Assembly (NCBI RefSeq): GCF_000745015.1
Contig: NZ_JQNA01000002.1
Coordinates: forward strand, 62,001-126,000
From: Burkholderia sp. 9120
GTDB lineage: Bacteria > Pseudomonadota > Gammaproteobacteria > Burkholderiales > Burkholderiaceae
Reading direction: 5' to 3'
DNA length: 64,000 nucleotides
A program made the position numbers and the translations under genes. The notes beneath the pieces are model-generated. The model saw only the letters and a list, made by a program, of their open reading frames with translations, had not been told where the DNA came from and did not search any database. Shown here one piece after another: positions 1-64,000 of this stretch; positions within the stretch are counted from its first letter, which is position 1; every line of letters starts with the position of its first letter.

Positions 1-881
1 TATCGTGCTTCGTCGAGATCGGCAAGCAGCGTCGGACCCGTCGGCTTCCAGCCCAACCGTGCCTGCGTCAGCGCGCTCGACGCCGGCATATCCAGACCGA
101 CAAACATCCCCATCCATCCGAAGTGCGCCGCCGCTTCTTCCCTCGAGATCGACACGACCGGCAGGTTCAGACCGCGTCCGAGCGACTCGGCAATCTCGCG
201 GCTGCTGATGCCTTCTTCTCCGACCGCATGGTAACGGGCACCCGGCTCGCGCTTTTCGATCGCGAGCCGATACAGACGCACAACGTCGGAAAGATGACCC
301 GCGGGCCAGCGATTACGCCCTTCGCCCACATAGGCCACCACGCCTTTCTCTTGGGCAATGGCGACCAGCGGCGTGATCAGCCCCTGCTTGAAAGGATTGT
401 GAACTTGCGGCAGCCGCATCACCGATACATTGATGCCGGCCTCAAGCAGCGCATTGCCGGCCAGTTCCGAGCCGATCCGCGGATTGGGGTGGGCGGTGTT
501 GAAAACGTCTTCGCTCGCCGGTTCGCCGTGCTCACCGCTGCCCACACCCGTTCCGGACGTAATGAGCAGTGGACGATCCGAGCCGGTGAGCGCGGACCCG
601 AGTGCGGCGATGGCACGCTTATCCTTCTCGCAATTCGCGACGAAGTTCGAGAAGTCGTGATCGAAGGCCGCGTGGATGACGGCATCCGCTTTCGCGGCGC
701 CTTCGCGCAAGCTCGCGGGGTCCTCCAGGGTGCCGCGATGCACTTCGGCGCCCGCATCGGCAAGCGCTTGCGCGCCGGCGTCCGAACGCGTCATGCCGAT
801 TACGTGATGGCCGGCTGCGATGAGCTCGGGAACGAGGGCCGATCCGATAAAACCCGTCGCGCCCGTGAGAAAAATACGCAT
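1..881 (-). CDS. SDR/NAD-dependent epimerase-like oxidoreductase (3' end cut by window edge)
   Basis: This is a reverse-strand gene with ATG at 879-881 that stays open to the window edge, so the C-terminus is missing (about 293 codons seen). The N-terminus MRIFLTGATGFIGSALVPEL is the Rossmann dinucleotide-binding motif GxxGxxG of atypical/extended short-chain dehydrogenases. The rest reads like NAD-dependent epimerase/dehydratase family proteins of about 290-300 residues, so it is probably almost complete. It points the same way as pta but lies 84 bp downstream of the pta stop. The substrate cannot be told, and a link to sulfonate metabolism is not supported. Confidence 0.85.
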   Translation of the reverse strand, partial: MRIFLTGATGFIGSALVPELIAAGHHVIGMTRSDAGAQALADAGAEVHRGTLEDPASLREGAAKADAVIHAAFDHDFSNFVANCEKDKRAIAALGSALTGSDRPLLITSGTGVGSGEHGEPASEDVFNTAHPNPRIGSELAGNALLEAGINVSVMRLPQVHNPFKQGLITPLVAIAQEKGVVAYVGEGRNRWPAGHLSDVVRLYRLAIEKREPGARYHAVGEEGISSREIAESLGRGLNLPVVSISREEAAAHFGWMGMFVGLDMPASSALTQARLGWKPTGPTLLADLDEAR

Positions 882-965
882 AGTGAACTCTCCGTGTGTG
901 TCACCCGTTCACTATCCGATCATTTCTCCTTCCGTAGAAGTGGTGAGCTCATCATGGTAAACCGA

Positions 966-1985
966 CTAACAGGATCCGACGCGCGCAAGCGCCGCTTGCG
1001 CCTGGACCGCCGTCACGGCGATCACATAGTAAATATCATCCGCACTGCACCCGCGCGACAGATCGTTAGCCGGTTTTTGTAAGCCCTGCAGCAACGGCCC
1101 AATCGCCTTCGCACCGCCGATCCGCTCCGCGAGTTTGTAGCCGATGTTGCCCGCTTCGAGACTCGGAAACACCAGCACATTCGCGTGCCCCTCGACCTGC
1201 GAATGCTTGACCTTGCGCAGCGCGATTTCGGAGACGATCGCGGCGTCGAGCTGCACGTCGCCGTCGATCATGAGATGCGGCCGACGTTCCTGCACTCGAT
1301 GCGTCGCGTTGACCACTTTATCGACCGCGGCATGATGCGCGCTGCCGCTGGTCGAAAACGACAGCATGGCGACACGCGGTTCATCCATCAGCAGGCTGCG
1401 TCCGCTGTCGGCCGCGGCAATCGCGATCTCGGCGAGCTGGTCGGCATCCGGTTCGACAACGAGCGCGCAGTCGGAAAAGATCAAGCCGCCCTTGAGCGTG
1501 TGGAACGGCTCGCACAGCATCATCAGGAAGAAGCTCGACACGAGTTTGAACGACGGCGCAATGCCGATCACCTGAATCGCGGTGCGCACCACGTCGGCGG
1601 TGGTGTTGACGGCGCCGGACACGGAACCGTCGGCGTCGCCGAGACGCACCATCAGGTTCGCGAAGCACAGCGGCTTGAGGATTTCCTGTTGCGCCTGATC
1701 CAGCGTCATACCTTTCTCGCCGCGCAGCGCGAACAGTTCGGCGGCGTAGGCAGCGGCGAGCGGCGAACTCGCGGGCTCGACCAGTTCCATACCGGACAGA
1801 TCGATATCGAAGCTCGCGGCGGCCTCGCGAATGCGCGCGGCGTCGCCCACCAGCACGATACGCGCGACACCTTCACGGCTCGCGCGTTGCGCGGCCTGCA
1901 GCACGCGCGGATCGTCGGCTTCGCTCAGCACGATGCGCATGGGCGATGCGCGCGCCTGGTCGATGATGCGAAGAATGGCTTTCAT
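966..1985 (-). CDS. pta: Phosphate acetyltransferase
   Basis: Short-form phosphate acetyltransferase of 339 residues, which interconverts acetyl phosphate and acetyl-CoA in the cytoplasm. Start chosen at MKAILRIIDQARASP (1983-1985); the frame is open 24 codons further upstream, but that extension is not family-like. The body has typical Pta features such as VLSEADDPRVLQAA near the N-terminus and the SVSGAVNTTADVVRTAIQV segment in the middle. It lies 165 bp downstream of xsc on the same strand. This is the classic xsc-pta arrangement, in which Pta converts the acetyl phosphate made by Xsc to acetyl-CoA. It is probably part of the xsc transcription unit. Confidence 0.93.
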   Translation of the reverse strand: MKAILRIIDQARASPMRIVLSEADDPRVLQAAQRASREGVARIVLVGDAARIREAAASFDIDLSGMELVEPASSPLAAAYAAELFALRGEKGMTLDQAQQEILKPLCFANLMVRLGDADGSVSGAVNTTADVVRTAIQVIGIAPSFKLVSSFFLMMLCEPFHTLKGGLIFSDCALVVEPDADQLAEIAIAAADSGRSLLMDEPRVAMLSFSTSGSAHHAAVDKVVNATHRVQERRPHLMIDGDVQLDAAIVSEIALRKVKHSQVEGHANVLVFPSLEAGNIGYKLAERIGGAKAIGPLLQGLQKPANDLSRGCSADDIYYVIAVTAVQAQAALARVGSC

Positions 1986-2150
1986 GGCAATGCCCGATAA
2001 CGGAGGCCGCAAGACACGCAGCGAAGGGGCCGTGCAGAGGAACGCCGCGAACGGCATTCGAACCGGCGACCCGCAAGCACGGCGGGCTCCGACCGCCTCA
2101 AGCTACAAGACGAAAACCGGAGCCCGCCGACACTCAGATGCCTGCTGTGC

Positions 2151-3983
2151 TCAAACGTAGTCCTTGTACTTGTCGAGCATGCGCACCGGCTTGGCGAGCG
2201 CATCGCGGCGGAACGGGTCGCCCAGTTCGCGGGTACACATGATCTCGATGATCGTGGTCTTGCCGTGATTCATCTGCAGATCGATGGCGCGCTTCAATGC
2301 CGGGCCGACGTCCTCAAGTCGGTCCACCACGATCCCTTCGGCGCCCATTGCCTTCGCGATCTCCGCGAAGCTCTGGTTGTCGAGTTCACCGGCGACGAAG
2401 CGGCGGTTGTAGAAGTCCACCTGGTTCTTCTTCTCCGCGCCCCATTGGCGGTTATGAAACACCACGGCCGTCACCGGAATGTTGTGGCGCACGCAGGTCA
2501 TGGTTTCCATCATGCTCATGCCCCACGCGCCGTCGCCGGCATACGAAATGGCGGGGCGGTGCGGCGCGGCAACCTTCGCGCCGATGATGGTCGGGAACGC
2601 GTAGCCGCAATTGCCCCAGCTCATCGCCGCGAAGAAGCTGCGCGGCTTGTTGAAGCGCAGGTAGCTGTTGGAGACGGAGTTGATGTTGCCGATGTCCGTC
2701 GAGACCATCACGTCTTCCGGCATGGCCTTTTCCAGTTCGCGCAGCACCTGGCGCGGATGCAGATAGGTGCCGCCACCCGGCGTGCGTTCCTGCTTCTGCT
2801 CCTCGATCATGTCGAGGCTGTACGGGTCGCGTTCGTGGGTCCACTCATCGAGTTCTTTCTCCCACGCCGCTTTTTCCGAGGCGATCTGATCGCCGCGTTC
2901 GTTGCGGGTCGCGTCGCAGGCAATCTTGCGATCGGCCAGACGCTGCGTCAGCGCAATGGCGGCCGCCTTCGCATCGCCGCAGATGCCGACCGAGATCTTC
3001 TTCACGAGGCCGAGCATCTTGTGATCGGCGTCGATCTGGATGATCTTCGCGCTGGTCGGCCAGTAATCCATGCCGTGCTGCGGCAACGTGCCGAACGGCC
3101 CGAGCCGCGAGCCGAGCGCGATCACCACGTCGGCGCGCGAGAGCAGCTTCATCGCCGCCTTGGAACCCTGATAGCCGAGCGGGCCGCACCACAGCGGATG
3201 ATTCGCCGGGAACGAGTCGTTGTGCAGATAGCTGTTGACCACTGGCGCGCCGAGGCGCTCGGCGAGCGCCTTGCATTCTTCGACGGCGTCGGCCATCACC
3301 ACGCCGCCGCCGGAAATGATCACGGGGAATTTGGCCTGCGCGAGCAGTTCGGCGGCTTCGTCCAGACGCTGATCGCCGCCGGCGCCGCGGTCGAGCCGCT
3401 GCGGTTGCGGAATCTCCACCTTGACCTGACCGTAGAAGTAATCGCGCGGAATGTTGAGCTGGGTCGGGCCCATTTCCGCCATCGCGCGGTCAAAGCAGCG
3501 GCCGGTGAATTCCGCCATCCGCGCAGGGTGCGTGACGTGGCCCTGGTACTTGGTGAACTCCTGGAACATGGGCAGTTGTTTGGCTTCCTGGAAGCCGCCG
3601 AGACCGATACCCATGGTGCCGGCTTCCGGCGTCACGATCACCACCGGGCTATGCGCCCAGTAGGCCGCCGCGATCGCCGTGACGCAATTGCTGATGCCCG
3701 GGCCGTTCTGGCCGATCACCACGCCGTGACGGCCCGACACGCGCGAATAACCATCGGCCATGTGGCCGGCGCCTTGCTCGTGAACCACGGGAATCAGGCG
3801 GATGCCGGCGGGTGCGAAGATGTCCATCGCGTCCATGAACGCCGAGCCCATGATGCCGAACATGTCGGTCACACCATTGGCCGCCAGGGTTTCGACGAAG
3901 GCTTCGGACGGCGTCATGGCTTGCGGGCCGCTCGCGCGGTGGTCGGCGCTGGCGTCACGCGGGGAAGGATTCTGCTCGCTCAT
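2151..3983 (-). CDS. xsc: Sulfoacetaldehyde acetyltransferase
   Basis: ThDP-dependent desulfonating enzyme of 610 residues that converts sulfoacetaldehyde plus phosphate to acetyl phosphate plus sulfite. The N-terminal Pyr domain carries the ThDP-activating glutamate in HEQGAGHMADGYSR. The C-terminal PP domain carries GDGAWGMSMMETM followed about 25 residues later by HNRQWGAEK, the GDG...N metal/ThDP motif. Length fits the Xsc family (about 590-610). ATG at 3981-3983 is preceded by GGAG; an internal ATG at residue 23 is an alternative. It is the hub of the window, because taurine, isethionate and sulfoacetate routes all yield its substrate. Direct repeats just upstream (4009-4108) look like regulator sites. 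Confidence 0.95.
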   Translation of the reverse strand: MSEQNPSPRDASADHRASGPQAMTPSEAFVETLAANGVTDMFGIMGSAFMDAMDIFAPAGIRLIPVVHEQGAGHMADGYSRVSGRHGVVIGQNGPGISNCVTAIAAAYWAHSPVVIVTPEAGTMGIGLGGFQEAKQLPMFQEFTKYQGHVTHPARMAEFTGRCFDRAMAEMGPTQLNIPRDYFYGQVKVEIPQPQRLDRGAGGDQRLDEAAELLAQAKFPVIISGGGVVMADAVEECKALAERLGAPVVNSYLHNDSFPANHPLWCGPLGYQGSKAAMKLLSRADVVIALGSRLGPFGTLPQHGMDYWPTSAKIIQIDADHKMLGLVKKISVGICGDAKAAAIALTQRLADRKIACDATRNERGDQIASEKAAWEKELDEWTHERDPYSLDMIEEQKQERTPGGGTYLHPRQVLRELEKAMPEDVMVSTDIGNINSVSNSYLRFNKPRSFFAAMSWGNCGYAFPTIIGAKVAAPHRPAISYAGDGAWGMSMMETMTCVRHNIPVTAVVFHNRQWGAEKKNQVDFYNRRFVAGELDNQSFAEIAKAMGAEGIVVDRLEDVGPALKRAIDLQMNHGKTTIIEIMCTRELGDPFRRDALAKPVRMLDKYKDYV

Positions 3984-4008
3984 GGGGGTGTCTCCGGCTC
4001 TTTAAGAT

Positions 4009-4118
4009 AAGTGGAACAAAAAATACCGAAAAATGCTTGGTGTCTAAAATGTAGGGCAGGCTTTTCGGGGCGTCAATCGAAAATACAATAAGTGGAACGT
4101 TTTGTACCAATATGTTCC
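4009..4118. promoter_or_regulatory. Candidate operator repeats upstream of xsc
   Basis: Two copies of the pattern AAGTGGAAC-N6/7-TACC lie at 4009-4027 and 4090-4108. The second is followed by GTTCC at 4114-4118, which is inverted relative to GGAAC. The segment is AT-rich compared with its surroundings and begins 26 bp upstream of the xsc start codon. GGAAC/TTCC half-sites resemble IclR-type operators, and three IclR-family genes lie nearby. The repeats are seen directly; the regulator is inferred. Confidence 0.45.
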
Positions 4119-4170
4119 GATATGCGAAGGGCGACACGGCAGCGCTTTACGAGCGTTGCCGCCCGAGCCG

Positions 4171-5100
4171 TTAAACCCGGCCTTTCCACGGCACCAGCAC
4201 GCGTTCGAGGTAGCGCATCAGCAGGTCGAAGCAGAGCGCGAAGAAGCCGATCACGATGATCCCCATGATCACGACGTCGCTTGCGAGGAACTCCGCGGCG
4301 TTGAGCACCATGAAGCCGAGGCCGCTGGTTGATGCGACCATTTCGGCGGCCACCAGCGTGGTCCAGCCGACGCCGATGCCGATCCGCATGCCGGTGAAAA
4401 TCTCCGGCATCGCCGACTTCAGGATCACGTACAGCACCACTTGCGTACGCGAGGCGCCCATCGAATACGCGGCGTGAATCTGTTCGATCGACACCGAGCG
4501 CACCCCGGCGCGCGCCGCGATGGCGAGCGGCGCGAAGATGGCGAGATAGATCAGCAGCACTTTCGAAAATTCGCCGATGCCGAACCAGATGATGATGAGC
4601 GGCAAATACGCGAGCGGCGGCAGGGGCCGGTAGAACTCGATCGGCGGATCGAAGGCGCCGCGCGCGAAACGCGACACGCCCATCATCACGCCGATCGGAA
4701 TCGCCGTGACGCAGGCCAGCGCGAACGCGCCGAACACGCGCAAGAGGCTCACGCCTGTGTGCTGTGCGAGCGTCGAGTTGGCGAAGCCTTCGGTGGCGAC
4801 GAAGATGAACTTCGCGTAGACGGCCTGCGGCGACGGCAGGAACAGCGGTTTGATCCAGTGCAGGTTGGTCGCGGCGAACCAGAGGCCGAGAAACGCGGCC
4901 ACGGTAATCAGGCTCGTCACGACGCTGCTGCCCTGGCCCGGCACGCCGAAGGTGTCGCCGGGGCGGGCGGGTTTCTTCGCCAGCACGCGGGTTTTGCGGC
5001 CTGGCCGGCGGGGTGGTTCGATTGGTTCGATCGGCGCGTTGGTGTCCATCGGCGAGACCTCGTGCCGCAGAACGGCTTGTGCGGATTTGGAACTAAACAT
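4171..5100 (-). CDS. tauC: Taurine/sulfonate ABC transporter permease
   Basis: Inner-membrane permease of 309 residues, SsuC/TauC type, with about six membrane segments after a cytoplasmic Pro/Arg-rich N-terminus. The permease EAA-type loop is near [20 protein letters not shown]. The start at 5100 overlaps the tauB stop by 8 bp. An internal ATG at 5049 ([13 protein letters not shown]) has a better ribosome site (GAGG, 8 bases before) and may be the true start. It works with TauA and TauB to import taurine or related sulfonates. Confidence 0.92.
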
Positions 5101-5908
5101 GCGCCACCCCGGCTTCGACGGCGTGCAGCTTCTCGTCGCCGTAAATGATGTTGAGGACCTGCTCGCGCATCGCGATGAAATCGGGACTCGATTTGATGGC
5201 GCGCGCGTCGCGCGTGTCGAGAAAACCGCGGTTGAAATCCAGTTCGTAGGTGTGCGTGATGCGCCCCGGCCGCGGCGACATCACGATCAGGCGGCTCGCC
5301 AGAAACAGCGCTTCCTCCACGCTGTGGGTGATGAAGAAATACATCTTGCCGGTCTTCTTCCAGACGTCGAGCAGCAGCTCCTGAATGGTCTCGCGGGTGA
5401 GGGCGTCGAGCGCGGCCATCGGTTCGTCCATCAGCAGCATGGCCGGGTCGCAGGTGAGCGCGCGGGCAATCCCCACGCGTTGCTGCATGCCGCCCGAGAG
5501 CTGATAGATCATGTGCTTGTGGAAGTCCTGCAGGCCCACCAGCGCGAGGTTTCGCACAGCAATCTCACGACGCTGCGCGCGCGGCACGCCTTGCAGCTTG
5601 AGGCCGAATTCGGCGTTGTCGATCACGTTGAGCCACGGCAGCAGCGCGTGCTTCTGGAACACCACGCCGCGATCCGCACCGGGGCCCGCAATCGGCTCGC
5701 CGCCCAGCAGCAGTTCGCCCTGGGTCGGCGCGATGAAGCCGGCCATCAACGACAGCAGCGTCGTCTTGCCGCAGCCGGACGCGCCCAGCGCCACCACGAA
5801 ATCTCCCGGGCGGATGGTCAGGTTGATGTCGTCGAGCGCCCGTACGGTCTGGCCGGGCCGACGCCCCGGAAACGTCACGCTGACGTTCCTGATAGTCATG
5901 TTTTCCAT
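5093..5908 (-). CDS. tauB: Taurine/sulfonate ABC transporter ATP-binding protein
   Basis: ABC ATPase of 271 residues. Walker A is GASGCGKT at residues 42-49, the signature is [15 protein letters not shown] near residue 138, and Walker B is LLMDEP. The H-loop [14 protein letters not shown] follows, typical of the nitrate/sulfonate/taurine ATPase group. ATG at 5908 is preceded by AGGAGG. It lies 46 bp downstream of tauA and overlaps tauC, so tauABC is one operon. It energises sulfonate import. Confidence 0.94.
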
Positions 5909-5954
5909 ATTGCCTCCTGAAACGCGTCAATCTCTGTTGAAGCCCAAGGCGACG

Positions 5955-7013
5955 TCACTTGAGTTTGGCCGCGGCTTCGGCATAAGCCGGCGTCACGAAC
6001 TTCGAGTAATCGGGCAGCACGGTGCCGATCTGCTTCTGGCTCTTCAGGAACTCCGAGGTGTCCTTGAGCGCCAGCGCCGCGCGGCTCGTTGTGCCGCCGC
6101 CGAGCCATTGCGCGGAGGCCTGCTCCTGCAGCGTCGGGAACGCATACAGCGACAGCGAGTCCGGCACGTCGGCAGGCGTGCCGCCGATCATCTTCGCGAT
6201 CGCCGCGGCTTGCGGCGAGGTCGCGTTCCATTGCGCCGGATTGGCGCGGTATTGCTGGTCGGCGTCGGCGATGGCCTTAACGAGCTTCGCCATGAAGTCC
6301 TTATGTGCTTCGCCCCATTGACGGTCCACCGCGATGCCGTCGAAGGTCGGCTTGCCGAGTTTCGACAGATCGCCCGACGTGATCAGCACCTTGCCGCTTT
6401 TCTTCAGCTCGGCGAGCGCGGGATTCCACACGTAGGCCGCGTCGATATCGCCACGCTCCCAGGCCGCGACGATCTGGTTCGGCTGCATGTTCAGGATCTT
6501 CACGCTGGACGGATCGATGCCCCAGTGCTGCAGCGCGAACATGGTGTGATAGTGGGTCGTGGAGACGAACGGCACGCCGATGGTTTTGCCCTTCAGCTCG
6601 GCGGGTTTCGTGATGCCGGCGCCGTTGCGCACCACCATCGCTTCAGCCTGGTTGATGTTGTCGAGAATCCAGAACAGTTGCAGATCGAGCCCCTGGCTGA
6701 CCGCGGCCGCGAGCGGGCTAGAACCGATCACGCCGACCTTGACGTCGCCTGAGGCCAAAGCGGTCGCCACTTTCGCGCCCGACTCGAATTGCCGCCAGTT
6801 GATCTTGTAGCCGGTGGCTTTTTCGATCGAGCCGTTCGCGATGCCGACCACCCACGGATCGACGATCTGCTGATAGGCGATCGTGATTTCCTTGTCTTCG
6901 GCGTGGCTGGGCGTCGCCACGAGCGCCGCCGTGGCGGCGAACAGCAGCGACAGCACGCAGCGCGCCGTCCATTGGAACCAGGGCCTTGATGTCGAGTTTT
7001 TATGGCGTTTCAT
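5955..7013 (-). CDS. tauA: Taurine/sulfonate-binding periplasmic protein
   Basis: Solute-binding protein of 352 residues with a signal peptide whose hydrophobic core is LSLLFAATAALVATPSHA (cleavage around residue 38). The mature start EDKEITIAYQQIVDPW matches TauA-type proteins. It captures taurine or another alkanesulfonate in the periplasm for TauBC. It is the first gene of tauABC and diverges from the MocR-type regulator gene at 7198, which suggests that regulator controls it. Confidence 0.93.
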   Translation of the reverse strand: MKRHKNSTSRPWFQWTARCVLSLLFAATAALVATPSHAEDKEITIAYQQIVDPWVVGIANGSIEKATGYKINWRQFESGAKVATALASGDVKVGVIGSSPLAAAVSQGLDLQLFWILDNINQAEAMVVRNGAGITKPAELKGKTIGVPFVSTTHYHTMFALQHWGIDPSSVKILNMQPNQIVAAWERGDIDAAYVWNPALAELKKSGKVLITSGDLSKLGKPTFDGIAVDRQWGEAHKDFMAKLVKAIADADQQYRANPAQWNATSPQAAAIAKMIGGTPADVPDSLSLYAFPTLQEQASAQWLGGGTTSRAALALKDTSEFLKSQKQIGTVLPDYSKFVTPAYAEAAAKLK

Positions 7014-7197
7014 AATAGGTCTCAGAAGGTCTTGCCGATGGAGCAGGAAGATCGTGTGGCCACGACCGGTGCTTGTCCCGATCGCGTTGGACGGGGTGAG
7101 TCGAGTATCGTCAGTAAAAAATGGAGCAAGTTAGTGCCAGACGGCGGCGATCGTTGAGTCCACATCCGCCCGGCTCCCTGTCATTTGAGGAGGAAGC
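7014..7197. promoter_or_regulatory. tauA-tauR divergent promoter region
   Basis: This 184-bp gap separates tauA and the divergent regulator and must hold both promoters. One inverted repeat is visible, GTCC-N10-GGAC at 7075-7092 with a palindromic CGATCG centre. It is a possible but unproven regulator site. No strong -10/-35 pair was recognised. Confidence 0.35.
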
Positions 7198-8727
7198 ATG
7201 TCCAGCCGTACCGCGACAGCCCTATGGACGCAGCGTTTTCAGCGTCCGGGCGACTCGACCATGAGCCTGCAAGGGCAGATCCGGCGGATGCTGGTGGCCG
7301 CGATTCTGGACGGCCAGCTGCCCCCGCAGACCGCGCTGCCGTCGAGCCGCGAATTGGCCGATCAACTGAGTGTCGCGCGCAATACGGTCGTGCTGGCGTA
7401 TCAGCAGCTGGTCGAGGAGGGCTATCTGATTTCGCGCGAGCGCAGCGGCCATTTCGTCAATCCGGCGATGCTGGAAGGGCGTCACGGTTTCACGCCGACG
7501 CAGACGGTCGCGACGAATGGGCACGAAGACGCGCATGCGCGGCCCGACTGGGCGCAGCGCGTGCAGCGGCCACCGTCGGCGCAGCGCAACATCGTCAAGC
7601 CGGGCAACTGGCAGAACTACGACTATCCCTTCATCTACGGACAATTCGACCAGACGCTGTTTCCCACCAACGACTGGCGGGAATGCTGCATGAAGGCGCT
7701 TTCGGTGATGGAGATCCGCAACTGGGCGCCCGATCTGATCGGCCGCGACGACGACACGCTGATCGAGCAGATTCGCACGCGCGTGCTGCCGCGGCGTGGC
7801 GTGTTCGCCATGCCGGACGAGATCGTCATCACGATCGGCTGCCAGCAGGCGCTCTATCTGATCGCGGATCTGCTGGCCCGCGAGCGCACCACCGTGGGTT
7901 TCGAAAACCCCGGCTATCCGGATGCGCGCAACATCTTCGAGAATCGCAACGCGCGGCTGGTGCCGCTGCCGGTCGATGCGGGCGGCGTGCGTCCCGTCGA
8001 AGATGCTCACCTGTTCGCGCAGTGCGACTACGTGTACGTGACGCCGAGCCATCAGTGCCCGACCACGGCGACCATGCCGATCGACCGCCGTCATGCGCTG
8101 CTGGAACTCGCGCAGCAGCACGATTTCGTGCTGATCGAAGACGACTACGAGAGCGAGAACAACTTCTCGGGCACGCCGCATCCGGCGCTCAAGAGCCTGG
8201 ATACCGCCGATCGCGTGATCTATATCGGCAGTCTGTCGAAGACGTTCGCACCGGGTTTGCGGCTGGGTTATATCGTCGGACCACGCGAACTGGTGCTGGA
8301 ATTGCGCGCGTTGCGGCGGCTGATGGTGCGTCACCCGGCGGCTTATATTCAGCGCGCGTTCGCGACGTTTCTGTCGCTGGGTCATCACGACGCGCTGCTG
8401 CGGCGGCTGGCGTTTGCGTACCGCGAGCGTGCGTTGGCGCTGATGGCCGCGCTCGACGCGTATCTGCCCGAGGCCCGCTATCTGCCGGTGACGGGTGGCG
8501 CGTCATGCTGGGTGGAAGGGCCGCTATGGCTCGACGCCGAACGTCTCGTCGCCGATGCCGAAGCGCATGGCATTCTGATCGAACGGGGCGACGTGTTCTT
8601 TATGGATGGGCTGGAGCAGAAGCATTGCTTCCGGATGGGCTTCTCGGCGATCAAGCTGGAGAAGATCGATGAGGGCGTGCGCCTGCTGGCCGGGTTAGTG
8701 CGTAAGCAGAAGCCCGCGGAAGAATGA
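7198..8727 (+). CDS. tauR: MocR/GntR-aminotransferase transcriptional regulator, TauR-like
   Basis: Regulator of 509 residues with an N-terminal GntR winged helix-turn-helix (about residues 20-90, including LPSSRELADQLSVARNTVV) joined to a class-I aminotransferase-like domain. The PLP lysine is in IGSLSKTFAPGLRLGY. ATG at 7198 follows AGGAGGAAGC. Known TauR proteins use PLP and activate taurine genes; its position divergent from tauABC supports the same role here. An internal ATG at 7261 is a weaker start. PdxR-like regulators share this build, so the symbol rests partly on context. Confidence 0.88.
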   Translation: MSSRTATALWTQRFQRPGDSTMSLQGQIRRMLVAAILDGQLPPQTALPSSRELADQLSVARNTVVLAYQQLVEEGYLISRERSGHFVNPAMLEGRHGFTPTQTVATNGHEDAHARPDWAQRVQRPPSAQRNIVKPGNWQNYDYPFIYGQFDQTLFPTNDWRECCMKALSVMEIRNWAPDLIGRDDDTLIEQIRTRVLPRRGVFAMPDEIVITIGCQQALYLIADLLARERTTVGFENPGYPDARNIFENRNARLVPLPVDAGGVRPVEDAHLFAQCDYVYVTPSHQCPTTATMPIDRRHALLELAQQHDFVLIEDDYESENNFSGTPHPALKSLDTADRVIYIGSLSKTFAPGLRLGYIVGPRELVLELRALRRLMVRHPAAYIQRAFATFLSLGHHDALLRRLAFAYRERALALMAALDAYLPEARYLPVTGGASCWVEGPLWLDAERLVADAEAHGILIERGDVFFMDGLEQKHCFRMGFSAIKLEKIDEGVRLLAGLVRKQKPAEE

Positions 8728-8862
8728 AGCGGTGAAGCGGCCAGGACCGTATCGCGCGCGATACGCGAACCCGGCGGCGCGCCAACATACGCACAACGCA
8801 CGCTTAACGCAGGCACGTGCGCGAAGTTTGCGCCTCACGCACCTCCCGCGCCCCACACCGCG

Positions 8863-9768
8863 TCAGAAGGTCTTGGCGAGTTCTCTAGCCGCTTCCTGAA
8901 GCCGCGGCACAAATTCCAGCGTCCGTGACAGCGGCGCGCGCGACACCGGCGCATGCACGGCGATCGCCGCGATACACGCACCGCTGTCATCCACCACCGG
9001 CGCCGCGACGCACACAATACCGGCCAGAAACTCTTCGTTATCGATCGCGATGCGCTTGTGCGCGGTGCGATCGAGTTCCGCCTCAAGTAACTCCGGATCG
9101 GTAATCGTGTTCTGCGTGAAGCGTTCGAGCTTCAGCGCGCGCACCAGCGCCGAGCGCTGTTCGCGCGGCAGCATGGACAACAGCAGCTTGCCGCTCGCGC
9201 TGCAATACGCGGGCACGTGCGAGCCTGGTTTGAGATCGAGGCGCAACGGCCAGGGCGCTTCCATGCGGTCGAGGTAGAGCACCTCGGTTTCATGCAGCAT
9301 CGTCAGATTGCAGGTTTCGCCGAGATCGGCCACCAGCCGCGCGAGGATCGCGTGACGCAAGCGCCGCGTGCCCGGATGCATCACCACGCCCAACGCGAGT
9401 TGCGCGAGGCGCGGCCCGATCACATACGCGTTCTTCTGCCCCGGTTCGCGGATCACCAGGCCGCCGGCCTCCAGCGAGGCGAGCATGCGATGCAACGACG
9501 CCTTGGGCAGCGCGACGTCTTGCGCGATGTCGGCGAGCGACACCGGGCCGTCGGTATTGACGAGGTGTTCGAGCAGCGCGAAGGCGCGCAGCGTCGGGGT
9601 ATCCGCTTTGGTCATGCCTGCCGTTCCGGAAAATGGATCGGCGTCATTGTACCGTTCCGTTCCGGGCGGCCCGGCCTTCGCACGCGCGGTTTGCGCGGCG
9701 GCGGAAGCGTCGGCGGATACGTGGCCCGGATCGTACGGATCGCTCATCGGCAAGGCGTCAGCGGTCAT
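8863..9768 (-). CDS. IclR-family transcriptional regulator (second of an overlapping pair)
   Basis: IclR-type regulator of 301 residues. It has a non-conserved N-terminal extension of about 50 residues, then a helix-turn-helix (LRAFALLEHLV to DVALPKASLHRMLASLE), then the effector-binding domain ending with VHAPVSRAPLS. The ATG at 9766-9768 overlaps the stop of the upstream IclR gene by 11 bp, so the two are co-transcribed and perhaps translationally coupled. MTKADTPTLRAFALLEHLV is a possible internal start. The operon diverges from a GMC dehydrogenase and transporter, which it may control. Confidence 0.9.
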   Translation of the reverse strand: MTADALPMSDPYDPGHVSADASAAAQTARAKAGPPGTERYNDADPFSGTAGMTKADTPTLRAFALLEHLVNTDGPVSLADIAQDVALPKASLHRMLASLEAGGLVIREPGQKNAYVIGPRLAQLALGVVMHPGTRRLRHAILARLVADLGETCNLTMLHETEVLYLDRMEAPWPLRLDLKPGSHVPAYCSASGKLLLSMLPREQRSALVRALKLERFTQNTITDPELLEAELDRTAHKRIAIDNEEFLAGIVCVAAPVVDDSGACIAAIAVHAPVSRAPLSRTLEFVPRLQEAARELAKTF

Positions 9769-10594
9769 GGTTCGCGTGCTCCATGGAGGTCGTGGCGGAC
9801 AACAGCGGCGCGAGCTTCAGCGCCGCCTCCTTGAGCCGCGGCACGGTCTTCAGCAGATCGTTCAGACTCGCGCGCGCGGTGGGCGCGTGAATCGCCAGTG
9901 CCGCCAGCAGATGCGTGCCGCTCGCGTCGCGCACCGGCACCGCGACCGCCACCATGCCGCGCACCAGCTCTTCATTGTCGATCCCGATACCGCGCACCGC
10001 GAGCCGGTCGAGTTCCGCTTCCAGCAGATTCATCTCCGTCAGCGTGTTCTGGGTTTTGCGTTCGAGCGTCAGCCGCGCCAGCATCGCGCGACGTTCTACG
10101 GGCGGCATCTGCGCGAGGAACAGTTTGCCGCTGGCGGTGCAGTGCAGCGGCACGCGGGTGCCCGGTTGCAGATGCAGGCGCAACGGCTCGGCGGTTTCCA
10201 CACGCTCCAGATACAGCACCGTGTCGCGGTCGAGCGCGGTCAGGTTGCAGGTCTCGCCGAGCGCATCCACCAGCGCGCGTAGCAGCGAGCGGCAGGCGCG
10301 CCCGAAGGTGTTGTTGGCCAGCGTGGTGAGCGCGAGTTGCGCCGCTTTCGGCCCCAGCGTGATGCCGCGATCCGTGCCGCGCGAGTCGGGCAGATGCGTG
10401 ACATAGCCCTGCGCTTCGAGCGATTCGATCAGGCGCATCAAGGTGGCTTTGGGAATGTGCAGGCGCAGCGAAAGTTGCGACAGCGAATACGGCTGTCCCG
10501 CCGCCGCCAGTTGTTCGAGCACCGCCAATGCGCGCAACGCCCGTGAATCTTCGGTGAGGGGTTCGCTGCGTGGGGACGGGCAGTGTGCCTGCAT
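9758..10594 (-). CDS. IclR-family transcriptional regulator (first of an overlapping pair)
   Basis: IclR-type regulator of 278 residues. The winged helix-turn-helix spans about residues 18-80 (ALRALAVLEQLAAAG, then LRLHIPKATLMRLIESLE). The ligand domain carries the typical GETCNLTALDRDTVLYLERVE stretch. It is clearly related to the downstream overlapping gene, so the pair looks like an old tandem duplication. It diverges from the GMC oxidoreductase gene, and palindromes in the shared gap (10669-10734) are plausible binding sites. Regulation of an isethionate-type branch is inferred from context. Confidence 0.9.
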   Translation of the reverse strand: MQAHCPSPRSEPLTEDSRALRALAVLEQLAAAGQPYSLSQLSLRLHIPKATLMRLIESLEAQGYVTHLPDSRGTDRGITLGPKAAQLALTTLANNTFGRACRSLLRALVDALGETCNLTALDRDTVLYLERVETAEPLRLHLQPGTRVPLHCTASGKLFLAQMPPVERRAMLARLTLERKTQNTLTEMNLLEAELDRLAVRGIGIDNEELVRGMVAVAVPVRDASGTHLLAALAIHAPTARASLNDLLKTVPRLKEAALKLAPLLSATTSMEHANHDR

Positions 10595-10668
10595 ACGCTT
10601 CCTTGCTGTCGATCGAGGAGTGCCCGGCGTCCGCGACCGTTGCGCAGCGGGGCGGTCATTGCGAAAAC

Positions 10669-10734
10669 TGAAACAAAAAATCGTGTTTCTGTTTCACATG
10701 GGCCGATCTTAGCGGGAATTTCTTGAACAAGAAA
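10669..10734. promoter_or_regulatory. Palindromic operator candidates between the IclR pair and the GMC gene
   Basis: Two clear inverted repeats are present. GAAACA-N8-TGTTTC lies at 10670-10689 and extends as TGAAACA...TGTTTCA over 10669-10696. TTTCTTG-AA-CAAGAAA lies at 10719-10734. They sit between divergent genes in an AT-rich gap and resemble IclR-type operators. The first shares the string GRAACAAAAAAT with the repeat at 4013-4024 upstream of xsc. Confidence 0.5.
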
Positions 10735-10817
10735 CCGGCTGAACATAAATTTCAACGAAACATACCGGTTTTTATAAAACGCTCGCAATTCAGGTTGCGT
10801 GATCGGAGACACGTCAC

Positions 10818-12473
10818 ATGGCAGATCGATTCGACTTCGTGGTCGTCGGCGCGGGTTCAGCGGGCTGCGTGCTCGCCAACCGGCTTTCCGAAGGCGGCCG
10901 CTACTCGGTGTGTTTACTCGAAGCCGGCCCCGCCGATCGCTTCATGTGGATTCATATCCCCATTGGTTATGGCAAGACGATGTTTCACCCGGTCTATAAC
11001 TGGGGCTTCTATACCGATCCCGATCCGAACATGCACAATCGCCGGCTTTACTGGCCGCGCGGCCGCACGCTCGGCGGCAGCAGTTCGATTAACGGCCTGA
11101 TCTATGTACGCGGCCAGAAAGACGATTACGACCAGTGGGCGCGGCTCGGCAATCGTGGCTGGAGCTGGAACGAATGTCTGCCGTATTTCAGGCGGCTGGA
11201 GCACAACGAACTCGGGGAAGGGCCGACGCGTGGCGTCGACGGGCCGTTGTGGGCCTCGACCATCAAGCAGCGGCATGAACTGGTCGACGCGTTTATCGCG
11301 GCGTCCAATTCGTTAGGCGTGGCAAGCGTCGATGATTTCAACACGGGCGATCAGGAAGGCGTCGGCTATTACCAGTTGACGACTCGGCGCGGCTTCCGCT
11401 GTTCCACGGCGGTGGCCTATCTGAAGCCTGCGCGGCAACGCAAAAACCTGCACGTCGAAACGGATGCGATGGCCTCGAAAATTCTGTTCGAGGGCACCCG
11501 CGCCTGTGGCGTGCAATACCGGCAGCGCGGCGAACTGCGGGAAGTGCGCGCGAATCGCGAAGTGATCCTGACGGCCGGCGCGCTGCAGTCGCCGCAGTTG
11601 CTGCAACTGTCAGGCGTGGGACCGGCCGCGCTGCTGCGCGAATTCGGTATTCCGGTGGTGGCCAATCGGGCGGGTGTCGGCGGCAATCTGCAGGACCATC
11701 TGCAGATCCGTCTGATCTATGAAGTCAGCAAGCCGATCACCACCAACGATCAACTGCGATCGTGGACGGGCCGCGCAAAAATGGGCCTGCAATGGGCGTT
11801 GCTGCGCAGTGGCCCGCTGGCCGTCGGCATCAACCAGGGCGGCATGTTCTGCCGCGCGTTGCCGCAGGAATCGCCAACGCCGGATATCCAGTTCCATTTC
11901 TCGACGCTATCGGCGGATTCGGCGGGCGGCAACGTTCACGCGTTTCCCGGCTGCACGTATTCGGTGTGCCAGTTGCGTCCCGAATCGCGCGGCGCGGTAC
12001 GGATTCGCAGTACCGATCCGCGTGAAGCGCCGTCGATCCAGCCGAATTATCTCGACACCGAGTTCGACCGTCGCACGACGATTGCCGGCGTGCGCTTTGC
12101 GCGCCGCGTCGCGGCGGCCGAGCCGATGGCTGGTCTGATGAAGCGCGAAGTCCGGCCCGGCGCGGACGCGCAGACCGACGACGAATTGCTCGAGTTCTGC
12201 CGGGAATACGGACAGACAATTTTCCATCCGTCTGGTACAGCGAAGATGGGGACGGCCGGCGATCCGCTCGCGGTGGTCGACGAGCGTTTGCGCGTGTACG
12301 GCACGCAGGGCTTGCGCGTGGTGGACTGTTCGATCATGCCGACGCTGGTGTCGGGTAATACGAATGTGCCGATCGTGATGGTGGCGGAAAAAGCGTCGGA
12401 CATGATTCTCGACGACGCGCGCGGCGTCGATCGCGGCGCGGCGGTGGCGCCCGCGGCGAAGGTGGCGGCTTAG
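10818..12473 (+). CDS. GMC-family FAD-dependent dehydrogenase (candidate isethionate dehydrogenase)
   Basis: Choline-dehydrogenase-like flavoprotein of 551 residues. FAD motif VVVGAGSAGCVLANRLSE is at the N-terminus, the GMC signature GRTLGGSSSINGLIYVRG is near residue 80, and the C-terminal catalytic region has FHPSGTAKMG with an active-site histidine. GGAGA precedes the ATG. The family oxidises primary alcohols to aldehydes. Between tauR and sau genes, with an MHS transporter downstream and IclR genes divergent, oxidation of isethionate to sulfoacetaldehyde (the IseJ role described in Cupriavidus necator) is the best guess. Choline or another alcohol cannot be excluded. Confidence 0.88.
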   Translation: MADRFDFVVVGAGSAGCVLANRLSEGGRYSVCLLEAGPADRFMWIHIPIGYGKTMFHPVYNWGFYTDPDPNMHNRRLYWPRGRTLGGSSSINGLIYVRGQKDDYDQWARLGNRGWSWNECLPYFRRLEHNELGEGPTRGVDGPLWASTIKQRHELVDAFIAASNSLGVASVDDFNTGDQEGVGYYQLTTRRGFRCSTAVAYLKPARQRKNLHVETDAMASKILFEGTRACGVQYRQRGELREVRANREVILTAGALQSPQLLQLSGVGPAALLREFGIPVVANRAGVGGNLQDHLQIRLIYEVSKPITTNDQLRSWTGRAKMGLQWALLRSGPLAVGINQGGMFCRALPQESPTPDIQFHFSTLSADSAGGNVHAFPGCTYSVCQLRPESRGAVRIRSTDPREAPSIQPNYLDTEFDRRTTIAGVRFARRVAAAEPMAGLMKREVRPGADAQTDDELLEFCREYGQTIFHPSGTAKMGTAGDPLAVVDERLRVYGTQGLRVVDCSIMPTLVSGNTNVPIVMVAEKASDMILDDARGVDRGAAVAPAAKVAA

Positions 12474-12690
12474 AAGTTTGCAGGTGCAATACAGCAGGTG
12501 CAACACAGCAGATGCAAAACAACGCGGCCGAAACGCGCCGCGCAATGCAGTCGCGAGCCCGCCGTTTCACGAACGGCTCGCTGTCTGCCAACAACACCCC
12601 CGGAGGAGACAACTGGGGTTTTCGTCCGGCCGCCTGTGAGCACGAGTGCTGAACACAAGTGGCATGGCCGTCCATTGAGGAGCAACTGCT

Positions 12691-13998
12691 ATGGCAATCG
12701 ATCCCCGTACTATCCGGCGCGTGGCCTTCGCCAGTGTGATCGGCGCAACCGTCGAATGGTATGACTTTTTCCTGTACGGCGTGGTGGCCGGCATCGTCTT
12801 CAACAAGCTCTATTTCCCCGCCAGCGATCCGCTGGTGTCCACGCTGCTCGCGTATTCGACCTTCGCGGTCGGGTTCGTCACGCGGCCGCTGGGCGGCGTG
12901 CTGTTCGGCCACTTCGGCGACAAGATCGGCCGCAAGTCGGCGCTGATCCTGACGCTGATCATCATGGGGATTTCCACGGCCGGCGTCGCATTCGTGCCAA
13001 CGTATGCGCAGATCGGTATCTGGGCGCCGATTCTGCTGTTGTCGCTGCGCGTATTGCAGGGCATTGGTCTCGGCGGCGAGTGGGGCGGGGCGGTGCTGAT
13101 GGCGTACGAATACGCGCCGCCCGAAAAGCGCGGGCTCTACGCGAGCTTGCCGCAAATCGGTCTGTCGATTGGCCTCTGTCTCGCGTCGGGGATGGTCGCG
13201 AGTCTGTCGCGCCTGCTGCCCGAAGCGGCGTTTCTGTCATGGGGCTGGCGGATCGCGTTCGGCGCGTCGCTGGGGCTCGTGGTGATCGGCCTGTATATCC
13301 GCTCGAAAGTGATGGAAACGCCGGAATTTATGGCCCTCAAGCGCGGCGGACGGGAAGCCAGGATTCCGTTCATCGATATGATCACGCGCTATCGTAGCGA
13401 GGTGATGCTCGGCATGGGCGCACGGTATATCGACGGCGTGTTCTTCAATGTCTTCGCGGTGTTTTCGATCGGTTACCTGACGCAACACGTCGCGATGAGC
13501 CGAACAGATGCGTTGCTCGGCGTAATGATCGCGGCTGCCGTGATGTGCTTCTTCATTCCGCTGTTCGGCAGTTTGTCGGACCGGATCGGCCGCGCGAAGG
13601 TGTATTTCTGGGGTTCGCTGATTTGCGGCATCTCGGTGTTTCCGTCGTTCTGGCTGATCGAAATGCAGCCGGGCAACACGCTGCTGATCTGGACCGCGAT
13701 CGTGATTCCGTTCGGCATTTTCTACGCGATGGTCTATGGTCCGGAGGCCGCGCTGTTCGCCGAACTGTTCGACGCGAAAGTCCGCTATACCGGCATCTCG
13801 TTCGTGTATCAGTTCTCGGGCATCTTCGCGAGCGGCCTTACGCCGATTATCGCGACGATCCTGATGCGCCTGAACGGCGGCAAGCCGTGGACGGTGTGCG
13901 CGTATGTGCTGTTCTCGGCGCTGGTGTCGGCGTTGTCGGCGCGTGCGATAGAGCGGAGACGGGCGGGGGCGTTCGATTCGGTGGTGCACGCGCAGTGA
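12691..13998 (+). CDS. MHS-family MFS transporter (candidate sulfonate importer)
   Basis: Twelve-helix major facilitator of the metabolite:H+ symporter group, 435 residues. The N-terminus ASVIGATVEWYDFFLYG and the loop GHFGDKIGRKSAL are diagnostic of ShiA/ProP-type transporters. GAGGAG lies before the ATG at 12691. It follows the GMC dehydrogenase by 217 bp on the same strand. Import of the dehydrogenase substrate, perhaps isethionate, is inferred. It is not the same family as the SauU-type transporter at 18373. Confidence 0.9.
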   Translation: MAIDPRTIRRVAFASVIGATVEWYDFFLYGVVAGIVFNKLYFPASDPLVSTLLAYSTFAVGFVTRPLGGVLFGHFGDKIGRKSALILTLIIMGISTAGVAFVPTYAQIGIWAPILLLSLRVLQGIGLGGEWGGAVLMAYEYAPPEKRGLYASLPQIGLSIGLCLASGMVASLSRLLPEAAFLSWGWRIAFGASLGLVVIGLYIRSKVMETPEFMALKRGGREARIPFIDMITRYRSEVMLGMGARYIDGVFFNVFAVFSIGYLTQHVAMSRTDALLGVMIAAAVMCFFIPLFGSLSDRIGRAKVYFWGSLICGISVFPSFWLIEMQPGNTLLIWTAIVIPFGIFYAMVYGPEAALFAELFDAKVRYTGISFVYQFSGIFASGLTPIIATILMRLNGGKPWTVCAYVLFSALVSALSARAIERRRAGAFDSVVHAQ

Positions 13999-14092
13999 GC
14001 GGGCGGGCGTGCCCAGCTAGCGTGTAAGTCGCAGCGCGTGTTTGTGCCTATATGTTCGCGGTGCCGCGCTTGCGCGCTGAGTCATGACCGCC

Positions 14093-14857
14093 TCACTCGC
14101 GAAACGTTTTCGCGGTTTCCTCCGCCGCGTAACGCAGATCGGGCACGAAGGCGAGCAGATCGTCGAGCGTGACGCGGCCCACCGGCGCCTGGACCGCAAT
14201 CGCCGCGCACGCGCGATTGCGGTCCAGCATCACCGGCACGGCGATTGCAATCAGCCCTTGCAGATGCTCCTGATTGTTGATCGCGAGCAGGCGCCGCCGT
14301 GTGGTCGTCAACTCCTTGCGCAACGCGTCGCGGTCGGTGATGGTCCGTTCCGAATAGCCGCGTAGCGGCAGCGTTTCAATCACGCGTTCGCGCCGATCCT
14401 TCGGCAGAAAACTCAGCAGCAGTTTGCCGCTCGCCGAGCAATGCAGCGGCACGTGCGAGCCCGGTTGCAAATGCATCCGCAACGGCCATTCGGTTTCGAC
14501 GCGGTCCACGTAGACCACGTCGTTGCCGGACAGCATGGTCAGATTGCAGGTCTCGCCGATCTTCGCCACCAGCTGTTCGAGCAAAACGTGCCGCGCCGCA
14601 GCAGGCCCCGCGTGCATCAGCACGTTCACGGCCAGCATCCGCACGCGCGGCGAGCACTCGTACAGACGGTCGCCCGCGCCACGCGTGACGAGCCACGCGT
14701 CCATCAATTGCACGAGAATGCGGTGCACGGTCTGCTTGGGCAGGCCGAGCGCGTTGACGAGCTCCGTCATCGACAACGGGCCGCCCGCTTCGGCCAGCGT
14801 TTCGAGCACGCGAAACGCGCGCACCGCCGCTGCATTCGACTGATTCGACGTCGACAT
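14093..14857 (-). CDS. sauR: IclR-family regulator of sulfoacetate genes
   Basis: IclR-type regulator of 254 residues with an N-terminal winged helix-turn-helix (VRAFRVLETLAEAGG, then NALGLPKQTVHRILVQLMD) and a ligand domain with GETCNLTMLSGNDVVYVDRVE. It diverges from sauS, as in the sauRSTU cluster described in Cupriavidus necator H16. AAGGAAG precedes the ATG. The assignment as SauR rests on this synteny; the protein alone is a generic IclR. An inverted repeat at 14924-14949 is the likely operator. Confidence 0.85.
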   Translation of the reverse strand: MSTSNQSNAAAVRAFRVLETLAEAGGPLSMTELVNALGLPKQTVHRILVQLMDAWLVTRGAGDRLYECSPRVRMLAVNVLMHAGPAAARHVLLEQLVAKIGETCNLTMLSGNDVVYVDRVETEWPLRMHLQPGSHVPLHCSASGKLLLSFLPKDRRERVIETLPLRGYSERTITDRDALRKELTTTRRRLLAINNQEHLQGLIAIAVPVMLDRNRACAAIAVQAPVGRVTLDDLLAFVPDLRYAAEETAKTFRE

Positions 14858-14920
14858 TCCGCTTCCTTGCCCACGTGGCTATAAGTCTGATTTTGCATCG
14901 GATTGAACGGTTTTCGGGAC

Positions 14921-14949
14921 TGTGGAAAGTACCGAATTCCGCACTTTCC
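14921..14949. promoter_or_regulatory. Inverted repeat in the sauR-sauS promoter region
   Basis: GGAAAGT at 14924-14930 and ACTTTCC at 14943-14949 form a perfect 7-bp inverted repeat around CGAATTC. The GTGGAA start also matches the half-site of the repeats upstream of xsc. This is a likely IclR/SauR operator; the footprint is not proven. Confidence 0.5.
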
Positions 14950-15061
14950 GATGCGCGCGAAAGCGTTGCGACGCTTAGCGCGAAAAACGGGACTTCGGTC
15001 TGCGTGCCGGTGGCTAGATTGGTAGCACTGCAATCGAAACCGCTATCCGGAGCATACCGAT

Positions 15062-16507
15062 ATGAACGTCAGGGCCACAGGAGCCGAAATCGCGGGCGAA
15101 CGCACGGACGGCGAAGCCGAACGTGTGGTTGCCGCACTCGTGGCGAAAGCGCGCGCGGCGCAGCGCGTTTTCGAAAGCGCGGGGCAGGAGGCGCTCGACA
15201 CCGCTGCCGCCGCGGCAGCGTGGGCCATCATGGAGCCGCAGCGCAACCGCCAACTGGCCGACCTCTCGGTGCGCGACACCGGCCTCGGCAACGCGGACGA
15301 CAAGTTCCGCAAGAACTATCGCAAGACGCTGGGTTTGCTGCGCGATCTGCAAGGCGAGAAAACCACCGGCGTGATCGCGCGCGACGACGCCAGCGGGATC
15401 GTCGAGATCGCTCGCGCAGTTGGCGTGGTGGCGGCGATCACGCCGTCGACCAATCCGGCCGCGACGCCGGCCAACAAGATCATCAACGCACTCAAATGCG
15501 GCAATGCGGTCATCGTCGCGCCGTCGCCGAAGGGGTATTCGTCGTGCGCGCTGCTGATCGGGTTCATTCACGCGCAGTTCGCCAAAGCCGGGCTCGACCC
15601 CGATCTCGTGCAGATGCTGCCCGCGCCGATCAGCAAGGCCGCAACCGCCGCGCTGATGCGGCAGTGCGATCTGGTGGTCGCCACCGGTTCGCAGGCGAAT
15701 GTGCGGATGGCGTATGCGAGCGGCACGCCCGCGTTCGGCGTGGGGGCGGGCAATGTCGCGTCGATCGTGACTGCCTCCGCGGATCTGCATGATGCGGCGC
15801 AAAAAATTCTGCGCTCGAAGACCTTCGACAACGCCACGAGTTGCTCATCCGAAAACAGCATCGTGATCGAAGAGGCCGTTTATCAGCCGATGCTGGCCGA
15901 ATTGACTGCCTGTGGCGGCATCCTGCTCGACGCTGCGCAGAAAGCCCGCCTACAGGCGGCGATGTGGGTCAACGGCAAGCTCTCCGAACACTGCACCGCG
16001 AAATCCGCCGAGGTCGTCGCCCGCGTGGCGGGTCTGGATGAGATAGCCGAGCGGCATCCCGCATTTTTGATGGTGGAAGAGAGCGGCGCCGGCAGCGACT
16101 ATCCGTTCTCCGGCGAAAAACTCTCGCCGGTGCTGACCGTCTATCGCGCGGCGAATTTCGACGCCGCCACCGATGTGGTGCGCGACATCTACGCCTACAT
16201 GGGCGCCGGCCATTCGGTCGGCCTGCATTCGAGCGACGCGGCGCAAGCCGTGCAACTCGGCGTGAGCTTGCCGGTGGCGCGCGTGATCGTGAATCAGGCG
16301 CATTGCCTCGCGACCGGCGGCAACTTCGACAACGGCCTGCCGTTTTCACTGTCGATGGGCTGCGGCACGTGGGGCCGCAACAACTTCTCGGGCAACCTGG
16401 GTTTCCGCCACTACCTGAACACGACGCGGGTCGCGTACCCGATCGAAGAGCGCGTGCCGGATACGGACGACCTGCTCGGCGACTTCTTCGCGAGGTACGG
16501 TCGATGA
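15062..16507 (+). CDS. sauS: Acylating sulfoacetaldehyde dehydrogenase
   Basis: Aldehyde dehydrogenase superfamily member of 481 residues, closest in style to CoA-acylating enzymes. Cofactor-binding region VVAAITPSTNPAATPANKI is at about residues 123-143, and the catalytic cysteine is Cys261 in NATSCSSEN. In Cupriavidus necator SauS reduces sulfoacetyl-CoA to sulfoacetaldehyde with NADPH. GGAG lies before the ATG, and the stop overlaps the sauT start as ATGA. Gene order sauR<>sauS-sauT-sauU matches the described cluster, which makes the assignment strong. Confidence 0.92.
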   Translation: MNVRATGAEIAGERTDGEAERVVAALVAKARAAQRVFESAGQEALDTAAAAAAWAIMEPQRNRQLADLSVRDTGLGNADDKFRKNYRKTLGLLRDLQGEKTTGVIARDDASGIVEIARAVGVVAAITPSTNPAATPANKIINALKCGNAVIVAPSPKGYSSCALLIGFIHAQFAKAGLDPDLVQMLPAPISKAATAALMRQCDLVVATGSQANVRMAYASGTPAFGVGAGNVASIVTASADLHDAAQKILRSKTFDNATSCSSENSIVIEEAVYQPMLAELTACGGILLDAAQKARLQAAMWVNGKLSEHCTAKSAEVVARVAGLDEIAERHPAFLMVEESGAGSDYPFSGEKLSPVLTVYRAANFDAATDVVRDIYAYMGAGHSVGLHSSDAAQAVQLGVSLPVARVIVNQAHCLATGGNFDNGLPFSLSMGCGTWGRNNFSGNLGFRHYLNTTRVAYPIEERVPDTDDLLGDFFARYGR

Positions 16508-18183
16508 ACACGCCCGCCACGCTCCGCGCGCTGATCGACGAGCGCGCCGCGCAGTATCCCGACAAGCCTTTTCTGCTGGCCGCGCTCGACGACGAAGAAA
16601 CGGTCGCCCCCGAGCGTCGTGCGACCGTGCTGACGTTCGGCGCATTGCGCGACGATTGCCGCGTGCTGGAGACGCGTTTCAGGGACGCCGGACTGCGGCC
16701 GGGCGACGTGATTTCGGTGTTCATGGGCAACGGCATCCAGACCGCGCGGCTGTTGCTTGCCGCGATGTACAGCGGGCTGGTGGCGAATCCGCTGAATCTG
16801 TTGTGCCAGCCGTCGCAGGTGCGCTACATCGTCGGGCACTCGGATACGCGGATGATCTTCGCCGCGCGCGACACGCACGCCACGATCGAAACGGCGCTCG
16901 CCGCTCTGCGCGCCGAAGGGCTGACGCGCGAGATCGCGTTGATTGAAACGGAACCGGACGATCCGGCGCCGCCGTTGCTGATGCGATGCGAGCCTGCGTT
17001 GGCGGAAACCGGAGCGCACAACGCTGCGCTGGCTGCGGCGTCGGCTTTGACTTCAGCTTCCACTCCGCTTGCGCCGCGCAGCGTCCCGCACCTTGTTACC
17101 GACGAACCCACCGACGCCTCGACCGAACCCGCCGCCAGCGACGTCGCGTTGCTGATGTACACCTCAGGCACCACCGGCACGCCCAAAGGCGTGCTGCTGA
17201 CTCACCGCAATCTGGTTGCGAACGCACGCAACATTACCGCCGAACATCGGCTGAACGCGGACGATCGCGTGCTCGCGTCGCTGCCGCTTTATCACATCAA
17301 CGGTCTGGTGGTGACGCTGCTCGCGCCGCTGTTTCACGGCGGCTCGGCGGTGATGACGCCACGGTTTTCCGCACGCACCTTCTGGCGCGATGTCACGTTG
17401 CATGCGTGTACGTGGATCAACGTGGTGCCGACCATCGTCGCCTATCTGCTCAATGCCGATGAAGCCTGCACCTACGATCTGGCCGCGCTGAAGTTTTGCC
17501 GCAGCGCGTCGGCGGCGTTGCCGGCCGACCATCATCGCGCGTTCGAGGCGCGCTTCGGCATCGGCGTGATCGAAACGATGGGGATGACCGAAACCGCCGC
17601 GCCAGTGTTCAGCAACCCGTACGAGATGGAGCGGCGGCGGGTGGGCAGCATCGGCCTGCCTTCGGGCGGCGAAGCGCGCGTGATCGATCGCGAGGGGCGC
17701 GACTGCGCCGCCGACGAATGCGGCGAGCTGATTCTGCGCGGCGAACAGGTGATGGGCGGCTACTACAAGCGCCCCGAAGAAACCGCCGCCGCGTTCACCG
17801 CCGATGGCTGGCTACGCACCGGCGACCTCGGTTATCGCGATGCGGACGGTTACTTCTACATCAACGGCCGCGCGAAGGAACTGATTATCAAGGGCGGCGA
17901 AAACATCGCGCCGCGCGAGATCGACGAGGCGTTGCTGCGTCATCCGGGCGTGCTGGATGCCGCAGCGGTCGGCGTGCCCGATCCGGCGTATGGGCAGGAC
18001 ATCGTCGCCTTCGTGGTGCCGCGCCTGAACGACGGACGCGCCGCGCCCGATCCGGCCGAACTCCGCGAGCACTGCCTGCGCGAACTGGGCCGCTACAAGA
18101 CGCCGAAGGAATTCCGTTTCGTCGACGAATTGCCGCGTGGGCCGTCGGGCAAGGTGCAGCGATTGAAGCTGGTGCCCACGTGA
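16504..18183 (+). CDS. sauT: Sulfoacetate--CoA ligase (AMP-forming)
   Basis: AMP-dependent synthetase/ligase of 559 residues. The P-loop-like motif YTSGTTGTPKGVLLTH starts near residue 219. The C-terminal hinge GDLGYRDADGYFYINGR and the catalytic lysine in GPSGKVQRLK are present. ATG overlaps the sauS stop (16504-16507). The family makes acyl-CoA from carboxylate, ATP and CoA; in the sau pathway it activates sulfoacetate to sulfoacetyl-CoA. A stretch of about 40 residues near residues 160-210 is rich in Ala/Thr/Ser and looks like a variable loop. Confidence 0.9.
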   Translation: MNTPATLRALIDERAAQYPDKPFLLAALDDEETVAPERRATVLTFGALRDDCRVLETRFRDAGLRPGDVISVFMGNGIQTARLLLAAMYSGLVANPLNLLCQPSQVRYIVGHSDTRMIFAARDTHATIETALAALRAEGLTREIALIETEPDDPAPPLLMRCEPALAETGAHNAALAAASALTSASTPLAPRSVPHLVTDEPTDASTEPAASDVALLMYTSGTTGTPKGVLLTHRNLVANARNITAEHRLNADDRVLASLPLYHINGLVVTLLAPLFHGGSAVMTPRFSARTFWRDVTLHACTWINVVPTIVAYLLNADEACTYDLAALKFCRSASAALPADHHRAFEARFGIGVIETMGMTETAAPVFSNPYEMERRRVGSIGLPSGGEARVIDREGRDCAADECGELILRGEQVMGGYYKRPEETAAAFTADGWLRTGDLGYRDADGYFYINGRAKELIIKGGENIAPREIDEALLRHPGVLDAAAVGVPDPAYGQDIVAFVVPRLNDGRAAPDPAELREHCLRELGRYKTPKEFRFVDELPRGPSGKVQRLKLVPT

Positions 18184-18372
18184 GTGACGTTGAAGCAGGG
18201 GCGTTGAAGCAGAGGCGTCGAGCCACGCGGAAAAGTGCCGAAGGGCCAGAGAGCCGATGAACCGCGCACCGCATCGCGCCAGCAGTCGCAGCAGAACGGC
18301 AGCATCGAACGGCGGTTGATCGACACCGCTCTCGACACACAAAAGACAGCAACTACGTTGCATGGAGACAGC

Positions 18373-19755
18373 ATGGAAACGCGCATCCGGCGTATCAAAA
18401 CACGCCATATCATCCTGGCGGTCATGTGTCTGATGTACTTCATCTCATACATCGATCGTGTGAACATTGCCGTAGCCGGTCCGTTGATCCGTCATGAGAT
18501 GGGCCTCACCACGGTTCAGCTTGGCCTGGTGTTCTCGGCCTTCGCGTACCCGTACGCGGCAATGCAGATCGTCGGCGGCTGGCTCGCCGACAAGTTCGGG
18601 CCGAAGCTGGTGCTGACCGTGCTGTCGCTGATCTGGGGCGTGGCCACGCTCGCCACCGGTTTCGCGGGCAGCGTGACCATGCTGGTGCTGATGCGCTTCG
18701 CGCTCGGCATCGGCGAAGGCGGTGCGTTTCCGACCGCCACCCGTGCATTTACCTACTGGATGCCGGTCTCGGAACGCGGCTTTGCGCAGGGCATCACGCA
18801 CAGCTTCGCGCGCCTGGGCGGCGCCGTCACGCCGCCGCTCGTGCTCGCGGTGGTGGCCACCGGCGGCTGGCGCGATGCGTTCATCCTGCTCGGGATCGCC
18901 AGCCTCGCGTGGACGGTGCTGTACCTGTTCGTGTTCACGAACTCACCGGAGCAGAACCGCCGCATCACCCCCGAAGAAACCAGCGAAATCGGCTACCACA
19001 CCGGCGATTGCGACCGCGCGAAACACGCGGCGACGCCGTGGCGCAAACTGATTCGGCGCATGTGGCTCGTGACCTTCGTCGACTTCTGTTATGGCTGGCT
19101 GTTGTGGGTGTATCTGACCTGGCTGCCGTCGTATCTGCGCGAATCGCGCGGCTTCGATCTCAAGCAACTGGCGCTGTTCACCGCGTTGCCGCTGCTGGCG
19201 GGCGTGGTGGGCGATACGCTCGGCGGCGTGGTGTCGGACAAGCTGTTCAAGATCACCGGACGCCTGCGCTTTGCGCGCTGCGCGGTGCTGGTGGTCGGCA
19301 TGGGCGGATCGCTGGTATTTCTGGTGCCGATGGTGTCCGCCACGAATCCGCTCACCGCCGTGTGGTATCTGTCGGCGTCGTTCTTCTTCCTCGAAATTAC
19401 CAATCCGGTGCTCTGGACTTTGCCGCTGGATATTGCCGGTAAGTACGCGGGCACGGCCGGCGGCATGATGAATACCGGCTTCGGCGTGGCGGGGATGATT
19501 TCGCCGGTCGTGTTCGGCTATCTGATCGAGAAGACCGGCAGCTACAACGTGCCGTTCACGATTTCGGCGGGGCTGCTCGCGGTCGGCGTGCTGGCTGCGT
19601 TGTTCATCGACACCAGCAAGACCGTCGAGGCCGACGAGGAACGCGAACGCGCCATCGGTGCGCCGCTCGATGGAATGCCCGCGTTTCTGCATGCGGGGCC
19701 GGCGGTGCGGCTGGAGCGGCACCACTTGCGCCGGCCGTTGCGGTGGTGGAAGTGA
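18373..19755 (+). CDS. sauU: Sulfoacetate transporter, MFS anion:cation symporter type
   Basis: Twelve-helix MFS protein of 460 residues, ACS family (phthalate/glucarate type). The start METRIRRIKTRHIILAVMC has GGAGA upstream; the frame is open 46 codons further, but that part is not membrane-like. First helix VMCLMYFISYIDRVNIAVAG is typical of ACS transporters. It is the last gene of sauSTU, 189 bp after sauT, and imports sulfoacetate in the described pathway. Confidence 0.9.
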   Translation: METRIRRIKTRHIILAVMCLMYFISYIDRVNIAVAGPLIRHEMGLTTVQLGLVFSAFAYPYAAMQIVGGWLADKFGPKLVLTVLSLIWGVATLATGFAGSVTMLVLMRFALGIGEGGAFPTATRAFTYWMPVSERGFAQGITHSFARLGGAVTPPLVLAVVATGGWRDAFILLGIASLAWTVLYLFVFTNSPEQNRRITPEETSEIGYHTGDCDRAKHAATPWRKLIRRMWLVTFVDFCYGWLLWVYLTWLPSYLRESRGFDLKQLALFTALPLLAGVVGDTLGGVVSDKLFKITGRLRFARCAVLVVGMGGSLVFLVPMVSATNPLTAVWYLSASFFFLEITNPVLWTLPLDIAGKYAGTAGGMMNTGFGVAGMISPVVFGYLIEKTGSYNVPFTISAGLLAVGVLAALFIDTSKTVEADEERERAIGAPLDGMPAFLHAGPAVRLERHHLRRPLRWWK

Positions 19756-19770
19756 GGGCCGGGCGCGCGC

Positions 19771-20691
19771 TTACTCAACAGCCGGTTTAAGCGCCCGCAA
19801 ACGCCAGATCAGACTCGACGTGTCGAACCGGTTGCCGCCCAGCGCCTGCACGTCGGCGTAAAACTGGTCGACGAGCGCGGTCACCGGCAGCGACGCGCCA
19901 TTGCGTTTCGCTTCATCCAGACAGACGCCCAGATCCTTGCGCATCCAGTCGACGGCAAAACCGTAATCGAACTTGCCGTCGATCATGGTCTTGCCGCGGT
20001 TGTCCATCTGCCAGCTCGCCGCCGCGCCTTTGCCGATCACCTGCAGCACCAGCGGCATATCGAGGCCCGCGATCTGGCCGAAGTTGATCGCCTCCGCCAG
20101 TCCCTGCACCATGCCCGCAACGCAAATCTGGTTGACCATTTTCGCGAGCTGACCCGCGCCGGCGGGGCCGATCAGCGTGACGGCCGCCGCGTAATGCGCG
20201 AGCACGGGCGATGCCTCGTCGAACACCTCCGCTTCGCCGCCGCACATGATCGTCAGCTTGCCGTTCTGCGCGCCGGCCTCGCCGCCGGAGACGGGTGCAT
20301 CGATGAAATGCAGGCCTTGACCGCTCGCCAGTGCCGCGAGTTCACGCGCGACGTTCGCCGACGCGGTCGTGTGATCGACGAACGCGGTATTCGCCGCCAT
20401 GCCGGCAAACGCGCCGTGCTCGCCGAGTACGACGCTGCGCAGATCGTCGTCGTTGCCGACGCAGGCGAGGATCAGCTCCGCGCCGTCGGCGGCTTCACGC
20501 GGCGTGCGTGCCGCGCGGCCGCCGTATTCGGCGACCCATTGATCCGCTTTCGACGCGGTGCGGTTGTACACGGTCACGTCGAGGCCAGCCTTCGCGAGAT
20601 GGCCGGCCATCGGATAACCCATCACGCCGAGGCCGAGAAACGCGACGCGACGAATGGCGGGGCGGGAAGGGTGGGTGGCGGGATGGCTCAT
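19771..20691 (-). CDS. Beta-hydroxyacid dehydrogenase (HIBADH/tartronate semialdehyde reductase family)
   Basis: NAD(P)-binding 6-phosphogluconate dehydrogenase-like protein of 306 residues. Rossmann motif FLGLGVMGYPMAGHL is at the N-terminus, substrate motif DAPVSGGEAGA lies mid-protein, and the catalytic lysine is in KMVNQ. Start MSHPATHPSRP at 20691 has AAGGAG just before it. It converges with sauU, leaving 15 bp between the genes. Known relatives reduce tartronate or methylmalonate semialdehydes, and one (YihU) reduces sulfolactaldehyde. A role with a sulfonate aldehyde is possible but only inferred from position. Confidence 0.88.
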   Translation of the reverse strand: MSHPATHPSRPAIRRVAFLGLGVMGYPMAGHLAKAGLDVTVYNRTASKADQWVAEYGGRAARTPREAADGAELILACVGNDDDLRSVVLGEHGAFAGMAANTAFVDHTTASANVARELAALASGQGLHFIDAPVSGGEAGAQNGKLTIMCGGEAEVFDEASPVLAHYAAAVTLIGPAGAGQLAKMVNQICVAGMVQGLAEAINFGQIAGLDMPLVLQVIGKGAAASWQMDNRGKTMIDGKFDYGFAVDWMRKDLGVCLDEAKRNGASLPVTALVDQFYADVQALGGNRFDTSSLIWRLRALKPAVE

Positions 20692-20759
20692 GGAGGGCTC
20701 CTTGAAGTGGCGTCGGAAAACGGCATCATGCCCGTTAAGACGCAGGATGTGGCTAGCAG

Positions 20760-21731
20760 CTACGAAGTCTTGCTGCGCCGCCGGGACGATCCTGGCCGGG
20801 GTTCTCCAATAAGCGGGTTCCGCGGCGCGCTGCCGTGCCCGAAAGATTCCTGGAGAAAGGCAATGAACGTCACCAGCTTCGGTGGCAGGTGCGCGTCGGG
20901 CAGATGCACCAGATGGATAGGCCAGGTTTGCGCAGGCCAGTCGGGAAACAGACGAACGAGCCGGCCCGTGTCCAGATCTTCCTGCAGCATCATCTGAGGT
21001 TGGAAAATTATCCCCAATCCCGCGAGCGCGGCCTCGCGAAGCGCCAGACCGCCATTCACGTCGAGGCGGCCTCGCACCGGGATCTGCTCCACGCCCTTGC
21101 CGTCGGGGCGTCGAAAACTCCATTCGCGTTCGGGACCGGTCGCGACCATAAAGGCCAGGCAGTTGTGCTGGGCGAGATCGGCGGGCACTTGTGGATGCCC
21201 ATGGCGCGCCAAATAGGTCGGCGATGCGCAGGCAATGCGCGGCGAACAGGCCAGCGGCCGTGCAATCAAACCCGAGTCGGGCAGCACGCCGGCGCGAATG
21301 GCGGCGTCGAAGCCGTCTTCCGCCAGATCGACAAAGCGGTCGTTGAGCGACAACTCGACCTGCACCTCCGGATAGCGATCGAGGTAAGCGGCAAGCGCCG
21401 GGACGAGCACACGCGTGCCGTAGATCACAGGACAGCTCACCCGCAGCCGGCCACGCGGTTTGCTCTGCATCTCGCGCGCGTCCAGTTCGGCGGAGTCCAC
21501 CAGCGCCAGGATTTCGAGGCACCGCGCGTGATAGCGCTTGCCGAGTTCGGTCAGACTCTGACGCCGCGTGGTGCGATTCAGCAGCCGGCCTTTGAGGCGC
21601 CGCTCCAACTCGCGGATGTGGTTGCCGACCATGGTCGGCGTCATGCCGCTGCCTTCGGCCGCCGCGGTAAAGCTGCCGCATTCGACCACGCGCGCAAAAA
21701 TGGTCATGCTGCTAAATCGATCCATTCGCAA
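20760..21731 (-). CDS. LysR-family transcriptional regulator
   Basis: LysR regulator of 323 residues. The N-terminal helix-turn-helix is MTIFARVVECGSFTAAAEGS through MVGNHIRELERRL, followed by the effector domain (LRVSCPVIYGTRVLVPALAAY). It diverges from an SDR gene at 21837 across a 105-bp gap, a common LysR/SDR pair. It lies upstream of the HIBADH gene on the same strand with 68 bp between them, so it might be co-transcribed with it. Effector unknown. Confidence 0.9.
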   Translation of the reverse strand: MRMDRFSSMTIFARVVECGSFTAAAEGSGMTPTMVGNHIRELERRLKGRLLNRTTRRQSLTELGKRYHARCLEILALVDSAELDAREMQSKPRGRLRVSCPVIYGTRVLVPALAAYLDRYPEVQVELSLNDRFVDLAEDGFDAAIRAGVLPDSGLIARPLACSPRIACASPTYLARHGHPQVPADLAQHNCLAFMVATGPEREWSFRRPDGKGVEQIPVRGRLDVNGGLALREAALAGLGIIFQPQMMLQEDLDTGRLVRLFPDWPAQTWPIHLVHLPDAHLPPKLVTFIAFLQESFGHGSAPRNPLIGEPRPGSSRRRSKTS

Positions 21732-21836
21732 GTCCTGTTAAGAGGTGCTCGAAGATAAGTCGGGTTTATCAACTTTAGTTAAAGAATAATACTGGCGTCC
21801 TTGCTTCACTCACAACTCGCTTGCAAGGAATTTTCA

Positions 21837-22571
21837 ATGACTACGGCAGACATGAAGCTTCGGAATCAACGCGTCGTCCTGTTGGGCGGCACCTCGGGCA
21901 TCGGCCTCGCCACGGCTCGTGCCGCGCTGGCCATGGGGGCCTCGGTGATCGTGGTTTCGTCGAGCGCTAAACGTGTTGCCGACGCCGTGAGCGAGCTTGG
22001 CGAGCGGGCCTCCGGATACGCGGTCGATTTGAGTGATCAGTCCGACGTGCGCGCTTTGTTCGAACAACTCGGGCCGTTCGATCATCTGGTCTACAGCGCA
22101 GGCGATGCGCTGCAAACCGGGCCGCTCGCCGGGATGGATCTCGACACGGTGCGGCGGGTTTTCGATGTGCGTGTATTCGGTGCCATTGCCGCCGTAAAAC
22201 ATGCCACGCCGTATCTGCGTCCCGGCGGCTCCGTGGTACTGACGGGCGGTGTCGCCAGCCTGCGGCCGCAGCGGGGTTGGGTGGCGCTTGCCAGTGCCTG
22301 TAGCGCCATGGAAGGCCTCGTGCGGGCCCTGGCGGTGGAGTTGGCGCCGGTTCGCGTCAATCTGGTGAGCCCGGGGCTGGTACGCACGCCGCTGTGGGCC
22401 AATTTGCCCGATGCCGACCGTGAGGCGCTATTTGCTGCCAGTGGGGAAGCGTTGCCGGTGGGGTATGTCGGCGAGGCCGACGATCTGGCGGGCGCTTATG
22501 TTTATCTGATGACCAACCGTTATGCGACTGGGCAGACGGTCGTGGTGGACGGCGGCGGGGTGTTGGTCTGA
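21837..22571 (+). CDS. SDR-family oxidoreductase
   Basis: Classical short-chain dehydrogenase of 244 residues. Cofactor motif LLGGTSGIGLATARAA is at the N-terminus, with an NAG-like segment YSAGDA. The usual YxxxK is not intact: the segment after GGVASLRPQRG reads ASACSAMEG, without the canonical tyrosine and lysine. This suggests altered or lost catalysis, or a divergent subgroup. Start MTTADMKLRNQRVVL is chosen because AAGGA lies 7 bases before it. It diverges from the LysR gene, which probably controls it. Confidence 0.85.
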   Translation: MTTADMKLRNQRVVLLGGTSGIGLATARAALAMGASVIVVSSSAKRVADAVSELGERASGYAVDLSDQSDVRALFEQLGPFDHLVYSAGDALQTGPLAGMDLDTVRRVFDVRVFGAIAAVKHATPYLRPGGSVVLTGGVASLRPQRGWVALASACSAMEGLVRALAVELAPVRVNLVSPGLVRTPLWANLPDADREALFAASGEALPVGYVGEADDLAGAYVYLMTNRYATGQTVVVDGGGVLV

Positions 22572-22826
22572 GGGCGGTGCTGTTGGATTGATTTGTTTGC
22601 CTTTGCCGGTAGGGATCTTTGGGGGCTTTTGTCGGAGATTCTCTCCTGGCACAGATGCGTTAAACCTTCCGAGTGCTCGGGCGGAGTGGCGGACGGTCTC
22701 GAGTCCGTGTTGGTTCGGCCAGTTTCGGACGGTCGACCAAAGGTTCTGAAATGACGATAATTCGTGGTTACGAGGTGTGCCACATAACCAGCAGAGACAT
22801 CCAACCAGGGCGAATTTAAAAGCAAC

Positions 22827-23495
22827 ATGGCCTTCTATCGAAAACTGGCGTTATATAGTGACCAGGAGATGCCTGCCAATGAAGAAATGGATGCGCGTCT
22901 TCTACGGCTGATCGGGCGAGCGCAGCCGAGGATTGGTTATATTCCCGCGACAAGCGATCCCGAGCGCATCTATTTTCGGCGCAAAGCCGAGTACTACGCC
23001 GGGATTGGCGCGAATTTGGCCGTGTACGTAGACCCGACTCAAGACACATCGGAAGCGGATTGGTCGTCTCTGCTGACATGCGACGCGATCCACCTCTCTG
23101 GCGGGAATACGTTTTCATTCTTATCCTGGTTGCAGCGACAAAGCGTACTGCCGCTTCTGGCTCGGTACGTTTCCGAAGGAGGGGTGCTGATCGGTGTAAG
23201 CGCGGGCGCTATCTTGATGACGCCGAGTGTGAATTCCGCATTGCTGTGTGGCGACGTTCGGGACGAACCGTTGACGAATGAAGCAGGACTCGGCCTTGTT
23301 GATTTCAACTTCTGGCCGCACTTCAATGCCGAATGTGTGACTCAGGAGCAGTCGAAGTTGTCCTGTACGATCCCGGAACTCTATGCTTGCCCGGATGGTT
23401 CGGGGATCGTCGTCGATGGCAAGGAAGTCGAGCTATTCGGACAGGTGCATCGTTACGATTTGGGAGTAGTTCGCCCTACTCCGCTCGAGGATTGA
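22827..23495 (+). CDS. Peptidase S51 (dipeptidase E-like) family protein
   Basis: Cytoplasmic protein of 222 residues in the class-I glutamine amidotransferase-like fold of peptidase family S51. The nucleophile serine is Ser125 in GVSAGAIL, preceded by AIHLSGGNTFSFL, and a later WPHFNAE matches the family pattern. S51 enzymes cleave Asp-X dipeptides or, in cyanophycinase, cyanophycin. No partner gene is seen, and codon use here is less GC-rich than in the sulfonate genes. This gene opens the accessory stretch. Confidence 0.82.
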   Translation: MAFYRKLALYSDQEMPANEEMDARLLRLIGRAQPRIGYIPATSDPERIYFRRKAEYYAGIGANLAVYVDPTQDTSEADWSSLLTCDAIHLSGGNTFSFLSWLQRQSVLPLLARYVSEGGVLIGVSAGAILMTPSVNSALLCGDVRDEPLTNEAGLGLVDFNFWPHFNAECVTQEQSKLSCTIPELYACPDGSGIVVDGKEVELFGQVHRYDLGVVRPTPLED

Positions 23496-23644
23496 AGTCA
23501 TCCCGTTGTTTCGCACGCACTGTGCGGGTGGCGCATGTTCGGCCCGGGAGCGGCCGTTTCCGGGAAGAGCGAACATCACCTCAGGGTCGAAACGGGAGGG
23601 CCGTTGTTCGTCTCGGTTCGGCCAGAAAGGGACTGTCGACGGAG

Positions 23645-24278
23645 CTACTCGATACTCGATTGGTCAAGTTTGCTGCAAGATATTGCGGACTCCATAAACA
23701 ACGTCAGCGCGATATTGGGGGCCAACACTTGCCACACTATTTTCAGCAGGTCGCGTGCCGCAAGGTGAGCTTGATGTTGGGCCGGAACTGAAGATCTACC
23801 TTCATTTGCTCCGCCAATTGTCGATGTGACGTGCTTAAACATCGCATCCAGACTGGGCATTTTCCGAGGTTGCAAGCCCGCGCCCAGTGCGCCGCCAGCC
23901 GCCAGCCGCCAATGACCCAATACAGCGATTCCCGTCGGCTTCAGTTTTGGGTAGGAGCATGTTGTTCAGTGCATCGCCATACCCGTACTGTTGCCCAGAC
24001 TTCGCGCCTACGCAATGGATGTTGCGCCCGACAACCGGTGGCGTCTCGGCGAATAGCGTGCGCTGCGCAGCGTAGCCCGCAATTGCCCCGACCGCCGAAA
24101 TATAGGTTTCGGCGTGGACACGGCGATTGCCCTTCAATCGCGGCTGAAGGTTTATTAGAAGATGACCCATTGCGAGACTGCACGCCATCTCATCTGGGGT
24201 ATTTTTTAAGGGAAGTACGTTCGGCGTGGATTGCATCTGGTCTTCGATATCGGTTGGATATGATTTTTGGCGGCCCAC
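23645..24278 (-). pseudogene. Frameshifted conserved hypothetical gene
   Basis: Two reverse-strand frames join into one protein. The first (24278 down to about 23900) ends sensibly at RCIGSLAAGG; the second continues with ALGAGLQPRKMPSLDAMFKH down to 23645. The break lies in the tandem repeat GCCGCCA-GCCGCCA at 23891-23904; removing one 7-bp unit restores one continuous frame across the break. The function is not recognised. The tail from DLLKIVW to LFMESAI also looks shortened, so more than one lesion may exist. No expression signal is seen. Confidence 0.7.
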
Positions 24279-24392
24279 AGTTCGTGGAATTCTATCGATT
24301 CAGGCCACGCACCCGGAATACGTTGTCGTCAATTTCCACGCGGCGTGCTGGGCTCTTTCAGCCACACCGTTCCCGTCGCCCGGCAAGACACG

Positions 24393-26171
24393 CTAACTCC
24401 TGAGTAACGCGTTGTCCTCGAGCGTGTCCGCGGGGACGGCGTCGCCAATGCGAGGCCACACGATCTCCACGTGTGCGTCCCAGTGACGCAGCGCCGTTAC
24501 GCGCTCCTCATGGAAGACGAATTCGAACGTGACGTCAGGAAAATCGTCGCTACGAAATTGCAGGCCTTTGAGCGGCTTGAGAACCTCGGCAGGATCGCCC
24601 GGGGCGGAGAGCACGATATCGCCGTCCCGATTCAGTCTGACGCCGATCTTCGTGCCGAGAGGCGTCTCGTATGTCCCGACCAGCTTTGCGAGCACGTTTG
24701 CTTCAGGGCGTATAGCCAGACGGACAAACACCGCTTCGATCTGGTCAAGCTGTATTACCGCACGGTCGATGTCGCCGAGCGTGCTCGTCAGGAACGAAAC
24801 CGACCATGCACCTTTTGCTTCGTCGTCAGGGGTGTCGAAGCGGTCGTAATGGAAATGGATCAGAGGCAGGTCGGTATGTCGGAAACCGAACAGAAGCTGC
24901 GTGCCGTCCATGGTGATATTCATTTTGCCGTACGCCGGATGCTCGTACGAGCCAACGTAGTCGGCGAGATCGTGCGACGGGCGCGTATTCGGAACCGCTC
25001 GCGACCCGGAGCGTTCTCGCGCCTCGCGCATCGTGGCCTTGGCCTTTAAGCAAAGGTCGCGGAATCGCGCCGTCCAGTCGGTCGCCTCCAGGCCAAGCGC
25101 GCGACTATAGATGTCGAAGCCAATCGCGTTGCACAGCGGTGCGCAATGGTCGCCGATCACGAACACCGATACGCCGATCTTTTCGTTCGGCAGATAGGAA
25201 ACCTGCGAATGAAATGCGCGCAGATTGCCGCCGTGACTCGCCAACAGATGGCCGCGAAACACCGACGTCATGCGTCCCATGCCGTAAATACTGTTCAATT
25301 CGGTGTCGAAACCGAGCAGGTCGCTCATGCCGTTTGGCCATGCCAAGCCGGGAACGAGCGTCGCTTTCAGAACGCTCGCGGGAATCAGCTGCTTGCCGTC
25401 GATCACACCGTCGTTCATCAGCATGATCGACCAGCGCGCGATGTCCTCCAGACTCGTGACGATGCTGCCTGCGGGGCTTCTCTCGTCGTCCTTGGGTGCA
25501 GGCGGTTGCCAGAATTCGTCGCTATCGCGTCGTTCGGAGAAGGGTAATGCGTAGTCACCTTTGGCCTTGGCATCACCATACGTGAACAGGGTTCGTTGCA
25601 TGCCAAGCGGTGCCAAAATCTCGTCGCGCACGAATTGATCCCACGGCTTGCCGCTCATCAACTCGATAATATGGCCAACCGCTTCGTACATCATGTTGTT
25701 GTAGATCATCCGCGAACGGAGTGGCGCCACCGGCTTCATGAAGCGGATACGCTCGAACAGCTCTTTTGTCGAATAATCCGAGTCGTCCCAGATCATGTCG
25801 TAGCGCGGCACACCCGTTCTGTGTCCGAGCATGTCGCGCAACGTCACCGCGGCATCGAGCGATGGGTCGTAAAACCGCAGACTGGGTACTGCATTGCGAA
25901 TCGGCTCATCGAAACTCAGCAGGCCACGTTCGACCAGCAAACCTGCGGCGATGGCAGTGAACAGTTTGGTGTTGGACGCGATAGGAAAGAGCGTCGAGGG
26001 CGTAAACGAAAGTAAGTTTGCGGCGTCGCGATAACCGTAGCCGCGCGTCAGCACGATCTGATCGTTTCTGACAACGCTCACGCCGACTCCCGGCGCATGC
26101 CAGTCACGTATTAAGGCTTGCATGTACTCATCGACATTTCCCAAATCCAAATCACGCGAATCGCTCAGCAT
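24393..26171 (-). CDS. Serine hydrolase of the beta-lactamase/class C family
   Basis: Protein of 592 residues. The N-terminal beta-lactamase-type domain has the SxxK motif at residues 66-69 (SNTK) and a tyrosine motif in the region YNNMMYEAVGH. A C-terminal beta-rich region (about residues 410-590, starting near YVGSYEHPAYGK) resembles the DUF3471-like tail of such hydrolases. Start MLSDSRDLDLGN is chosen for AGGA 7 bases before. No signal peptide is obvious, so it may be cytoplasmic. Substrate unknown (esterase, D-peptidase or similar). Confidence 0.85.
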   Translation of the reverse strand: MLSDSRDLDLGNVDEYMQALIRDWHAPGVGVSVVRNDQIVLTRGYGYRDAANLLSFTPSTLFPIASNTKLFTAIAAGLLVERGLLSFDEPIRNAVPSLRFYDPSLDAAVTLRDMLGHRTGVPRYDMIWDDSDYSTKELFERIRFMKPVAPLRSRMIYNNMMYEAVGHIIELMSGKPWDQFVRDEILAPLGMQRTLFTYGDAKAKGDYALPFSERRDSDEFWQPPAPKDDERSPAGSIVTSLEDIARWSIMLMNDGVIDGKQLIPASVLKATLVPGLAWPNGMSDLLGFDTELNSIYGMGRMTSVFRGHLLASHGGNLRAFHSQVSYLPNEKIGVSVFVIGDHCAPLCNAIGFDIYSRALGLEATDWTARFRDLCLKAKATMREARERSGSRAVPNTRPSHDLADYVGSYEHPAYGKMNITMDGTQLLFGFRHTDLPLIHFHYDRFDTPDDEAKGAWSVSFLTSTLGDIDRAVIQLDQIEAVFVRLAIRPEANVLAKLVGTYETPLGTKIGVRLNRDGDIVLSAPGDPAEVLKPLKGLQFRSDDFPDVTFEFVFHEERVTALRHWDAHVEIVWPRIGDAVPADTLEDNALLRS

Positions 26172-26545
26172 CGAATTTCCTTTGAGTGGAGAGTGAAGCG
26201 TCAAAATGCGGACTGTATTGCAGGAACCCGCGACGGGGCCATTGCCGGCCAGTGATTCTAGTCGGGAAACTAAAGCAGCGGCGATTCATGCATCTCGTCG
26301 CGCGAGCAACGATTCATGCCGATTGCATGGGGTGGCGGCCGGCGGCCAGAAGCGGCTGGTCGTGGCCGCGCCACCAATGTCCGCTCGCCGGGTGTTAGGT
26401 TAGCGCTAGCAATCTCAGCGCAAGATCGCCGACTCATTGCCGTAATCGGGCGACAGCGCCACGAACTGTTGCGACGTCGTAAAAAGACAAACCCGGCACT
26501 CAGGCCGGGTTTCTATGGTCGCTACCGTTCTGGCAAATTTCGCTG
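26172..26545. other. Intergenic segment
   Basis: This 374-bp gap lies between the serine hydrolase start and the lipoprotein stop. Apart from the terminator at 26481-26512 and the expected hydrolase promoter, nothing coding was recognised. Confidence 0.5.
26481..26512 (-). terminator. Rho-independent terminator of the lipoprotein gene
   Basis: AAACCCGGC (26489-26497) and GCCGGGTTT (26504-26512) form a perfect 9-bp stem with a 6-base loop. Read on the reverse strand the stem is followed by GTCTTTTT, a proper T-run. It lies 34 bp past the lipoprotein stop. Confidence 0.85.
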
Positions 26546-27139
26546 CTATTGCATACCAGAAGAAACATAACTCACATCAGTGACGATTCCATTCGGATCG
26601 ACTGTTACGGTCAGATCCCGCTTCGAGAACTTCAAATTAAAGGCTGAGCCACTAGTCGTGTGGTATGAGTACACCAATGCCTGTTCATTCTTTTCCTTGG
26701 TGACCGGGTAGATAGCATAGCCGGCAGGCCTGCCCAGTAACTTGACAACTTCTTCGCGTGTCGTCTTGCCTTTGACGATTGCACTGCGCGTCGATTCGTC
26801 GAAGGTACTGGCATCGTCCTTGAACGAAGAGATAAAGACGTTAGACACCAGCCTGTCCTTCCAGAAGGCAAGTTCCAAAGAGCGAGCCGGTATCACGCCG
26901 GCTTCAAGTGGTGTGCCGCCTGTCGATGCATACGCATAAGACAACAGCGTTATATCCTCATCGTTCTTGGTGACCTTGCTCTCGCGAAACGGGCTGCCGT
27001 AGGTTGTCCGTGCCTCAGCGATGGTGGTTTTGCCATTTTGCAAGGCCATATCATCCGGACGTACAAAGTTCGTACCCGCACAACCGCTTAGCGCGCCGAC
27101 CAGCGCTGCACCAAGGCAAATCATTCCAAACCTGTTCAT
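26546..27139 (-). CDS. Putative lipoprotein with SmpA/OmlA-like repeats
   Basis: Secreted lipoprotein of 197 residues. The signal peptide MNRFGMICLGAALVGALSGC ends in a lipobox with Cys20. Two similar segments follow, GKTTIAEARTTYGSP and GKTTREEVVKLLGRP, which match the helical motif of SmpA/OmlA/BamE-type outer-membrane lipoproteins. GGGGA precedes the ATG, and the frame's upstream extension is rejected. A strong terminator follows. Function unknown; probably envelope-associated. Confidence 0.82.
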   Translation of the reverse strand: MNRFGMICLGAALVGALSGCAGTNFVRPDDMALQNGKTTIAEARTTYGSPFRESKVTKNDEDITLLSYAYASTGGTPLEAGVIPARSLELAFWKDRLVSNVFISSFKDDASTFDESTRSAIVKGKTTREEVVKLLGRPAGYAIYPVTKEKNEQALVYSYHTTSGSAFNLKFSKRDLTVTVDPNGIVTDVSYVSSGMQ

Positions 27140-27201
27140 TAAGTCCCCGTGGAAACGTAGAAGCAAATCAGTTTTTCGTCTTTCATGGAAGGCTATTTGT
27201 A

Positions 27202-27843
27202 ATGTTATTGGCCTGTGCATCTTCTTCCCGTAATGAAATGTCGGCGGCATGGCGGAAAACTTTAGAAGATTTTTTTCATGAAAGACTGGAGATCAGTCGC
27301 AGCCTTGCAAGGTCAAGGCTTCGATGCTATTTGCATGAAGTGAAAATCGGTCAACAAGAGACGGTCGATGCGATCACCCAAATCGTCGACAATGAAACCC
27401 GGGTAACTCACGATGAAATGCAACGCGAACGGATGCGCATGAACAGACGAAAACGATTGACCTTTTGGGGCGCGGACGAAGACGATGACAGTTTGCCGCG
27501 TGCGGTCATGGATGGTCGAAAAACTGTCACTGCCGATACGGTCGCAGAGTATTACAAACAGTCCGGCGAATATGGCGACGGCAGTTATGCACCGGGCGAT
27601 ATCATCGAGGTCTACGATTTAAAGCAGAGGCTTCGCTGCATCATCAAAGCCACGAAGGTAGACACGATCAAGTTTGGGAACATCCCGGACGAGGTCTGGC
27701 GTGGTGAAACATTCTCCAGCGCTGAGGAGTTCCGGGAGGTTCATATTCGATGCATGCCACACGAGGACCTGCATGACCGTTTCGAACTGGTAACGCTGCA
27801 TTTTGAATTGGTCGAGATCATCGCGCGCGACGTCATCTGCTGA
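27202..27843 (+). CDS. ASCH-domain-like hypothetical protein
   Basis: Protein of 213 residues. The C-terminal half (YAPGDIIEVYDLKQRLRCII ... WRGETFSSAEEFREVH) looks like an ASCH/PUA-like fold, a family thought to bind RNA or modified nucleotides. The N-terminal half is charged and helical and not recognised. ATG at 27202 has GGAAGG upstream; ATG at 27238 is an alternative. It diverges from the lipoprotein gene. The family call is tentative. Confidence 0.6.
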   Translation: MLLACASSSRNEMSAAWRKTLEDFFHERLEISRSLARSRLRCYLHEVKIGQQETVDAITQIVDNETRVTHDEMQRERMRMNRRKRLTFWGADEDDDSLPRAVMDGRKTVTADTVAEYYKQSGEYGDGSYAPGDIIEVYDLKQRLRCIIKATKVDTIKFGNIPDEVWRGETFSSAEEFREVHIRCMPHEDLHDRFELVTLHFELVEIIARDVIC

Positions 27844-27987
27844 CGCGACGGTTCGCACAACCGAGAGGCCTTAGTGGGGCGACGGCGGTCGGTCGCGACA
27901 AGCGGCGTTCAACCGTAGGCCAGTGGCATGGACGCTAGCCCTAGGAAACCAATGGCGTGCACTAGAACTGGAGATTTGTAGATCGCG

Positions 27988-28120
27988 TTAGCCAGGCGGC
28001 TTAACTTGAAGGGAATGGCGTTCAAGCAGCCATTCGGTGAAGGAATTGAGTGCTGCCGAGAATTTAGCTGCCGCTGAGGTTGGATTTTTTGCGTGCTTTA
28101 AAAAAATGCTCGATGTTAGC
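27988..28120 (-). pseudogene. Possible LysR C-terminal remnant
   Basis: A reverse-strand reading from 28120 to a stop at 27988 gives about 43 codons with the stretch NPTSAAAKFSAALNSFTEWL. This follows the pattern of LysR C-termini (S-A-K-x-x-A-x-x-x-F-x-x-W-L). No start, helix-turn-helix or upstream domain is left. It sits in the 284-bp gap 27844-28127, where nothing else was seen. Weak evidence. Confidence 0.25.
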
Positions 28121-28127
28121 TCATGAC

Positions 28128-28682
28128 TTAGGCTCGCCACGGTGGAAGAGCCCCTTCGAAAAGTGAAAAAGCTCGATGTAGGAAGCTGTTGAAGCGAGCG
28201 GCATCACGCCGCAGCCCTGCCTGTTGACCACCAATCAGGCACAGATGGGCCACCTAACCAATCACTTCAGCTTCGCCTGGCATAGGGACCAAGCGGCGGC
28301 ACGTCCGTATCGCGAAGTCCAGTCGTTTTGTGTCAACGCGCTGCTGAAACTCGCCTACTAACGGATCGTGCAGCGACCAGGCTCGGATGGAAACTTCTCG
28401 CCCTGGTTGTTTCTCAGCGGCAATACTCAAATAGCGTTTCAAGGTTTCGCCCGCGCTGTGACCCTGCGCCGCATAAGCGAGCATGCGCTCCGTGTAGTCT
28501 TCTTCCCAGGCGGCCAGCAAGGTGCGGACAAAGTCTTCGCGACTGCGGAAATGGTGATAGAACGATCCGCGGGTCACATTCAATCGGCGCGATAGACTCT
28601 CGGCCGAAACGCCAATATGCCCTATTTGGTCGAGGGCTTCAAAACCAGCCGCGATCCAATGGTCACGAGTTAGTTTTCTCAC
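28128..28682 (-). pseudogene. TetR-family regulator interrupted by an in-frame amber stop
   Basis: The N-terminal TetR helix-turn-helix is intact (VSAESLSRRLNVTRGSFYHH, about residues 24-43). Translation stops at TAG 28254-28256 after 142 codons. The same frame continues with VAHLCLIGGQQAGLRRDA and FNSFLHRAFSLFEGALPPW to TAA at 28128, giving the normal TetR length of about 184. The stop is therefore a point nonsense change, not the natural end. It diverges from a DJ-1/PfpI gene that it may once have repressed. A truncated protein could still bind DNA. Confidence 0.8.
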
Positions 28683-28796
28683 CAGTTATTTCACTCCATA
28701 TTTAGCGCCATACAGACTGTGTATGGTGCGCAACCGATTGATACGCTGCGAACACCAGCAAAGATGGCCATTGCGTTTTGCACGCCAGCACTTTTC

Positions 28797-29429
28797 ATGG
28801 AGCTCGCCTTGAAGAAAATCGTTCTGGTTGCTTTCGACCAATTCACTGATATCGACCTGTTCCTGATGTGGGACATTTTAGGCCGCAATACTGAGGACTG
28901 GCACGTCCGAATAGTGGGTTCCAGCTCTATCGTGCGATCGGCACACGGCCTACCTGTTTCGGTGCACGGTCCGCTTTCCGAGGCCAATAGTGCCGACGCG
29001 GTATTGTTCGTCAGCGGCAAGGAAGGGATACCCGCTGCACTTGCCGCCCCAGATTTCCTGCCGTCGTTTGAACTCGACCCCAGACGCCAGCGAATCGGCT
29101 CCATATGCGCCGGCGCGTTCATTCTCGCACGGCTTGGGCTGCTCAGCGGCCAGGCAACGACACATCCGGACGCACGGTCGAGCTTGCAAGCTCTGGGACT
29201 TGAGCCCGTGGACCAGCCTCTTGTATGGCAAGGGAACGTTGCAACCGCTGGCGGATGCCTTTCGGCGCTTTATCTGGTGGGATGGTTGGTTGAATCCTGG
29301 TTCGATGTCGACAAGCGCCGTGCGACGTTGCTCCCTGTTCTGCCAGCTGGGCAGCAAGAACTCTATGATGCCTTGATCGGGCTCAGTATCCGGCAAGGCG
29401 AAGTCGGCCCCTCAGCAACATCAAGTTAA
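28797..29429 (+). CDS. DJ-1/PfpI family protein (isocyanide hydratase-like)
   Basis: Protein of 210 residues with the DJ-1/PfpI fold. The nucleophile is Cys104 in GSICAGAFILA, and the N-terminus KKIVLVAFDQFTDIDLF matches the isocyanide-hydratase-like subgroup. Start choice is uncertain: ATG 28797 has no clear ribosome site, whereas TTG at 28809 has GGAG six bases before it. The partner is the divergent TetR gene with its amber stop. Substrate unknown. Confidence 0.83.
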   Translation: MELALKKIVLVAFDQFTDIDLFLMWDILGRNTEDWHVRIVGSSSIVRSAHGLPVSVHGPLSEANSADAVLFVSGKEGIPAALAAPDFLPSFELDPRRQRIGSICAGAFILARLGLLSGQATTHPDARSSLQALGLEPVDQPLVWQGNVATAGGCLSALYLVGWLVESWFDVDKRRATLLPVLPAGQQELYDALIGLSIRQGEVGPSATSS

Positions 29430-29607
29430 TCCATGCTCGCTCAGCGAGGCTCTGGATATCATCAAGGCGTGGACATTGGTTATCCGGACGGCATCGCCAC
29501 GACCCACCTCGTGTGTACGCTGCTTTGAACCTCGCCCAACAACGTGACAGTAACGGCGGCGTCCCAGGGAATTCGCGCCAACGACCGCCGCTATGTCAAA
29601 GTCGGAT

Positions 29608-30453
29608 TTACTTGCCGGCCGCGGCAATAGCCTGCTCGACCACCTCGGCCACCACGAAGGGCTGGGCCGCCGGAACATCATGACCCGACTTCGTTCTGAC
29701 AATCTTGGCGCCGGCCCGGTTTGCCATGAATTCCTGCACCTGAGTAGGAATTGCATGGTCCTGAGTCGCGACGATTTCCCATTTGGGAACAGACGCAGGC
29801 GCCGCTAGCGTGGCCGCTTCCGCGAAGGCCGCCGCGGCAAGTGGGCGTTCGCCAGCCGCAGCGACGCTTATCTCGGGCTGGCTGAGTCCACCGGCATAGA
29901 CGGTGCCGTATTTGTCCTGGTTGATGTACACGTCGGTCTGCCCGCCAGCGGCAGCGACGGAATGCAGGTTCGCGGAGACAAGTTCGGATCCCGGAAACTT
30001 CGTGACCAGGTCATTAGTGCTCTCGCCCACCACGGGGATCAGCGCGGCAACGTATACGATCGCTTTCACCGACGGCTCCAGGGCGGCGACCTGGCTGACC
30101 ACCATGCCCGCGTAGGAGTGACCCACCAGCACCACGGGGCCGTCGACGGACTTGACCAGCGCGTCCAGGCCAGCGGCGTCATTGGTAATGCCGCGGAGTG
30201 GATTCGCATAGGCAATGACGCGATACCCGGCACTGCGTAGCACACTGATCTCCACGTTCCAACTGGATGAGTCGGCGAAAGCCCCATGGACAAAGATCAC
30301 CGTGGGATTGGTATTGTCAGGGTGATGACGGAAACCATCCGCCGCAGTCGAGGCAGGTGCCATAGCGGTGTCTGCGGAAATAGGCGCGGCGGATGCGTTG
30401 AAGCTGACGCTGGCGGCGAGAAGTGCGGCGATGAGGCTGCTTATCTTGTTCAC
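29608..30453 (-). CDS. Secreted alpha/beta hydrolase
   Basis: Exported alpha/beta-hydrolase of 281 residues starting with GTG (30451-30453), supported by GAAGGGG upstream. The signal peptide is VNKISSLIAALLAASVSFNA with ASA cleavage near residue 22. The oxyanion region HGAFADSS is at residues 56-63, the nucleophile is Ser113 in GHSYAGM, and the catalytic histidine is probably in SGHDVP near the end. It probably acts in the periplasm. It resembles salicylate-esterase/EstC-like hydrolases; substrate unknown. Confidence 0.87.
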   Translation of the reverse strand: MNKISSLIAALLAASVSFNASAAPISADTAMAPASTAADGFRHHPDNTNPTVIFVHGAFADSSSWNVEISVLRSAGYRVIAYANPLRGITNDAAGLDALVKSVDGPVVLVGHSYAGMVVSQVAALEPSVKAIVYVAALIPVVGESTNDLVTKFPGSELVSANLHSVAAAGGQTDVYINQDKYGTVYAGGLSQPEISVAAAGERPLAAAAFAEAATLAAPASVPKWEIVATQDHAIPTQVQEFMANRAGAKIVRTKSGHDVPAAQPFVVAEVVEQAIAAAGK

Positions 30454-30648
30454 GGGAATACCCCTTCTCAGTAGTTTTGAACGGTGTTTGCACATCGCGC
30501 GGTCGTGCGATATCTGACGTCACGGCTATCCATTGCGTGGGGCTCTTGCCTGAGTCCCATGACGGTCGATGACTGGTCGTATGCTGCCTACTGAAAAGGA
30601 CGTCGTCTTGAAGGTCCTTGCTGGCCATGGAACCCTGTTGCGCACGCG

Positions 30649-30858
30649 ATGATGCTGAAGACGTTCCAGATTTATTTGGGCATCGGGTGCGTTGCGATTG
30701 CAGCAACGTTTTATTTTTTAACGAAATCAGACCGTCAAAGGCAAGACTTCGCAAACAGAACGGTTGCCGCTACGGCATCGTCAAATATCGGGCAGGAAGG
30801 GACGTTCGACACCCCGGGGCGATCGTCCACAATCTCGCGTGACACGGCTAAAATGTGA
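30649..30858 (+). CDS. Small membrane protein (doubtful)
   Basis: A 69-codon frame beginning MMLKTFQIYLGIGCVAIAAT has one clear hydrophobic segment (about residues 6-25) followed by a polar tail. It lies 28 bp upstream of the lspA-like gene on the same strand. No good ribosome site is seen. It could be a real small inner-membrane protein or chance. The rest of the gap 30454-30886 shows nothing else. Confidence 0.35.
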   Translation: MMLKTFQIYLGIGCVAIAATFYFLTKSDRQRQDFANRTVAATASSNIGQEGTFDTPGRSSTISRDTAKM

Positions 30859-30886
30859 TCCTGGCCGTCTACAGACCATTTCTCAG

Positions 30887-31396
30887 ATGACAACGAAAAA
30901 GAGACTTGCCACTGCGCTGCTTGGCGCGGTTGTCTGGATAATCATCGACCAGCTGACAAAGGCATTATTCAAGCATCTATTGACGCCTGGCGAGGTCGTA
31001 TCGCTTTTGGCCGGAAGCCTTCTGGTTCTTCCCACCTATAACCACGGCGCGTTCCTCGGCTTTGGGGCTGACATGTCTGACGCGACTCGCAATATCGTTT
31101 TCATATACGGCGTTCTTGTGCTTCTTGTTAGCTTGCTCGCATGGCTGGTGCGGTCGCCAAAGCTCGGTGGTGTCGAAGTCGCTGCGATAGCTTGCATTCT
31201 GGGCGGCGGAATTAGCAATCTGCTCGATCGCTGTGTCTATGATGGCCGGGTTTTCGATTTCCTGAACATGGGCATCGGGCACTTGCGAACGGGTGTGTTC
31301 AACGTTGCAGATGTTGGAATTACGCTTGGCGTGGCGCTACTTCTCCTCAACGGTGTGAAACGTAGGCCCACTTTGCCAGGGTCTGCGACGGCCTGA
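30887..31396 (+). CDS. lspA: Signal peptidase II (additional, divergent copy)
   Basis: Lipoprotein signal peptidase of 169 residues with four membrane segments. Conserved features: WIIIDQLTKALFK in the first helix, YNHGAFLGFG, and the catalytic aspartates in NLLDR and FNVAD. It cleaves prolipoprotein signal peptides in the inner membrane. The housekeeping lspA normally sits beside ileS, which is absent here, so this is probably a second copy in an accessory region. ATG at 30887 gives the family-like N-terminus. Confidence 0.88.
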   Translation: MTTKKRLATALLGAVVWIIIDQLTKALFKHLLTPGEVVSLLAGSLLVLPTYNHGAFLGFGADMSDATRNIVFIYGVLVLLVSLLAWLVRSPKLGGVEVAAIACILGGGISNLLDRCVYDGRVFDFLNMGIGHLRTGVFNVADVGITLGVALLLLNGVKRRPTLPGSATA

Positions 31397-31567
31397 CGAT
31401 TTGAGTTTTGCATCGTGTGCGGATGGCTGCTTTCGGTTGCCTCGATAGTCCGCAACGGGTCGAGCTTAGCCAAAACGCATGAGGCGGCAGTTCTGCCAGG
31501 AACGGCCGGTGGACTTAACCTGCCAGATTGGTGACAATTGGGGCCTTTCTCCGTTCTGTTCACCTAG

Positions 31568-32098
31568 ATGCACGAGAACCGCATATTTCAAACATTTGTT
31601 TTCCTTAGCTCCGTACTGTTTATCGCTTTGGGTACTACGCGCCCTGCTGAGGCATCGGGTGCGTTCGACGGAAACTGGATATTCAAGTACTCGTGTAATG
31701 GGACGACAGGTGTGTTTGCCGACCGGTGCCGCCGTGGAGAGGGAGACTCGTTCACGCTGATCAATCTGACCGAAAGCGGGAATCGTGTTTGCGGATATCA
31801 CGTCGCCACAGGTTATGTACAGAACAAGGTAGACGAAGGAGACCTGGACGGTGGCGGTCCTTCAATATATGGCGCTGTCTCAGGCGATACTGCGACCGTG
31901 CGGTTCCGCAGCGCGTGGAACGGCGCTGTTGGCATCGCAACGATGACCCGTCGCAAGGGCTCGATTGTCTGGCATGTCGTAAAGCCCCTGACCGAGCAAA
32001 GCGTGTTCCCGGACGATGCCGTATTGAGCAAGTACATTTCGCGACTTCCTTACCGACCGACTCCCTGCGATGCCGCTCTGAACAAGACCGTAGAGTGA
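31568..32098 (+). CDS. Secreted hypothetical protein
   Basis: Protein of 176 residues with a signal peptide (FVFLSSVLFIALGTTRPAEA) and cleavage near residue 29. The mature part has four or five cysteines (CNG, RCRR, CGYH, TPCD) and beta-rich repeats such as GNWIFKYS and GIATMTRRKGSIVWH. It resembles small exported proteins of unknown function that measure as one beta-barrel-like domain. No family is recognised. Confidence 0.65.
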   Translation: MHENRIFQTFVFLSSVLFIALGTTRPAEASGAFDGNWIFKYSCNGTTGVFADRCRRGEGDSFTLINLTESGNRVCGYHVATGYVQNKVDEGDLDGGGPSIYGAVSGDTATVRFRSAWNGAVGIATMTRRKGSIVWHVVKPLTEQSVFPDDAVLSKYISRLPYRPTPCDAALNKTVE

Positions 32099-32163
32099 CG
32101 GCTTTGGCCCAATTTTGCTCGAATCTGAGGAAGCTTCCCTGCGTCATGTACTTCCCTAGTCGG

Positions 32164-32307
32164 CCGAGGCTGTGTGAAAACGCGTGTTGGAAAGGGCCTT
32201 CTAAAAAATCGACTCTTTAGATGGCGCTGTATTGGCTTGGTAGCAACTCGGGAAGGGTAACGCGACACCCGAAAACCGAGTACTTTTGCGTTTTCACACA
32301 GCCTCGG
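32164..32307. mobile_element. MITE-like element with 20-bp terminal inverted repeats
   Basis: CCGAGGCTGTGTGAAAACGC at 32164-32183 is exactly reverse-complementary to 32288-32307. The 144-bp unit has no coding capacity. A TCG triplet flanks both sides (32160-32162 and 32308-32310) and may be a short target duplication. Terminal sequence GGCTGTGTGAAAACG is of the kind seen at ends of DDE transposons, so it is probably a non-autonomous derivative. Confidence 0.7.
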
Positions 32308-32416
32308 TCGAACTGAATCGCTCATCAACTCTGAGCCCGGTCAACTCCGGCCACTGGAGTTCACGGCAGAAATCCGCGACAATCGGACCAAATTCGATAA
32401 GCAGGGAGCGTCGAAA

Positions 32417-32941
32417 ATGTTGATTGCCTTAGCCGGACTGCCGGGCACCGGGAAAACAACGATAGCGCAAACACTGGCTCGCAAGCTCGCCGCAGTTTAT
32501 CTGCGTATCGATACATTGGAACAGGCATTTATCGCGTCCGGGAGCAGCGCGACCCAAATTGGACCTGCCGGATATCTGGCAGGCTACGGCGTTGCGAAGG
32601 ATAATTTGCGCCTTGGGTTGACCGTCATTGCGGACTCCGTCAATTCGTTGCACGTGACGCGTAGCGCCTGGAGAAATGTGGCACTTGAAGCCGCCGTGGG
32701 CTTCTTCGAAATTGAGTTGATTTGTTCCGATACGACGGCACACCGTCTTAGAGTCGAGGGACGAAGGGCCGATATCACCGGCCATGAACTGCCGACATGG
32801 CAGAGCGTGCTTGAACGTCAATATGATGCATGGGAATCAGAGCATCTTGTGGTCGACACCGCTAGCGTTTCGGCTGAACAGGCCGTCGAAACTATCATTC
32901 ATCGCCTGTCGCAGGCATCTCTAGAAAATCGAATGGCTTAG
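32417..32941 (+). CDS. AAA_33-type P-loop kinase-like protein
   Basis: Small P-loop protein of 174 residues. Walker A is GLPGTGKTT at residues 7-15. A DTLEQA segment and a lid-like RRADITGHELP follow. The architecture matches small-molecule kinases of the AAA_33/zeta-toxin-like or chloramphenicol phosphotransferase-like type. No antitoxin gene is evident nearby. Substrate unknown. Confidence 0.8.
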   Translation: MLIALAGLPGTGKTTIAQTLARKLAAVYLRIDTLEQAFIASGSSATQIGPAGYLAGYGVAKDNLRLGLTVIADSVNSLHVTRSAWRNVALEAAVGFFEIELICSDTTAHRLRVEGRRADITGHELPTWQSVLERQYDAWESEHLVVDTASVSAEQAVETIIHRLSQASLENRMA

Positions 32942-33126
32942 CGTATCACGCATCAGATATGCTGATTGTCTTGAGCGGCGCTCTGCCACAAGCTTGACTT
33001 TCAACCGCGTATCCGCGATCTCTGACAGCCTGAAAACTGGCTGTATCAACGCAACGGCACGTTGCTAACATTCGCTCTCACGTAGCGATCAAAAGGAATG
33101 ATCGATGGCAGACATATTCATCCGCG

Positions 33127-33318
33127 TGGCAGGCGGCTCAGACAGAAGTGTACGTCGTTGAACGGGATGGCGCGTCGGTCGGAACGTTGTCGCTCGATCT
33201 GGACGGCGAAAGGCACTGGGGACCTCAAGAACCGATCGCCGGTTATGTGCCTTGACTGTGTGTGCGGAATGGTTTTAACGGACGTGGACTCGGCAGCTCC
33301 ATGCATGACGAGGCGTTC
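33127..33318 (+). pseudogene. GNAT acetyltransferase remnant
   Basis: In one frame the sequence reads WQAAQTEVYVVERDGASVG, DLDGERHWGPQEPIAGYV, a TGA at 33253-33255, then LCVRNGFNGRGLGSSM. The last part is the GNAT acetyl-CoA motif (R/Q-x-x-G-x-G/A). The N-terminal region lacks a start, and the 3' half is missing, ending close to the convergent gene at 33328. It is a dead fragment filling the gap 32942-33327. Confidence 0.7.
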
Positions 33319-33327
33319 GAACGTCGC

Positions 33328-34422
33328 TTAAACCCACGCAGCAGACCGTCCCGACCGATCTATCTGAGCGTTGGCTGCCGATATGGCGGCTTGCTCCATG
33401 GCGGATGCTCCCGGCGGTGCCTTGAGGCGTCCCGTCGTCGTATCCACCGCCGAGTCATGGTAGTGAAGCAGCGCGATACCGGTGCGTTCATCGAACCACC
33501 TGTGCCGTCCTGCAAAATGCAAGTAGTAGTTGGCGTTCGAAGGTGCGTGTCGGAACGGAATCTGCCCGACGTGAATAGCCAGCCACATCGCCACCTGGTC
33601 GACGTGCGTTTGCTTGCGGGCTCTTTTTAGCGGTTCGATGTTCTGCAACAGCCAGAGCGCCCAATATCGCCAAGCCGTGTCCACTTGCTCGACCAGATGT
33701 TTGGGGATGCCGTACATACCACCGTTGCAATTCCCCACGAACGTCAGATCCTGCTCGGCATGCTTCCTGGTGGACCCCACCAGTTCTCGCAGCGCTATTA
33801 GCGGCTTTCGCAACAGATGAATCATCGCCGGCCTGGACGCGTGGCCAGCCTGTTTGTCCGAAGACTCGTGAGCGGCGCGCTTGCCTCCATCGCTACTCGC
33901 CACGAGCCCCAATCCGCTCGAAGCATCGACTTCAATCAGCTGCGGTTCCTCGCGCATTCCAGCAAGGCGGGCGACCTGTCGCAATACGGACAGCGGCGGG
34001 TTCGGACCGTCGACGACCTTGGCCGTCAGCTCCGCGTTGCTGAGATGAGGGCGTAGATCATCAAGAGCGATCATGTCGGTATCGAGCAGGACAACAATCG
34101 AAAAGTCGAGGTCTTTCAGATTGCCCAGCTGCGCCAGCTTATTGCAGTAACGACCGTCGCCGAACGGCTTGATCTGGTGCGTCGTGCAGCCCAGCTCTTC
34201 GAAGATACGCCTGGCTTCATCCGGCACGCTCTCCGTAAACTGGACGTGAATATCGGCCGGGTCGTCGCAGCTATGCCGACGCAGAGACAGCGCCAACTGA
34301 TACCCCATGGAGGCGAACTTGGGGTGCCGGTCGACAACGAATGAAAACAACGTTTTCCGGACGTTGATGGGGCCGCGAGAATCGTGCGCTAAAGAGGGCA
34401 TGGCGAATGCGTGACTCGTCAA
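33328..34422 (-). CDS. Putative glycosyltransferase
   Basis: Protein of 364 residues. A nucleotide-sugar transferase style fold is suggested by VRKTLFSFVVDRHPKFASMG at the start and a DxD motif at residues 114-116 (VLLDTDMIAL). The later GNCNGGMYGIPKHLVEQ and HVDQVAMWLAIH resemble the active-site regions of GT families. It sits 7 bp downstream of a sulfotransferase-like gene on the same strand, so the two form an operon. Product may be a sulfated glycan, but this is inference. Confidence 0.65.
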   Translation of the reverse strand: MTSHAFAMPSLAHDSRGPINVRKTLFSFVVDRHPKFASMGYQLALSLRRHSCDDPADIHVQFTESVPDEARRIFEELGCTTHQIKPFGDGRYCNKLAQLGNLKDLDFSIVVLLDTDMIALDDLRPHLSNAELTAKVVDGPNPPLSVLRQVARLAGMREEPQLIEVDASSGLGLVASSDGGKRAAHESSDKQAGHASRPAMIHLLRKPLIALRELVGSTRKHAEQDLTFVGNCNGGMYGIPKHLVEQVDTAWRYWALWLLQNIEPLKRARKQTHVDQVAMWLAIHVGQIPFRHAPSNANYYLHFAGRHRWFDERTGIALLHYHDSAVDTTTGRLKAPPGASAMEQAAISAANAQIDRSGRSAAWV

Positions 34423-34429
34423 ATTTCGG

Positions 34430-35449
34430 CTAGGACAAGCGAACCGCGCGCAGGGCTCGCACCGCAGCCGAGACCATTCTCGAGATCGACTGAACCGCCG
34501 CGGGCGTTCGCGTCGGTTCCTGTTGAGACAAGGCGTAATGCTCGGCGTCTCTGAGCGCCAGGACGAGCGCGGATCTGGACTCTTCTTCCTTGTGTGAAAG
34601 CATGGCGCGCAGTGCCTGGAACAGGCGCTGTGCCAGTTGCGGCGCGGCGTGCGCGGCGTCGAACTCCTCAGGGGTAAATTGCCAATGCCGAAGGCGATTA
34701 TCGAGGAACTCTTGCGCGTAGACGGCGACTCGCTGAGCGTTCAACGCAAGTCCCAGGCACGTCGAGACACGCGTGAGCTCCGCGATCGGCGCATCGATAA
34801 GCGTATCGTAGTCGACGAGTACCCGCCGTTGCCCGTCTGTTGCGCGAATCGCGGGCACCATGTGAGCGAGCCACAAGCGGCACGATTTCTCAATGCTGAA
34901 GCGGTCCCGACGTTTCAGCGAACGGGCCACGCTGAGCGGATTTCTGATTGCAATGACGTAGGCAATGCGTATCCCGGTGCGCTCGAACACCGGCATCCAG
35001 AACGGCAGCAATCGCGACAGGCGAGGGTCCTTGAGCGCGAAGATTCCCGTTCGACACTTCTCGCGCAGCACCGAAGTCGCGCGCTCGCGAAAGACATCGA
35101 GCATTGCGGGTGCGATCCGATCGAGATCGATGGGGGCCAATGAGTCCCAACTCGCGCCGGCAGCGTGCAGCAGTTCGGCGTTGATGCGGTGAATATCGAG
35201 ATCTTCGAAAAAGCCCTTGTCGTTTTCTCCTGCGACAGGACTCCCAAGGTTGGTGCCGAAATCGGCGCCTATTGTCTCCATGGCCCGAGTAATGGCGCTA
35301 GTTCCGCCTCGGTGCATGCCTAAGACGACAATGAGCGTCGATTCAGTATGTGAACGATTGACAGCGGGGAGGTCATTTTCTAAAGAGGGATAGGAATGCG
35401 AATAGACTTCCGTCACGATATGCCCTAGTAGCGCATTAATGCGAGTCAT
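34430..35449 (-). CDS. Sulfotransferase family protein
   Basis: Protein of 339 residues. The PAPS 5'-phosphosulfate loop is GMHRGGTSA at residues 44-52, and the 3'-phosphate region is around AYVIAIRNPLSVARSLKRRD. Family members transfer sulfate from PAPS to glycans or small molecules. It is followed by a glycosyltransferase-like gene, which suggests sulfated polysaccharide decoration. No other polysaccharide genes are in the window. Start at 35449 is not strongly decided by a ribosome site. Confidence 0.8.
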   Translation of the reverse strand: MTRINALLGHIVTEVYSHSYPSLENDLPAVNRSHTESTLIVVLGMHRGGTSAITRAMETIGADFGTNLGSPVAGENDKGFFEDLDIHRINAELLHAAGASWDSLAPIDLDRIAPAMLDVFRERATSVLREKCRTGIFALKDPRLSRLLPFWMPVFERTGIRIAYVIAIRNPLSVARSLKRRDRFSIEKSCRLWLAHMVPAIRATDGQRRVLVDYDTLIDAPIAELTRVSTCLGLALNAQRVAVYAQEFLDNRLRHWQFTPEEFDAAHAAPQLAQRLFQALRAMLSHKEEESRSALVLALRDAEHYALSQQEPTRTPAAVQSISRMVSAAVRALRAVRLS

Positions 35450-35914
35450 CAGGCGGTTCGAGCCGCGAGACGCTTAACACAGTCATGCATAGGCCGAGGA
35501 CGACCCAACGCAGAAGCGAAAGAGGTGCGGAAACCGTGGTCAGGTTGATGGGCTGAATAGCTTGAACCATCATAGCAGCGGACCGGGCGCTGAGTCGGCG
35601 AAACAGGACGGAAAACGGCTCGCTGGCGGAGGGATTCGATTACCGAATATTCGGGTTGCTTGCGAAATTATCAGGTTACAGAATATTCCGTAAATTGCCG
35701 AAATAAATCGGGCGCTCTTGAAAGTCTCCATGCAGTGATGTTGGACTGCCCTCTGATGGAGAGGGGAGGCTGCCTCGTTGTCTGTTGTAGCCTTATGAGA
35801 GCGTGTCCAATACATCGCTTGAGCCTGAGATTCGCAAATTCTCTTATGTGTTCGACAAGGAAAGCCGAACCGCGTCATCCGCTCGATATTTTTCCGATCC
35901 CGTAGCAAAGACAA
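35450..35914. other. Intergenic segment
   Basis: This 465-bp gap is more AT-rich than the flanks. Open frames up to about 114 codons exist on both strands, but none has recognisable protein character. It must carry the promoter of the sulfotransferase operon. No repeat or RNA gene was recognised. Confidence 0.5.
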
Positions 35915-36799
35915 TCACCCCGCATAGCTGGACTGAGCCTCTTCCAGATAATCGGCAAGCCGCTTCGAAGCACGGCCGATAAGCGATTCAAGATGGTCCG
36001 TCACGATAGAAAGATTGCCGGCCCGAACCTCTGCTTCAATCGACACCAGGACAGCAATAAACACGTCAGGCACACCCGCCGCTTTCAACCCCGTGGCGAG
36101 TTGCTGGTCGGTCACAGGGACGACGGCAAGGGGCTTGCCTGTCGCCTGGCGAGCAAGCTCGGCGATCTCTTCGTTCGACAGCGCCTCGGGGCCCGTGAGC
36201 GTGTAGGTCCGGTTATCGGGAGTTGACGTAACCAGCGCTGCGGCAATCGCTTCAGCGATTTCCTCTCTTGCGGCGTATGACGTTCTGCCGCCTTCAGCCG
36301 CCGAATGCCATTGCCCGCTCTTCAGCGCATTGGGGAGCGACCTGAGCAGATTCTCCCGATACCAGCCGTTCCGGAAAATCACGTGCGGCAGACCGGTGGC
36401 CTTGATGGCCCGCTCGGTTTCCAGATGATCCGGCGCGAAGGTCAGCAGCGAACTGTCCGGATTGGGCTGCGATGTATAGGCAAGACGCTCGACGCCCGCG
36501 GCGACGGCTGCCATGACCGCATGGCGATGCTGCTTCAGGCGTGTGTCCGCGCCATCCAGCGCATCGGTTGAAATGATAAGGACCGTTCCCGCGCCTTTGA
36601 ACGCCTCGGTCAGGCTCGTCGGATCTTCGAAGTCCGTCTTGCGAACCTCGATGCCCGCCGCAGCGAAGCCGGCAAGTTTCCCGGGGCTGCGGGTGCCGGC
36701 GATGATGCGGCTGTGTGCCACGCCGCGCGCAAGCAGATGCTTGACAACAAGTTGACCGAGTTGACCGGATGCACCGGTGACGAAAATCGTATCGCTCAT
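35915..36799 (-). CDS. NmrA/SDR-type NAD(P)H:quinone oxidoreductase-like protein
   Basis: Atypical SDR of 294 residues, similar in build to E. coli QorB (YtfG). Dinucleotide motif VTGASGQLGQLVVKHLLARG is at the N-terminus; NmrA-type features include RNGWYRENLL and YTLTGPEALSNEEIA. It diverges from an HxlR regulator gene, the same arrangement as qorB/qorR. Quinone reduction or redox sensing is likely. The exact substrate is not shown. Confidence 0.88.
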   Translation of the reverse strand: MSDTIFVTGASGQLGQLVVKHLLARGVAHSRIIAGTRSPGKLAGFAAAGIEVRKTDFEDPTSLTEAFKGAGTVLIISTDALDGADTRLKQHRHAVMAAVAAGVERLAYTSQPNPDSSLLTFAPDHLETERAIKATGLPHVIFRNGWYRENLLRSLPNALKSGQWHSAAEGGRTSYAAREEIAEAIAAALVTSTPDNRTYTLTGPEALSNEEIAELARQATGKPLAVVPVTDQQLATGLKAAGVPDVFIAVLVSIEAEVRAGNLSIVTDHLESLIGRASKRLADYLEEAQSSYAG

Positions 36800-36904
36800 G
36801 GCCTGGCCTCGTTTTGAGTGTTACTCTCGTTTTGAGAGCGAGCAGATCATCGAGCTTTGGCAGGCTTTCGTAAAGAAGGCAGTTTTTCAGGAGATAGTTA
36901 CCCG

Positions 36905-37324
36905 ATGGGAACCACCAACGCATCGCCAGGCGCCCTCAAAACGAGGCTGGAGGCGGCCCGGGCCCAATACGGTCCTTTGACGAATTGCCCGGTGCGCGAT
37001 GTCATTGACGTCATTAGCGGGCGATGGAGTTCATTGTTGATGATGGCGTTAGCCGAGCATCCGCATCGGTTCGGCGAACTGCGCCGGTTGGTGCCGGACA
37101 TTTCGCAGCGAATGCTCACGCAGACACTGCATGAGCTACAGCGCGATGGTTATGTGCATCGCAAGGTCTTCCCGACAAAGCCGCCCGGCGTTGAATACAG
37201 CCTGACCGAACTTGGTCGTTCGATGTTCGACGCGTTGAACGTTTTGATTATGTGGGCCGACGGGAATCATGCCGCGGTCACCGCAGCTCGCCTCGACTTT
37301 GATCGTGAGAAAGAATCTGCCTAG
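36905..37324 (+). CDS. HxlR-family transcriptional regulator
   Basis: Winged-helix regulator of 139 residues. The N-terminal cysteine NCPVRDVIDVISGRWSSLLM is typical of redox- or quinone-sensing HxlR proteins. The recognition part FGELRRLVPDISQRMLTQTL and wing VHRKVFPTKPPGVEYSLT are intact. AGGAGA lies 11 bases before the ATG. It diverges from the QorB-like gene and probably represses it. The stop overlaps the DoxX gene. Confidence 0.92.
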   Translation: MGTTNASPGALKTRLEAARAQYGPLTNCPVRDVIDVISGRWSSLLMMALAEHPHRFGELRRLVPDISQRMLTQTLHELQRDGYVHRKVFPTKPPGVEYSLTELGRSMFDALNVLIMWADGNHAAVTAARLDFDREKESA

Positions 37325-37760
37325 GAGACGCGCCATCGAACAGCAGACAAGCGGTATCGGGCGAAAGCTGGGCTTGGGTTTCGTGTTTTTATGGTTCTTC
37401 ATAGGGGGGATTGCGCATTTTGCCGCGACCGATCTGGAGATGCGCATTGTGCCGCCATGGCTGCCAGAACCCAGGCTTCTGGTTCTGGTGAGCGGCGTGT
37501 TCGAATTGCTCGGCGCGATCGGTGTGCTGATACCACGCACCCGGCAGGCAGCCGGGTATGGGCTCATGCTGCTGACCATCGCGGTGACGCCCGCGAATAT
37601 CTACATGTGGCAGCAAGCGAGCCAATTCCCGTCGATTCCCTACTGGGCGCTGACACTTCGCCTGCCGCTTCAGGTCGCGCTGCTTGCCTGCATCGCGTGG
37701 TCGACACGTGACGTGCGGCGACGTTGGCACGCGGGACCGCAACCCGGCTCGCGACGATAG
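37269..37760 (+). CDS. DoxX-like integral membrane protein
   Basis: Membrane protein of up to 163 residues with four hydrophobic segments (GFVFLWFFIGGIAHFA, VFELLGAIGVLIP, AAGYGLMLLTIAVTPANIY, LPLQVALLACIAW). This is the DoxX/DUF417-like small membrane family. The start is unclear: ATG 37269 overlaps the HxlR gene by 56 bp, GTG 37305 by 20 bp. The only good ribosome site, AGGAG at 37323, is followed by an ATC codon in frame. It is co-transcribed with the HxlR gene. Confidence 0.75.
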   Translation: MPRSPQLASTLIVRKNLPRRRAIEQQTSGIGRKLGLGFVFLWFFIGGIAHFAATDLEMRIVPPWLPEPRLLVLVSGVFELLGAIGVLIPRTRQAAGYGLMLLTIAVTPANIYMWQQASQFPSIPYWALTLRLPLQVALLACIAWSTRDVRRRWHAGPQPGSRR

Positions 37761-37847
37761 TTCTGACGACGTTCCATCGAATGGTTCAGGCAGGCGTGCC
37801 ATCGATCTGTCTCAGCCGGCGTTCAGCCAGGAGGAAACTGTAACGTC

Positions 37848-39338
37848 GTGAAAATGCTGGCGAGCTCCGGCATCGGAAACGCTACACTTCGCTCTCTCGT
37901 CCAGAGGAAAGTCACGCATTACGATGTCGCTCCAATGTCCATTGCCGATCCGTTAAAACTATTGTCCAGTCGGCCTGACTTGAAGGTCATCGCCCGGCTT
38001 GCCTCCCTGCAGATGGTGTCGCTCGCGCTCGTCGCACTCACGGCGGGAATTGTCCTGTGCGCCTGGCTGATGCCTGCTCTAGCGACGCTGCTTCCGCATG
38101 GCTGGTCGCTGATGAAGGTCAACACCGCGTTGTGCCTGCTGCTCGGAACGGGCAGTCTGGCATTGTCCCGAAACAGGCAAACCGCCCGTCAGCTGATGGT
38201 AAGCCGCGTTCTCGCCGGGGCGCTGCTGCTCATCGCCGGATCTGTGTTGCTTGAGCATTTGACCGGAACGGCGAGCGGTTTCGATATCCTGCTGGCCGCC
38301 GATCCGACATCGAGCAGGCCAGGACGCATGGCCCTGCAGACGTCGGTGTTTTTTCTTCTGCTTGGCGTGACATTGCTGTTTGTCCGCTCGCGCAAAAGCC
38401 CACTTTCAAACATGGCCGACGCGCTGACGCTGGCGATGGTAATTCTGACGCTGGTGGTGCTCTCCGGATATTGCTTTGGGGCAGCCAGGCTGTTTGGCGA
38501 ATCGTCCGACACGCGGACCTCGCCCCATACCCTCGTTTGCATGGCGCTACTGGTGTTCGTGGAAATCGGCCGCCGGGCCGAGAGCGGCCATTTTTCCGTT
38601 CTGCTGGGCATCGGCATCGGCAGCCGGATTGCACGGAGCGTTCTGCCATTCGCGCTGCTCTTGCCGTTCCTGATGGTGAGCGGCAGCGCTTATACGACCC
38701 GACAGGGCTGGCTGTCCGCGTCGTACGCAGCGGCACTGAGCGCGTCCGTTATCTCTGTCGCGTTGTTCGGCCTGGTCGTTCTGATGGCCGGGCGGATCAA
38801 CGAGCTCGAACGGGATCTGCGCGACATGTCGCTCACCGACGATCTGACTGGAATATTGAATCGCCGCGGATTTAATCTGCTCGGCGAGCAGGCGGTGCTG
38901 CAGGCGCGACGGGACGAGTCCCCTCTGACGGTGCTGTTCTTCGACCTCGACGGCTTGAAGCAGGTCAACGATAGTTTTGGCCACGAAGCAGGATCGCGAT
39001 TTCTCGTGGATGTTGCAACGTTGCTTCGGAACACTTTTCGCGGCTCGGATATCGTCGCGCGGATCGGTGGTGATGAATTCGCCGTGGTGATACACGACGG
39101 TAGCGCAAAGGCCAAAATTGCCATGGCGCGGATGGATGAGAGCGCTGCGGCCATGAATCGAAACGGCGGCAGGTTTTATCCGATCAGCTATAGCGCCGGT
39201 GAAGCGAGCCGCGATCCGACCGGGGACGAATCGTTCGAGCAACTGGTCTCACGGGCCGACGCGATGATGTATGAGGCGAAACTGGCGAAGCGTCGTCACG
39301 GCAAACAACGTGCAACCGTTGGGGTGATCGGGGTTTAA
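37848..39338 (+). CDS. Membrane-bound diguanylate cyclase (GGDEF)
   Basis: Protein of 496 residues. The N-terminal sensor has about eight hydrophobic segments (residues 45-320), with loops that look like an MASE-type domain. The C-terminal GGDEF domain has DDLTGILNRRGF, DLDGLKQVND and the active site RIGGDEF with GGDEF at residues 407-411. It makes cyclic di-GMP from GTP. No RxxD inhibitory site is obvious before GGDEF. ATG at 37935 is a possible later start. It stands alone. Confidence 0.92.
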   Translation: MKMLASSGIGNATLRSLVQRKVTHYDVAPMSIADPLKLLSSRPDLKVIARLASLQMVSLALVALTAGIVLCAWLMPALATLLPHGWSLMKVNTALCLLLGTGSLALSRNRQTARQLMVSRVLAGALLLIAGSVLLEHLTGTASGFDILLAADPTSSRPGRMALQTSVFFLLLGVTLLFVRSRKSPLSNMADALTLAMVILTLVVLSGYCFGAARLFGESSDTRTSPHTLVCMALLVFVEIGRRAESGHFSVLLGIGIGSRIARSVLPFALLLPFLMVSGSAYTTRQGWLSASYAAALSASVISVALFGLVVLMAGRINELERDLRDMSLTDDLTGILNRRGFNLLGEQAVLQARRDESPLTVLFFDLDGLKQVNDSFGHEAGSRFLVDVATLLRNTFRGSDIVARIGGDEFAVVIHDGSAKAKIAMARMDESAAAMNRNGGRFYPISYSAGEASRDPTGDESFEQLVSRADAMMYEAKLAKRRHGKQRATVGVIGV

Positions 39339-39641
39339 GCGAGGCGGCGGTGCGATAGGTGCACCGGGTGCGACTGGGCTAACTCGGTGGAGGTGCCGGT
39401 AGGTGGCCCATGTTCGGTTCGTGAGCGTCCGCATCGAGGAAAACTGAACGTCAGCTGAGGGCGGCGGCTGCCGATCGCTACCTTGCGGAGTTGGGGTGAT
39501 ATATGCTTACTGCAGGAGGCAGTGATTAGCCGAATTTTGCCAATCATCGCGTGATAACTCCCCTTAAACAATTCAAAATAGATGGGCAATGATCATCGTG
39601 GGTAATTCAGCCAAACCTACATAAAAGTCGGGAGCGCATTT
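39339..39641. other. Intergenic segment
   Basis: This gap of about 300 bp holds a small hairpin ACTGC-N5-GCAGT (near 39510-39525) without a T-run. No gene or convincing promoter is recognised. Confidence 0.45.
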
Positions 39642-41024
39642 ATGTCACGGGGTCAAGAAAGGGGTGTGCCAGACCTGTTCCGGCGTTTGGCTGGTGTTTC
39701 GCTGTGCACCGCGCTCGCGCTAGCGGGCTGCGGCGGATCGTCGGCGCCAGCAAATCCGCCGCAGCCGCCAGCGGGGCCCCCGACTTTCACCGTGGGCGGC
39801 ACCGTATCGGGGCTGGCCACCGGCACCACGCTCACGCTGAATGACAATGCCGGTGATCCGCTTACTGTGAGTGCGAATGGCGGGTTCACCTTCGCTACCC
39901 CGGTGCCGCTCAATGGCGCTTACGCCGTCACCATCGGCGCTCAGCCCGCAGGACAAACCTGCACGTTGTCGAACGGCTCCGGGTCGGGCGTGACGGCCAA
40001 TGTCGCCAGTGTGGGAATCAACTGCGTAATCGGCCCGGAATTCGCCTATGTAGTGAACATACTCGGCAACTCGGTTTCGCAGTACGCCATAGGCGCTAAC
40101 GGGGCGCTCACCCCCATGGCTGTCCCGTCTGTGCGGACGGGAGAGGAACCAGATTCCATCGCCATCGATCCTTCGGCTCGCTTCGCCTATGTGACAAACT
40201 CAATCGACGGCACGGTTTCGCAGTACACGATTGGCGCTGACGGTGCGCTCACCGCCGCGAGTTCCACGAGCGTATCGAGCCCATCGATTGGCGGCTTCAT
40301 AATGTCCGTCACGGTCGAACCTTCAGGTCGCTTCGTCTACGTGGCACAGGGAACTACGATTTATCAGTACGCGATAGGCACTAACGGCGCGCTGATGGCC
40401 GTGAGTTCGCCGACTGTGACGACGGGACGTTATTCGGAGTTCATCATCACCGATCGCACGGGTCGCTTCGCCTATGTGCCCTGCCAGGACAACTCGGTCT
40501 GGCAGTTCACGATTGGCACGAACGGTGTGCTCACGGCCATGAGTTCGCCAAGCGTGCCTACGGGAAGCCTTCCAGAATCCATCGCCCTCGATCCTTCAGG
40601 CCGTTTCGCCTATGTGCCAAACAGGGACAGCAACTCGGTTTCGCAGTACACGATAGGTGCTGACGGCGCGCTCACGGCCATGAGTGCCCCGACCGTGCCA
40701 GCGGGACTCGGTCCACAATCCATTACCATCGATCCGTCTGGCCGCTTCGCCTACGTGGCAAACGGCACCGACGACACAGTTTCGCAGTACACGATAGGTG
40801 TTGACGGTGCGCTCACGGCCATAAGTCCCACGACCATCTCGACCGAAGACTCTCCAACAACCTTCGCGGTTGATCCTTCAGGTCGCTTCGCCTATACGGC
40901 AACCTCGCCCTACGGCACGGTTGTGCAGTACACGATAGGTCTTGACGGCGCGCTCACGACCATGAGCGGCCCGGCCGTGCAGGCGGGACCGACGCCCGTG
41001 TCCATTGTGATATTTCGCCGGTAG
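39642..41024 (+). CDS. Lactonase/YncE-like beta-propeller lipoprotein
   Basis: Lipoprotein of 460 residues with a lipobox (LALAGC, Cys30). A Pro-rich linker and a domain with GGTVSGLATGTTLTLN follow. About seven repeats of roughly 47-50 residues then come, each with PSGRFAYV and a following QYTIGADGALT. This is a seven-bladed beta-propeller of the lactonase/surface-antigen type. It is anchored outside the cytoplasm. Substrate or partner unknown; similar proteins are often annotated as 6-phosphogluconolactonase-like, which is unlikely for an exported lipoprotein. Confidence 0.85.
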   Translation: MSRGQERGVPDLFRRLAGVSLCTALALAGCGGSSAPANPPQPPAGPPTFTVGGTVSGLATGTTLTLNDNAGDPLTVSANGGFTFATPVPLNGAYAVTIGAQPAGQTCTLSNGSGSGVTANVASVGINCVIGPEFAYVVNILGNSVSQYAIGANGALTPMAVPSVRTGEEPDSIAIDPSARFAYVTNSIDGTVSQYTIGADGALTAASSTSVSSPSIGGFIMSVTVEPSGRFVYVAQGTTIYQYAIGTNGALMAVSSPTVTTGRYSEFIITDRTGRFAYVPCQDNSVWQFTIGTNGVLTAMSSPSVPTGSLPESIALDPSGRFAYVPNRDSNSVSQYTIGADGALTAMSAPTVPAGLGPQSITIDPSGRFAYVANGTDDTVSQYTIGVDGALTAISPTTISTEDSPTTFAVDPSGRFAYTATSPYGTVVQYTIGLDGALTTMSGPAVQAGPTPVSIVIFRR

Positions 41025-41079
41025 AAGCGTAATCAGGAGTCAATGACCGAGGCCACCCTTGTCACGCATCGCATCGTGA

Positions 41080-42108
41080 TCAGCCAGGCTGAGTATCACC
41101 CCGCGTTCCCCGCGACCGCCGCTCGATTCCGGAATCGAATTTCTGAGCCCTCGCGCCATGGCCGAACTTCTCCCGGTATGCTGCCGGACTCGTGAGCGCG
41201 ATACGTCGGAAGTGCCTGCGCATCGACTCCTCCGAGCCGAACCCCGCCAGCTCGGCGATGCGGCCAATCGGCAATGGCGTTTGCGCTTCGAGCATCTCAC
41301 GGGCCACCGCCACGCGTTCACGCACAAGCCATTCGTACGGTGCCATGCCGGTGGCGTCATGAAATTGCCGTTGCAACGTGCGCGGGCTCATCGCAGCCCG
41401 TTCTGCCAGCGAGCGCAGCGTGTGCGGCAAAGCAGGATGCTGGCGCACCCAGTCCATCAACTTCGCCAGACGTCCGCTTTCGTCCCGCGGCATGGGACGC
41501 GGCACAAACTGCGCCTGACCACCCTCCCGATGGGGCGCCACCACGAGCCGCTGTGCGACCCGATTCGCCACCGCGCCACCGTAATCGCGTCGCACCAGAT
41601 GGAGCAGCATGTCCAGCCCCGCTGCCGATCCCGCCGACGTGATGATCTGTCCTTCGTCGACATACAGCGCGTCGGACTGCACGCGCACTAGTGGGTAGCG
41701 CTGTTGCAGTTTCGTCGCGTATCGCCAGTGGGTCGTCACGGTCTTGCCGTCGAGCACGCCGGCCGCTGCCAGCACGAACACGCCGGAGCAGATCGAGCAA
41801 AGACGCGCGCCCCGCTGGTAGGCGGCGCGGATCTTCTTTAGCAGCGCGTCGGGCGGCAATTCGTCCGCATCGCGCCAGCCGGGCACCACGATCGTATCCG
41901 CGCGATCGAGCAGCTTGAGCGTGTAGGGTGCGGCGACCGTGATGCCGCCTGCGGCGCGGAGCGGGCCGGGCTCGCCCGCGCAAACCGCGAACCGATACCA
42001 GTCGACGCCCAGCTCCGGACGTTCGAGCGCGAACAGTTCGGTCACGCAGCCGAATTCGAAAGTACAGAGCCGGTCGTAAACCAGCGCGACGACGAGATGC
42101 TTGTCCAT
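41080..42108 (-). CDS. ftrA: GlxA/FtrA-type transcriptional regulator (DJ-1 domain + AraC)
   Basis: Regulator of 342 residues. The N-terminal DJ-1/PfpI-like domain (VVALVYDRLCTFEFG, ICSGVFVLAAAG) is joined to a C-terminal AraC helix-turn-helix (MSPRTLQRQFHDATG, IAELAGFGSEESMRRHF). It diverges from a rhodanese gene, which it probably controls, the pairing expected for FtrA. The effector is unknown. ATG at 42106-42108 gives the family-like start MDKHLVVALVYD. Confidence 0.9.
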   Translation of the reverse strand: MDKHLVVALVYDRLCTFEFGCVTELFALERPELGVDWYRFAVCAGEPGPLRAAGGITVAAPYTLKLLDRADTIVVPGWRDADELPPDALLKKIRAAYQRGARLCSICSGVFVLAAAGVLDGKTVTTHWRYATKLQQRYPLVRVQSDALYVDEGQIITSAGSAAGLDMLLHLVRRDYGGAVANRVAQRLVVAPHREGGQAQFVPRPMPRDESGRLAKLMDWVRQHPALPHTLRSLAERAAMSPRTLQRQFHDATGMAPYEWLVRERVAVAREMLEAQTPLPIGRIAELAGFGSEESMRRHFRRIALTSPAAYREKFGHGARAQKFDSGIERRSRGTRGDTQPG

Positions 42109-42233
42109 GGCGCGATGTTACCGGAGATTGACGATTACGCCACTTATCCGGTTCGCGACTCGACGCCAGAATGAGGCTCCTGGATCACTTTTCCAGGCCC
42201 ATGTTCACCGGACCACTCATGCAGGATTCAAAC

Positions 42234-42653
42234 ATGTCGACTACCAACGCCGTCACCGCCGTTCCCGCCGCCGACAGCGCGGCCGCGCTTGCGCACTTCC
42301 GCGCGACTTTGCAATTCGAAACCGATTGCTCCGATATCGCCGGCGCGCTCGCCAGCGGCGCGCCCGGTTTCGTCCTGCTCGATGTGCGCGGTCCGGCGCT
42401 GTTCGCGAAGGGCCATGTGCCGGGCGCGCTCAATCTGCCGCACGGCAAAATAGTCGAGTCGAAGCTGGTGAACTATCCGTCCGATACGCTTTTCGTCACG
42501 TACTGTGCGGGTCCGCATTGCAACGGGGCGACACGCGGCGCGATACGGCTTGCGCAACTGGGCCGGCCGGTGAAGGTCATGATTGGCGGGATCACGGGAT
42601 GGCTCGACGAGGGCTGCAGCCTGGCTGTGAGCGAGGCCGTCGCCGTTCCCTGA
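42234..42653 (+). CDS. Rhodanese-like protein
   Basis: Single rhodanese domain of 139 residues. FVLLDVRGPALFAKGHVPGA is the CH2-type motif, and the active-site cysteine is Cys91 in VTYCAGPHCNGA. Such proteins transfer sulfane sulfur. Start MSTTNAV is chosen for AGGATT before it; ATG at 42219 or 42171 is possible. It diverges from the FtrA-like gene, which supports co-regulation. Confidence 0.87.
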   Translation: MSTTNAVTAVPAADSAAALAHFRATLQFETDCSDIAGALASGAPGFVLLDVRGPALFAKGHVPGALNLPHGKIVESKLVNYPSDTLFVTYCAGPHCNGATRGAIRLAQLGRPVKVMIGGITGWLDEGCSLAVSEAVAVP

Positions 42654-42759
42654 CCCAGGAAAAGCGACACACGCCGCCGCGTTGCGCCGCCCGGGGTGAA
42701 GTATTCCAGCGACCACCCGCATAATGTCGCTCTGGTTCGCTAACCCAAGGCAGCCGAAG

Positions 42760-43680
42760 ATGAACAAGCTTTCAATAATGAAATCCCACCGCGCCGCGTT
42801 CAAAATCAAAACGCGGGCCGCTGCTGTCTTACTGGCAACGAGCGTGCTCTTGCCTATCGCGCTCCTGTCCGCAGCCCCATCCGCATTCGCACAAACCCAA
42901 AACGCAAGCGCCTCGCAACCGGCGGCTCCGACAAACCCCCTCAACCGACCAGGGCCCGCCATGACCTCCGTATTCGCGCCGCACGGCACGCTCCGCGCGT
43001 CGATCAATCTCGGCAATCCGGTGCTGGCCAGTCTCGATCCGGCCACCGGTCAACCGGTCGGCGTATCCGTCGATCTTGCCGCCGAATTCGCCAAACGCCT
43101 CGGCGTGCCGCTGCAACTGGTGCCGGTCAAATCGGCGGGTCTATCGGTCGACAACGTCAATCAGGGCAAAGCCGACATCGGCTTCTTCGCCGTCGATCCG
43201 AAACGGGGCGAAGAGATCGCGTTCACGAAGCCGTACGTGCTGATTGAGGGCTTCTATCTGGTGCGCGACGCGTCGCCGATCAGCAGCAACGCGCAGGTCG
43301 ATCAACCGGGCGTGACGGTCGCGGTCGGCAAGGGCAGCGCCTACGACCTGTTCCTGACGCGCGAACTTCAGCACGCCACGCTGGTGCGCATTCCGACGTC
43401 GCCGGCAGTGGTGCAGGGTTTTCTGGATCAGCATCTGGACGTGGCCGCGGGCGTCAAACAACAACTTCAGAAAGACGCTGCCCACACAGGTGGATTACGC
43501 ATACTCAATCAGCGCTTCATGGTGATCCGTCAGGCGATGGGTGTGCCTAAGGCGAGAGGCGAGGACGCGGCCGCGTATCTCGCGCGCTTCGTTGAGGAGA
43601 TGAAGGCGTCGGGCTTCGTGAAGGCGTCGTTGGCGCGGCACCATATCGACGGCGCGGCCGTCGCGGGTGAGGGCGACTAG
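42760..43680 (+). CDS. Extracellular solute-binding protein (family 3), orphan
   Basis: Periplasmic protein of 306 residues with a signal peptide (AAAVLLATSVLLPIALLSAA, ending AFAQT) and a family-3 solute-binding domain (GTLRASINLGNP, GVSVDLAAEFAKRLGVPLQL, GKADIGFFAVDPKRGEEI). It would bind an amino acid or similar solute. No permease or ATPase gene is adjacent, so it either serves a distant transporter or has another job. AAGG lies 11 bases before ATG 42760. Confidence 0.85.
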   Translation: MNKLSIMKSHRAAFKIKTRAAAVLLATSVLLPIALLSAAPSAFAQTQNASASQPAAPTNPLNRPGPAMTSVFAPHGTLRASINLGNPVLASLDPATGQPVGVSVDLAAEFAKRLGVPLQLVPVKSAGLSVDNVNQGKADIGFFAVDPKRGEEIAFTKPYVLIEGFYLVRDASPISSNAQVDQPGVTVAVGKGSAYDLFLTRELQHATLVRIPTSPAVVQGFLDQHLDVAAGVKQQLQKDAAHTGGLRILNQRFMVIRQAMGVPKARGEDAAAYLARFVEEMKASGFVKASLARHHIDGAAVAGEGD

Positions 43681-44078
43681 CAAGCGCTGTCGTCGGGTCC
43701 TCGCCGGTACGAAACACAAATCGGCGCATGAAGTTTTACGCGCCGACTTCTCACGCAAACGTTTCCGCGTTTATGATTCAATCTTCATAACGATTCAAGA
43801 CTCATAAACACGACGCGCGTCGCAGAACGCGGCAATCAGGCGTCGTTCATACACCGCGTAATCCACTGCGCTTATTGCCTTGATCGCGCAGCAACTCATG
43901 TCCCGCGCATCGATTCCCATCGCCTCAACGGCCGATCAAGCAAAGGCGAAGCCCACTCGCCGCCAGACAGCAATTTTCAGATAGCACTGCGCAATTTCCC
44001 CTAAGAACTGACCGGCCAACCGTCGCTATGCTCCGGGCTCGGCTTTATCAAATCGTCGCGTCTTTTACGAGGAGATAT
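43681..44078. other. Intergenic segment with hairpin and direct repeats
   Basis: A 398-bp gap upstream of the biosynthetic operon. A hairpin TCGGCGC (43721-43727) and GCGCCGA (43740-43746) may end the solute-binding gene. Two near-identical repeats lie at 43775-43807. No gene seen. The first gene of the operon has GAGGAG before its ATG at 44079. Confidence 0.5.
43775..43807. promoter_or_regulatory. Tandem 17-bp-period direct repeat upstream of the biosynthetic operon
   Basis: GATTCAATCTTCATAA (43775-43790) and GATTCAAGACTCATAA (43792-43807) differ at 3-4 positions and are one base apart. Direct repeats are the usual target of AraC-type activators, and an AraC gene closes this cluster (51075-51950). 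They lie about 270 bp before the first start codon. Function inferred. Confidence 0.4.
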
Positions 44079-44990
44079 ATGGTTGTTCTATTCGGGCACG
44101 ATGAGCTGGACGAGGTGCTTCAGCGTCACGATTCCGCACCGCGGGCATCGACGGGTCAGTGCCATGGAACGTTCGGCGAATTGATGCAAGGCGTATTGCC
44201 GGACAACCGGCATATTCTCGTCACGCTGCCGATCAACCTGAAGAGCGTGATCGAATTCAGCGCCGCGCGCACCGACCGGGTGGGCGCCGACGTCAGCCGC
44301 AAGACCAAGGCGTGTCGCGCCGTCGAAGACTATTTGCGCCTCGCGGACCTGCCGCCCGGCGGCCTGCTGAATTTCAGATCGACGTTCCCGGTCGGCAAAG
44401 GGCTGGCGAGTTCCTCTGCCGACATGGTCGCGGCAATCCGCGCGGCAGCCGGCCATTACGGCCAGACGCCCGCGCCGGAAACGATCGAATCGGTGCTGCG
44501 CTTCATCGAACCGACCGACGGCGTGATGTACGACGGCGTCGTGTCGTTCTATCACCGCGAAGTCAAACTCGACGAACAGCTCGGCGCCACGCCGGGCCTC
44601 GCCATCGTGTCCGCCGATCGCGGCGGCGAATGTGACACCGTCGAATTCAACCGCCGCAAACACGAGATGCCCAGCGCGGTACGCCACGAATACCGGGACA
44701 TGCTGGCCGGCATGAAAGAGGCGATCCGCGCGTCCGACCTGCGCACCATCGGCGCCATCGCGACGCGCAGTTGCGATCTGTCGCAAGCGTTCAATCCGCA
44801 TCCGCACATCGACCTGATGCGCGAACTGCGTGCCGGGACCGACGCGCTCGGCCTCGTGGCGGCCCATTCCGGCACCTGCATCGGCCTGCTTTACGACACC
44901 GAGGACCCCGAGCGTCACGCCAAAACGGCGCACGTTCAGGCGTCGCTGCGCGCGCTACAGATTGAATCGAGTCAATACACGACGGTATAG
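44079..44990 (+). CDS. GHMP kinase, L-threonine kinase-like
   Basis: Protein of 303 residues in the GHMP kinase superfamily. The N-terminal CHGTFGELMQGVLPDNRHIL resembles L-threonine kinase PduX, and the phosphate loop GKGLASSSADM is near residue 108. PduX makes O-phospho-L-threonine for cobalamin synthesis, but no cobalamin genes are here. GAGGAGATAT precedes ATG 44079, an excellent ribosome site; the longer open frame is rejected. It is first in a tight operon (8 bp to the next gene). It probably phosphorylates a hydroxy amino acid to make a leaving group. Confidence 0.82.
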   Translation: MVVLFGHDELDEVLQRHDSAPRASTGQCHGTFGELMQGVLPDNRHILVTLPINLKSVIEFSAARTDRVGADVSRKTKACRAVEDYLRLADLPPGGLLNFRSTFPVGKGLASSSADMVAAIRAAAGHYGQTPAPETIESVLRFIEPTDGVMYDGVVSFYHREVKLDEQLGATPGLAIVSADRGGECDTVEFNRRKHEMPSAVRHEYRDMLAGMKEAIRASDLRTIGAIATRSCDLSQAFNPHPHIDLMRELRAGTDALGLVAAHSGTCIGLLYDTEDPERHAKTAHVQASLRALQIESSQYTTV

Positions 44991-44998
44991 GAATCCAG

Positions 44999-46003
44999 AT
45001 GCTCAGATATGAATCCTCGCTGGACGCGATGCGGGACGCCACGCTGTTTCCGATTGACGATGCGCTGCACATGGTGTCGTTCAAGGCGATGAAAATCGTG
45101 CCCGCGAACTTCATCATCCAGAAGGCAATCGCGCGCGGCGATCTGAAACCGGGCGGCACGGTCGTGGAAACGTCGAGTGGTAATTTCGCGCTCGGCATGG
45201 CGATTGTCTGCAACCGCCTGAAGCATCGTTTCGTCGCGATCGGCGATCCGGCTATCGAGCCGTCCTACCAGCGCCAGTTGGAAATGCTGGGCGGCCAGGT
45301 CGAAATCATCACGGAAAAAAAGGGCAGTCAGGGTTATCAGAAAGCGCGCCTGGACCGTCTGCATGAAATTCTCGACGACGAACCCGGCTCGTTCTGGTGC
45401 CGCCAATACGACAACGAGGACAACGCGAACGCGTATGGCGAGCTAGGCCGCGAGTTGCTCGCCGCCGTGGGCCAGCAGTTGGTGCTGGTCGCGCCGGTCG
45501 GCTCGGGCGGTTCGAGCTGCGGGATCGCCAGTGCATTGCGCGCGGCCGGCGCGGACTGCACGCTAGTGGGCGTCGATACGTTCAACAGCATTCTGTTCGG
45601 CCAGCCGGACGGACCGCGCAAACTGCGCGGCCTCGGCAACACGGTGATGCCGAAGAACCTCAGGCAAACCCTGTTCGACGACGTGCATTGGGTCGGCTCG
45701 GACTTCGCCGAGCATTTCACGCGCAAGCTGTATTCGTCCACTGGACATTTTCGCGGACCGACCACCGGCGCGGCTTTCGCGGTGGCGCGCTTCGTCCGCG
45801 AGCGCTATGCAGCGACGCCCGTGGTGTTCCTGAGTCCGGACGACGGTTCGCGCTACGTCGACACGACCTACGCCGCCGACCCCGCCAACGCCACCTACGA
45901 CACGCTCGCACCGCAACAGATCGCGCAGCCGACCGCGTACGCGCCTGACGCCGACTGGGCATGGATGAACTGGCAACGCGCCGATATTCAACAATACCGT
46001 TAA
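44999..46003 (+). CDS. PLP-dependent cysteine synthase-fold enzyme
   Basis: Fold type II PLP enzyme of 334 residues, cysteine synthase/SbnA-like. Putative PLP lysine is Lys29 in HMVSFKAMK, the substrate loop is SSGNFALG at residues 59-66, and the phosphate-binding glycine loop is GSGGSSCGIASAL. It is missing the usual first 15-20 residues of the family. Coming straight after a GHMP kinase, it probably does a beta-replacement or elimination on a phospho-amino acid, by analogy with enzymes that use O-phosphoserine. Product not determinable from sequence. Confidence 0.83.
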   Translation: MLRYESSLDAMRDATLFPIDDALHMVSFKAMKIVPANFIIQKAIARGDLKPGGTVVETSSGNFALGMAIVCNRLKHRFVAIGDPAIEPSYQRQLEMLGGQVEIITEKKGSQGYQKARLDRLHEILDDEPGSFWCRQYDNEDNANAYGELGRELLAAVGQQLVLVAPVGSGGSSCGIASALRAAGADCTLVGVDTFNSILFGQPDGPRKLRGLGNTVMPKNLRQTLFDDVHWVGSDFAEHFTRKLYSSTGHFRGPTTGAAFAVARFVRERYAATPVVFLSPDDGSRYVDTTYAADPANATYDTLAPQQIAQPTAYAPDADWAWMNWQRADIQQYR

Positions 46004-46006
46004 GCC

Positions 46007-48577
46007 ATGGCGATCATTTACGTCGAATCGAACACCACGGGCTTTGGGCACCGCTTGCTGGAGGTGTCGTGTCTGTATGACAGTGTCCATTTCTTCATTA
46101 GCGACCCGGCGCGCTATGCCTTTCTGGACCAGTTGCCGGCCGGGGTGAATGTCGTACGTTGCGATACGCGTTCAGTCGACGCGCTTCGCGAGGCGTGTGC
46201 GCAGATCGACGCGATCCGCTATGTCGTGTCGACGAGCGATGCGTTCATCGACATCGCCGCGCGGCTGTCCGACGAACTCGGTTTGCCGACCAACTCCGCC
46301 GCGGCCATTGCGCTATGCCGCGACAAGCTGCGCTTGCAGGACGTGCTGCGCGACAGCGGCGTCGCGTATCCGCACACCACCACGATCCGCTCCGCCGACG
46401 CCGTGGCGCGCCTGAGCTTTCCGGTGATCGTCAAGCCGAGGCAAGGCACGGGCAGCATCGGCGTTCGGCTGGTTGAAAGCGCGCAGGACTTTCCGGATCA
46501 ATTCGACGACGACATGATCTGCCAGCGCTTCATTCCGGGCACGGAGTTTTCGGTCGAATCGTTCAGCGACGCCGACGGCCATCAGATTCTCGGCGTCACG
46601 CGCAAGTTCGTCACCAAGCCGCCGCACTTCCTCGAACTGGCCCACGTGTTTCCGGCCGACCTCGACACCGCGATTCGCTCGCGGATCGTCGATACGGTGC
46701 GGCGCGCGCTCGACGCGGTCGGCTACAGCTTCGGCCCCGCGCATACCGAGGTGAAGGTACACGACGGCGCGGTATCGATCATCGAAATCAACGCGCGGCT
46801 CGCCGGCGGCATGATTCCGACGCTGATGGAGCGCTCGTTCGGCTGGTCGATGGCGGAGCTGTATATACGCAGCTATCTGGCCGGCCGCAGCCAGTTCGTG
46901 GTGCCGACGCCCGCGCTCTACAGCGCCGTTGCGTTCGTGGTGCCGGAGGTAGGGCGTCGCTATGTCGGCATCGACTTTCCGAGCGATTGCGCCGACGCCG
47001 GCATGTTTCGCAGCGAAGGCGTCAACGCGGGCAAGTTCGACTTTTCCGACCGCGCGGGTTATGTGATTTCGGTTGGCCGTAGCGCAATGTCGGCGCTGCG
47101 GCAAAGCCTGTCGCTGCGTATGCGTTCTGCTGTGCTCTATGACGACCGGCGCGAACCGCCGCCCGACGCGCAGACGATTCACGAGATCGTCTACCGCAAA
47201 AACGGGCCGAGCTTCGGCGCACTGACCGACACGCTGCTCGTGATCGAAAAAGCTCACCTGACGATGCTGCGTCAGCAACGCATGCTCAGCGCTCCCCAGT
47301 TCGAGGCGTTGAAACAGGCCGTGCTCGCGCTGGAAGCCGATCCGGGTCTGCTACGCAATCACAACTCCGGCCGCGGCGATTACTTCGATTACGAAAACTA
47401 CGTGATCGACCGGTGCGGACGCGAAACGGGCGGCATGATCCAGGCGGCTCGCTCGCGCAACGACATCAACAGCACGCATCTGTCGCTGACCTTGCGCGAG
47501 GCGCTGTCGCGGGTGAGTTCACGCACCGTCGATCTGGCCGCCGTGCTGGCGCGCCGTGCCAACGAAACCGCCGACATACTGTTGCCGATTTACAGCCAGT
47601 ATCAAACGGCCATGCCGGGTTCGGCCGGTCACTATCTGGTCGCGCAATGCCAGATCCTGCTGGATACGCTGGGTGCGTTATCGGCTTTGCATGACAGCCT
47701 GAGCGTGTCGCCGCTCGGCGCCTGCGCGGGCGCGGGGACGACGTTCGCCACCGACACGCACAGCACCGCGGCCTTGCTCGGCTTCGCGAGCGGCCCGTCG
47801 AATTCGTTGCGGGCGATCAGCGACAAGAATCATGCGCAGCGCGGCGTGTATCTGCTGACCGAACTGAGCGGCAACCTGAACCGGATCGCCAGCGACCTGC
47901 AACTGTGGACCATGCGCGAGCTGGCGCTCGTCGCATTGCCGGACGCGATGTATGGCGGCTCGTCCAACATGCCGCAAAAGCGCAACCCGTACCTGCTCGA
48001 ATGGCTGCGTCTCGGCCACGAACGCAACGCCGCCCGCTTGACGATGGCCGTATCGTCGCTGTCGCATCTGCCGACCGGCAACTCCTATCAGGCGAGCCGC
48101 ACGGCTATCGAAACGCTGGTCGAATCGACCGTGCAGATCGTGGATATGCTGACCGTGCTGACCTATGCGATCGACGGCGCGCGTTTCGATGCCGACGCCG
48201 CACGTCGCGCGCTTGAAGCGGGTAACGGTTGCGCGACGCTCGCGGCGGAACGGCTGGTGCAGCAGCACGAGGCGTCGTTCCGCGATGCCCACTCGCGGGT
48301 GGGCCGCGCACTCGCGCCGGCCGCCATGACCACAGCGCCCACATCCGGCGACGCAAGCGCGCGAGCTTTGCTCGCCAGCATCAACGACGAACTGACCACC
48401 GGCCACGTATTCGAGCGGCTCAGCGGCGGCGGCGGCCCATCGGCGGATAACACGCGCGCGGCATGGAAAGCCCTCGACGCGCAACTCCGCGACGCCCGCC
48501 GACATCATCTGGCGCGCGACGCGCGTGCCGCCGCGCTCGCGCGCGAACTCGATCGCCGCTTCAGGAGAACCCTGTGA
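46007..48577 (+). CDS. ATP-grasp ligase fused to argininosuccinate lyase-like domain
   Basis: Large two-domain protein of 856 residues. Residues 1-400 are an ATP-grasp ligase: FPVIVKPRQGTGSIGV near 141 and metal-site EINARLAGGM near 260. Residues about 420-856 are a fumarase/aspartase-superfamily lyase of argininosuccinate lyase type: AARSRND near 479 and the signature GSSNMPQKRNP near 651 with the catalytic serine. The gene starts 3 bp after the PLP enzyme stop. A likely chemistry is ligation of an amino acid (perhaps aspartate) to a carboxylate, then fumarate-type elimination leaving a new amide or amine. This fusion is not one I know from a named pathway. Confidence 0.85.
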   Translation: MAIIYVESNTTGFGHRLLEVSCLYDSVHFFISDPARYAFLDQLPAGVNVVRCDTRSVDALREACAQIDAIRYVVSTSDAFIDIAARLSDELGLPTNSAAAIALCRDKLRLQDVLRDSGVAYPHTTTIRSADAVARLSFPVIVKPRQGTGSIGVRLVESAQDFPDQFDDDMICQRFIPGTEFSVESFSDADGHQILGVTRKFVTKPPHFLELAHVFPADLDTAIRSRIVDTVRRALDAVGYSFGPAHTEVKVHDGAVSIIEINARLAGGMIPTLMERSFGWSMAELYIRSYLAGRSQFVVPTPALYSAVAFVVPEVGRRYVGIDFPSDCADAGMFRSEGVNAGKFDFSDRAGYVISVGRSAMSALRQSLSLRMRSAVLYDDRREPPPDAQTIHEIVYRKNGPSFGALTDTLLVIEKAHLTMLRQQRMLSAPQFEALKQAVLALEADPGLLRNHNSGRGDYFDYENYVIDRCGRETGGMIQAARSRNDINSTHLSLTLREALSRVSSRTVDLAAVLARRANETADILLPIYSQYQTAMPGSAGHYLVAQCQILLDTLGALSALHDSLSVSPLGACAGAGTTFATDTHSTAALLGFASGPSNSLRAISDKNHAQRGVYLLTELSGNLNRIASDLQLWTMRELALVALPDAMYGGSSNMPQKRNPYLLEWLRLGHERNAARLTMAVSSLSHLPTGNSYQASRTAIETLVESTVQIVDMLTVLTYAIDGARFDADAARRALEAGNGCATLAAERLVQQHEASFRDAHSRVGRALAPAAMTTAPTSGDASARALLASINDELTTGHVFERLSGGGGPSADNTRAAWKALDAQLRDARRHHLARDARAAALARELDRRFRRTL

Positions 48578-49449
48578 ACAGCTTGACCCCATCGCCCCAA
48601 TCGCCCCCGTCCACCCCATCCAGCCCGTCGATGCCGGCCATCACCGTGCTGTGCTCGGACGGGCCGCATCATCTGTATCTGGCGGGCGAAATCCTGAAGA
48701 CCTTCGGCAAGGTGCGCCTCATCGTCGAACCCGGCCACGCTCAGGTGTCGCGTTTGTGGCGTAACCGCCAATACCGCGCGTATGGCTGGACGCGTTATCA
48801 CCAATGGCGGCGCAGCCTGTTCGGCTACGACGCGTACCGTCAGCGCTATTTCACGCAAGGCGAAGCGCCGCTCACCTGGGACGCGCTGCTCCGCGACGCC
48901 CGCGTTCGGCTGATCGAAACGCCGTGGATCAACGATCCCTGCGTCGTCGAAACCTTGCAGGAAGAGGGCGCCGACGCGTATATCGTGATGGGCACCAAGA
49001 AGATCGGCGAGGCCGTGCTCGCGCAGATTCCGCCGGACCGGATTCTCAATCTGCACGGCGGTCATCTGCCTCACTACAAGGGCAATCACTGCTTCTTCTT
49101 CGCGCTGCATCACGGCGAATTCGACAAGCTGAGCACAACGCTGCACCGCGTGGCGTCCGGTCTCGATACCGGCGAGATCGTCTCGCACCACACGGTGCAA
49201 TTCCAGCAAGGCGACAATTCGGAAACGCTCTATTCGCGCGCCGAAAAACGGGCCGTGGACAACCTCGTCGCCCGCCTCAAGATGGACCCGGATGTCACGC
49301 GCTGGGACAGCGAACCGCAACCCGACGCGGGCGCGACTTACCGGATGCGCGATCGCGGCCCGCTGCTCGAAATCGCGCACCGCTTCGCACTGTTGCGCCA
49401 CCTGCATGCGGTGTCGGCCGTGCGCCGGAAAGGGAATCAGGCTCGATGA
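48574..49449 (+). CDS. Formyltransferase (Fmt/PurN-like)
   Basis: Protein of 291 residues. GTG start at 48574 overlaps the previous stop (GTGA) and has AGGAG six bases before. A Ser/Pro-rich leader of about 20 residues precedes the catalytic domain. The Asn-His catalytic pair is in ILNLHGGHLPHYKGNH and the Asp in GLDTGEIVSHH, the triad of 10-formyltetrahydrofolate-dependent transferases. No tRNA-binding domain is evident, so it is unlikely to be the housekeeping Met-tRNA enzyme. It probably formylates an amine of the pathway product. Confidence 0.85.
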   Translation: MNSLTPSPQSPPSTPSSPSMPAITVLCSDGPHHLYLAGEILKTFGKVRLIVEPGHAQVSRLWRNRQYRAYGWTRYHQWRRSLFGYDAYRQRYFTQGEAPLTWDALLRDARVRLIETPWINDPCVVETLQEEGADAYIVMGTKKIGEAVLAQIPPDRILNLHGGHLPHYKGNHCFFFALHHGEFDKLSTTLHRVASGLDTGEIVSHHTVQFQQGDNSETLYSRAEKRAVDNLVARLKMDPDVTRWDSEPQPDAGATYRMRDRGPLLEIAHRFALLRHLHAVSAVRRKGNQAR

Positions 49450-50042
49450 ACAGCGCCCTGATTGCCCAGCTTTCGCAGGTCGCGCTGTTTTCGATCCCGC
49501 TGACCATTTCGCCGGGGCCGAACAATCTGATGATGACCACCAATTGCGCCCAGTTCGGTTTCCGGCGCACGCTGCCTTCGCTGGTCGGCATTTCGCTCGG
49601 CGTGTTCGTGCTGTTCATGGTGGTGGCGCTGGGTCTCGGCGGCGTGCTGGCCCGCTATCCGCAACTGCATCTCGCACTGAAAGTGGTGGGTTCCGCGTAC
49701 ATTCTGTATCTGTCGTATCTGCTGTTCACGTCGCATTCGTCGAGCGCGCAGAAGAAATCGACCGAACGGCCGATCACTTTCGTTCAGGCGGCCTTGCTGC
49801 AGGTGTTGAATCCGAAGATCTGGCTGCTCGCGGCAACGGCCTGTTCCACGTTTCTCCCCCTGACCGGCAACGTGCATGTCGACGCGATTCTGCTGTCGCT
49901 CACGCTCGGCGCGATCTTCTTTCCGTGCAACTCGATCTGGGCGCTGTTCGGACTCGTGATGCGCGGGGTCATGCGCGGCCGGGCGTTTTACCGGACCATG
50001 GGGTTGATGACCGCGTCGTCGGTCTTTTTCGTGCTGTTTTGA
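49446..50042 (+). CDS. LysE-family exporter
   Basis: Membrane protein of 198 residues with about six helices. The motif ISPGPNNLMMTTNCAQFGFR near the N-terminus is diagnostic of LysE/RhtB amino-acid exporters, and LLQVLNPKIWLLAATAC is the second conserved stretch. ATG overlaps the formyltransferase stop by 4 bp. It likely exports the amino-acid-like product, as LysE proteins do in several non-proteinogenic amino acid clusters. Confidence 0.9.
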   Translation: MNSALIAQLSQVALFSIPLTISPGPNNLMMTTNCAQFGFRRTLPSLVGISLGVFVLFMVVALGLGGVLARYPQLHLALKVVGSAYILYLSYLLFTSHSSSAQKKSTERPITFVQAALLQVLNPKIWLLAATACSTFLPLTGNVHVDAILLSLTLGAIFFPCNSIWALFGLVMRGVMRGRAFYRTMGLMTASSVFFVLF

Positions 50043-50097
50043 GTTGGCTAATTCGCCGCGACGTCACGGCTTGCGCGCATTTCTATCAAGGACGGCC

Positions 50098-51054
50098 ATG
50101 AACCACATCGTGCTAGCTTTTTGCATCGACCCGGCAAAAGATCCTGTTTCGTCGCATGTGCTCGCGCGACTGCTGGCCTCGGGCGCTTTCACGCCGACCG
50201 ACGACAGCGTCGACGGCCACCCCGTGTTGCGTGCGCAACTGGGCAGCGTGCGCTGCGATCTGCTGCAACTCGACGACGTGCTGAGCCACGACTATCCCCG
50301 CTACGCGCCGATCCTCAACGACGGGTTCGGCACCGCCGACGCGGTCATCATCGTCAACTGGCACGAAGGCAAGAACGCGCCCGATCCAATCTTCACCGTG
50401 CAAACCACGGGCGACATCGAAACCGGCACCTTCAGCCCCGTCGATCCCACCGTGACGCGCGCGCTGTTCCTCGCGGTGGAAGCGCAGCGGCAAAAGGCCG
50501 GCCTCGGGCAATTCTCGACGTGGATGGAGGCGACGCACTGGTCCGGGCCACTGTACGGCGCCGCGTCGGGCAAGCTGGTCAACCTCGTGAAGCCCTCGGT
50601 GATCGATCTGGAGATCGGCAGCACGCCGCGCGCGTGGTCGTATCCGGCCGCCGCCGCGGTGCTCGCGCGGGCGCTGCTCACGGCGTTCGAGTCACCGCGG
50701 AAACCGGCGATTTCGCTCCTCGGGATCGGCGGCACGCATTTCGAAGCGGGCTTCACGCAACTGCTGCGCGACTACGGCGAATCGCAAGGGCTCGCGTTTT
50801 CGCATCTGCTGCCGAATCACTGGCTGGTTGCGCATCGTTATGAATCGTCGGCGCGGCTGCCTGATCTGCTGGCCTGCGCCCGCTCGATCAAAGGCGGCGT
50901 GGACGCGATTGCGTTCCACGACAATCTGAAAAGCAGCTACAAACATCAGGTGCAATTGCTTGCCAGCGAGCTTGGCGTGCCGGCGTTCTCGCACCGCAAA
51001 CTGCGATCGGACGACATAGCCGGTCTGATTCGCGACGCCCGCGTCGAATCGTGA
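50098..51054 (+). CDS. D-aminoacyl-tRNA deacylase, DTD2/GEK1-like
   Basis: Protein of 318 residues resembling the archaeal/plant DTD2 (GEK1) family rather than bacterial DTD1. Matches in order: FSTWMEATHWSGPLY, VIDLEIGSTPRAW, LLGIGGTHFEAGFTQL near residue 208 and FSHLLPNHW. In archaeal proteins the last glycine motif is GIGGGHYAP; here it is GTHFEA, so the site may be altered. AAGGA precedes ATG 50098. At the end of a biosynthetic operon it may clear tRNA charged with the product or damaged by a reactive intermediate. Confidence 0.72.
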   Translation: MNHIVLAFCIDPAKDPVSSHVLARLLASGAFTPTDDSVDGHPVLRAQLGSVRCDLLQLDDVLSHDYPRYAPILNDGFGTADAVIIVNWHEGKNAPDPIFTVQTTGDIETGTFSPVDPTVTRALFLAVEAQRQKAGLGQFSTWMEATHWSGPLYGAASGKLVNLVKPSVIDLEIGSTPRAWSYPAAAAVLARALLTAFESPRKPAISLLGIGGTHFEAGFTQLLRDYGESQGLAFSHLLPNHWLVAHRYESSARLPDLLACARSIKGGVDAIAFHDNLKSSYKHQVQLLASELGVPAFSHRKLRSDDIAGLIRDARVES

Positions 51055-51074
51055 TGCGTGATGGACGTGGCCGA

Positions 51075-51950
51075 TCAAAGCCCTCGAAGCGCTCTCGGCG
51101 GATAGCCGAAGTGCTTCTTGAACGCGGTCGTGAACTGGCTATGCTGCGCGTAGCCGCATTCGAGCGCGATGGTGGTGATCTTCTGCGGACTGTTCTTCAA
51201 CAGGTTGTGCGCACGGCTCATTCTCGCGTGGGTCAGAAACGCATGCGGCGAGTGGCCGAAGGTGGTCTTGAATTTACGCAGAAAGTGATACCGGCTGAGA
51301 CTCACCAGGCTCGCCAGATCTTCGAGCCGCACCGGTTCGCCGAGGTTGTCGCTCAGATAGTCGCGCAGCAGTTTGGTCTGCTGGGCCGAGAAACGGCCGC
51401 GCGTATTCGGCGCGTCCAGATCCGTGGCGGCATACGAGCGGATCGTGTTGAGCAGAATCCAGCTCATCAGACCGTCTACGCCGAGCAGCAGCGACTTGTC
51501 GTCCCAATCGGCGAGCGCGATGCTCGCGGCCGCTGCGCTAATGACCGGCGACGCCTCCTGGAACACCTCGCGGAACGAATAACTCTCCGGCGGCTGGCGC
51601 AGCGACTGCAGCAGGCTTTCCTCGAAGTTGCGCGGATCGAAATACACGTGCAGGAAATTCAGCCGCTCGGTGATCTGCCACTGCGACTGGCCTTCGCCAA
51701 TAGGGAACAGGCAGACCGCGTTCTTGAAGCCGCGCCGCAAAATCTGCCGGCCCAGCACCTGGTTGCAGTTTTCCCCGCCCGACAGATACACGCTCAGCAC
51801 GTTTTCGTTCGAGCTTTGATACTCGGTGAGCGTATTGCGGCCGGTCCATTCCGACACCACGATGCCCGACGGCAAGTGCATGGACCGGACGAGCTCGGCA
51901 CCCGCCGATTTCAGCGCGCCTCTGACGTTAATCGAGTTTGAAGACCGCAT
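51075..51950 (-). CDS. AraC-family transcriptional regulator
   Basis: Protein of 291 residues with an N-terminal sensor region and a C-terminal AraC domain holding two helix-turn-helices (LEDLASLVSLSRYHFLRKFK and IALECGYAQHSQFTTAFKK, ending FGYPPRALRGL). It converges on the biosynthetic operon, with 20 bp between stops. It is the natural candidate for its activator, with the repeats at 43775-43807 as a possible site. Ligand unknown. Confidence 0.88.
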   Translation of the reverse strand: MRSSNSINVRGALKSAGAELVRSMHLPSGIVVSEWTGRNTLTEYQSSNENVLSVYLSGGENCNQVLGRQILRRGFKNAVCLFPIGEGQSQWQITERLNFLHVYFDPRNFEESLLQSLRQPPESYSFREVFQEASPVISAAAASIALADWDDKSLLLGVDGLMSWILLNTIRSYAATDLDAPNTRGRFSAQQTKLLRDYLSDNLGEPVRLEDLASLVSLSRYHFLRKFKTTFGHSPHAFLTHARMSRAHNLLKNSPQKITTIALECGYAQHSQFTTAFKKHFGYPPRALRGL

Positions 51951-52159
51951 CTTGCAAATGATCGCTTATCGGCTGGTGGTAGAGCGGGGGGCGGCGCGCT
52001 GTGCCATGGAAATCAGCAGAAGCGGGCCGCCGGTCCGGAATGCGTTGTGGCTAATAGAGGTGGCCAACGAGGTGGCTATTGTGTCAGAAGATGAGGGTGG
52101 TGAGCGCGCGGCTGGGCGGGGTAGCCAGCGCGCATAAAGCAACCTGTTTTCAGCGGCTT

Positions 52160-53461
52160 TTATTCGCTGCTGGTCCACTCCACGTTCGCGCCCACCGAAC
52201 GCAAATTCTCGACGAAACGCGGATGCGCGCGGCGGATCGGCAGTGCATTCATGATCTCCGAGCGTCCTTCAATACTGGCCGCGACCATCAGCAACGCAAT
52301 CGCCACGCGAATGATGTACGGGCTCTCGACGCGCGCCGGGCTCAGCGTCAGCCCGCCGAACGTGATCAGCCGGTGCGGATCGGACAGGAACACGTGCGCG
52401 CCGAACTTGGACAGTTCGCTGGTCCAGCCCATCGCGCCGTCATAAACCTTGTTCCAGAACATTGCGCTGCCCTCGGCCTTCACGCCGAGCGCGACGAAGA
52501 TCGGCAGCAGATCGACCGGCACATACGGCCACGGCGCGGCTTCGACCTTGGTGAGAATGTTCTGGGTGAACGGCCGGCGCACCTGCAGCGCGCCGTTGCT
52601 ATGCGCGCGCGACCAGCCATCGCGATGCACCACGTCGACACCGAACTTCGCGAAGGTGCGGTCGATCAGCGGGAACTGCTCGGGCGCCGAGTTCCTGACC
52701 ACGATGTCGCCGCCGGTGATCGCGCCCAGCGCGAGAAACGTGGCGATTTCGTGGAAGTCTTCGCTGAAGCGGAACTCGCCGCCGCCGAGCCGCTTGCCGC
52801 CCGTCACGCTGAGCCGCGAGGTGCCGATACCGTCGATGCCTACGCCGAGCATCGCGAGAAAGCGGCAGAACTCCTGCACGTGCGGCTCGGACGCCGCGTT
52901 GGTGAGCGTGGAGGTGCCGTCGGCCGCCGCCGCGCACAGTGCGAAGTTTTCGGTGGTGGTCACCGACGCATAGTCGAGCCAGTGATCGTTGGCGGCCATG
53001 CGCCGCTCGGTACGCACGATCAACGACTCGTCGGTGCGCTTGACGCGAGCGCCGAAACGCTCGAACACCTCGACGTGCGGGTCGATCTCGCGCACGCCGA
53101 GCGTGCAGCCTTTCACGTCGCTTTCCAGCCGCGCCACGTTGAAACGCGCGAGCAGCGGCGGCACCAGCATGATCGACGAACGCATCTCCTCGGGCAGCTT
53201 GTTTGTGACCGGATCGAAGGTGGTGGCGTGGTGATGCAGATCGAGCAGGCCGGTCGAGAAGTCCACCGACACATCGCTGCCCAGCGCGCGGAAGATGTCG
53301 AGGATTTTCTTGACGTCGGTGATCTCGGGCACGCCGATCAGGCGTACCGGTTGATCGGTGAGGAGGGTAGCGCAGAGAATCGGCAGAACAGCGTTCTTGT
53401 TGGCGGACGGCGTGATTTCGCCGCGTAACGGCAGGCCGCCGTGGACGATCAGGTTGGACAT
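52160..53461 (-). CDS. murA: Divergent MurA-like enolpyruvyl transferase
   Basis: Protein of 433 residues with the EPSP-synthase fold of MurA. Conserved: Lys22 in SANKNAVLPI, Arg94 in EEMRSS, the PEP-cysteine Cys119 in KGCTLGVREIDPH, and the aspartate in YVPVDLLPIF. Known MurA transfers enolpyruvate to UDP-GlcNAc. It looks unlike the usual Burkholderia MurA and lies outside the normal hisA/murA neighbourhood, so it is probably a second copy. The fosfomycin target cysteine is kept. It stands between an AraC-regulated cluster and a LysR gene. Confidence 0.8.
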   Translation of the reverse strand: MSNLIVHGGLPLRGEITPSANKNAVLPILCATLLTDQPVRLIGVPEITDVKKILDIFRALGSDVSVDFSTGLLDLHHHATTFDPVTNKLPEEMRSSIMLVPPLLARFNVARLESDVKGCTLGVREIDPHVEVFERFGARVKRTDESLIVRTERRMAANDHWLDYASVTTTENFALCAAAADGTSTLTNAASEPHVQEFCRFLAMLGVGIDGIGTSRLSVTGGKRLGGGEFRFSEDFHEIATFLALGAITGGDIVVRNSAPEQFPLIDRTFAKFGVDVVHRDGWSRAHSNGALQVRRPFTQNILTKVEAAPWPYVPVDLLPIFVALGVKAEGSAMFWNKVYDGAMGWTSELSKFGAHVFLSDPHRLITFGGLTLSPARVESPYIIRVAIALLMVAASIEGRSEIMNALPIRRAHPRFVENLRSVGANVEWTSSE

Positions 53462-53614
53462 GTTCGGAAAGCTTTGAAGAATGAAGACGCGAGGCCGTTA
53501 TGATGCCATCGCCGGGGCGTGCCTGCTGCAACTATCCGCGGGGCCAGGGCAGGACCCGGCGAATCGCACGCCTGAGCGCTTATTGAGCGCTCATTGAGCG
53601 TTTAGCCTGAGTGT

Positions 53615-54562
53615 TTACACGCCCGCCGCCACCGTCGACGAACTCGCCTGCGCCGCCGGCAACGCCGCCTCCAGACGCAGAAACTCGATCAACGGTTCGA
53701 GCAGCTTATGCCGGCGTTCCGGCGCCGTGCGCAGCACGAAGCACCACGACGCCGGCCGCGACAGGTCCGGAAAAAGCCGCATCAGACGGCCGCTGCGCAG
53801 ATCCGCTTCGATCAGCGGCAAGCGTCCGAGCGCGATTCCAGCGCCGCCGATCGCCGCGCCGAGCACCTGGCTAAAGCCGCTATAACGGACGATCTTGGTT
53901 TCGAAGTCGCTGGGCAAGCCGAACTGCCCCTTCCAGTTGCGCCATTCGAATTCGGGCGCGTTCTCATGGGTTTCCTGCAGCAGACGGCAGCGGCACACCG
54001 CCTTCGACGCGAACGGATGCAGTTCCGGCGCGCAGACCGGGAAGACCTCCTCGCGAAACAGCACGAGATCGTCGGCACGCACCTTGTCCACATGAATATG
54101 CACGATGGCGACATCGACCTCATGACGGGCGAACTCCGGCTCGCCATCCAGCGTGATCGCGCTCAACGGCGTCTCGGGATAGCGCGCCGAAAATTCGGCG
54201 AGACGGCGCGCGAGCCACATCGACGAAAACGAACCGTTGGCCGCCACGGTCAGTTTCTTCGGTACGCCCTTGACCTGCGAGCAGGCCTCTTCCAGCAGCG
54301 ACAGCGCGTGGCTCACGGCGGGCAGCAGGCTCGCGCCCGCCTCGGTGAGGCCAATGCCGCCGAGGCCCGTGCTGCGTTCGAGCAGCCGCGCGCCGAGCAG
54401 GTCTTCGAGGCCGCGAATCTGATGGCTGACCGCGCTGGTCGACACACTCAGTTCGGTCGCGGCGCGGGCGAAGCCGCCGAGCCGCACGGTCGCTTCGAAA
54501 GCGCGCAGCGAGGCCAGCGGCGGGATATGCGACTTGGGGGACGTGGGAGACTTGAGGGTCAT
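53615..54562 (-). CDS. LysR-family regulator (GcvA-like)
   Basis: Protein of 315 residues with the start MTLKSPTSPKSHIPPLASLR; the frame's upstream 34 codons are rejected. Helix-turn-helix FEATVRLGGFARAATELSVS through VSHQIRGLEDLLG is GcvA-like. It diverges from the fused ABC exporter gene with 113 bp between starts, so it may control that gene. Ligand unknown. Confidence 0.9.
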   Translation of the reverse strand: MTLKSPTSPKSHIPPLASLRAFEATVRLGGFARAATELSVSTSAVSHQIRGLEDLLGARLLERSTGLGGIGLTEAGASLLPAVSHALSLLEEACSQVKGVPKKLTVAANGSFSSMWLARRLAEFSARYPETPLSAITLDGEPEFARHEVDVAIVHIHVDKVRADDLVLFREEVFPVCAPELHPFASKAVCRCRLLQETHENAPEFEWRNWKGQFGLPSDFETKIVRYSGFSQVLGAAIGGAGIALGRLPLIEADLRSGRLMRLFPDLSRPASWCFVLRTAPERRHKLLEPLIEFLRLEAALPAAQASSSTVAAGV

Positions 54563-54675
54563 GCGGGGTATTGTAGGATACTCAACACCCGTTGAAAAAC
54601 CATCTTTTGCCTCGCTTCGCGCGCCCCTGTAACGTCGCATCCATCCAATACGACAAGCAATCAAAGGGGGCAGGC

Positions 54676-57600
54676 ATGTATTTCGACGGCAGGTTATGGG
54701 CGATGCTGGCCGGGCTGAGACTACGCGTGGCAGCGGCAGTCGGGCTGGGTCTGATCGCCATGGTGTTCGGTGTGTTGCGTTTCGTGTTCCTTGGCCGGAT
54801 GCTGGCGCTCGCGCTGCAGGGCGCGCCGGTGCGCCAGATCGCGCTGGCCGCGGCGGGCGTTGCGGTTTGCGTGCTGTTGCGCGCCGCGCTCGATCATCGT
54901 CGCGTGGTGGTCGCGCAGCACACGGCAGGGCGCGTGCAATCGGTGCTGCGGGCGCGGCTGTTCGACCGGATCGTCGAACTCGGCCCAGCCTGGTTCGGCG
55001 CGGAGCGGACCGGCGGCGTGATGCTGGCGGTGATCGACGGTGTCGAGCAGTTGCAGACCTTCTTCGGCGCGTACGTGCCGCAGTTGATCATCGCCGCCTG
55101 CGCACCGCTGATGATCTTCGCGGTGCTGGCCTGGTGGGGCGTACCGACCGCCGCCGTGCTGCTGGTCGCCGCGCTGGCCACGCTCGGCTTGCCGATGCTG
55201 GTCCACAACGCCGACAAGCAGGCGGCCATTGCAAGGGCGCGTGCGTTCAAGGCGTTCGGCGAGGAGTTTCTCGACGCGGTCCAGGGCCTGCCCACGCTGA
55301 AGGCGTTCGGCCAGAGCGGCGCGTTCGCGCAGAAGCTCGCCGAACGGGCGCGGGCGTTATCCAGCAGCACCTTCTGGGTGCTCGCGCTCGGCTTGCTGAC
55401 GCGCTTCTTCACCGACCTCGGCACGGGACTCGGCGCGGCCGCGGCGATTGCCGTCGGCGCGTGGCGGGTCAGCCATGGCGAGATGAGCCTCGAAGCCCTG
55501 CTGATCGTTCTGATGGCGGGCACCGAGGTGTTTCGTCCGTTGCGCGATCTGCGTAACGTGCTGCATCAGGGGATGATCGGCCAATCGGCGGCGACCGCGA
55601 TTCATACGCTGCTGGAGGCGCGCAGCGACGCCCCCGCCACGGGCGCCGGGCAAGTGCCGGATCTCAGCCCACGCATCACGTTCGAGCAGGTCGGCTTCAG
55701 CTATCCAGGACGTCGCGCGGTCGCGCATACCGGTCTGAGCTTCGAGATCGCCGCGGGCGAAACCGTCGGCATCGTGGGGCCGAGTGGCGCGGGAAAGTCG
55801 ACGATTCTGCGTCTGCTGTTGCGCCAGCACGATGTGCAGGCCGGCACGATCCGGATCGGCGGACAGGACATCCGCACGCTCGACCCCGACCAGATTCGCG
55901 GCATGATCGCGATCGTCGCGCAGGACACCACGCTGTTCGACGGCACCATTGCAGACAATCTGCGGCTCGGGCGGCACGACGCCGCCGAAGCGGACGTGAT
56001 CGCCGCAGCCAAAGCCGCCAATATCCACGATTTCATCAAGGCGCTGCCCGACGGTTACGCCACCCGCATCGGCGAACGCGGCGCGACGCTGTCCGGCGGC
56101 CAACGCCAACGGATTGCGATTGCCCGCGCGCTGTTGCGCGACGCGCCGATCCTCGTGCTCGACGAAGCGCTGTCGGCCGTCGACGCCGAGAACGAAGCCG
56201 TGATCCAGCAGGCGCTGGACCGGCTGATGCGCGGCCGCACGACCTTGATTCTGGCGCACCGTCTGTCGAGCGTGATCGGCGCCGATCGGATTCTCGTGCT
56301 GGACCAGGGGCGCGTGGTCGAGAGCGGCAAACACGCCGAGTTGATCGCGCGTTCAGGGGTCTATCGGCAGTTGATGGGGCCGCAGGTCGCCGCACCCGTC
56401 GAGCGTTCCACGCTAGCCGCGCCGGCCCGTGCCGCGTCGCGTGCGTCGGGGCCCGAGGAACGCGCGCTCGCCGTCGACGCCGCCGAGATCGGCTGGGTCG
56501 ACACGCTGCGCAGTTTGCTGCGCTTCGTGCGGCCGTGGCGAACCCAATTGACGCTGACGGTGCTATGCGGCATCGGCCGGGTGCTGGCGTTTATCGGCGT
56601 CGGTGTGCTGGGCGCGCTGGTGGTCGCGGGCATTGCGTCGGGCCGGCCGGTCACGACGCTGACCATTGCGCTGCTGATCAGCGCACCGGTCGCGGCAACG
56701 CTGCACTGGCTGGAGTCGTGGATGGCGCATGCCATGGCGTACCGTCTGCTGTCCGAGATGCGGATCGCGCTGTTCGCGAAGCTCGAACGGCTCGCGCCCG
56801 CGTATCTGTTGCGCCGTCGCTCCGGCGATCTGGTGGCGCTGGCCACCCAGGACGTCGAGACCGTCGAGTATTTCTACGCGCACACCGTGGCGCCGGCGTT
56901 CGTCGCGCTGCTGGTACCCGCCGCCGTGCTGGCGCTGCTCGCGTGGACCGCCTGGCCGCTCGCGCTGGTGTTGCTGCCGTTTCTCGCGTCGGCCGGTTTA
57001 ACGCCGATCCTCGCGCGCGGCAAGATCGACCGTCTGGGTGGTCGTGCGCGCGCCGCGTTGGGACAGGTCGGCGCGCATCTCACGGAGACGATCCAGGGGC
57101 TCGCCGAACTGATCGCGTTTCAGGCGACGGGGCGTCGCCGCGCGGTTTTTCTCGATGATCTCGCCACTTACCAGGCGCAGCGCTCGGCCTTGCAGGACGA
57201 TCTGTCGCGCCAGAGCGCCGCGCTAGAAATCGCGACCGGCCTGGGCGGTCTCGCCGTGGCGTTGCTTGGCGCGGTGCTGGCCGCGCGCGGCTGGTTCGCG
57301 CATGAATGGCTGCCGTTGCTGGTGCTGGTTTCGGTGGCGGCCTTCATGCCGGTGGCGGAGATCGGTCAGGTGGCGCGCCAGTTGGCCGATACGATTGCGT
57401 CGACACGCCGACTGCATGTCGTGGAGTCCGAGCCTGAACCGATCGTGGATGGCGATCAGCCGGTGCCGTCGAACCCATCGGTGCGTTTCGACACGGTGAG
57501 CTTCGCTTATCCGGGCCGCAGCGCAGGCGCACTGGACGAGGTGAGCTTCGCGGTGCGTCCTGGTAGTACGGTGGCGCTGGTCGGCGCGTCGGGCGCGGGG

Positions 57601-58212
57601 AAATCGACGGTGGCGAATCTGTTGCTGCGTTTCTGGGACCCGCAGCAAGGGCGCATCACGCTGGGCGGCGTCGATCTGCGTGACTTGCACTCGGACGGCT
57701 TGCGCCGCCACATCGCGCTGGTCGCACAAGACACGTATCTGTTCAACGACACGCTGGAGGCCAACATCCGTCTCGCCGGCCGCGACGTGTCCGATGCCGA
57801 TGTGCGCCGGGCGCTGCAACGCGCCGCGCTGAGCGACTTCGTGGACAGTCTGCCGGAAGGCCTGGCCACACGCGTGGGCGAACGCGGCGTGCAGTTGTCC
57901 GGCGGGCAACGTCAGCGGGTGGCGATCGCGCGCGCGTTTCTCAAGGACGCGCCGATCCTCATCATGGACGAAGCGACCTCGCATCTCGACACGATCAGCG
58001 AACAGCAGATTCGCGCGGCATTGGAGGAATTGATGTCGCAACGGACGTCGATCATCATCGCGCATCGTCTGTCGACGATTCAGAACGCCGATACGATTCT
58101 CGTGATGGACGCGGGCCGTGTGGTTGAGGCCGGCAGTCATGACGAGTTGCTGGCCGCGCGCGGTGCCTATGCGCGGCTTGTCGCGAACCAGTCGTGGATG
58201 GTGACCGCGTAG
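54676..58212 (+). CDS. Fused CydDC-like ABC exporter (two TMD-NBD halves)
   Basis: Protein of 1178 residues holding two complete half-transporters. TMD1 is about residues 1-330 and NBD1 has Walker A GPSGAGKST near 368. A linker of about 70 residues follows, then TMD2 and NBD2 with Walker A GASGAGKST near 970. Both NBDs have LSGGQRQR and a Walker B glutamate (LDEALS, MDEATS). The first half has a CydD-like EEFLDAVQGLPTLKAFG. CydD and CydC are usually separate genes that export cysteine/glutathione, so the fusion is unusual. No cyd oxidase gene is adjacent. AAAGGGGG precedes the ATG. Confidence 0.88.
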   Translation: MYFDGRLWAMLAGLRLRVAAAVGLGLIAMVFGVLRFVFLGRMLALALQGAPVRQIALAAAGVAVCVLLRAALDHRRVVVAQHTAGRVQSVLRARLFDRIVELGPAWFGAERTGGVMLAVIDGVEQLQTFFGAYVPQLIIAACAPLMIFAVLAWWGVPTAAVLLVAALATLGLPMLVHNADKQAAIARARAFKAFGEEFLDAVQGLPTLKAFGQSGAFAQKLAERARALSSSTFWVLALGLLTRFFTDLGTGLGAAAAIAVGAWRVSHGEMSLEALLIVLMAGTEVFRPLRDLRNVLHQGMIGQSAATAIHTLLEARSDAPATGAGQVPDLSPRITFEQVGFSYPGRRAVAHTGLSFEIAAGETVGIVGPSGAGKSTILRLLLRQHDVQAGTIRIGGQDIRTLDPDQIRGMIAIVAQDTTLFDGTIADNLRLGRHDAAEADVIAAAKAANIHDFIKALPDGYATRIGERGATLSGGQRQRIAIARALLRDAPILVLDEALSAVDAENEAVIQQALDRLMRGRTTLILAHRLSSVIGADRILVLDQGRVVESGKHAELIARSGVYRQLMGPQVAAPVERSTLAAPARAASRASGPEERALAVDAAEIGWVDTLRSLLRFVRPWRTQLTLTVLCGIGRVLAFIGVGVLGALVVAGIASGRPVTTLTIALLISAPVAATLHWLESWMAHAMAYRLLSEMRIALFAKLERLAPAYLLRRRSGDLVALATQDVETVEYFYAHTVAPAFVALLVPAAVLALLAWTAWPLALVLLPFLASAGLTPILARGKIDRLGGRARAALGQVGAHLTETIQGLAELIAFQATGRRRAVFLDDLATYQAQRSALQDDLSRQSAALEIATGLGGLAVALLGAVLAARGWFAHEWLPLLVLVSVAAFMPVAEIGQVARQLADTIASTRRLHVVESEPEPIVDGDQPVPSNPSVRFDTVSFAYPGRSAGALDEVSFAVRPGSTVALVGASGAGKSTVANLLLRFWDPQQGRITLGGVDLRDLHSDGLRRHIALVAQDTYLFNDTLEANIRLAGRDVSDADVRRALQRAALSDFVDSLPEGLATRVGERGVQLSGGQRQRVAIARAFLKDAPILIMDEATSHLDTISEQQIRAALEELMSQRTSIIIAHRLSTIQNADTILVMDAGRVVEAGSHDELLAARGAYARLVANQSWMVTA

Positions 58213-58258
58213 CACGGCTTAAGGCGACCTCGGCGACCTATCCGTTTTGCTAGTGTCC

Positions 58259-58280
58259 GATACGTGGCGTGGCACGTATC
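58259..58280. promoter_or_regulatory. Palindrome upstream of the SBP56 gene
   Basis: GATACGTG (58259-58266) and CACGTATC (58273-58280) form a perfect 8-bp inverted repeat with a 6-base spacer. It lies about 157 bp before the next start codon, in a gap of 224 bp. This is a plausible operator; no regulator is identified. Confidence 0.45.
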
Positions 58281-58436
58281 GTCACAGTCTTTGCCGGAAT
58301 CGGCAAAACTTCCGGTTGCTCTCGTCGCCGCCGTGCACTACAAATCTAAACCGGAGCGCGTGCATGGCGTGGCGCGCACGGTCAAGATCATCCGGTATCC
58401 AACCTTCCGAATCAGACAAACCAGGAGACTCCCGTC

Positions 58437-59843
58437 ATGGGTATGCGCCCCGATCCCACGTTCCACGCATCGCCGAAACTCGCGATGGAGGCGCCGCCGG
58501 AAGATTACGCGTACACGTTGCTGCTGAGCCCCGATTTCTCGCAACCCGACGCGCTCGCCGTGATCGACGTGAAACCCGGCTCACCCACCTACAGCCAGGT
58601 GGTGCACACGGTGACCATGCCCAACACCGGCGACGAATTCCATCACTTCGGCTGGAATGCGTGTTCGTCGTCGTTGTCGCCGCTAACCGGACATGCGTTT
58701 CTCGAACGGCGCTATCTGATCATTCCGGGGCTGCGTTCTTCGCGCATCTACATTGTCGATACCAAGCCGCATCCCACGCAGGCGCGCATTCACAAAATCA
58801 TCGAGCCCGAGGAAATTTTCCGCAAAACGGGGTACTCGCGTCCGCATACGGTGCATTGCGGACCGGAAGGGATTTACATCAGCACGCTGGGTGGCGCGGG
58901 CAAAGACGGCACCGACGGGCCGCCGGGCATTTTCATCATGGATTGCGAAACCTTCGAGGTGCTCGGCCGCTGGGAAATCGATCGCGACATGCAGGCGAAG
59001 CACTACGACTTCTGGTGGAATCTGCCGCGCGACTACATGGTGTCGAGCGAGTGGGCGTTGCCGCCGCAGTTCGAGAACGGGATCGTCCCCGAAGATCTGC
59101 TTTCCAATCAATACGGGCACCGGGTCCACTTCTGGGATCTGCGCGCCCGGCGCAACGTGCAGACGCTCGACCTCGGCGCGAATCATCAGATGGCGCTCGA
59201 AGTGCGGCCTGCGCATGATCCCAGCCGCGAATACGGCTTCCTCGGCGTGGTGGTCGACACGACCAATCTGGAAGGTTCGATCTGGACCTGGTGGCGCGAA
59301 GGCGGGCAGTTCCACATTGAAAAGACCGCGACCATTCCGGCCGAGCCCGCTGCCGCGGAATTGTTGCCGCCGCTGCTGCAAGGTTTCGGCGCGGTGCCGC
59401 CGCTCGTCACCGACATCGATCTGTCGATCGACGACAAATTCCTTTACGTCGCCTGCTGGGGCACCGGCGAATTGCGCCAGTACGACGTGACCGAGCCGCG
59501 CAAGCCGAAGCTGACCGGCTCGGTGCATATCGGCGGCATCGTGCGGCGCACGCCGCATGCGAACGGCAAGACGTTCGGCGGCGGCCCGCAGATGATCGAG
59601 ATCAGCCGCGACGGCAAGCGCGTCTACTGGACCAACTCGCTATATTCCACGTGGGACGACCAGTTCTATCCGGAGGGCGTACCCGCAGCCAAGGTCATGG
59701 CGCATGTGGAGCCGGGCGGCGGTCTCACGCTGGACAAGGAGTTCTGGGTCACGTTCCCCGACGGCTACCGGTCGCATCAGATCCGGCTGGAAGGCGGTGA
59801 CTGCTCGACCGATTCGTTCTGTTATCCGTCGGTGGGCAGTTGA
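58437..59843 (+). CDS. mtoX: Methanethiol oxidase / selenium-binding protein (SBP56 family)
   Basis: Protein of 468 residues in the selenium-binding protein 56 family. GWNACSSS near residue 70 carries the conserved cysteine; HVHFWDLR-like and GGGPQMIEISRDG segments match the family. Characterised bacterial MtoX oxidises methanethiol to formaldehyde, sulfide and peroxide. It has no clear export signal, although some MtoX enzymes are periplasmic. AGGAG precedes ATG 58437. The stop overlaps the next start, so it is co-expressed with a membrane protein. The call as MtoX is by family only. Confidence 0.85.
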   Translation: MGMRPDPTFHASPKLAMEAPPEDYAYTLLLSPDFSQPDALAVIDVKPGSPTYSQVVHTVTMPNTGDEFHHFGWNACSSSLSPLTGHAFLERRYLIIPGLRSSRIYIVDTKPHPTQARIHKIIEPEEIFRKTGYSRPHTVHCGPEGIYISTLGGAGKDGTDGPPGIFIMDCETFEVLGRWEIDRDMQAKHYDFWWNLPRDYMVSSEWALPPQFENGIVPEDLLSNQYGHRVHFWDLRARRNVQTLDLGANHQMALEVRPAHDPSREYGFLGVVVDTTNLEGSIWTWWREGGQFHIEKTATIPAEPAAAELLPPLLQGFGAVPPLVTDIDLSIDDKFLYVACWGTGELRQYDVTEPRKPKLTGSVHIGGIVRRTPHANGKTFGGGPQMIEISRDGKRVYWTNSLYSTWDDQFYPEGVPAAKVMAHVEPGGGLTLDKEFWVTFPDGYRSHQIRLEGGDCSTDSFCYPSVGS

Positions 59844-60520
59844 TCGGCGCAGGTTGGTCGCAGACCGGCCTGTGGCTGGCGGTGCTCGCGAGCGGCCTCT
59901 ATCACGGGCTCAACCCCGCTATGGGATGGCCGCTCGCGGTGTCGAGCGGATTGATGCAACGACGCGCGCGGGCACTCGCCGGCGCGCTGCTTTATCTCGC
60001 GGCAGGACACGTGCTGGCCATGCTCGCGGTGATGATGCCGTTCGCGATGCTGGCGGTTCTGCTCGCGTGGCAGCGTGAGATCCAGGCCGGGGCAAGCGTA
60101 CTTGTGATCGGCTTCGGCGTGTGGCTGCTGATCCAGCGACGGCATCCGCGCTTGCTCGCGAGGATTCCTCCGTCGCGGCTGGCGCTGTGGTCGTTCTCCG
60201 TGGCCATCGCGCACGGCGCGGGGTTGATGCTCGTGCCGGTTTATCTCGGACTGTGCCGCTCGTACGGCATGGATCACGCGCATCGGGCCGCGCAGACGCT
60301 GATCGATGCGAATCTCCAGATGGCCTTGCTGGTTTCCGCCGTGCATGCCGCCGCGATGATGGCGGGCGGTGGTCTGCTGGCGTGGCTGGTTTACCGCTAC
60401 CTCGGCCTGAAATTCGTGTCGCGGAGCTGGTTCAATCTGGATACGGTCTGGGCCGTGAGCCTTGTGCTGGTCGGCACGCTTTCGCTGGCGCTGATCGCGG
60501 TCGACGGTTTCAGGCTGTGA
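59840..60520 (+). CDS. Polytopic membrane protein paired with SBP56
   Basis: Membrane protein of 226 residues with about six hydrophobic helices. A polar motif GLYHGLNPAMGWPLAVSS sits in the first segment and VSAVHAAAMMAGGG is later. The start is TTG at 59840, overlapping the SBP56 stop by 4 bp. It probably works with the SBP56 protein in metal or sulfur handling. No family name can be given with confidence. Its end overlaps the convergent DUF971 gene by 11 bp. Confidence 0.75.
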   Translation: MIGAGWSQTGLWLAVLASGLYHGLNPAMGWPLAVSSGLMQRRARALAGALLYLAAGHVLAMLAVMMPFAMLAVLLAWQREIQAGASVLVIGFGVWLLIQRRHPRLLARIPPSRLALWSFSVAIAHGAGLMLVPVYLGLCRSYGMDHAHRAAQTLIDANLQMALLVSAVHAAAMMAGGGLLAWLVYRYLGLKFVSRSWFNLDTVWAVSLVLVGTLSLALIAVDGFRL

Positions 60521-60821
60521 GCGCAGTGGCGGTGACTGTGCTTGCGATCTCCGGCAGAGCCTGGAGATACGGCCAGGGAAAAATGCCGCGATCGTGTCCG
60601 TCGCTGAAGACCAGCTGCACGCCGTAACCCATCGGCTGGACTGTGCTTACGACCACATCTTGCGCGTGCACAGTTTCACCGGCCTCCCTACGCAGACGAC
60701 GGCATCCCGCACACGGACACGCGTCGCGCAACGTGCGGTGTGCGATCCGCTGCGCGGCCGCGCCGGGCCAATGCAAAATCACGGCGTCGGCACTCAGTTC
60801 GACGCGCTTCGGTATGTTCAT
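60510..60821 (-). CDS. DUF971 domain protein
   Basis: Small protein of 103 residues, DUF971 / gamma-butyrobetaine hydroxylase N-terminal-like. The cysteine pair in DACPCAGCRR and the segment FSDGHDRGIFPWPYL are family features. Similar domains bind zinc or iron-sulfur scaffolds. ATG overlaps the stop of the HEAT gene (ATGA). It is the last gene of the AprA-like operon. Confidence 0.85.
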   Translation of the reverse strand: MNIPKRVELSADAVILHWPGAAAQRIAHRTLRDACPCAGCRRLRREAGETVHAQDVVVSTVQPMGYGVQLVFSDGHDRGIFPWPYLQALPEIASTVTATALTA

Positions 60822-61858
60822 CGGCTGGCGTCCTCGATCTGCTGAAGCGCGATTCGCACCGCTTTACGCACGTCGGGGTCCGCGTCGTTCAACGCGTCGC
60901 GCAGTGCGGGCAGCGTCGCGGGTTCGCGCAATTCGCCCAGCGCGAGCGCGGCTTCCTTGCGCAGATTGCTGATCGGATTCGACAACAACGCGGCGATAGG
61001 CAACGCGGCGGCGCGTTCGCCCATGTGTCCCAGTGCACGGACCGCGCGCAGGCGGACTTGCCAGTAGTCGTCGGCGAGTGCGGCGATCAGTGCGTCATGC
61101 ACCTTATGCACCTTATGCACGTCATGCACGTCATGCACGTCATGCGCGGCGTTCGCGCGCAGTTTGCCGAGCGTCGTCGCGGTTTCTTCGCGGACTTGCC
61201 AGACCGGATCGCTCAGCGCTTGCAGCAATGCGGTCAGCGTCGCCGTGTGCGTGGCCGGTGCGAAGCCCAGCGCGCCGACTGCCGCGCGACGGATATCCGC
61301 GTTGGTGTCGCCGGTGACGGTGTCGGCGAGCGGCGCCAAGGCGCGCGTGTCCTTCAACCAGCCGAGCAGCACGACGGCTTCAGTGCGCACGCTGTCGTCG
61401 GTATGGTCGAGCGCTCGCAACGCGGGTTCCAGCGCGTCGGCGTAACGCAGCTCGCGCAAGCCGCGCAACACGGCGGCCTGTACGAACGGTTCGGCGTGAT
61501 CCGTCCAGCGGTGCAGCACTGGACCGCACGCGTCGTCCTTCAAGGCGGACAGACTCTGCGCGGCGGCCGTACGCACGTCGTGATCGGCGTCGAGCAACGC
61601 GTGGCAGAGCGCGTCGACAATCCACGCTTCTTCCCACGAACCGAGCACGCGCGCCGCTTCGCGCCTGACCTCGGCCGATACATCATGGGCCAGCGCGTGC
61701 GCGATCAGCGGCAGGGTATCCGGTTCTTCGAGATCGGCCAGTTCGAGCAGCGCGATCCGGCGCACGACGGGATCGGTATCGGCGAGACGCGGCAGCAGCG
61801 CAGCGGCTTCGGGCGCCAGCGTGTCGGGATCGTGCGTCAGTAAAGTGGAATCGGTCAT
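60818..61858 (-). CDS. HEAT-repeat protein
   Basis: Protein of 346 residues composed of PBS-lyase-type HEAT repeats of about 31 residues, for example LADTDPVVRRIALLELADLE and ALGHMGERAAALPIAALL. Such proteins act as scaffolds. Start MTDSTLLTHDPDTL is chosen; the open frame further upstream overlaps the ferredoxin gene. Near residue 240 it has a low-complexity insert of repeated HDV/HKV, coded by the 9-bp repeats at 61094-61147. It is co-transcribed with the ferredoxin and AprA-like genes. Confidence 0.85.
   Translation of the reverse strand: MTDSTLLTHDPDTLAPEAAALLPRLADTDPVVRRIALLELADLEEPDTLPLIAHALAHDVSAEVRREAARVLGSWEEAWIVDALCHALLDADHDVRTAAAQSLSALKDDACGPVLHRWTDHAEPFVQAAVLRGLRELRYADALEPALRALDHTDDSVRTEAVVLLGWLKDTRALAPLADTVTGDTNADIRRAAVGALGFAPATHTATLTALLQALSDPVWQVREETATTLGKLRANAAHDVHDVHDVHKVHKVHDALIAALADDYWQVRLRAVRALGHMGERAAALPIAALLSNPISNLRKEAALALGELREPATLPALRDALNDADPDVRKAVRIALQQIEDASR
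61094..61147. repeat. In-frame 9-bp tandem repeat in the HEAT gene
   Basis: Six units of 9 bp (GTCATGCAC or CTTATGCAC, last GTCATGCGC) lie head to tail. Read on the reverse strand they code for repeated HDV/HKV. Change in copy number would keep the frame, so length variation is likely between strains. Confidence 0.8.
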
Positions 61859-61869
61859 GAACGGGGCGG

Positions 61870-62115
61870 CTAGCGAAGCAGATAGGGAATCTCGACCTTC
61901 ACCGCGCCGGTCGGGCAATCCTGCTCGCACGGCATGCAGTACCAGCATTCGTCGAACTGCATGTAGGCCTTGCCTTTGCTCACGTCGATCGCGAGCAGGT
62001 CGAGCGGGCAGACGTCGACGCAGACGGTGCAGCCCTTGTCCGCGATGCATTTGTTTTCATCGATCGTGACGGGCGCGCTACTGCGCTGGAAAATCTCGTG
62101 GGGCGTATAGGACAT
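61870..62115 (-). CDS. 2[4Fe-4S] ferredoxin-like protein (AprB-like)
   Basis: Ferredoxin of 81 residues with eight cluster cysteines at 23, 29, 32, 36 and 57, 60, 63, 67 (KCIADKGCTVCVDVCP and CWYCMPCEQDCP). This spacing resembles AprB, the ferredoxin-like subunit of APS reductase, but the protein is shorter. AAGGAAG precedes the ATG at 62115. It lies 46 bp downstream of the AprA-like gene and likely passes electrons to or from it. Confidence 0.88.
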   Translation of the reverse strand: MSYTPHEIFQRSSAPVTIDENKCIADKGCTVCVDVCPLDLLAIDVSKGKAYMQFDECWYCMPCEQDCPTGAVKVEIPYLLR

Positions 62116-62161
62116 CGCGGGGCTTCCTTCCTTTCGTTCTGGCGTTCTTACGTTCTTTCTT

Positions 62162-63910
62162 TCAGGCAGTGGCATCGGCGAGCGGGCGGCTCTCCGCTTC
62201 GGGGATGCGCAGCTTGCGGTACGAGTCGAGTTCGGTCTCGGTGAGCGCCACGACATACGGTTCGACCGCGCGCTTCTCGCTGACCATGCGGCCCGCGTCG
62301 TCCTTGCGCAGATGCGTGTGGCAGAACCAGTCGGCGTCGTTGCGCTGCGGATAGTCGACCCGATGGTGATACAGCCCCCAGCGGCTCTCGGTACGAAACA
62401 GCGACGCCCGCGCGGCCATTTCCGCGCAGTCGCGAATCGCGCGGACTTCGGCGGCGCGCATCAGCTCGTGCGGATGGTTGGCCTTGATCGCGGCGATGTC
62501 GTCGGCGATTTCCGCGAAGCGTTGCAGGCCGATTTCCATCTTGCGCGTGACCTTGGGCGGTTGCAGATAATCGTTGACCATGCGGCGCAGCTTGTATTCC
62601 ACCTGCGAAGGTGCGAGACCGTTGTCGCGTTCGAGCGGCGCATAGATGCGCGCGCGTTCGGCGTCGATCTGTTCCTGATCCAACGCAGCATGCTCGCGAC
62701 CCGCTGCATACGCCGCCGCGTTCTGTCCCGCGAACCAGCCGTACGTGAAAGCGCCGAGCATGTAGTTATGCGGCACGGCGGCCATATCGCCGGCAGCGTA
62801 AAGGCCCGGCACGGTCGTCTCCGCGCGCGCGTTCACATACACGCCCGAGGCGCTGTGGCCGCTGCAGAAACCAATCTCCGAGATATGCATCTCGACCATC
62901 TGTTGACGGTAATCGGTGCCGCGTCCCGCATGGAAACGTCCGCGACTGGGGCGCTCGTTCGTGTGCAGGATCTGCTCGATGGTCTGAATGGTTTCTTCGG
63001 CGAGGTGATCGAGTTTCAGGAACACGGGGCCGTTGCCGCTTTGCAGTTCCTGGTAAAACTCCCACATCATCTGACCGCTCCAGTAGTCGCATTCAATGAA
63101 GCGTTCGCCCTTGCCGTTGGCCGTGAACCCACCCAGCGGGCCGGTCACGTAAGCACACGCAGGGCCGTTATAGTCCTTGATCAACGGGTTGATCTGGAAG
63201 CATTCGAGGTTCGCGAGCGCGGCGCCCGCGTGATAGGCCATCGCATAGCCGTCGCCGGCATTGGTGGGGTTTTCATAAGTGCCCATCAGATAGCCGGACG
63301 CGGGCAGGCCGAGTCGTCCGGCCGCGCCGCACGACAGGATCACCGCCTTGGCGCGCACCACGTAGAAATCCGCGGTACGGCAGTCGAAACCGAGCACGCC
63401 GCACACGTTGCCCTGCGCGTCCTTGAGCAGACGCGTGGCGACGATACGGTTCGTGATCGCCACCCGCGCGCGCTTCAATTGCCGGTACAGCACCTTCTTG
63501 ATGTCGTGGCCTTCGGGCATGGGCAGCACGTACGATCCCATGTGATGCACTTTCTTCACCGCATAGTCGCCGGTGCCGTCCTTCTCGAACTTCACGCCCC
63601 AGCGATCCAGTTCCTCGATGGTCTTGAAGCTGTGTTTCGCGTACGCATAGACCGCTTCCTGATCGACGATACCGTCGTTGGCGATCGTGATTTCGCGTGT
63701 GTATTGCTCGGGCGTCGCGTGGCCGGGAATCACCGCGTTGTTCAGGCCGTCCATGCCCATCGAAATCGCGCCGCTGCGCTTGACGTGTGCTTTTTCCAGC
63801 AGCAGCACCTTGAGGCCGGGATTCGCTTCCTTCGCCTTGACGGCGGCCATCGGGCCCGCCGTGCCGCCGCCGACGATCACGATGTCGTAGTCGAGTACAT
63901 GGGTAATCAT
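62162..63910 (-). CDS. AprA-like FAD flavoprotein (fumarate reductase/APS reductase alpha-like)
   Basis: Flavoprotein of 582 residues. FAD motif IVGGGTAGP at residues 12-20, with KAHVKRSGAISMGMDGLNNA after it, is very like AprA of APS reductase. It is shorter than classical AprA (about 650-670). The second FAD part is GVYVNARAETTVPGLYAAGD. ATG overlaps an upstream gene by ATGA. Together with the ferredoxin it forms an AprAB-like pair. The substrate is unknown; true APS reductase is doubtful because sat and qmo genes are not seen here. Confidence 0.85.
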   Translation of the reverse strand: MITHVLDYDIVIVGGGTAGPMAAVKAKEANPGLKVLLLEKAHVKRSGAISMGMDGLNNAVIPGHATPEQYTREITIANDGIVDQEAVYAYAKHSFKTIEELDRWGVKFEKDGTGDYAVKKVHHMGSYVLPMPEGHDIKKVLYRQLKRARVAITNRIVATRLLKDAQGNVCGVLGFDCRTADFYVVRAKAVILSCGAAGRLGLPASGYLMGTYENPTNAGDGYAMAYHAGAALANLECFQINPLIKDYNGPACAYVTGPLGGFTANGKGERFIECDYWSGQMMWEFYQELQSGNGPVFLKLDHLAEETIQTIEQILHTNERPSRGRFHAGRGTDYRQQMVEMHISEIGFCSGHSASGVYVNARAETTVPGLYAAGDMAAVPHNYMLGAFTYGWFAGQNAAAYAAGREHAALDQEQIDAERARIYAPLERDNGLAPSQVEYKLRRMVNDYLQPPKVTRKMEIGLQRFAEIADDIAAIKANHPHELMRAAEVRAIRDCAEMAARASLFRTESRWGLYHHRVDYPQRNDADWFCHTHLRKDDAGRMVSEKRAVEPYVVALTETELDSYRKLRIPEAESRPLADATA

Positions 63911-64000
63911 GGTGCTGTCCTGGTTGCGTCGGGTTTGACCGTGTGGTCGGCGCCGGCCGTCCTGTCCCGGTCGACCCGCAGCCGGTACTGGAACGCGTCG
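63907..64000 (-). CDS. C-terminal end of an upstream gene (5' part outside window)
   Basis: In the reverse strand one frame reads DAFQYRLRVDRDRTAGADHT and then KPDATRTAP to TGA at 63907-63909. It overlaps the AprA-like ATG by 4 bp in the usual coupled way, so it is probably the preceding gene of the operon. Too little is seen for a family call. Confidence 0.5.
   Translation of the reverse strand, partial: DAFQYRLRVDRDRTAGADHTVKPDATRTAP

Follow-up and report, generated by a model that had tools for sequence, protein, structure and literature searches.

A compact operon of six genes in Burkholderia sp. 9120 may direct the synthesis of a small product that is N-formylated and has a vicinal diamino acid as its scaffold, in steps that would lead from the phosphorylation of threonine or serine to export, and appears to have spread horizontally; based on sequence comparison, we give this tentative reading a probability of roughly 0.45. 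The gene set is a variant of a known diamino-acid logic, and the variant itself is new. The operon lies in a 64,000-nucleotide stretch of contig NZ_JQNA01000002.1, referred to below as the window.

In the proposed pathway, a PduX-type kinase would phosphorylate L-threonine or L-serine, and an SbnA-like PLP enzyme would swap the phosphate for the amino group of L-aspartate. The lyase domain of a fusion protein would then eliminate fumarate from the N-substituted aspartate, leaving 2,3-diaminobutyrate (from threonine) or 2,3-diaminopropionate (from serine), and its ATP-grasp domain could couple this diamino acid to another amino acid or carboxylate. Finally, a formyltransferase would cap an amine with the formate of formyl-tetrahydrofolate and a LysE exporter would release the product, with an AraC regulator presumably controlling the operon via a 21-bp repeat. 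Aspartate as the nucleophile is a guess, as are the partner of the ATP-grasp reaction and the place of the formyl group.

Organization of the operon

The initial annotation described six tightly spaced or overlapping genes on one strand together with a convergent AraC gene, and all seven are confirmed at their positions. The six co-directional genes (44079-51054, forward strand) are separated by 8, 3, -4, -4 and 55 bp, and an AGGAG motif stands immediately 5' of the kinase ATG. All seven proteins, AraC included, match Pfam families above the curated cut-offs, and no NRPS was found among them by this search.

The AraC-family regulator (51075..51950, reverse strand, PF12833) is convergent to the operon. 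Upstream of the kinase, at 43970..43997 on the forward strand, lies a direct repeat, GCAAT-N16-GCAAT, with a 21-bp period, which is likely the AraC operator. The degenerate form GCAAY-N16-GCAAY, which was derived from the same 13 close loci in which it was counted, precedes the kinase start used by 39-110 bp in 13/13, and other spacers from 6 to 30 each occur in at most two of the 13. A longer version of the repeat is expected 0.12 times per 64 kb when one mismatch is allowed, and its exact form has one copy in the 8.46-Mb genome, as does a reversed control pattern. The repeat had been overlooked in the earlier description of this DNA.

Conservation and distribution of the cassette

The 13 close loci are the window, L001, L002, L034, L003, L029, L030, L031, L006, L004, L005, L007 and L008. 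The kinase, the PLP enzyme, the ATP-grasp/lyase fusion, the formyltransferase and AraC are linked in all of them with their order kept, and the AraC proteins of the other 12 are 62-99% identical to that of the window. LysE is present in 11 of the 13, being missing from two Paracidovorax loci (L004, L005), and the DTD2-like gene is also present in 11, being missing from Halomonas (L007) and Salinicola (L008). Since several of these loci come from close relatives, they amount to about five lineages. The arrangement is thus real and conserved, with chance excluded; the synteny search suggested at the outset bears it out, and the genes are not scattered in relatives, an outcome that would have spoken against the cluster.

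The distribution of the cassette is rare and patchy. The fusion has a match at E<=1e-60 in 10 of 398 genomes of the family, its own included, and two of these are only 36% identical. In a sample of the class the single match among 369 genomes is the own genome, and in a sample of the Halomonas family both matches among 201 genomes belong to loci already counted. A MurA-like flank gene, used as an empty-site probe, has a match at E<=1e-100 in 16 of the 77 genomes of the genus, and in 14 of them (those besides the own genome and G340) none of seven flank or cassette proteins was found within 1.5 kb.

Kinase and PLP enzyme

The first gene (44079..44990, forward strand) encodes a GHMP kinase of the PduX (L-threonine kinase) type, with PF00288 and PF08544 above their cut-offs. 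It is homologous to a Salmonella gene annotated PduX over 83% (E 2e-10), with 26.8% identity, and this homology counts in favour of the diamino-acid reading. The motif GKGLASSS is kept in the eight close rows of the alignment and has variants in distant rows. Unlike in the PduX setting, propanediol and cobalamin genes are not among the seven genes by Pfam.

The second gene (44999..46003, forward strand) encodes a PLP enzyme whose best PDB match is SbnA (E 2.8e-31), which again favours the diamino-acid reading; CmnB is matched at E 2e-23. Residues M31, K32 and Y137 are invariant in 11/11 sequences, K32 being the lysine aligned to the MKDRPA motif of SbnA. On the other side, the SbnA model TIGR03945 is matched with 204.9 bits, below its cut-off of 349.95, and S185 of SbnA is Gly in the window enzyme, both of which count against this reading. 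The protein probably performs a beta-replacement on a phospho-hydroxyamino acid, as its sequence relationships suggest. An alternative is that it eliminates phosphate with no replacement, yielding a vinylglycine-type product; the initial annotation mentions a formyltransferase with LysE in such clusters, but this route would leave the fumarate-releasing lyase without a role and the nearest match of the PLP enzyme performs beta-replacement, which makes it quite improbable.

SbnA makes N-substituted diaminopropionate. The PLP enzyme is homologous both to SbnA of the SbnA/SbnB system (staphyloferrin B) and to CmnB of VioB/CmnB-type diaminopropionate synthesis, but the operon has a lyase and an ATP-grasp domain instead of SbnB, plus a dedicated kinase. 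As no SbnB-like partner was found among the seven proteins by Pfam, the lyase could take the place of SbnB.

The ATP-grasp/lyase fusion

The third gene (46007..48577, forward strand) encodes a fusion of an amino acid ligase-type ATP-grasp domain (approximately residues 1-360) and an argininosuccinate-lyase-type C-N lyase domain (approximately 410-840). It matches NF002563 (PRK02186, ATP-grasp/argininosuccinate lyase fusion) over residues 1-840, scoring 945.5 bits (cut-off 625). The name of this NCBI subfamily might suggest ordinary amino acid metabolism, an arginine branch misread as a cluster. However, the fusion reaches 190.6 bits against the argH model TIGR00838, below the cut-off of 279.5, an ArgH-like gene of 472 codons stands separately in the genome, and the cassette is rare and patchy. 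On the missed cut-off and the separate gene this explanation was rejected, and its probability is very low indeed.

The lyase domain of the window contains SRND and GGSSNMPQKRNP; SRND is kept in 17/17 core lyase rows, and the SS loop is kept with variants, which favours the diamino-acid reading. Gln531 replaces the His of the THxQ motif of argininosuccinate lyase, so the fusion lacks the His expected of argH, and Gln is present in 17/17 fused rows. EDDS lyase acts in chelator metabolism. The lyase domain is alignable to that of Chelativorans (E 2.4e-30 to 3.6e-30), and both have Gln, at the position counted as Q159; EDDS lyase differs in having 508 aa and no ATP-grasp fusion. We treat the aligned chain, 6rx8, as a variant of EDDS lyase, since its length and range equal those of the 6g3d-6g3i chain; one paper names the structure 6G3H (PMC9486952). 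In the same core, the seven lyases that are not fused all retain the His, and therefore Gln is not required for the core reaction. They weaken the Gln531 argument insofar as it is meant to hold throughout the core.

These residues also bear on a different role for the fusion, in which the ATP-grasp would link aspartate to the PLP product at the carboxylate of the latter, after which the lyase would free fumarate to leave a primary amide, as in purine synthesis, with the kinase and PLP enzyme making another beta-substituted amino acid. The two domains are fused in one group and share a cluster in the remaining cores seen with all four functions, their distances correlate, and the unfused lyases have His, all of which agree with such a logic. 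Against it, the fused lyases share Gln with EDDS lyase, an enzyme with an amine as leaving group, and the ATP-grasp of Kitasatospora and S. globosus is joined to the PLP enzyme instead. Overall, amide formation seems unlikely, though less so than the other alternatives.

In the ATP-grasp part, K143, E260 and N262 are invariant in 18/18 ATP-grasps, and the best PDB matches are the dipeptide ligases BL00235 and BacD. The domain is homologous to these L-amino acid ligases, but here it is joined to a C-N lyase. The product might instead be a free N-formylated diamino acid, with the ATP-grasp acting as a cyclase or acyl ligase, for example in ring closure on the diamine or its formyl group. Vicinal diamines cyclise easily as a matter of general chemistry, and the formyltransferase shares the operon with an exporter of the single-amino-acid type. 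This idea is nevertheless rather improbable, given the dipeptide ligase matches, the L-amino acid ligase C-domain of relatives and the presence of the ATP-grasp in cores with no formyltransferase match.

The four-function core in other bacteria

Kinase, PLP, ATP-grasp and argininosuccinate-lyase-like functions co-occur in rhizobial plasmids, Azospirillum, Sulfuriferula, Reinekea and Reyranella, and also within NRPS clusters of Streptomyces and Kitasatospora; the adjoining NRPS genes fit a building-block role. The fusion partner of the ATP-grasp varies: in one group it is the lyase, whereas Kitasatospora and S. globosus join the ATP-grasp to the PLP enzyme, in fusions that carry an L-amino acid ligase C-domain. 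The initial view that the operon has no obvious known counterpart was therefore too strong, as the fusion is a named subfamily and the core recurs in many bacteria, NRPS clusters included. A literature search covering titles and abstract openings, with most subscription papers outside its range, returned this gene set nowhere among the matches listed.

Some loci hold less than the full core. Pantoea (L041) has the kinase, PLP enzyme and ATP-grasp without the lyase in the 18.8 kb examined, and M. loti (L043) has of the core the kinase and PLP enzyme alone in 17 kb; both count against the diamino-acid reading. In a hand count from two record sets, a PLP match lies within 500 bp of the kinase in at least 36 of the best 60 of 89 kinase records, compared with the best 60 of 132 PLP records, a count in favour of the diamino-acid reading. 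The other 24 of these 60 have no PLP match nearby among the matches listed, which is a further point against.

Pairwise distance correlations among the PLP enzyme, ATP-grasp and lyase are 0.91-0.95 across 18 loci and 0.54-0.83 across 12 distant loci, with 0/1000 permutations as high; these three are co-inherited, which favours the diamino-acid reading. For the kinase in the 12 distant loci, r is 0.01 with the lyase (447/1000 permutations as high), a weak 0.23 with the PLP enzyme (54/1000) and a better 0.39 with the ATP-grasp (3/1000). The kinase may vary in substrate, as its distances there follow those of the PLP enzyme weakly and those of the lyase not at all; this counts against the diamino-acid reading. 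The same correlations weaken the idea of the kinase as a fixed partner of the core.

In friulimicin-type lipopeptides, kinase, cysteine-synthase-like and argininosuccinate-lyase-like genes serve 2,3-diaminobutyrate (Dab), and this cassette presumably matches three of the four core functions. The kinase, PLP enzyme and lyase occur together here too, in the window and the 12 other close loci, but the operon has an ATP-grasp in the core, adds a formyltransferase and an exporter, and has no NRPS among its seven genes. According to the accessible part of one report, a cluster for the Dab-containing gausemycin includes genes for a cysteine synthase and for an argininosuccinate/adenylosuccinate lyase; they are not assigned to Dab there, and another producer's cluster is described as lacking them (PMC12471526).

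Formyltransferase, exporter and DTD2-like protein

The N-formyltransferase gene (48574..49449, forward strand, PF00551) has a GTG start. The catalytic triad of this superfamily consists of N, H and D, and the corresponding N159, H161 and D198 are invariant in 12/12 sequences. The protein scores 41 bits against the methionyl-tRNA formyltransferase model TIGR00460, below 201.5. A word-limited search of 5.8 billion proteins returned 38 relatives at E<=1e-5, and the subfamily occurs mainly alongside this cassette; in plasmids it was found in one record, which held no cassette gene. The LysE/RhtB-family amino acid exporter (49446..50042, forward strand, PF01810) is nearest to the NCBIfam models for a cysteine/O-acetylserine exporter (2.9e-20) and a homoserine/threonine exporter (4e-19), both below cut-off, and this resemblance counts for the diamino-acid reading.

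The DTD2-like protein (50098..51054, forward strand) matches PF04414 with 91.9 bits (cut-off 33.6) and the solved UPF0204 protein AF0625 (1yqe) at E 9.9e-6, and the six NCBIfam deacylase or related models that match it all remain below their cut-offs. It shares PF04414 with archaeal and plant DTD2 but belongs to a bacterial branch with THWSG in place of the THHG of AF0625, and the THWSG, EIGS and GG-H motifs of this branch are found in 9/9 sequences. In plasmids there was one record, without annotation, and in the class of the Reyranella genome DTD2 was found in 0/385 genomes at E<=1e-20, an empty search result that does not amount to absence.

Phosphorylation, PLP-dependent replacement, ATP-driven ligation, a lyase step, formylation and export, as first put forward, fit the domains, the conserved catalytic residues and the linkage in relatives, but the self-protection proposed with them is weak, because the cassette-bearing Halomonas and Salinicola genomes have no DTD2-like gene at E<=1e-10. 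An obligatory form of such protection was rejected on this ground. It is doubtful that the core makes a 2,3-diaminobutyrate dipeptide by the aspartate-donor route as a formylated antimetabolite of a new class, with the Burkholderiales DTD2-like enzyme clearing product-charged tRNAs.

Significance

The kinase, PLP enzyme, ATP-grasp and C-N lyase make up a recurring module with two different gene fusions, found in alpha-, beta- and gammaproteobacteria and in actinomycetes. The version in the window is compact, with seven genes, one operator candidate and an operon without NRPS, and should be simple to express in its entirety. If the antimetabolite proposal were true, self-protection would act at the aminoacyl-tRNA level. 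The bacterial DTD2-like family gains a biosynthetic context, and the module can be used to mine genomes for hidden diamino-acid products, including those of NRPS clusters and rhizobial plasmids.

Organization and conservation of the cassette

The cassette comprises six co-directional genes encoding a GHMP kinase (44079-44990), an SbnA-like PLP enzyme (44999-46003), a fusion of an ATP-grasp domain with an argininosuccinate lyase-type C-N lyase domain (46007-48577), a formyltransferase (48574-49449), a LysE protein (49446-50042) and a DTD2-like PF04414 protein (50098-51054), all with starts set in this analysis, together with an AraC gene on the opposite strand (51075-51950). The positions and directions of all seven, as proposed by the initial annotation, were confirmed in the window, and Pfam matches lie above cut-off for 7/7 proteins. 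Intergenic distances along the operon are 8, 3, -4, -4 and 55 bp, and its base composition is uniform (GC 0.60-0.65, GC3 0.80-0.82). The cassette adjoins a gene (52160-53461, minus strand) that, from its sequence, we take to encode a MurA-like enolpyruvyl transferase; of 77 genomes of the genus, 16 carry it at 88-100% identity (E<=1e-100), and in 14 of those 16 no cassette-type AraC, kinase or DTD2-like gene lies within 1.5 kb of it. By eye, the protein encoded at 39642-41024 (plus strand) has a lipoprotein-like start and beta-propeller-like motifs that recur along its sequence (DPSGRFAYV... QYTIG).

The linkage of these genes, at first read from a single stretch as an unassigned biosynthetic operon, is borne out by synteny: the kinase, PLP enzyme, fusion, formyltransferase and AraC genes are linked in 13/13 close loci, which represent about five lineages and include many close relatives. 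These are the window, Paraburkholderia (L001, L002), a second locus of the window's genus (L034), Burkholderia (L003, L006), genomes of the same group as the L003 contig (L029, L030, L031), Paracidovorax (L004, L005), Halomonas (L007) and Salinicola (L008). The nearest named matches of the fusion are from Paraburkholderia (93 and 90%). LysE is absent at both Paracidovorax loci, and in a search of the rest of the L004 genome even the best LysE match was distant (27% identity); the Halomonas and Salinicola cassette genomes have no DTD2-like gene at E<=1e-10. The host genome of the window measures 8.46 Mb. Using the fusion as query (E<=1e-60), the cassette was found in 10 of 398 family genomes (8, the host included, at >=68% and 2 at 36%), in 1 of 369 genomes of a class sample and in 2 of 201 of a Halomonas family sample, both already known. 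The cassette is thus rare, and its patchy distribution fits horizontal transfer.

A pair of direct repeats separated by two helix turns is typical of AraC-family operators. A GCAAY-N16-GCAAY direct repeat with a 21-bp period lies 5' of the kinase in 13/13 close loci, 39-110 bp ahead of the kinase start used for each, a count that is descriptive and not a test because the pattern was derived from the same loci (alignment of 12 of the 13). As controls, spacers were compared, and 0.12 copies per window are expected for a longer pattern; of 25 spacers tried, 16 gave 13/13 loci and any other at most 2/13. In a whole-genome scan, the longer exact pattern occurred once, as did a reversed control. The repeat is a candidate AraC operator.

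The four-function core in other bacteria

The kinase, PLP enzyme, ATP-grasp and lyase co-occur elsewhere at about 28-44% identity. The last two are fused on rhizobial plasmids (L024-L027, L035-L037), in Reyranella (L009) and in the Burkholderia group (L032, L033), and are encoded separately in Sulfuriferula (L028), Reinekea (L010), Azospirillum (L044) and Streptomyces (L039, L042); the cores of Kitasatospora (L038) and S. globosus (L040) instead carry the ATP-grasp as a fusion with the PLP enzyme. The loci L038, L039, L040 and L042 are surrounded by genes with NRPS or adenylation-domain annotations, and L032 adjoins a protein that combines condensation, adenylation and carrier domains. Among the matches listed (60 of 89 kinase and 60 of 132 PLP records), 36/60 kinases lie within 500 bp of a PLP match, and kinase-PLP pairs also occur among them on many other rhizobial plasmids.

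A Pantoea plasmid (L041) showed no lyase over 18.8 kb; its segment 8911-16329 holds a kinase, a PLP enzyme, two ATP-grasps, an MFS protein, an M17 peptidase and a methyltransferase. In 17 kb of an M. loti plasmid (L043), the kinase and PLP genes alone represent the core, and the pair is flanked by transketolase and threonine synthase (4536-10310). On the rhizobial plasmids of S. fredii (L024) and of S. americanum (L037), nif-type genes and an ACC deaminase lie close to the core, and a second ATP-grasp gene is close to the core in L024, L026, L027 and L035. The Reinekea (5667-13524) and Sulfuriferula (1539-12624) loci additionally encode an iron enzyme that resembles haem oxygenase, an isomerase-like TIM-barrel protein and a second ATP-grasp, as read from annotation and, for the Reinekea proteins, also by Pfam; an acyl-homoserine-lactone synthase adjoins on the Sulfuriferula plasmid. 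In L033, a further, more distant lyase-like stretch (16545-17594, minus strand; 27% identical) lies beside the kinase gene.

Distance matrices for the 18 loci that have all four functions show correlations of 0.69-0.95. When six loci from denser groups were left out, the PLP enzyme, ATP-grasp and lyase still correlated at 0.54-0.83 (0/1000 permutations as high), and the kinase correlated better with the ATP-grasp (r 0.39, 3/1000), weakly with the PLP enzyme (r 0.23, 54/1000) and not with the lyase (r 0.01, 447/1000). These correlations suggest that the steps of the PLP enzyme, ATP-grasp and lyase belong together as one chemical unit and that the kinase has been exchanged.

Proposed pathway and individual enzymes

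We infer a pathway as the simplest chemistry employing these enzymes. The kinase would phosphorylate Thr or Ser, the PLP enzyme would put the amino group of Asp in place of the phosphate, and the lyase would release fumarate to give a vicinal diamino acid, which would then be ligated, formylated and exported; the DTD2-like gene falls outside these steps. Two points slightly favour Thr over Ser as substrate: the kinase resembles PduX, and ordinary serine synthesis already supplies phosphoserine. The kinase has the GHMP fold and is a homologue of a Salmonella gene annotated as PduX, L-threonine kinase (26.8% over 83%). Against solved structures, its single sequence gave no match at 1e-3, and its profile retrieved general GHMP kinases, mainly mevalonate and homoserine kinases.

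The top structural match of the PLP enzyme is SbnA (E 2.8e-31). It keeps the lysine of the SbnA MKDRPA motif (K32 here) and a Tyr at SbnA Y152, whereas SbnA S185 is replaced by Gly (SbnA numbers counted from the alignment). The closest PDB structures of the ATP-grasp are the dipeptide ligases BL00235 and BacD, and its K143, E260 and N262 are invariant (18/18). In the main rival, an amide route, this enzyme would couple Asp to a carboxylate, and an amide would remain after the action of the lyase.

The lyase SRND motif is conserved in the 17 core rows of the alignment, and the SS loop is variable (GISA in L038). Gln531 replaces the His of true argininosuccinate lyases in 17/17 fused rows, and Gln recurs in 10/10 fused rows of a second, overlapping alignment. 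It aligns with Q159 of the homologous Chelativorans EDDS lyase, which PMC12363623 places among the residues close to the substrate. EDDS lyase acts on N-substituted aspartates with an amine leaving group, and the adduct of the proposed diamino-acid route would be alike; counter to this likeness, 7/7 unfused lyases carry His.

The formyltransferase triad is invariant (12/12), and 38 relatives were found. A distant formyltransferase (P0267) and a DTD2-like protein (P0223) are both on 11,618 b jgi contigs, a hint that the two genes also neighbour each other outside these loci. The DTD2-like protein belongs to the bacterial branch of PF04414, which is represented in, among others, Bradyrhizobium, Prosthecochloris, Longimicrobiaceae and Acidobacteriota.

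Relation to known pathways

The 2,3-diaminobutyrate (Dab) cassette of friulimicin-type lipopeptides presumably matches three of the four core functions. As far as the excerpted text of PMC12471526 goes, the cluster of a producer of gausemycin, a Dab-containing peptide, holds a cysteine synthase and an argininosuccinate/adenylosuccinate lyase gene that are not assigned to Dab formation, and that of another producer is without both. Among the papers that a literature search listed, none gave a description of this gene set. Because of this and the overlap with the Dab cassette, we regard the set as known diamino-acid logic with additions: an ATP-grasp within the core, a cassette-typical formyltransferase, an AraC operator candidate and a DTD2-like gene, the last present in 11/13 close loci.
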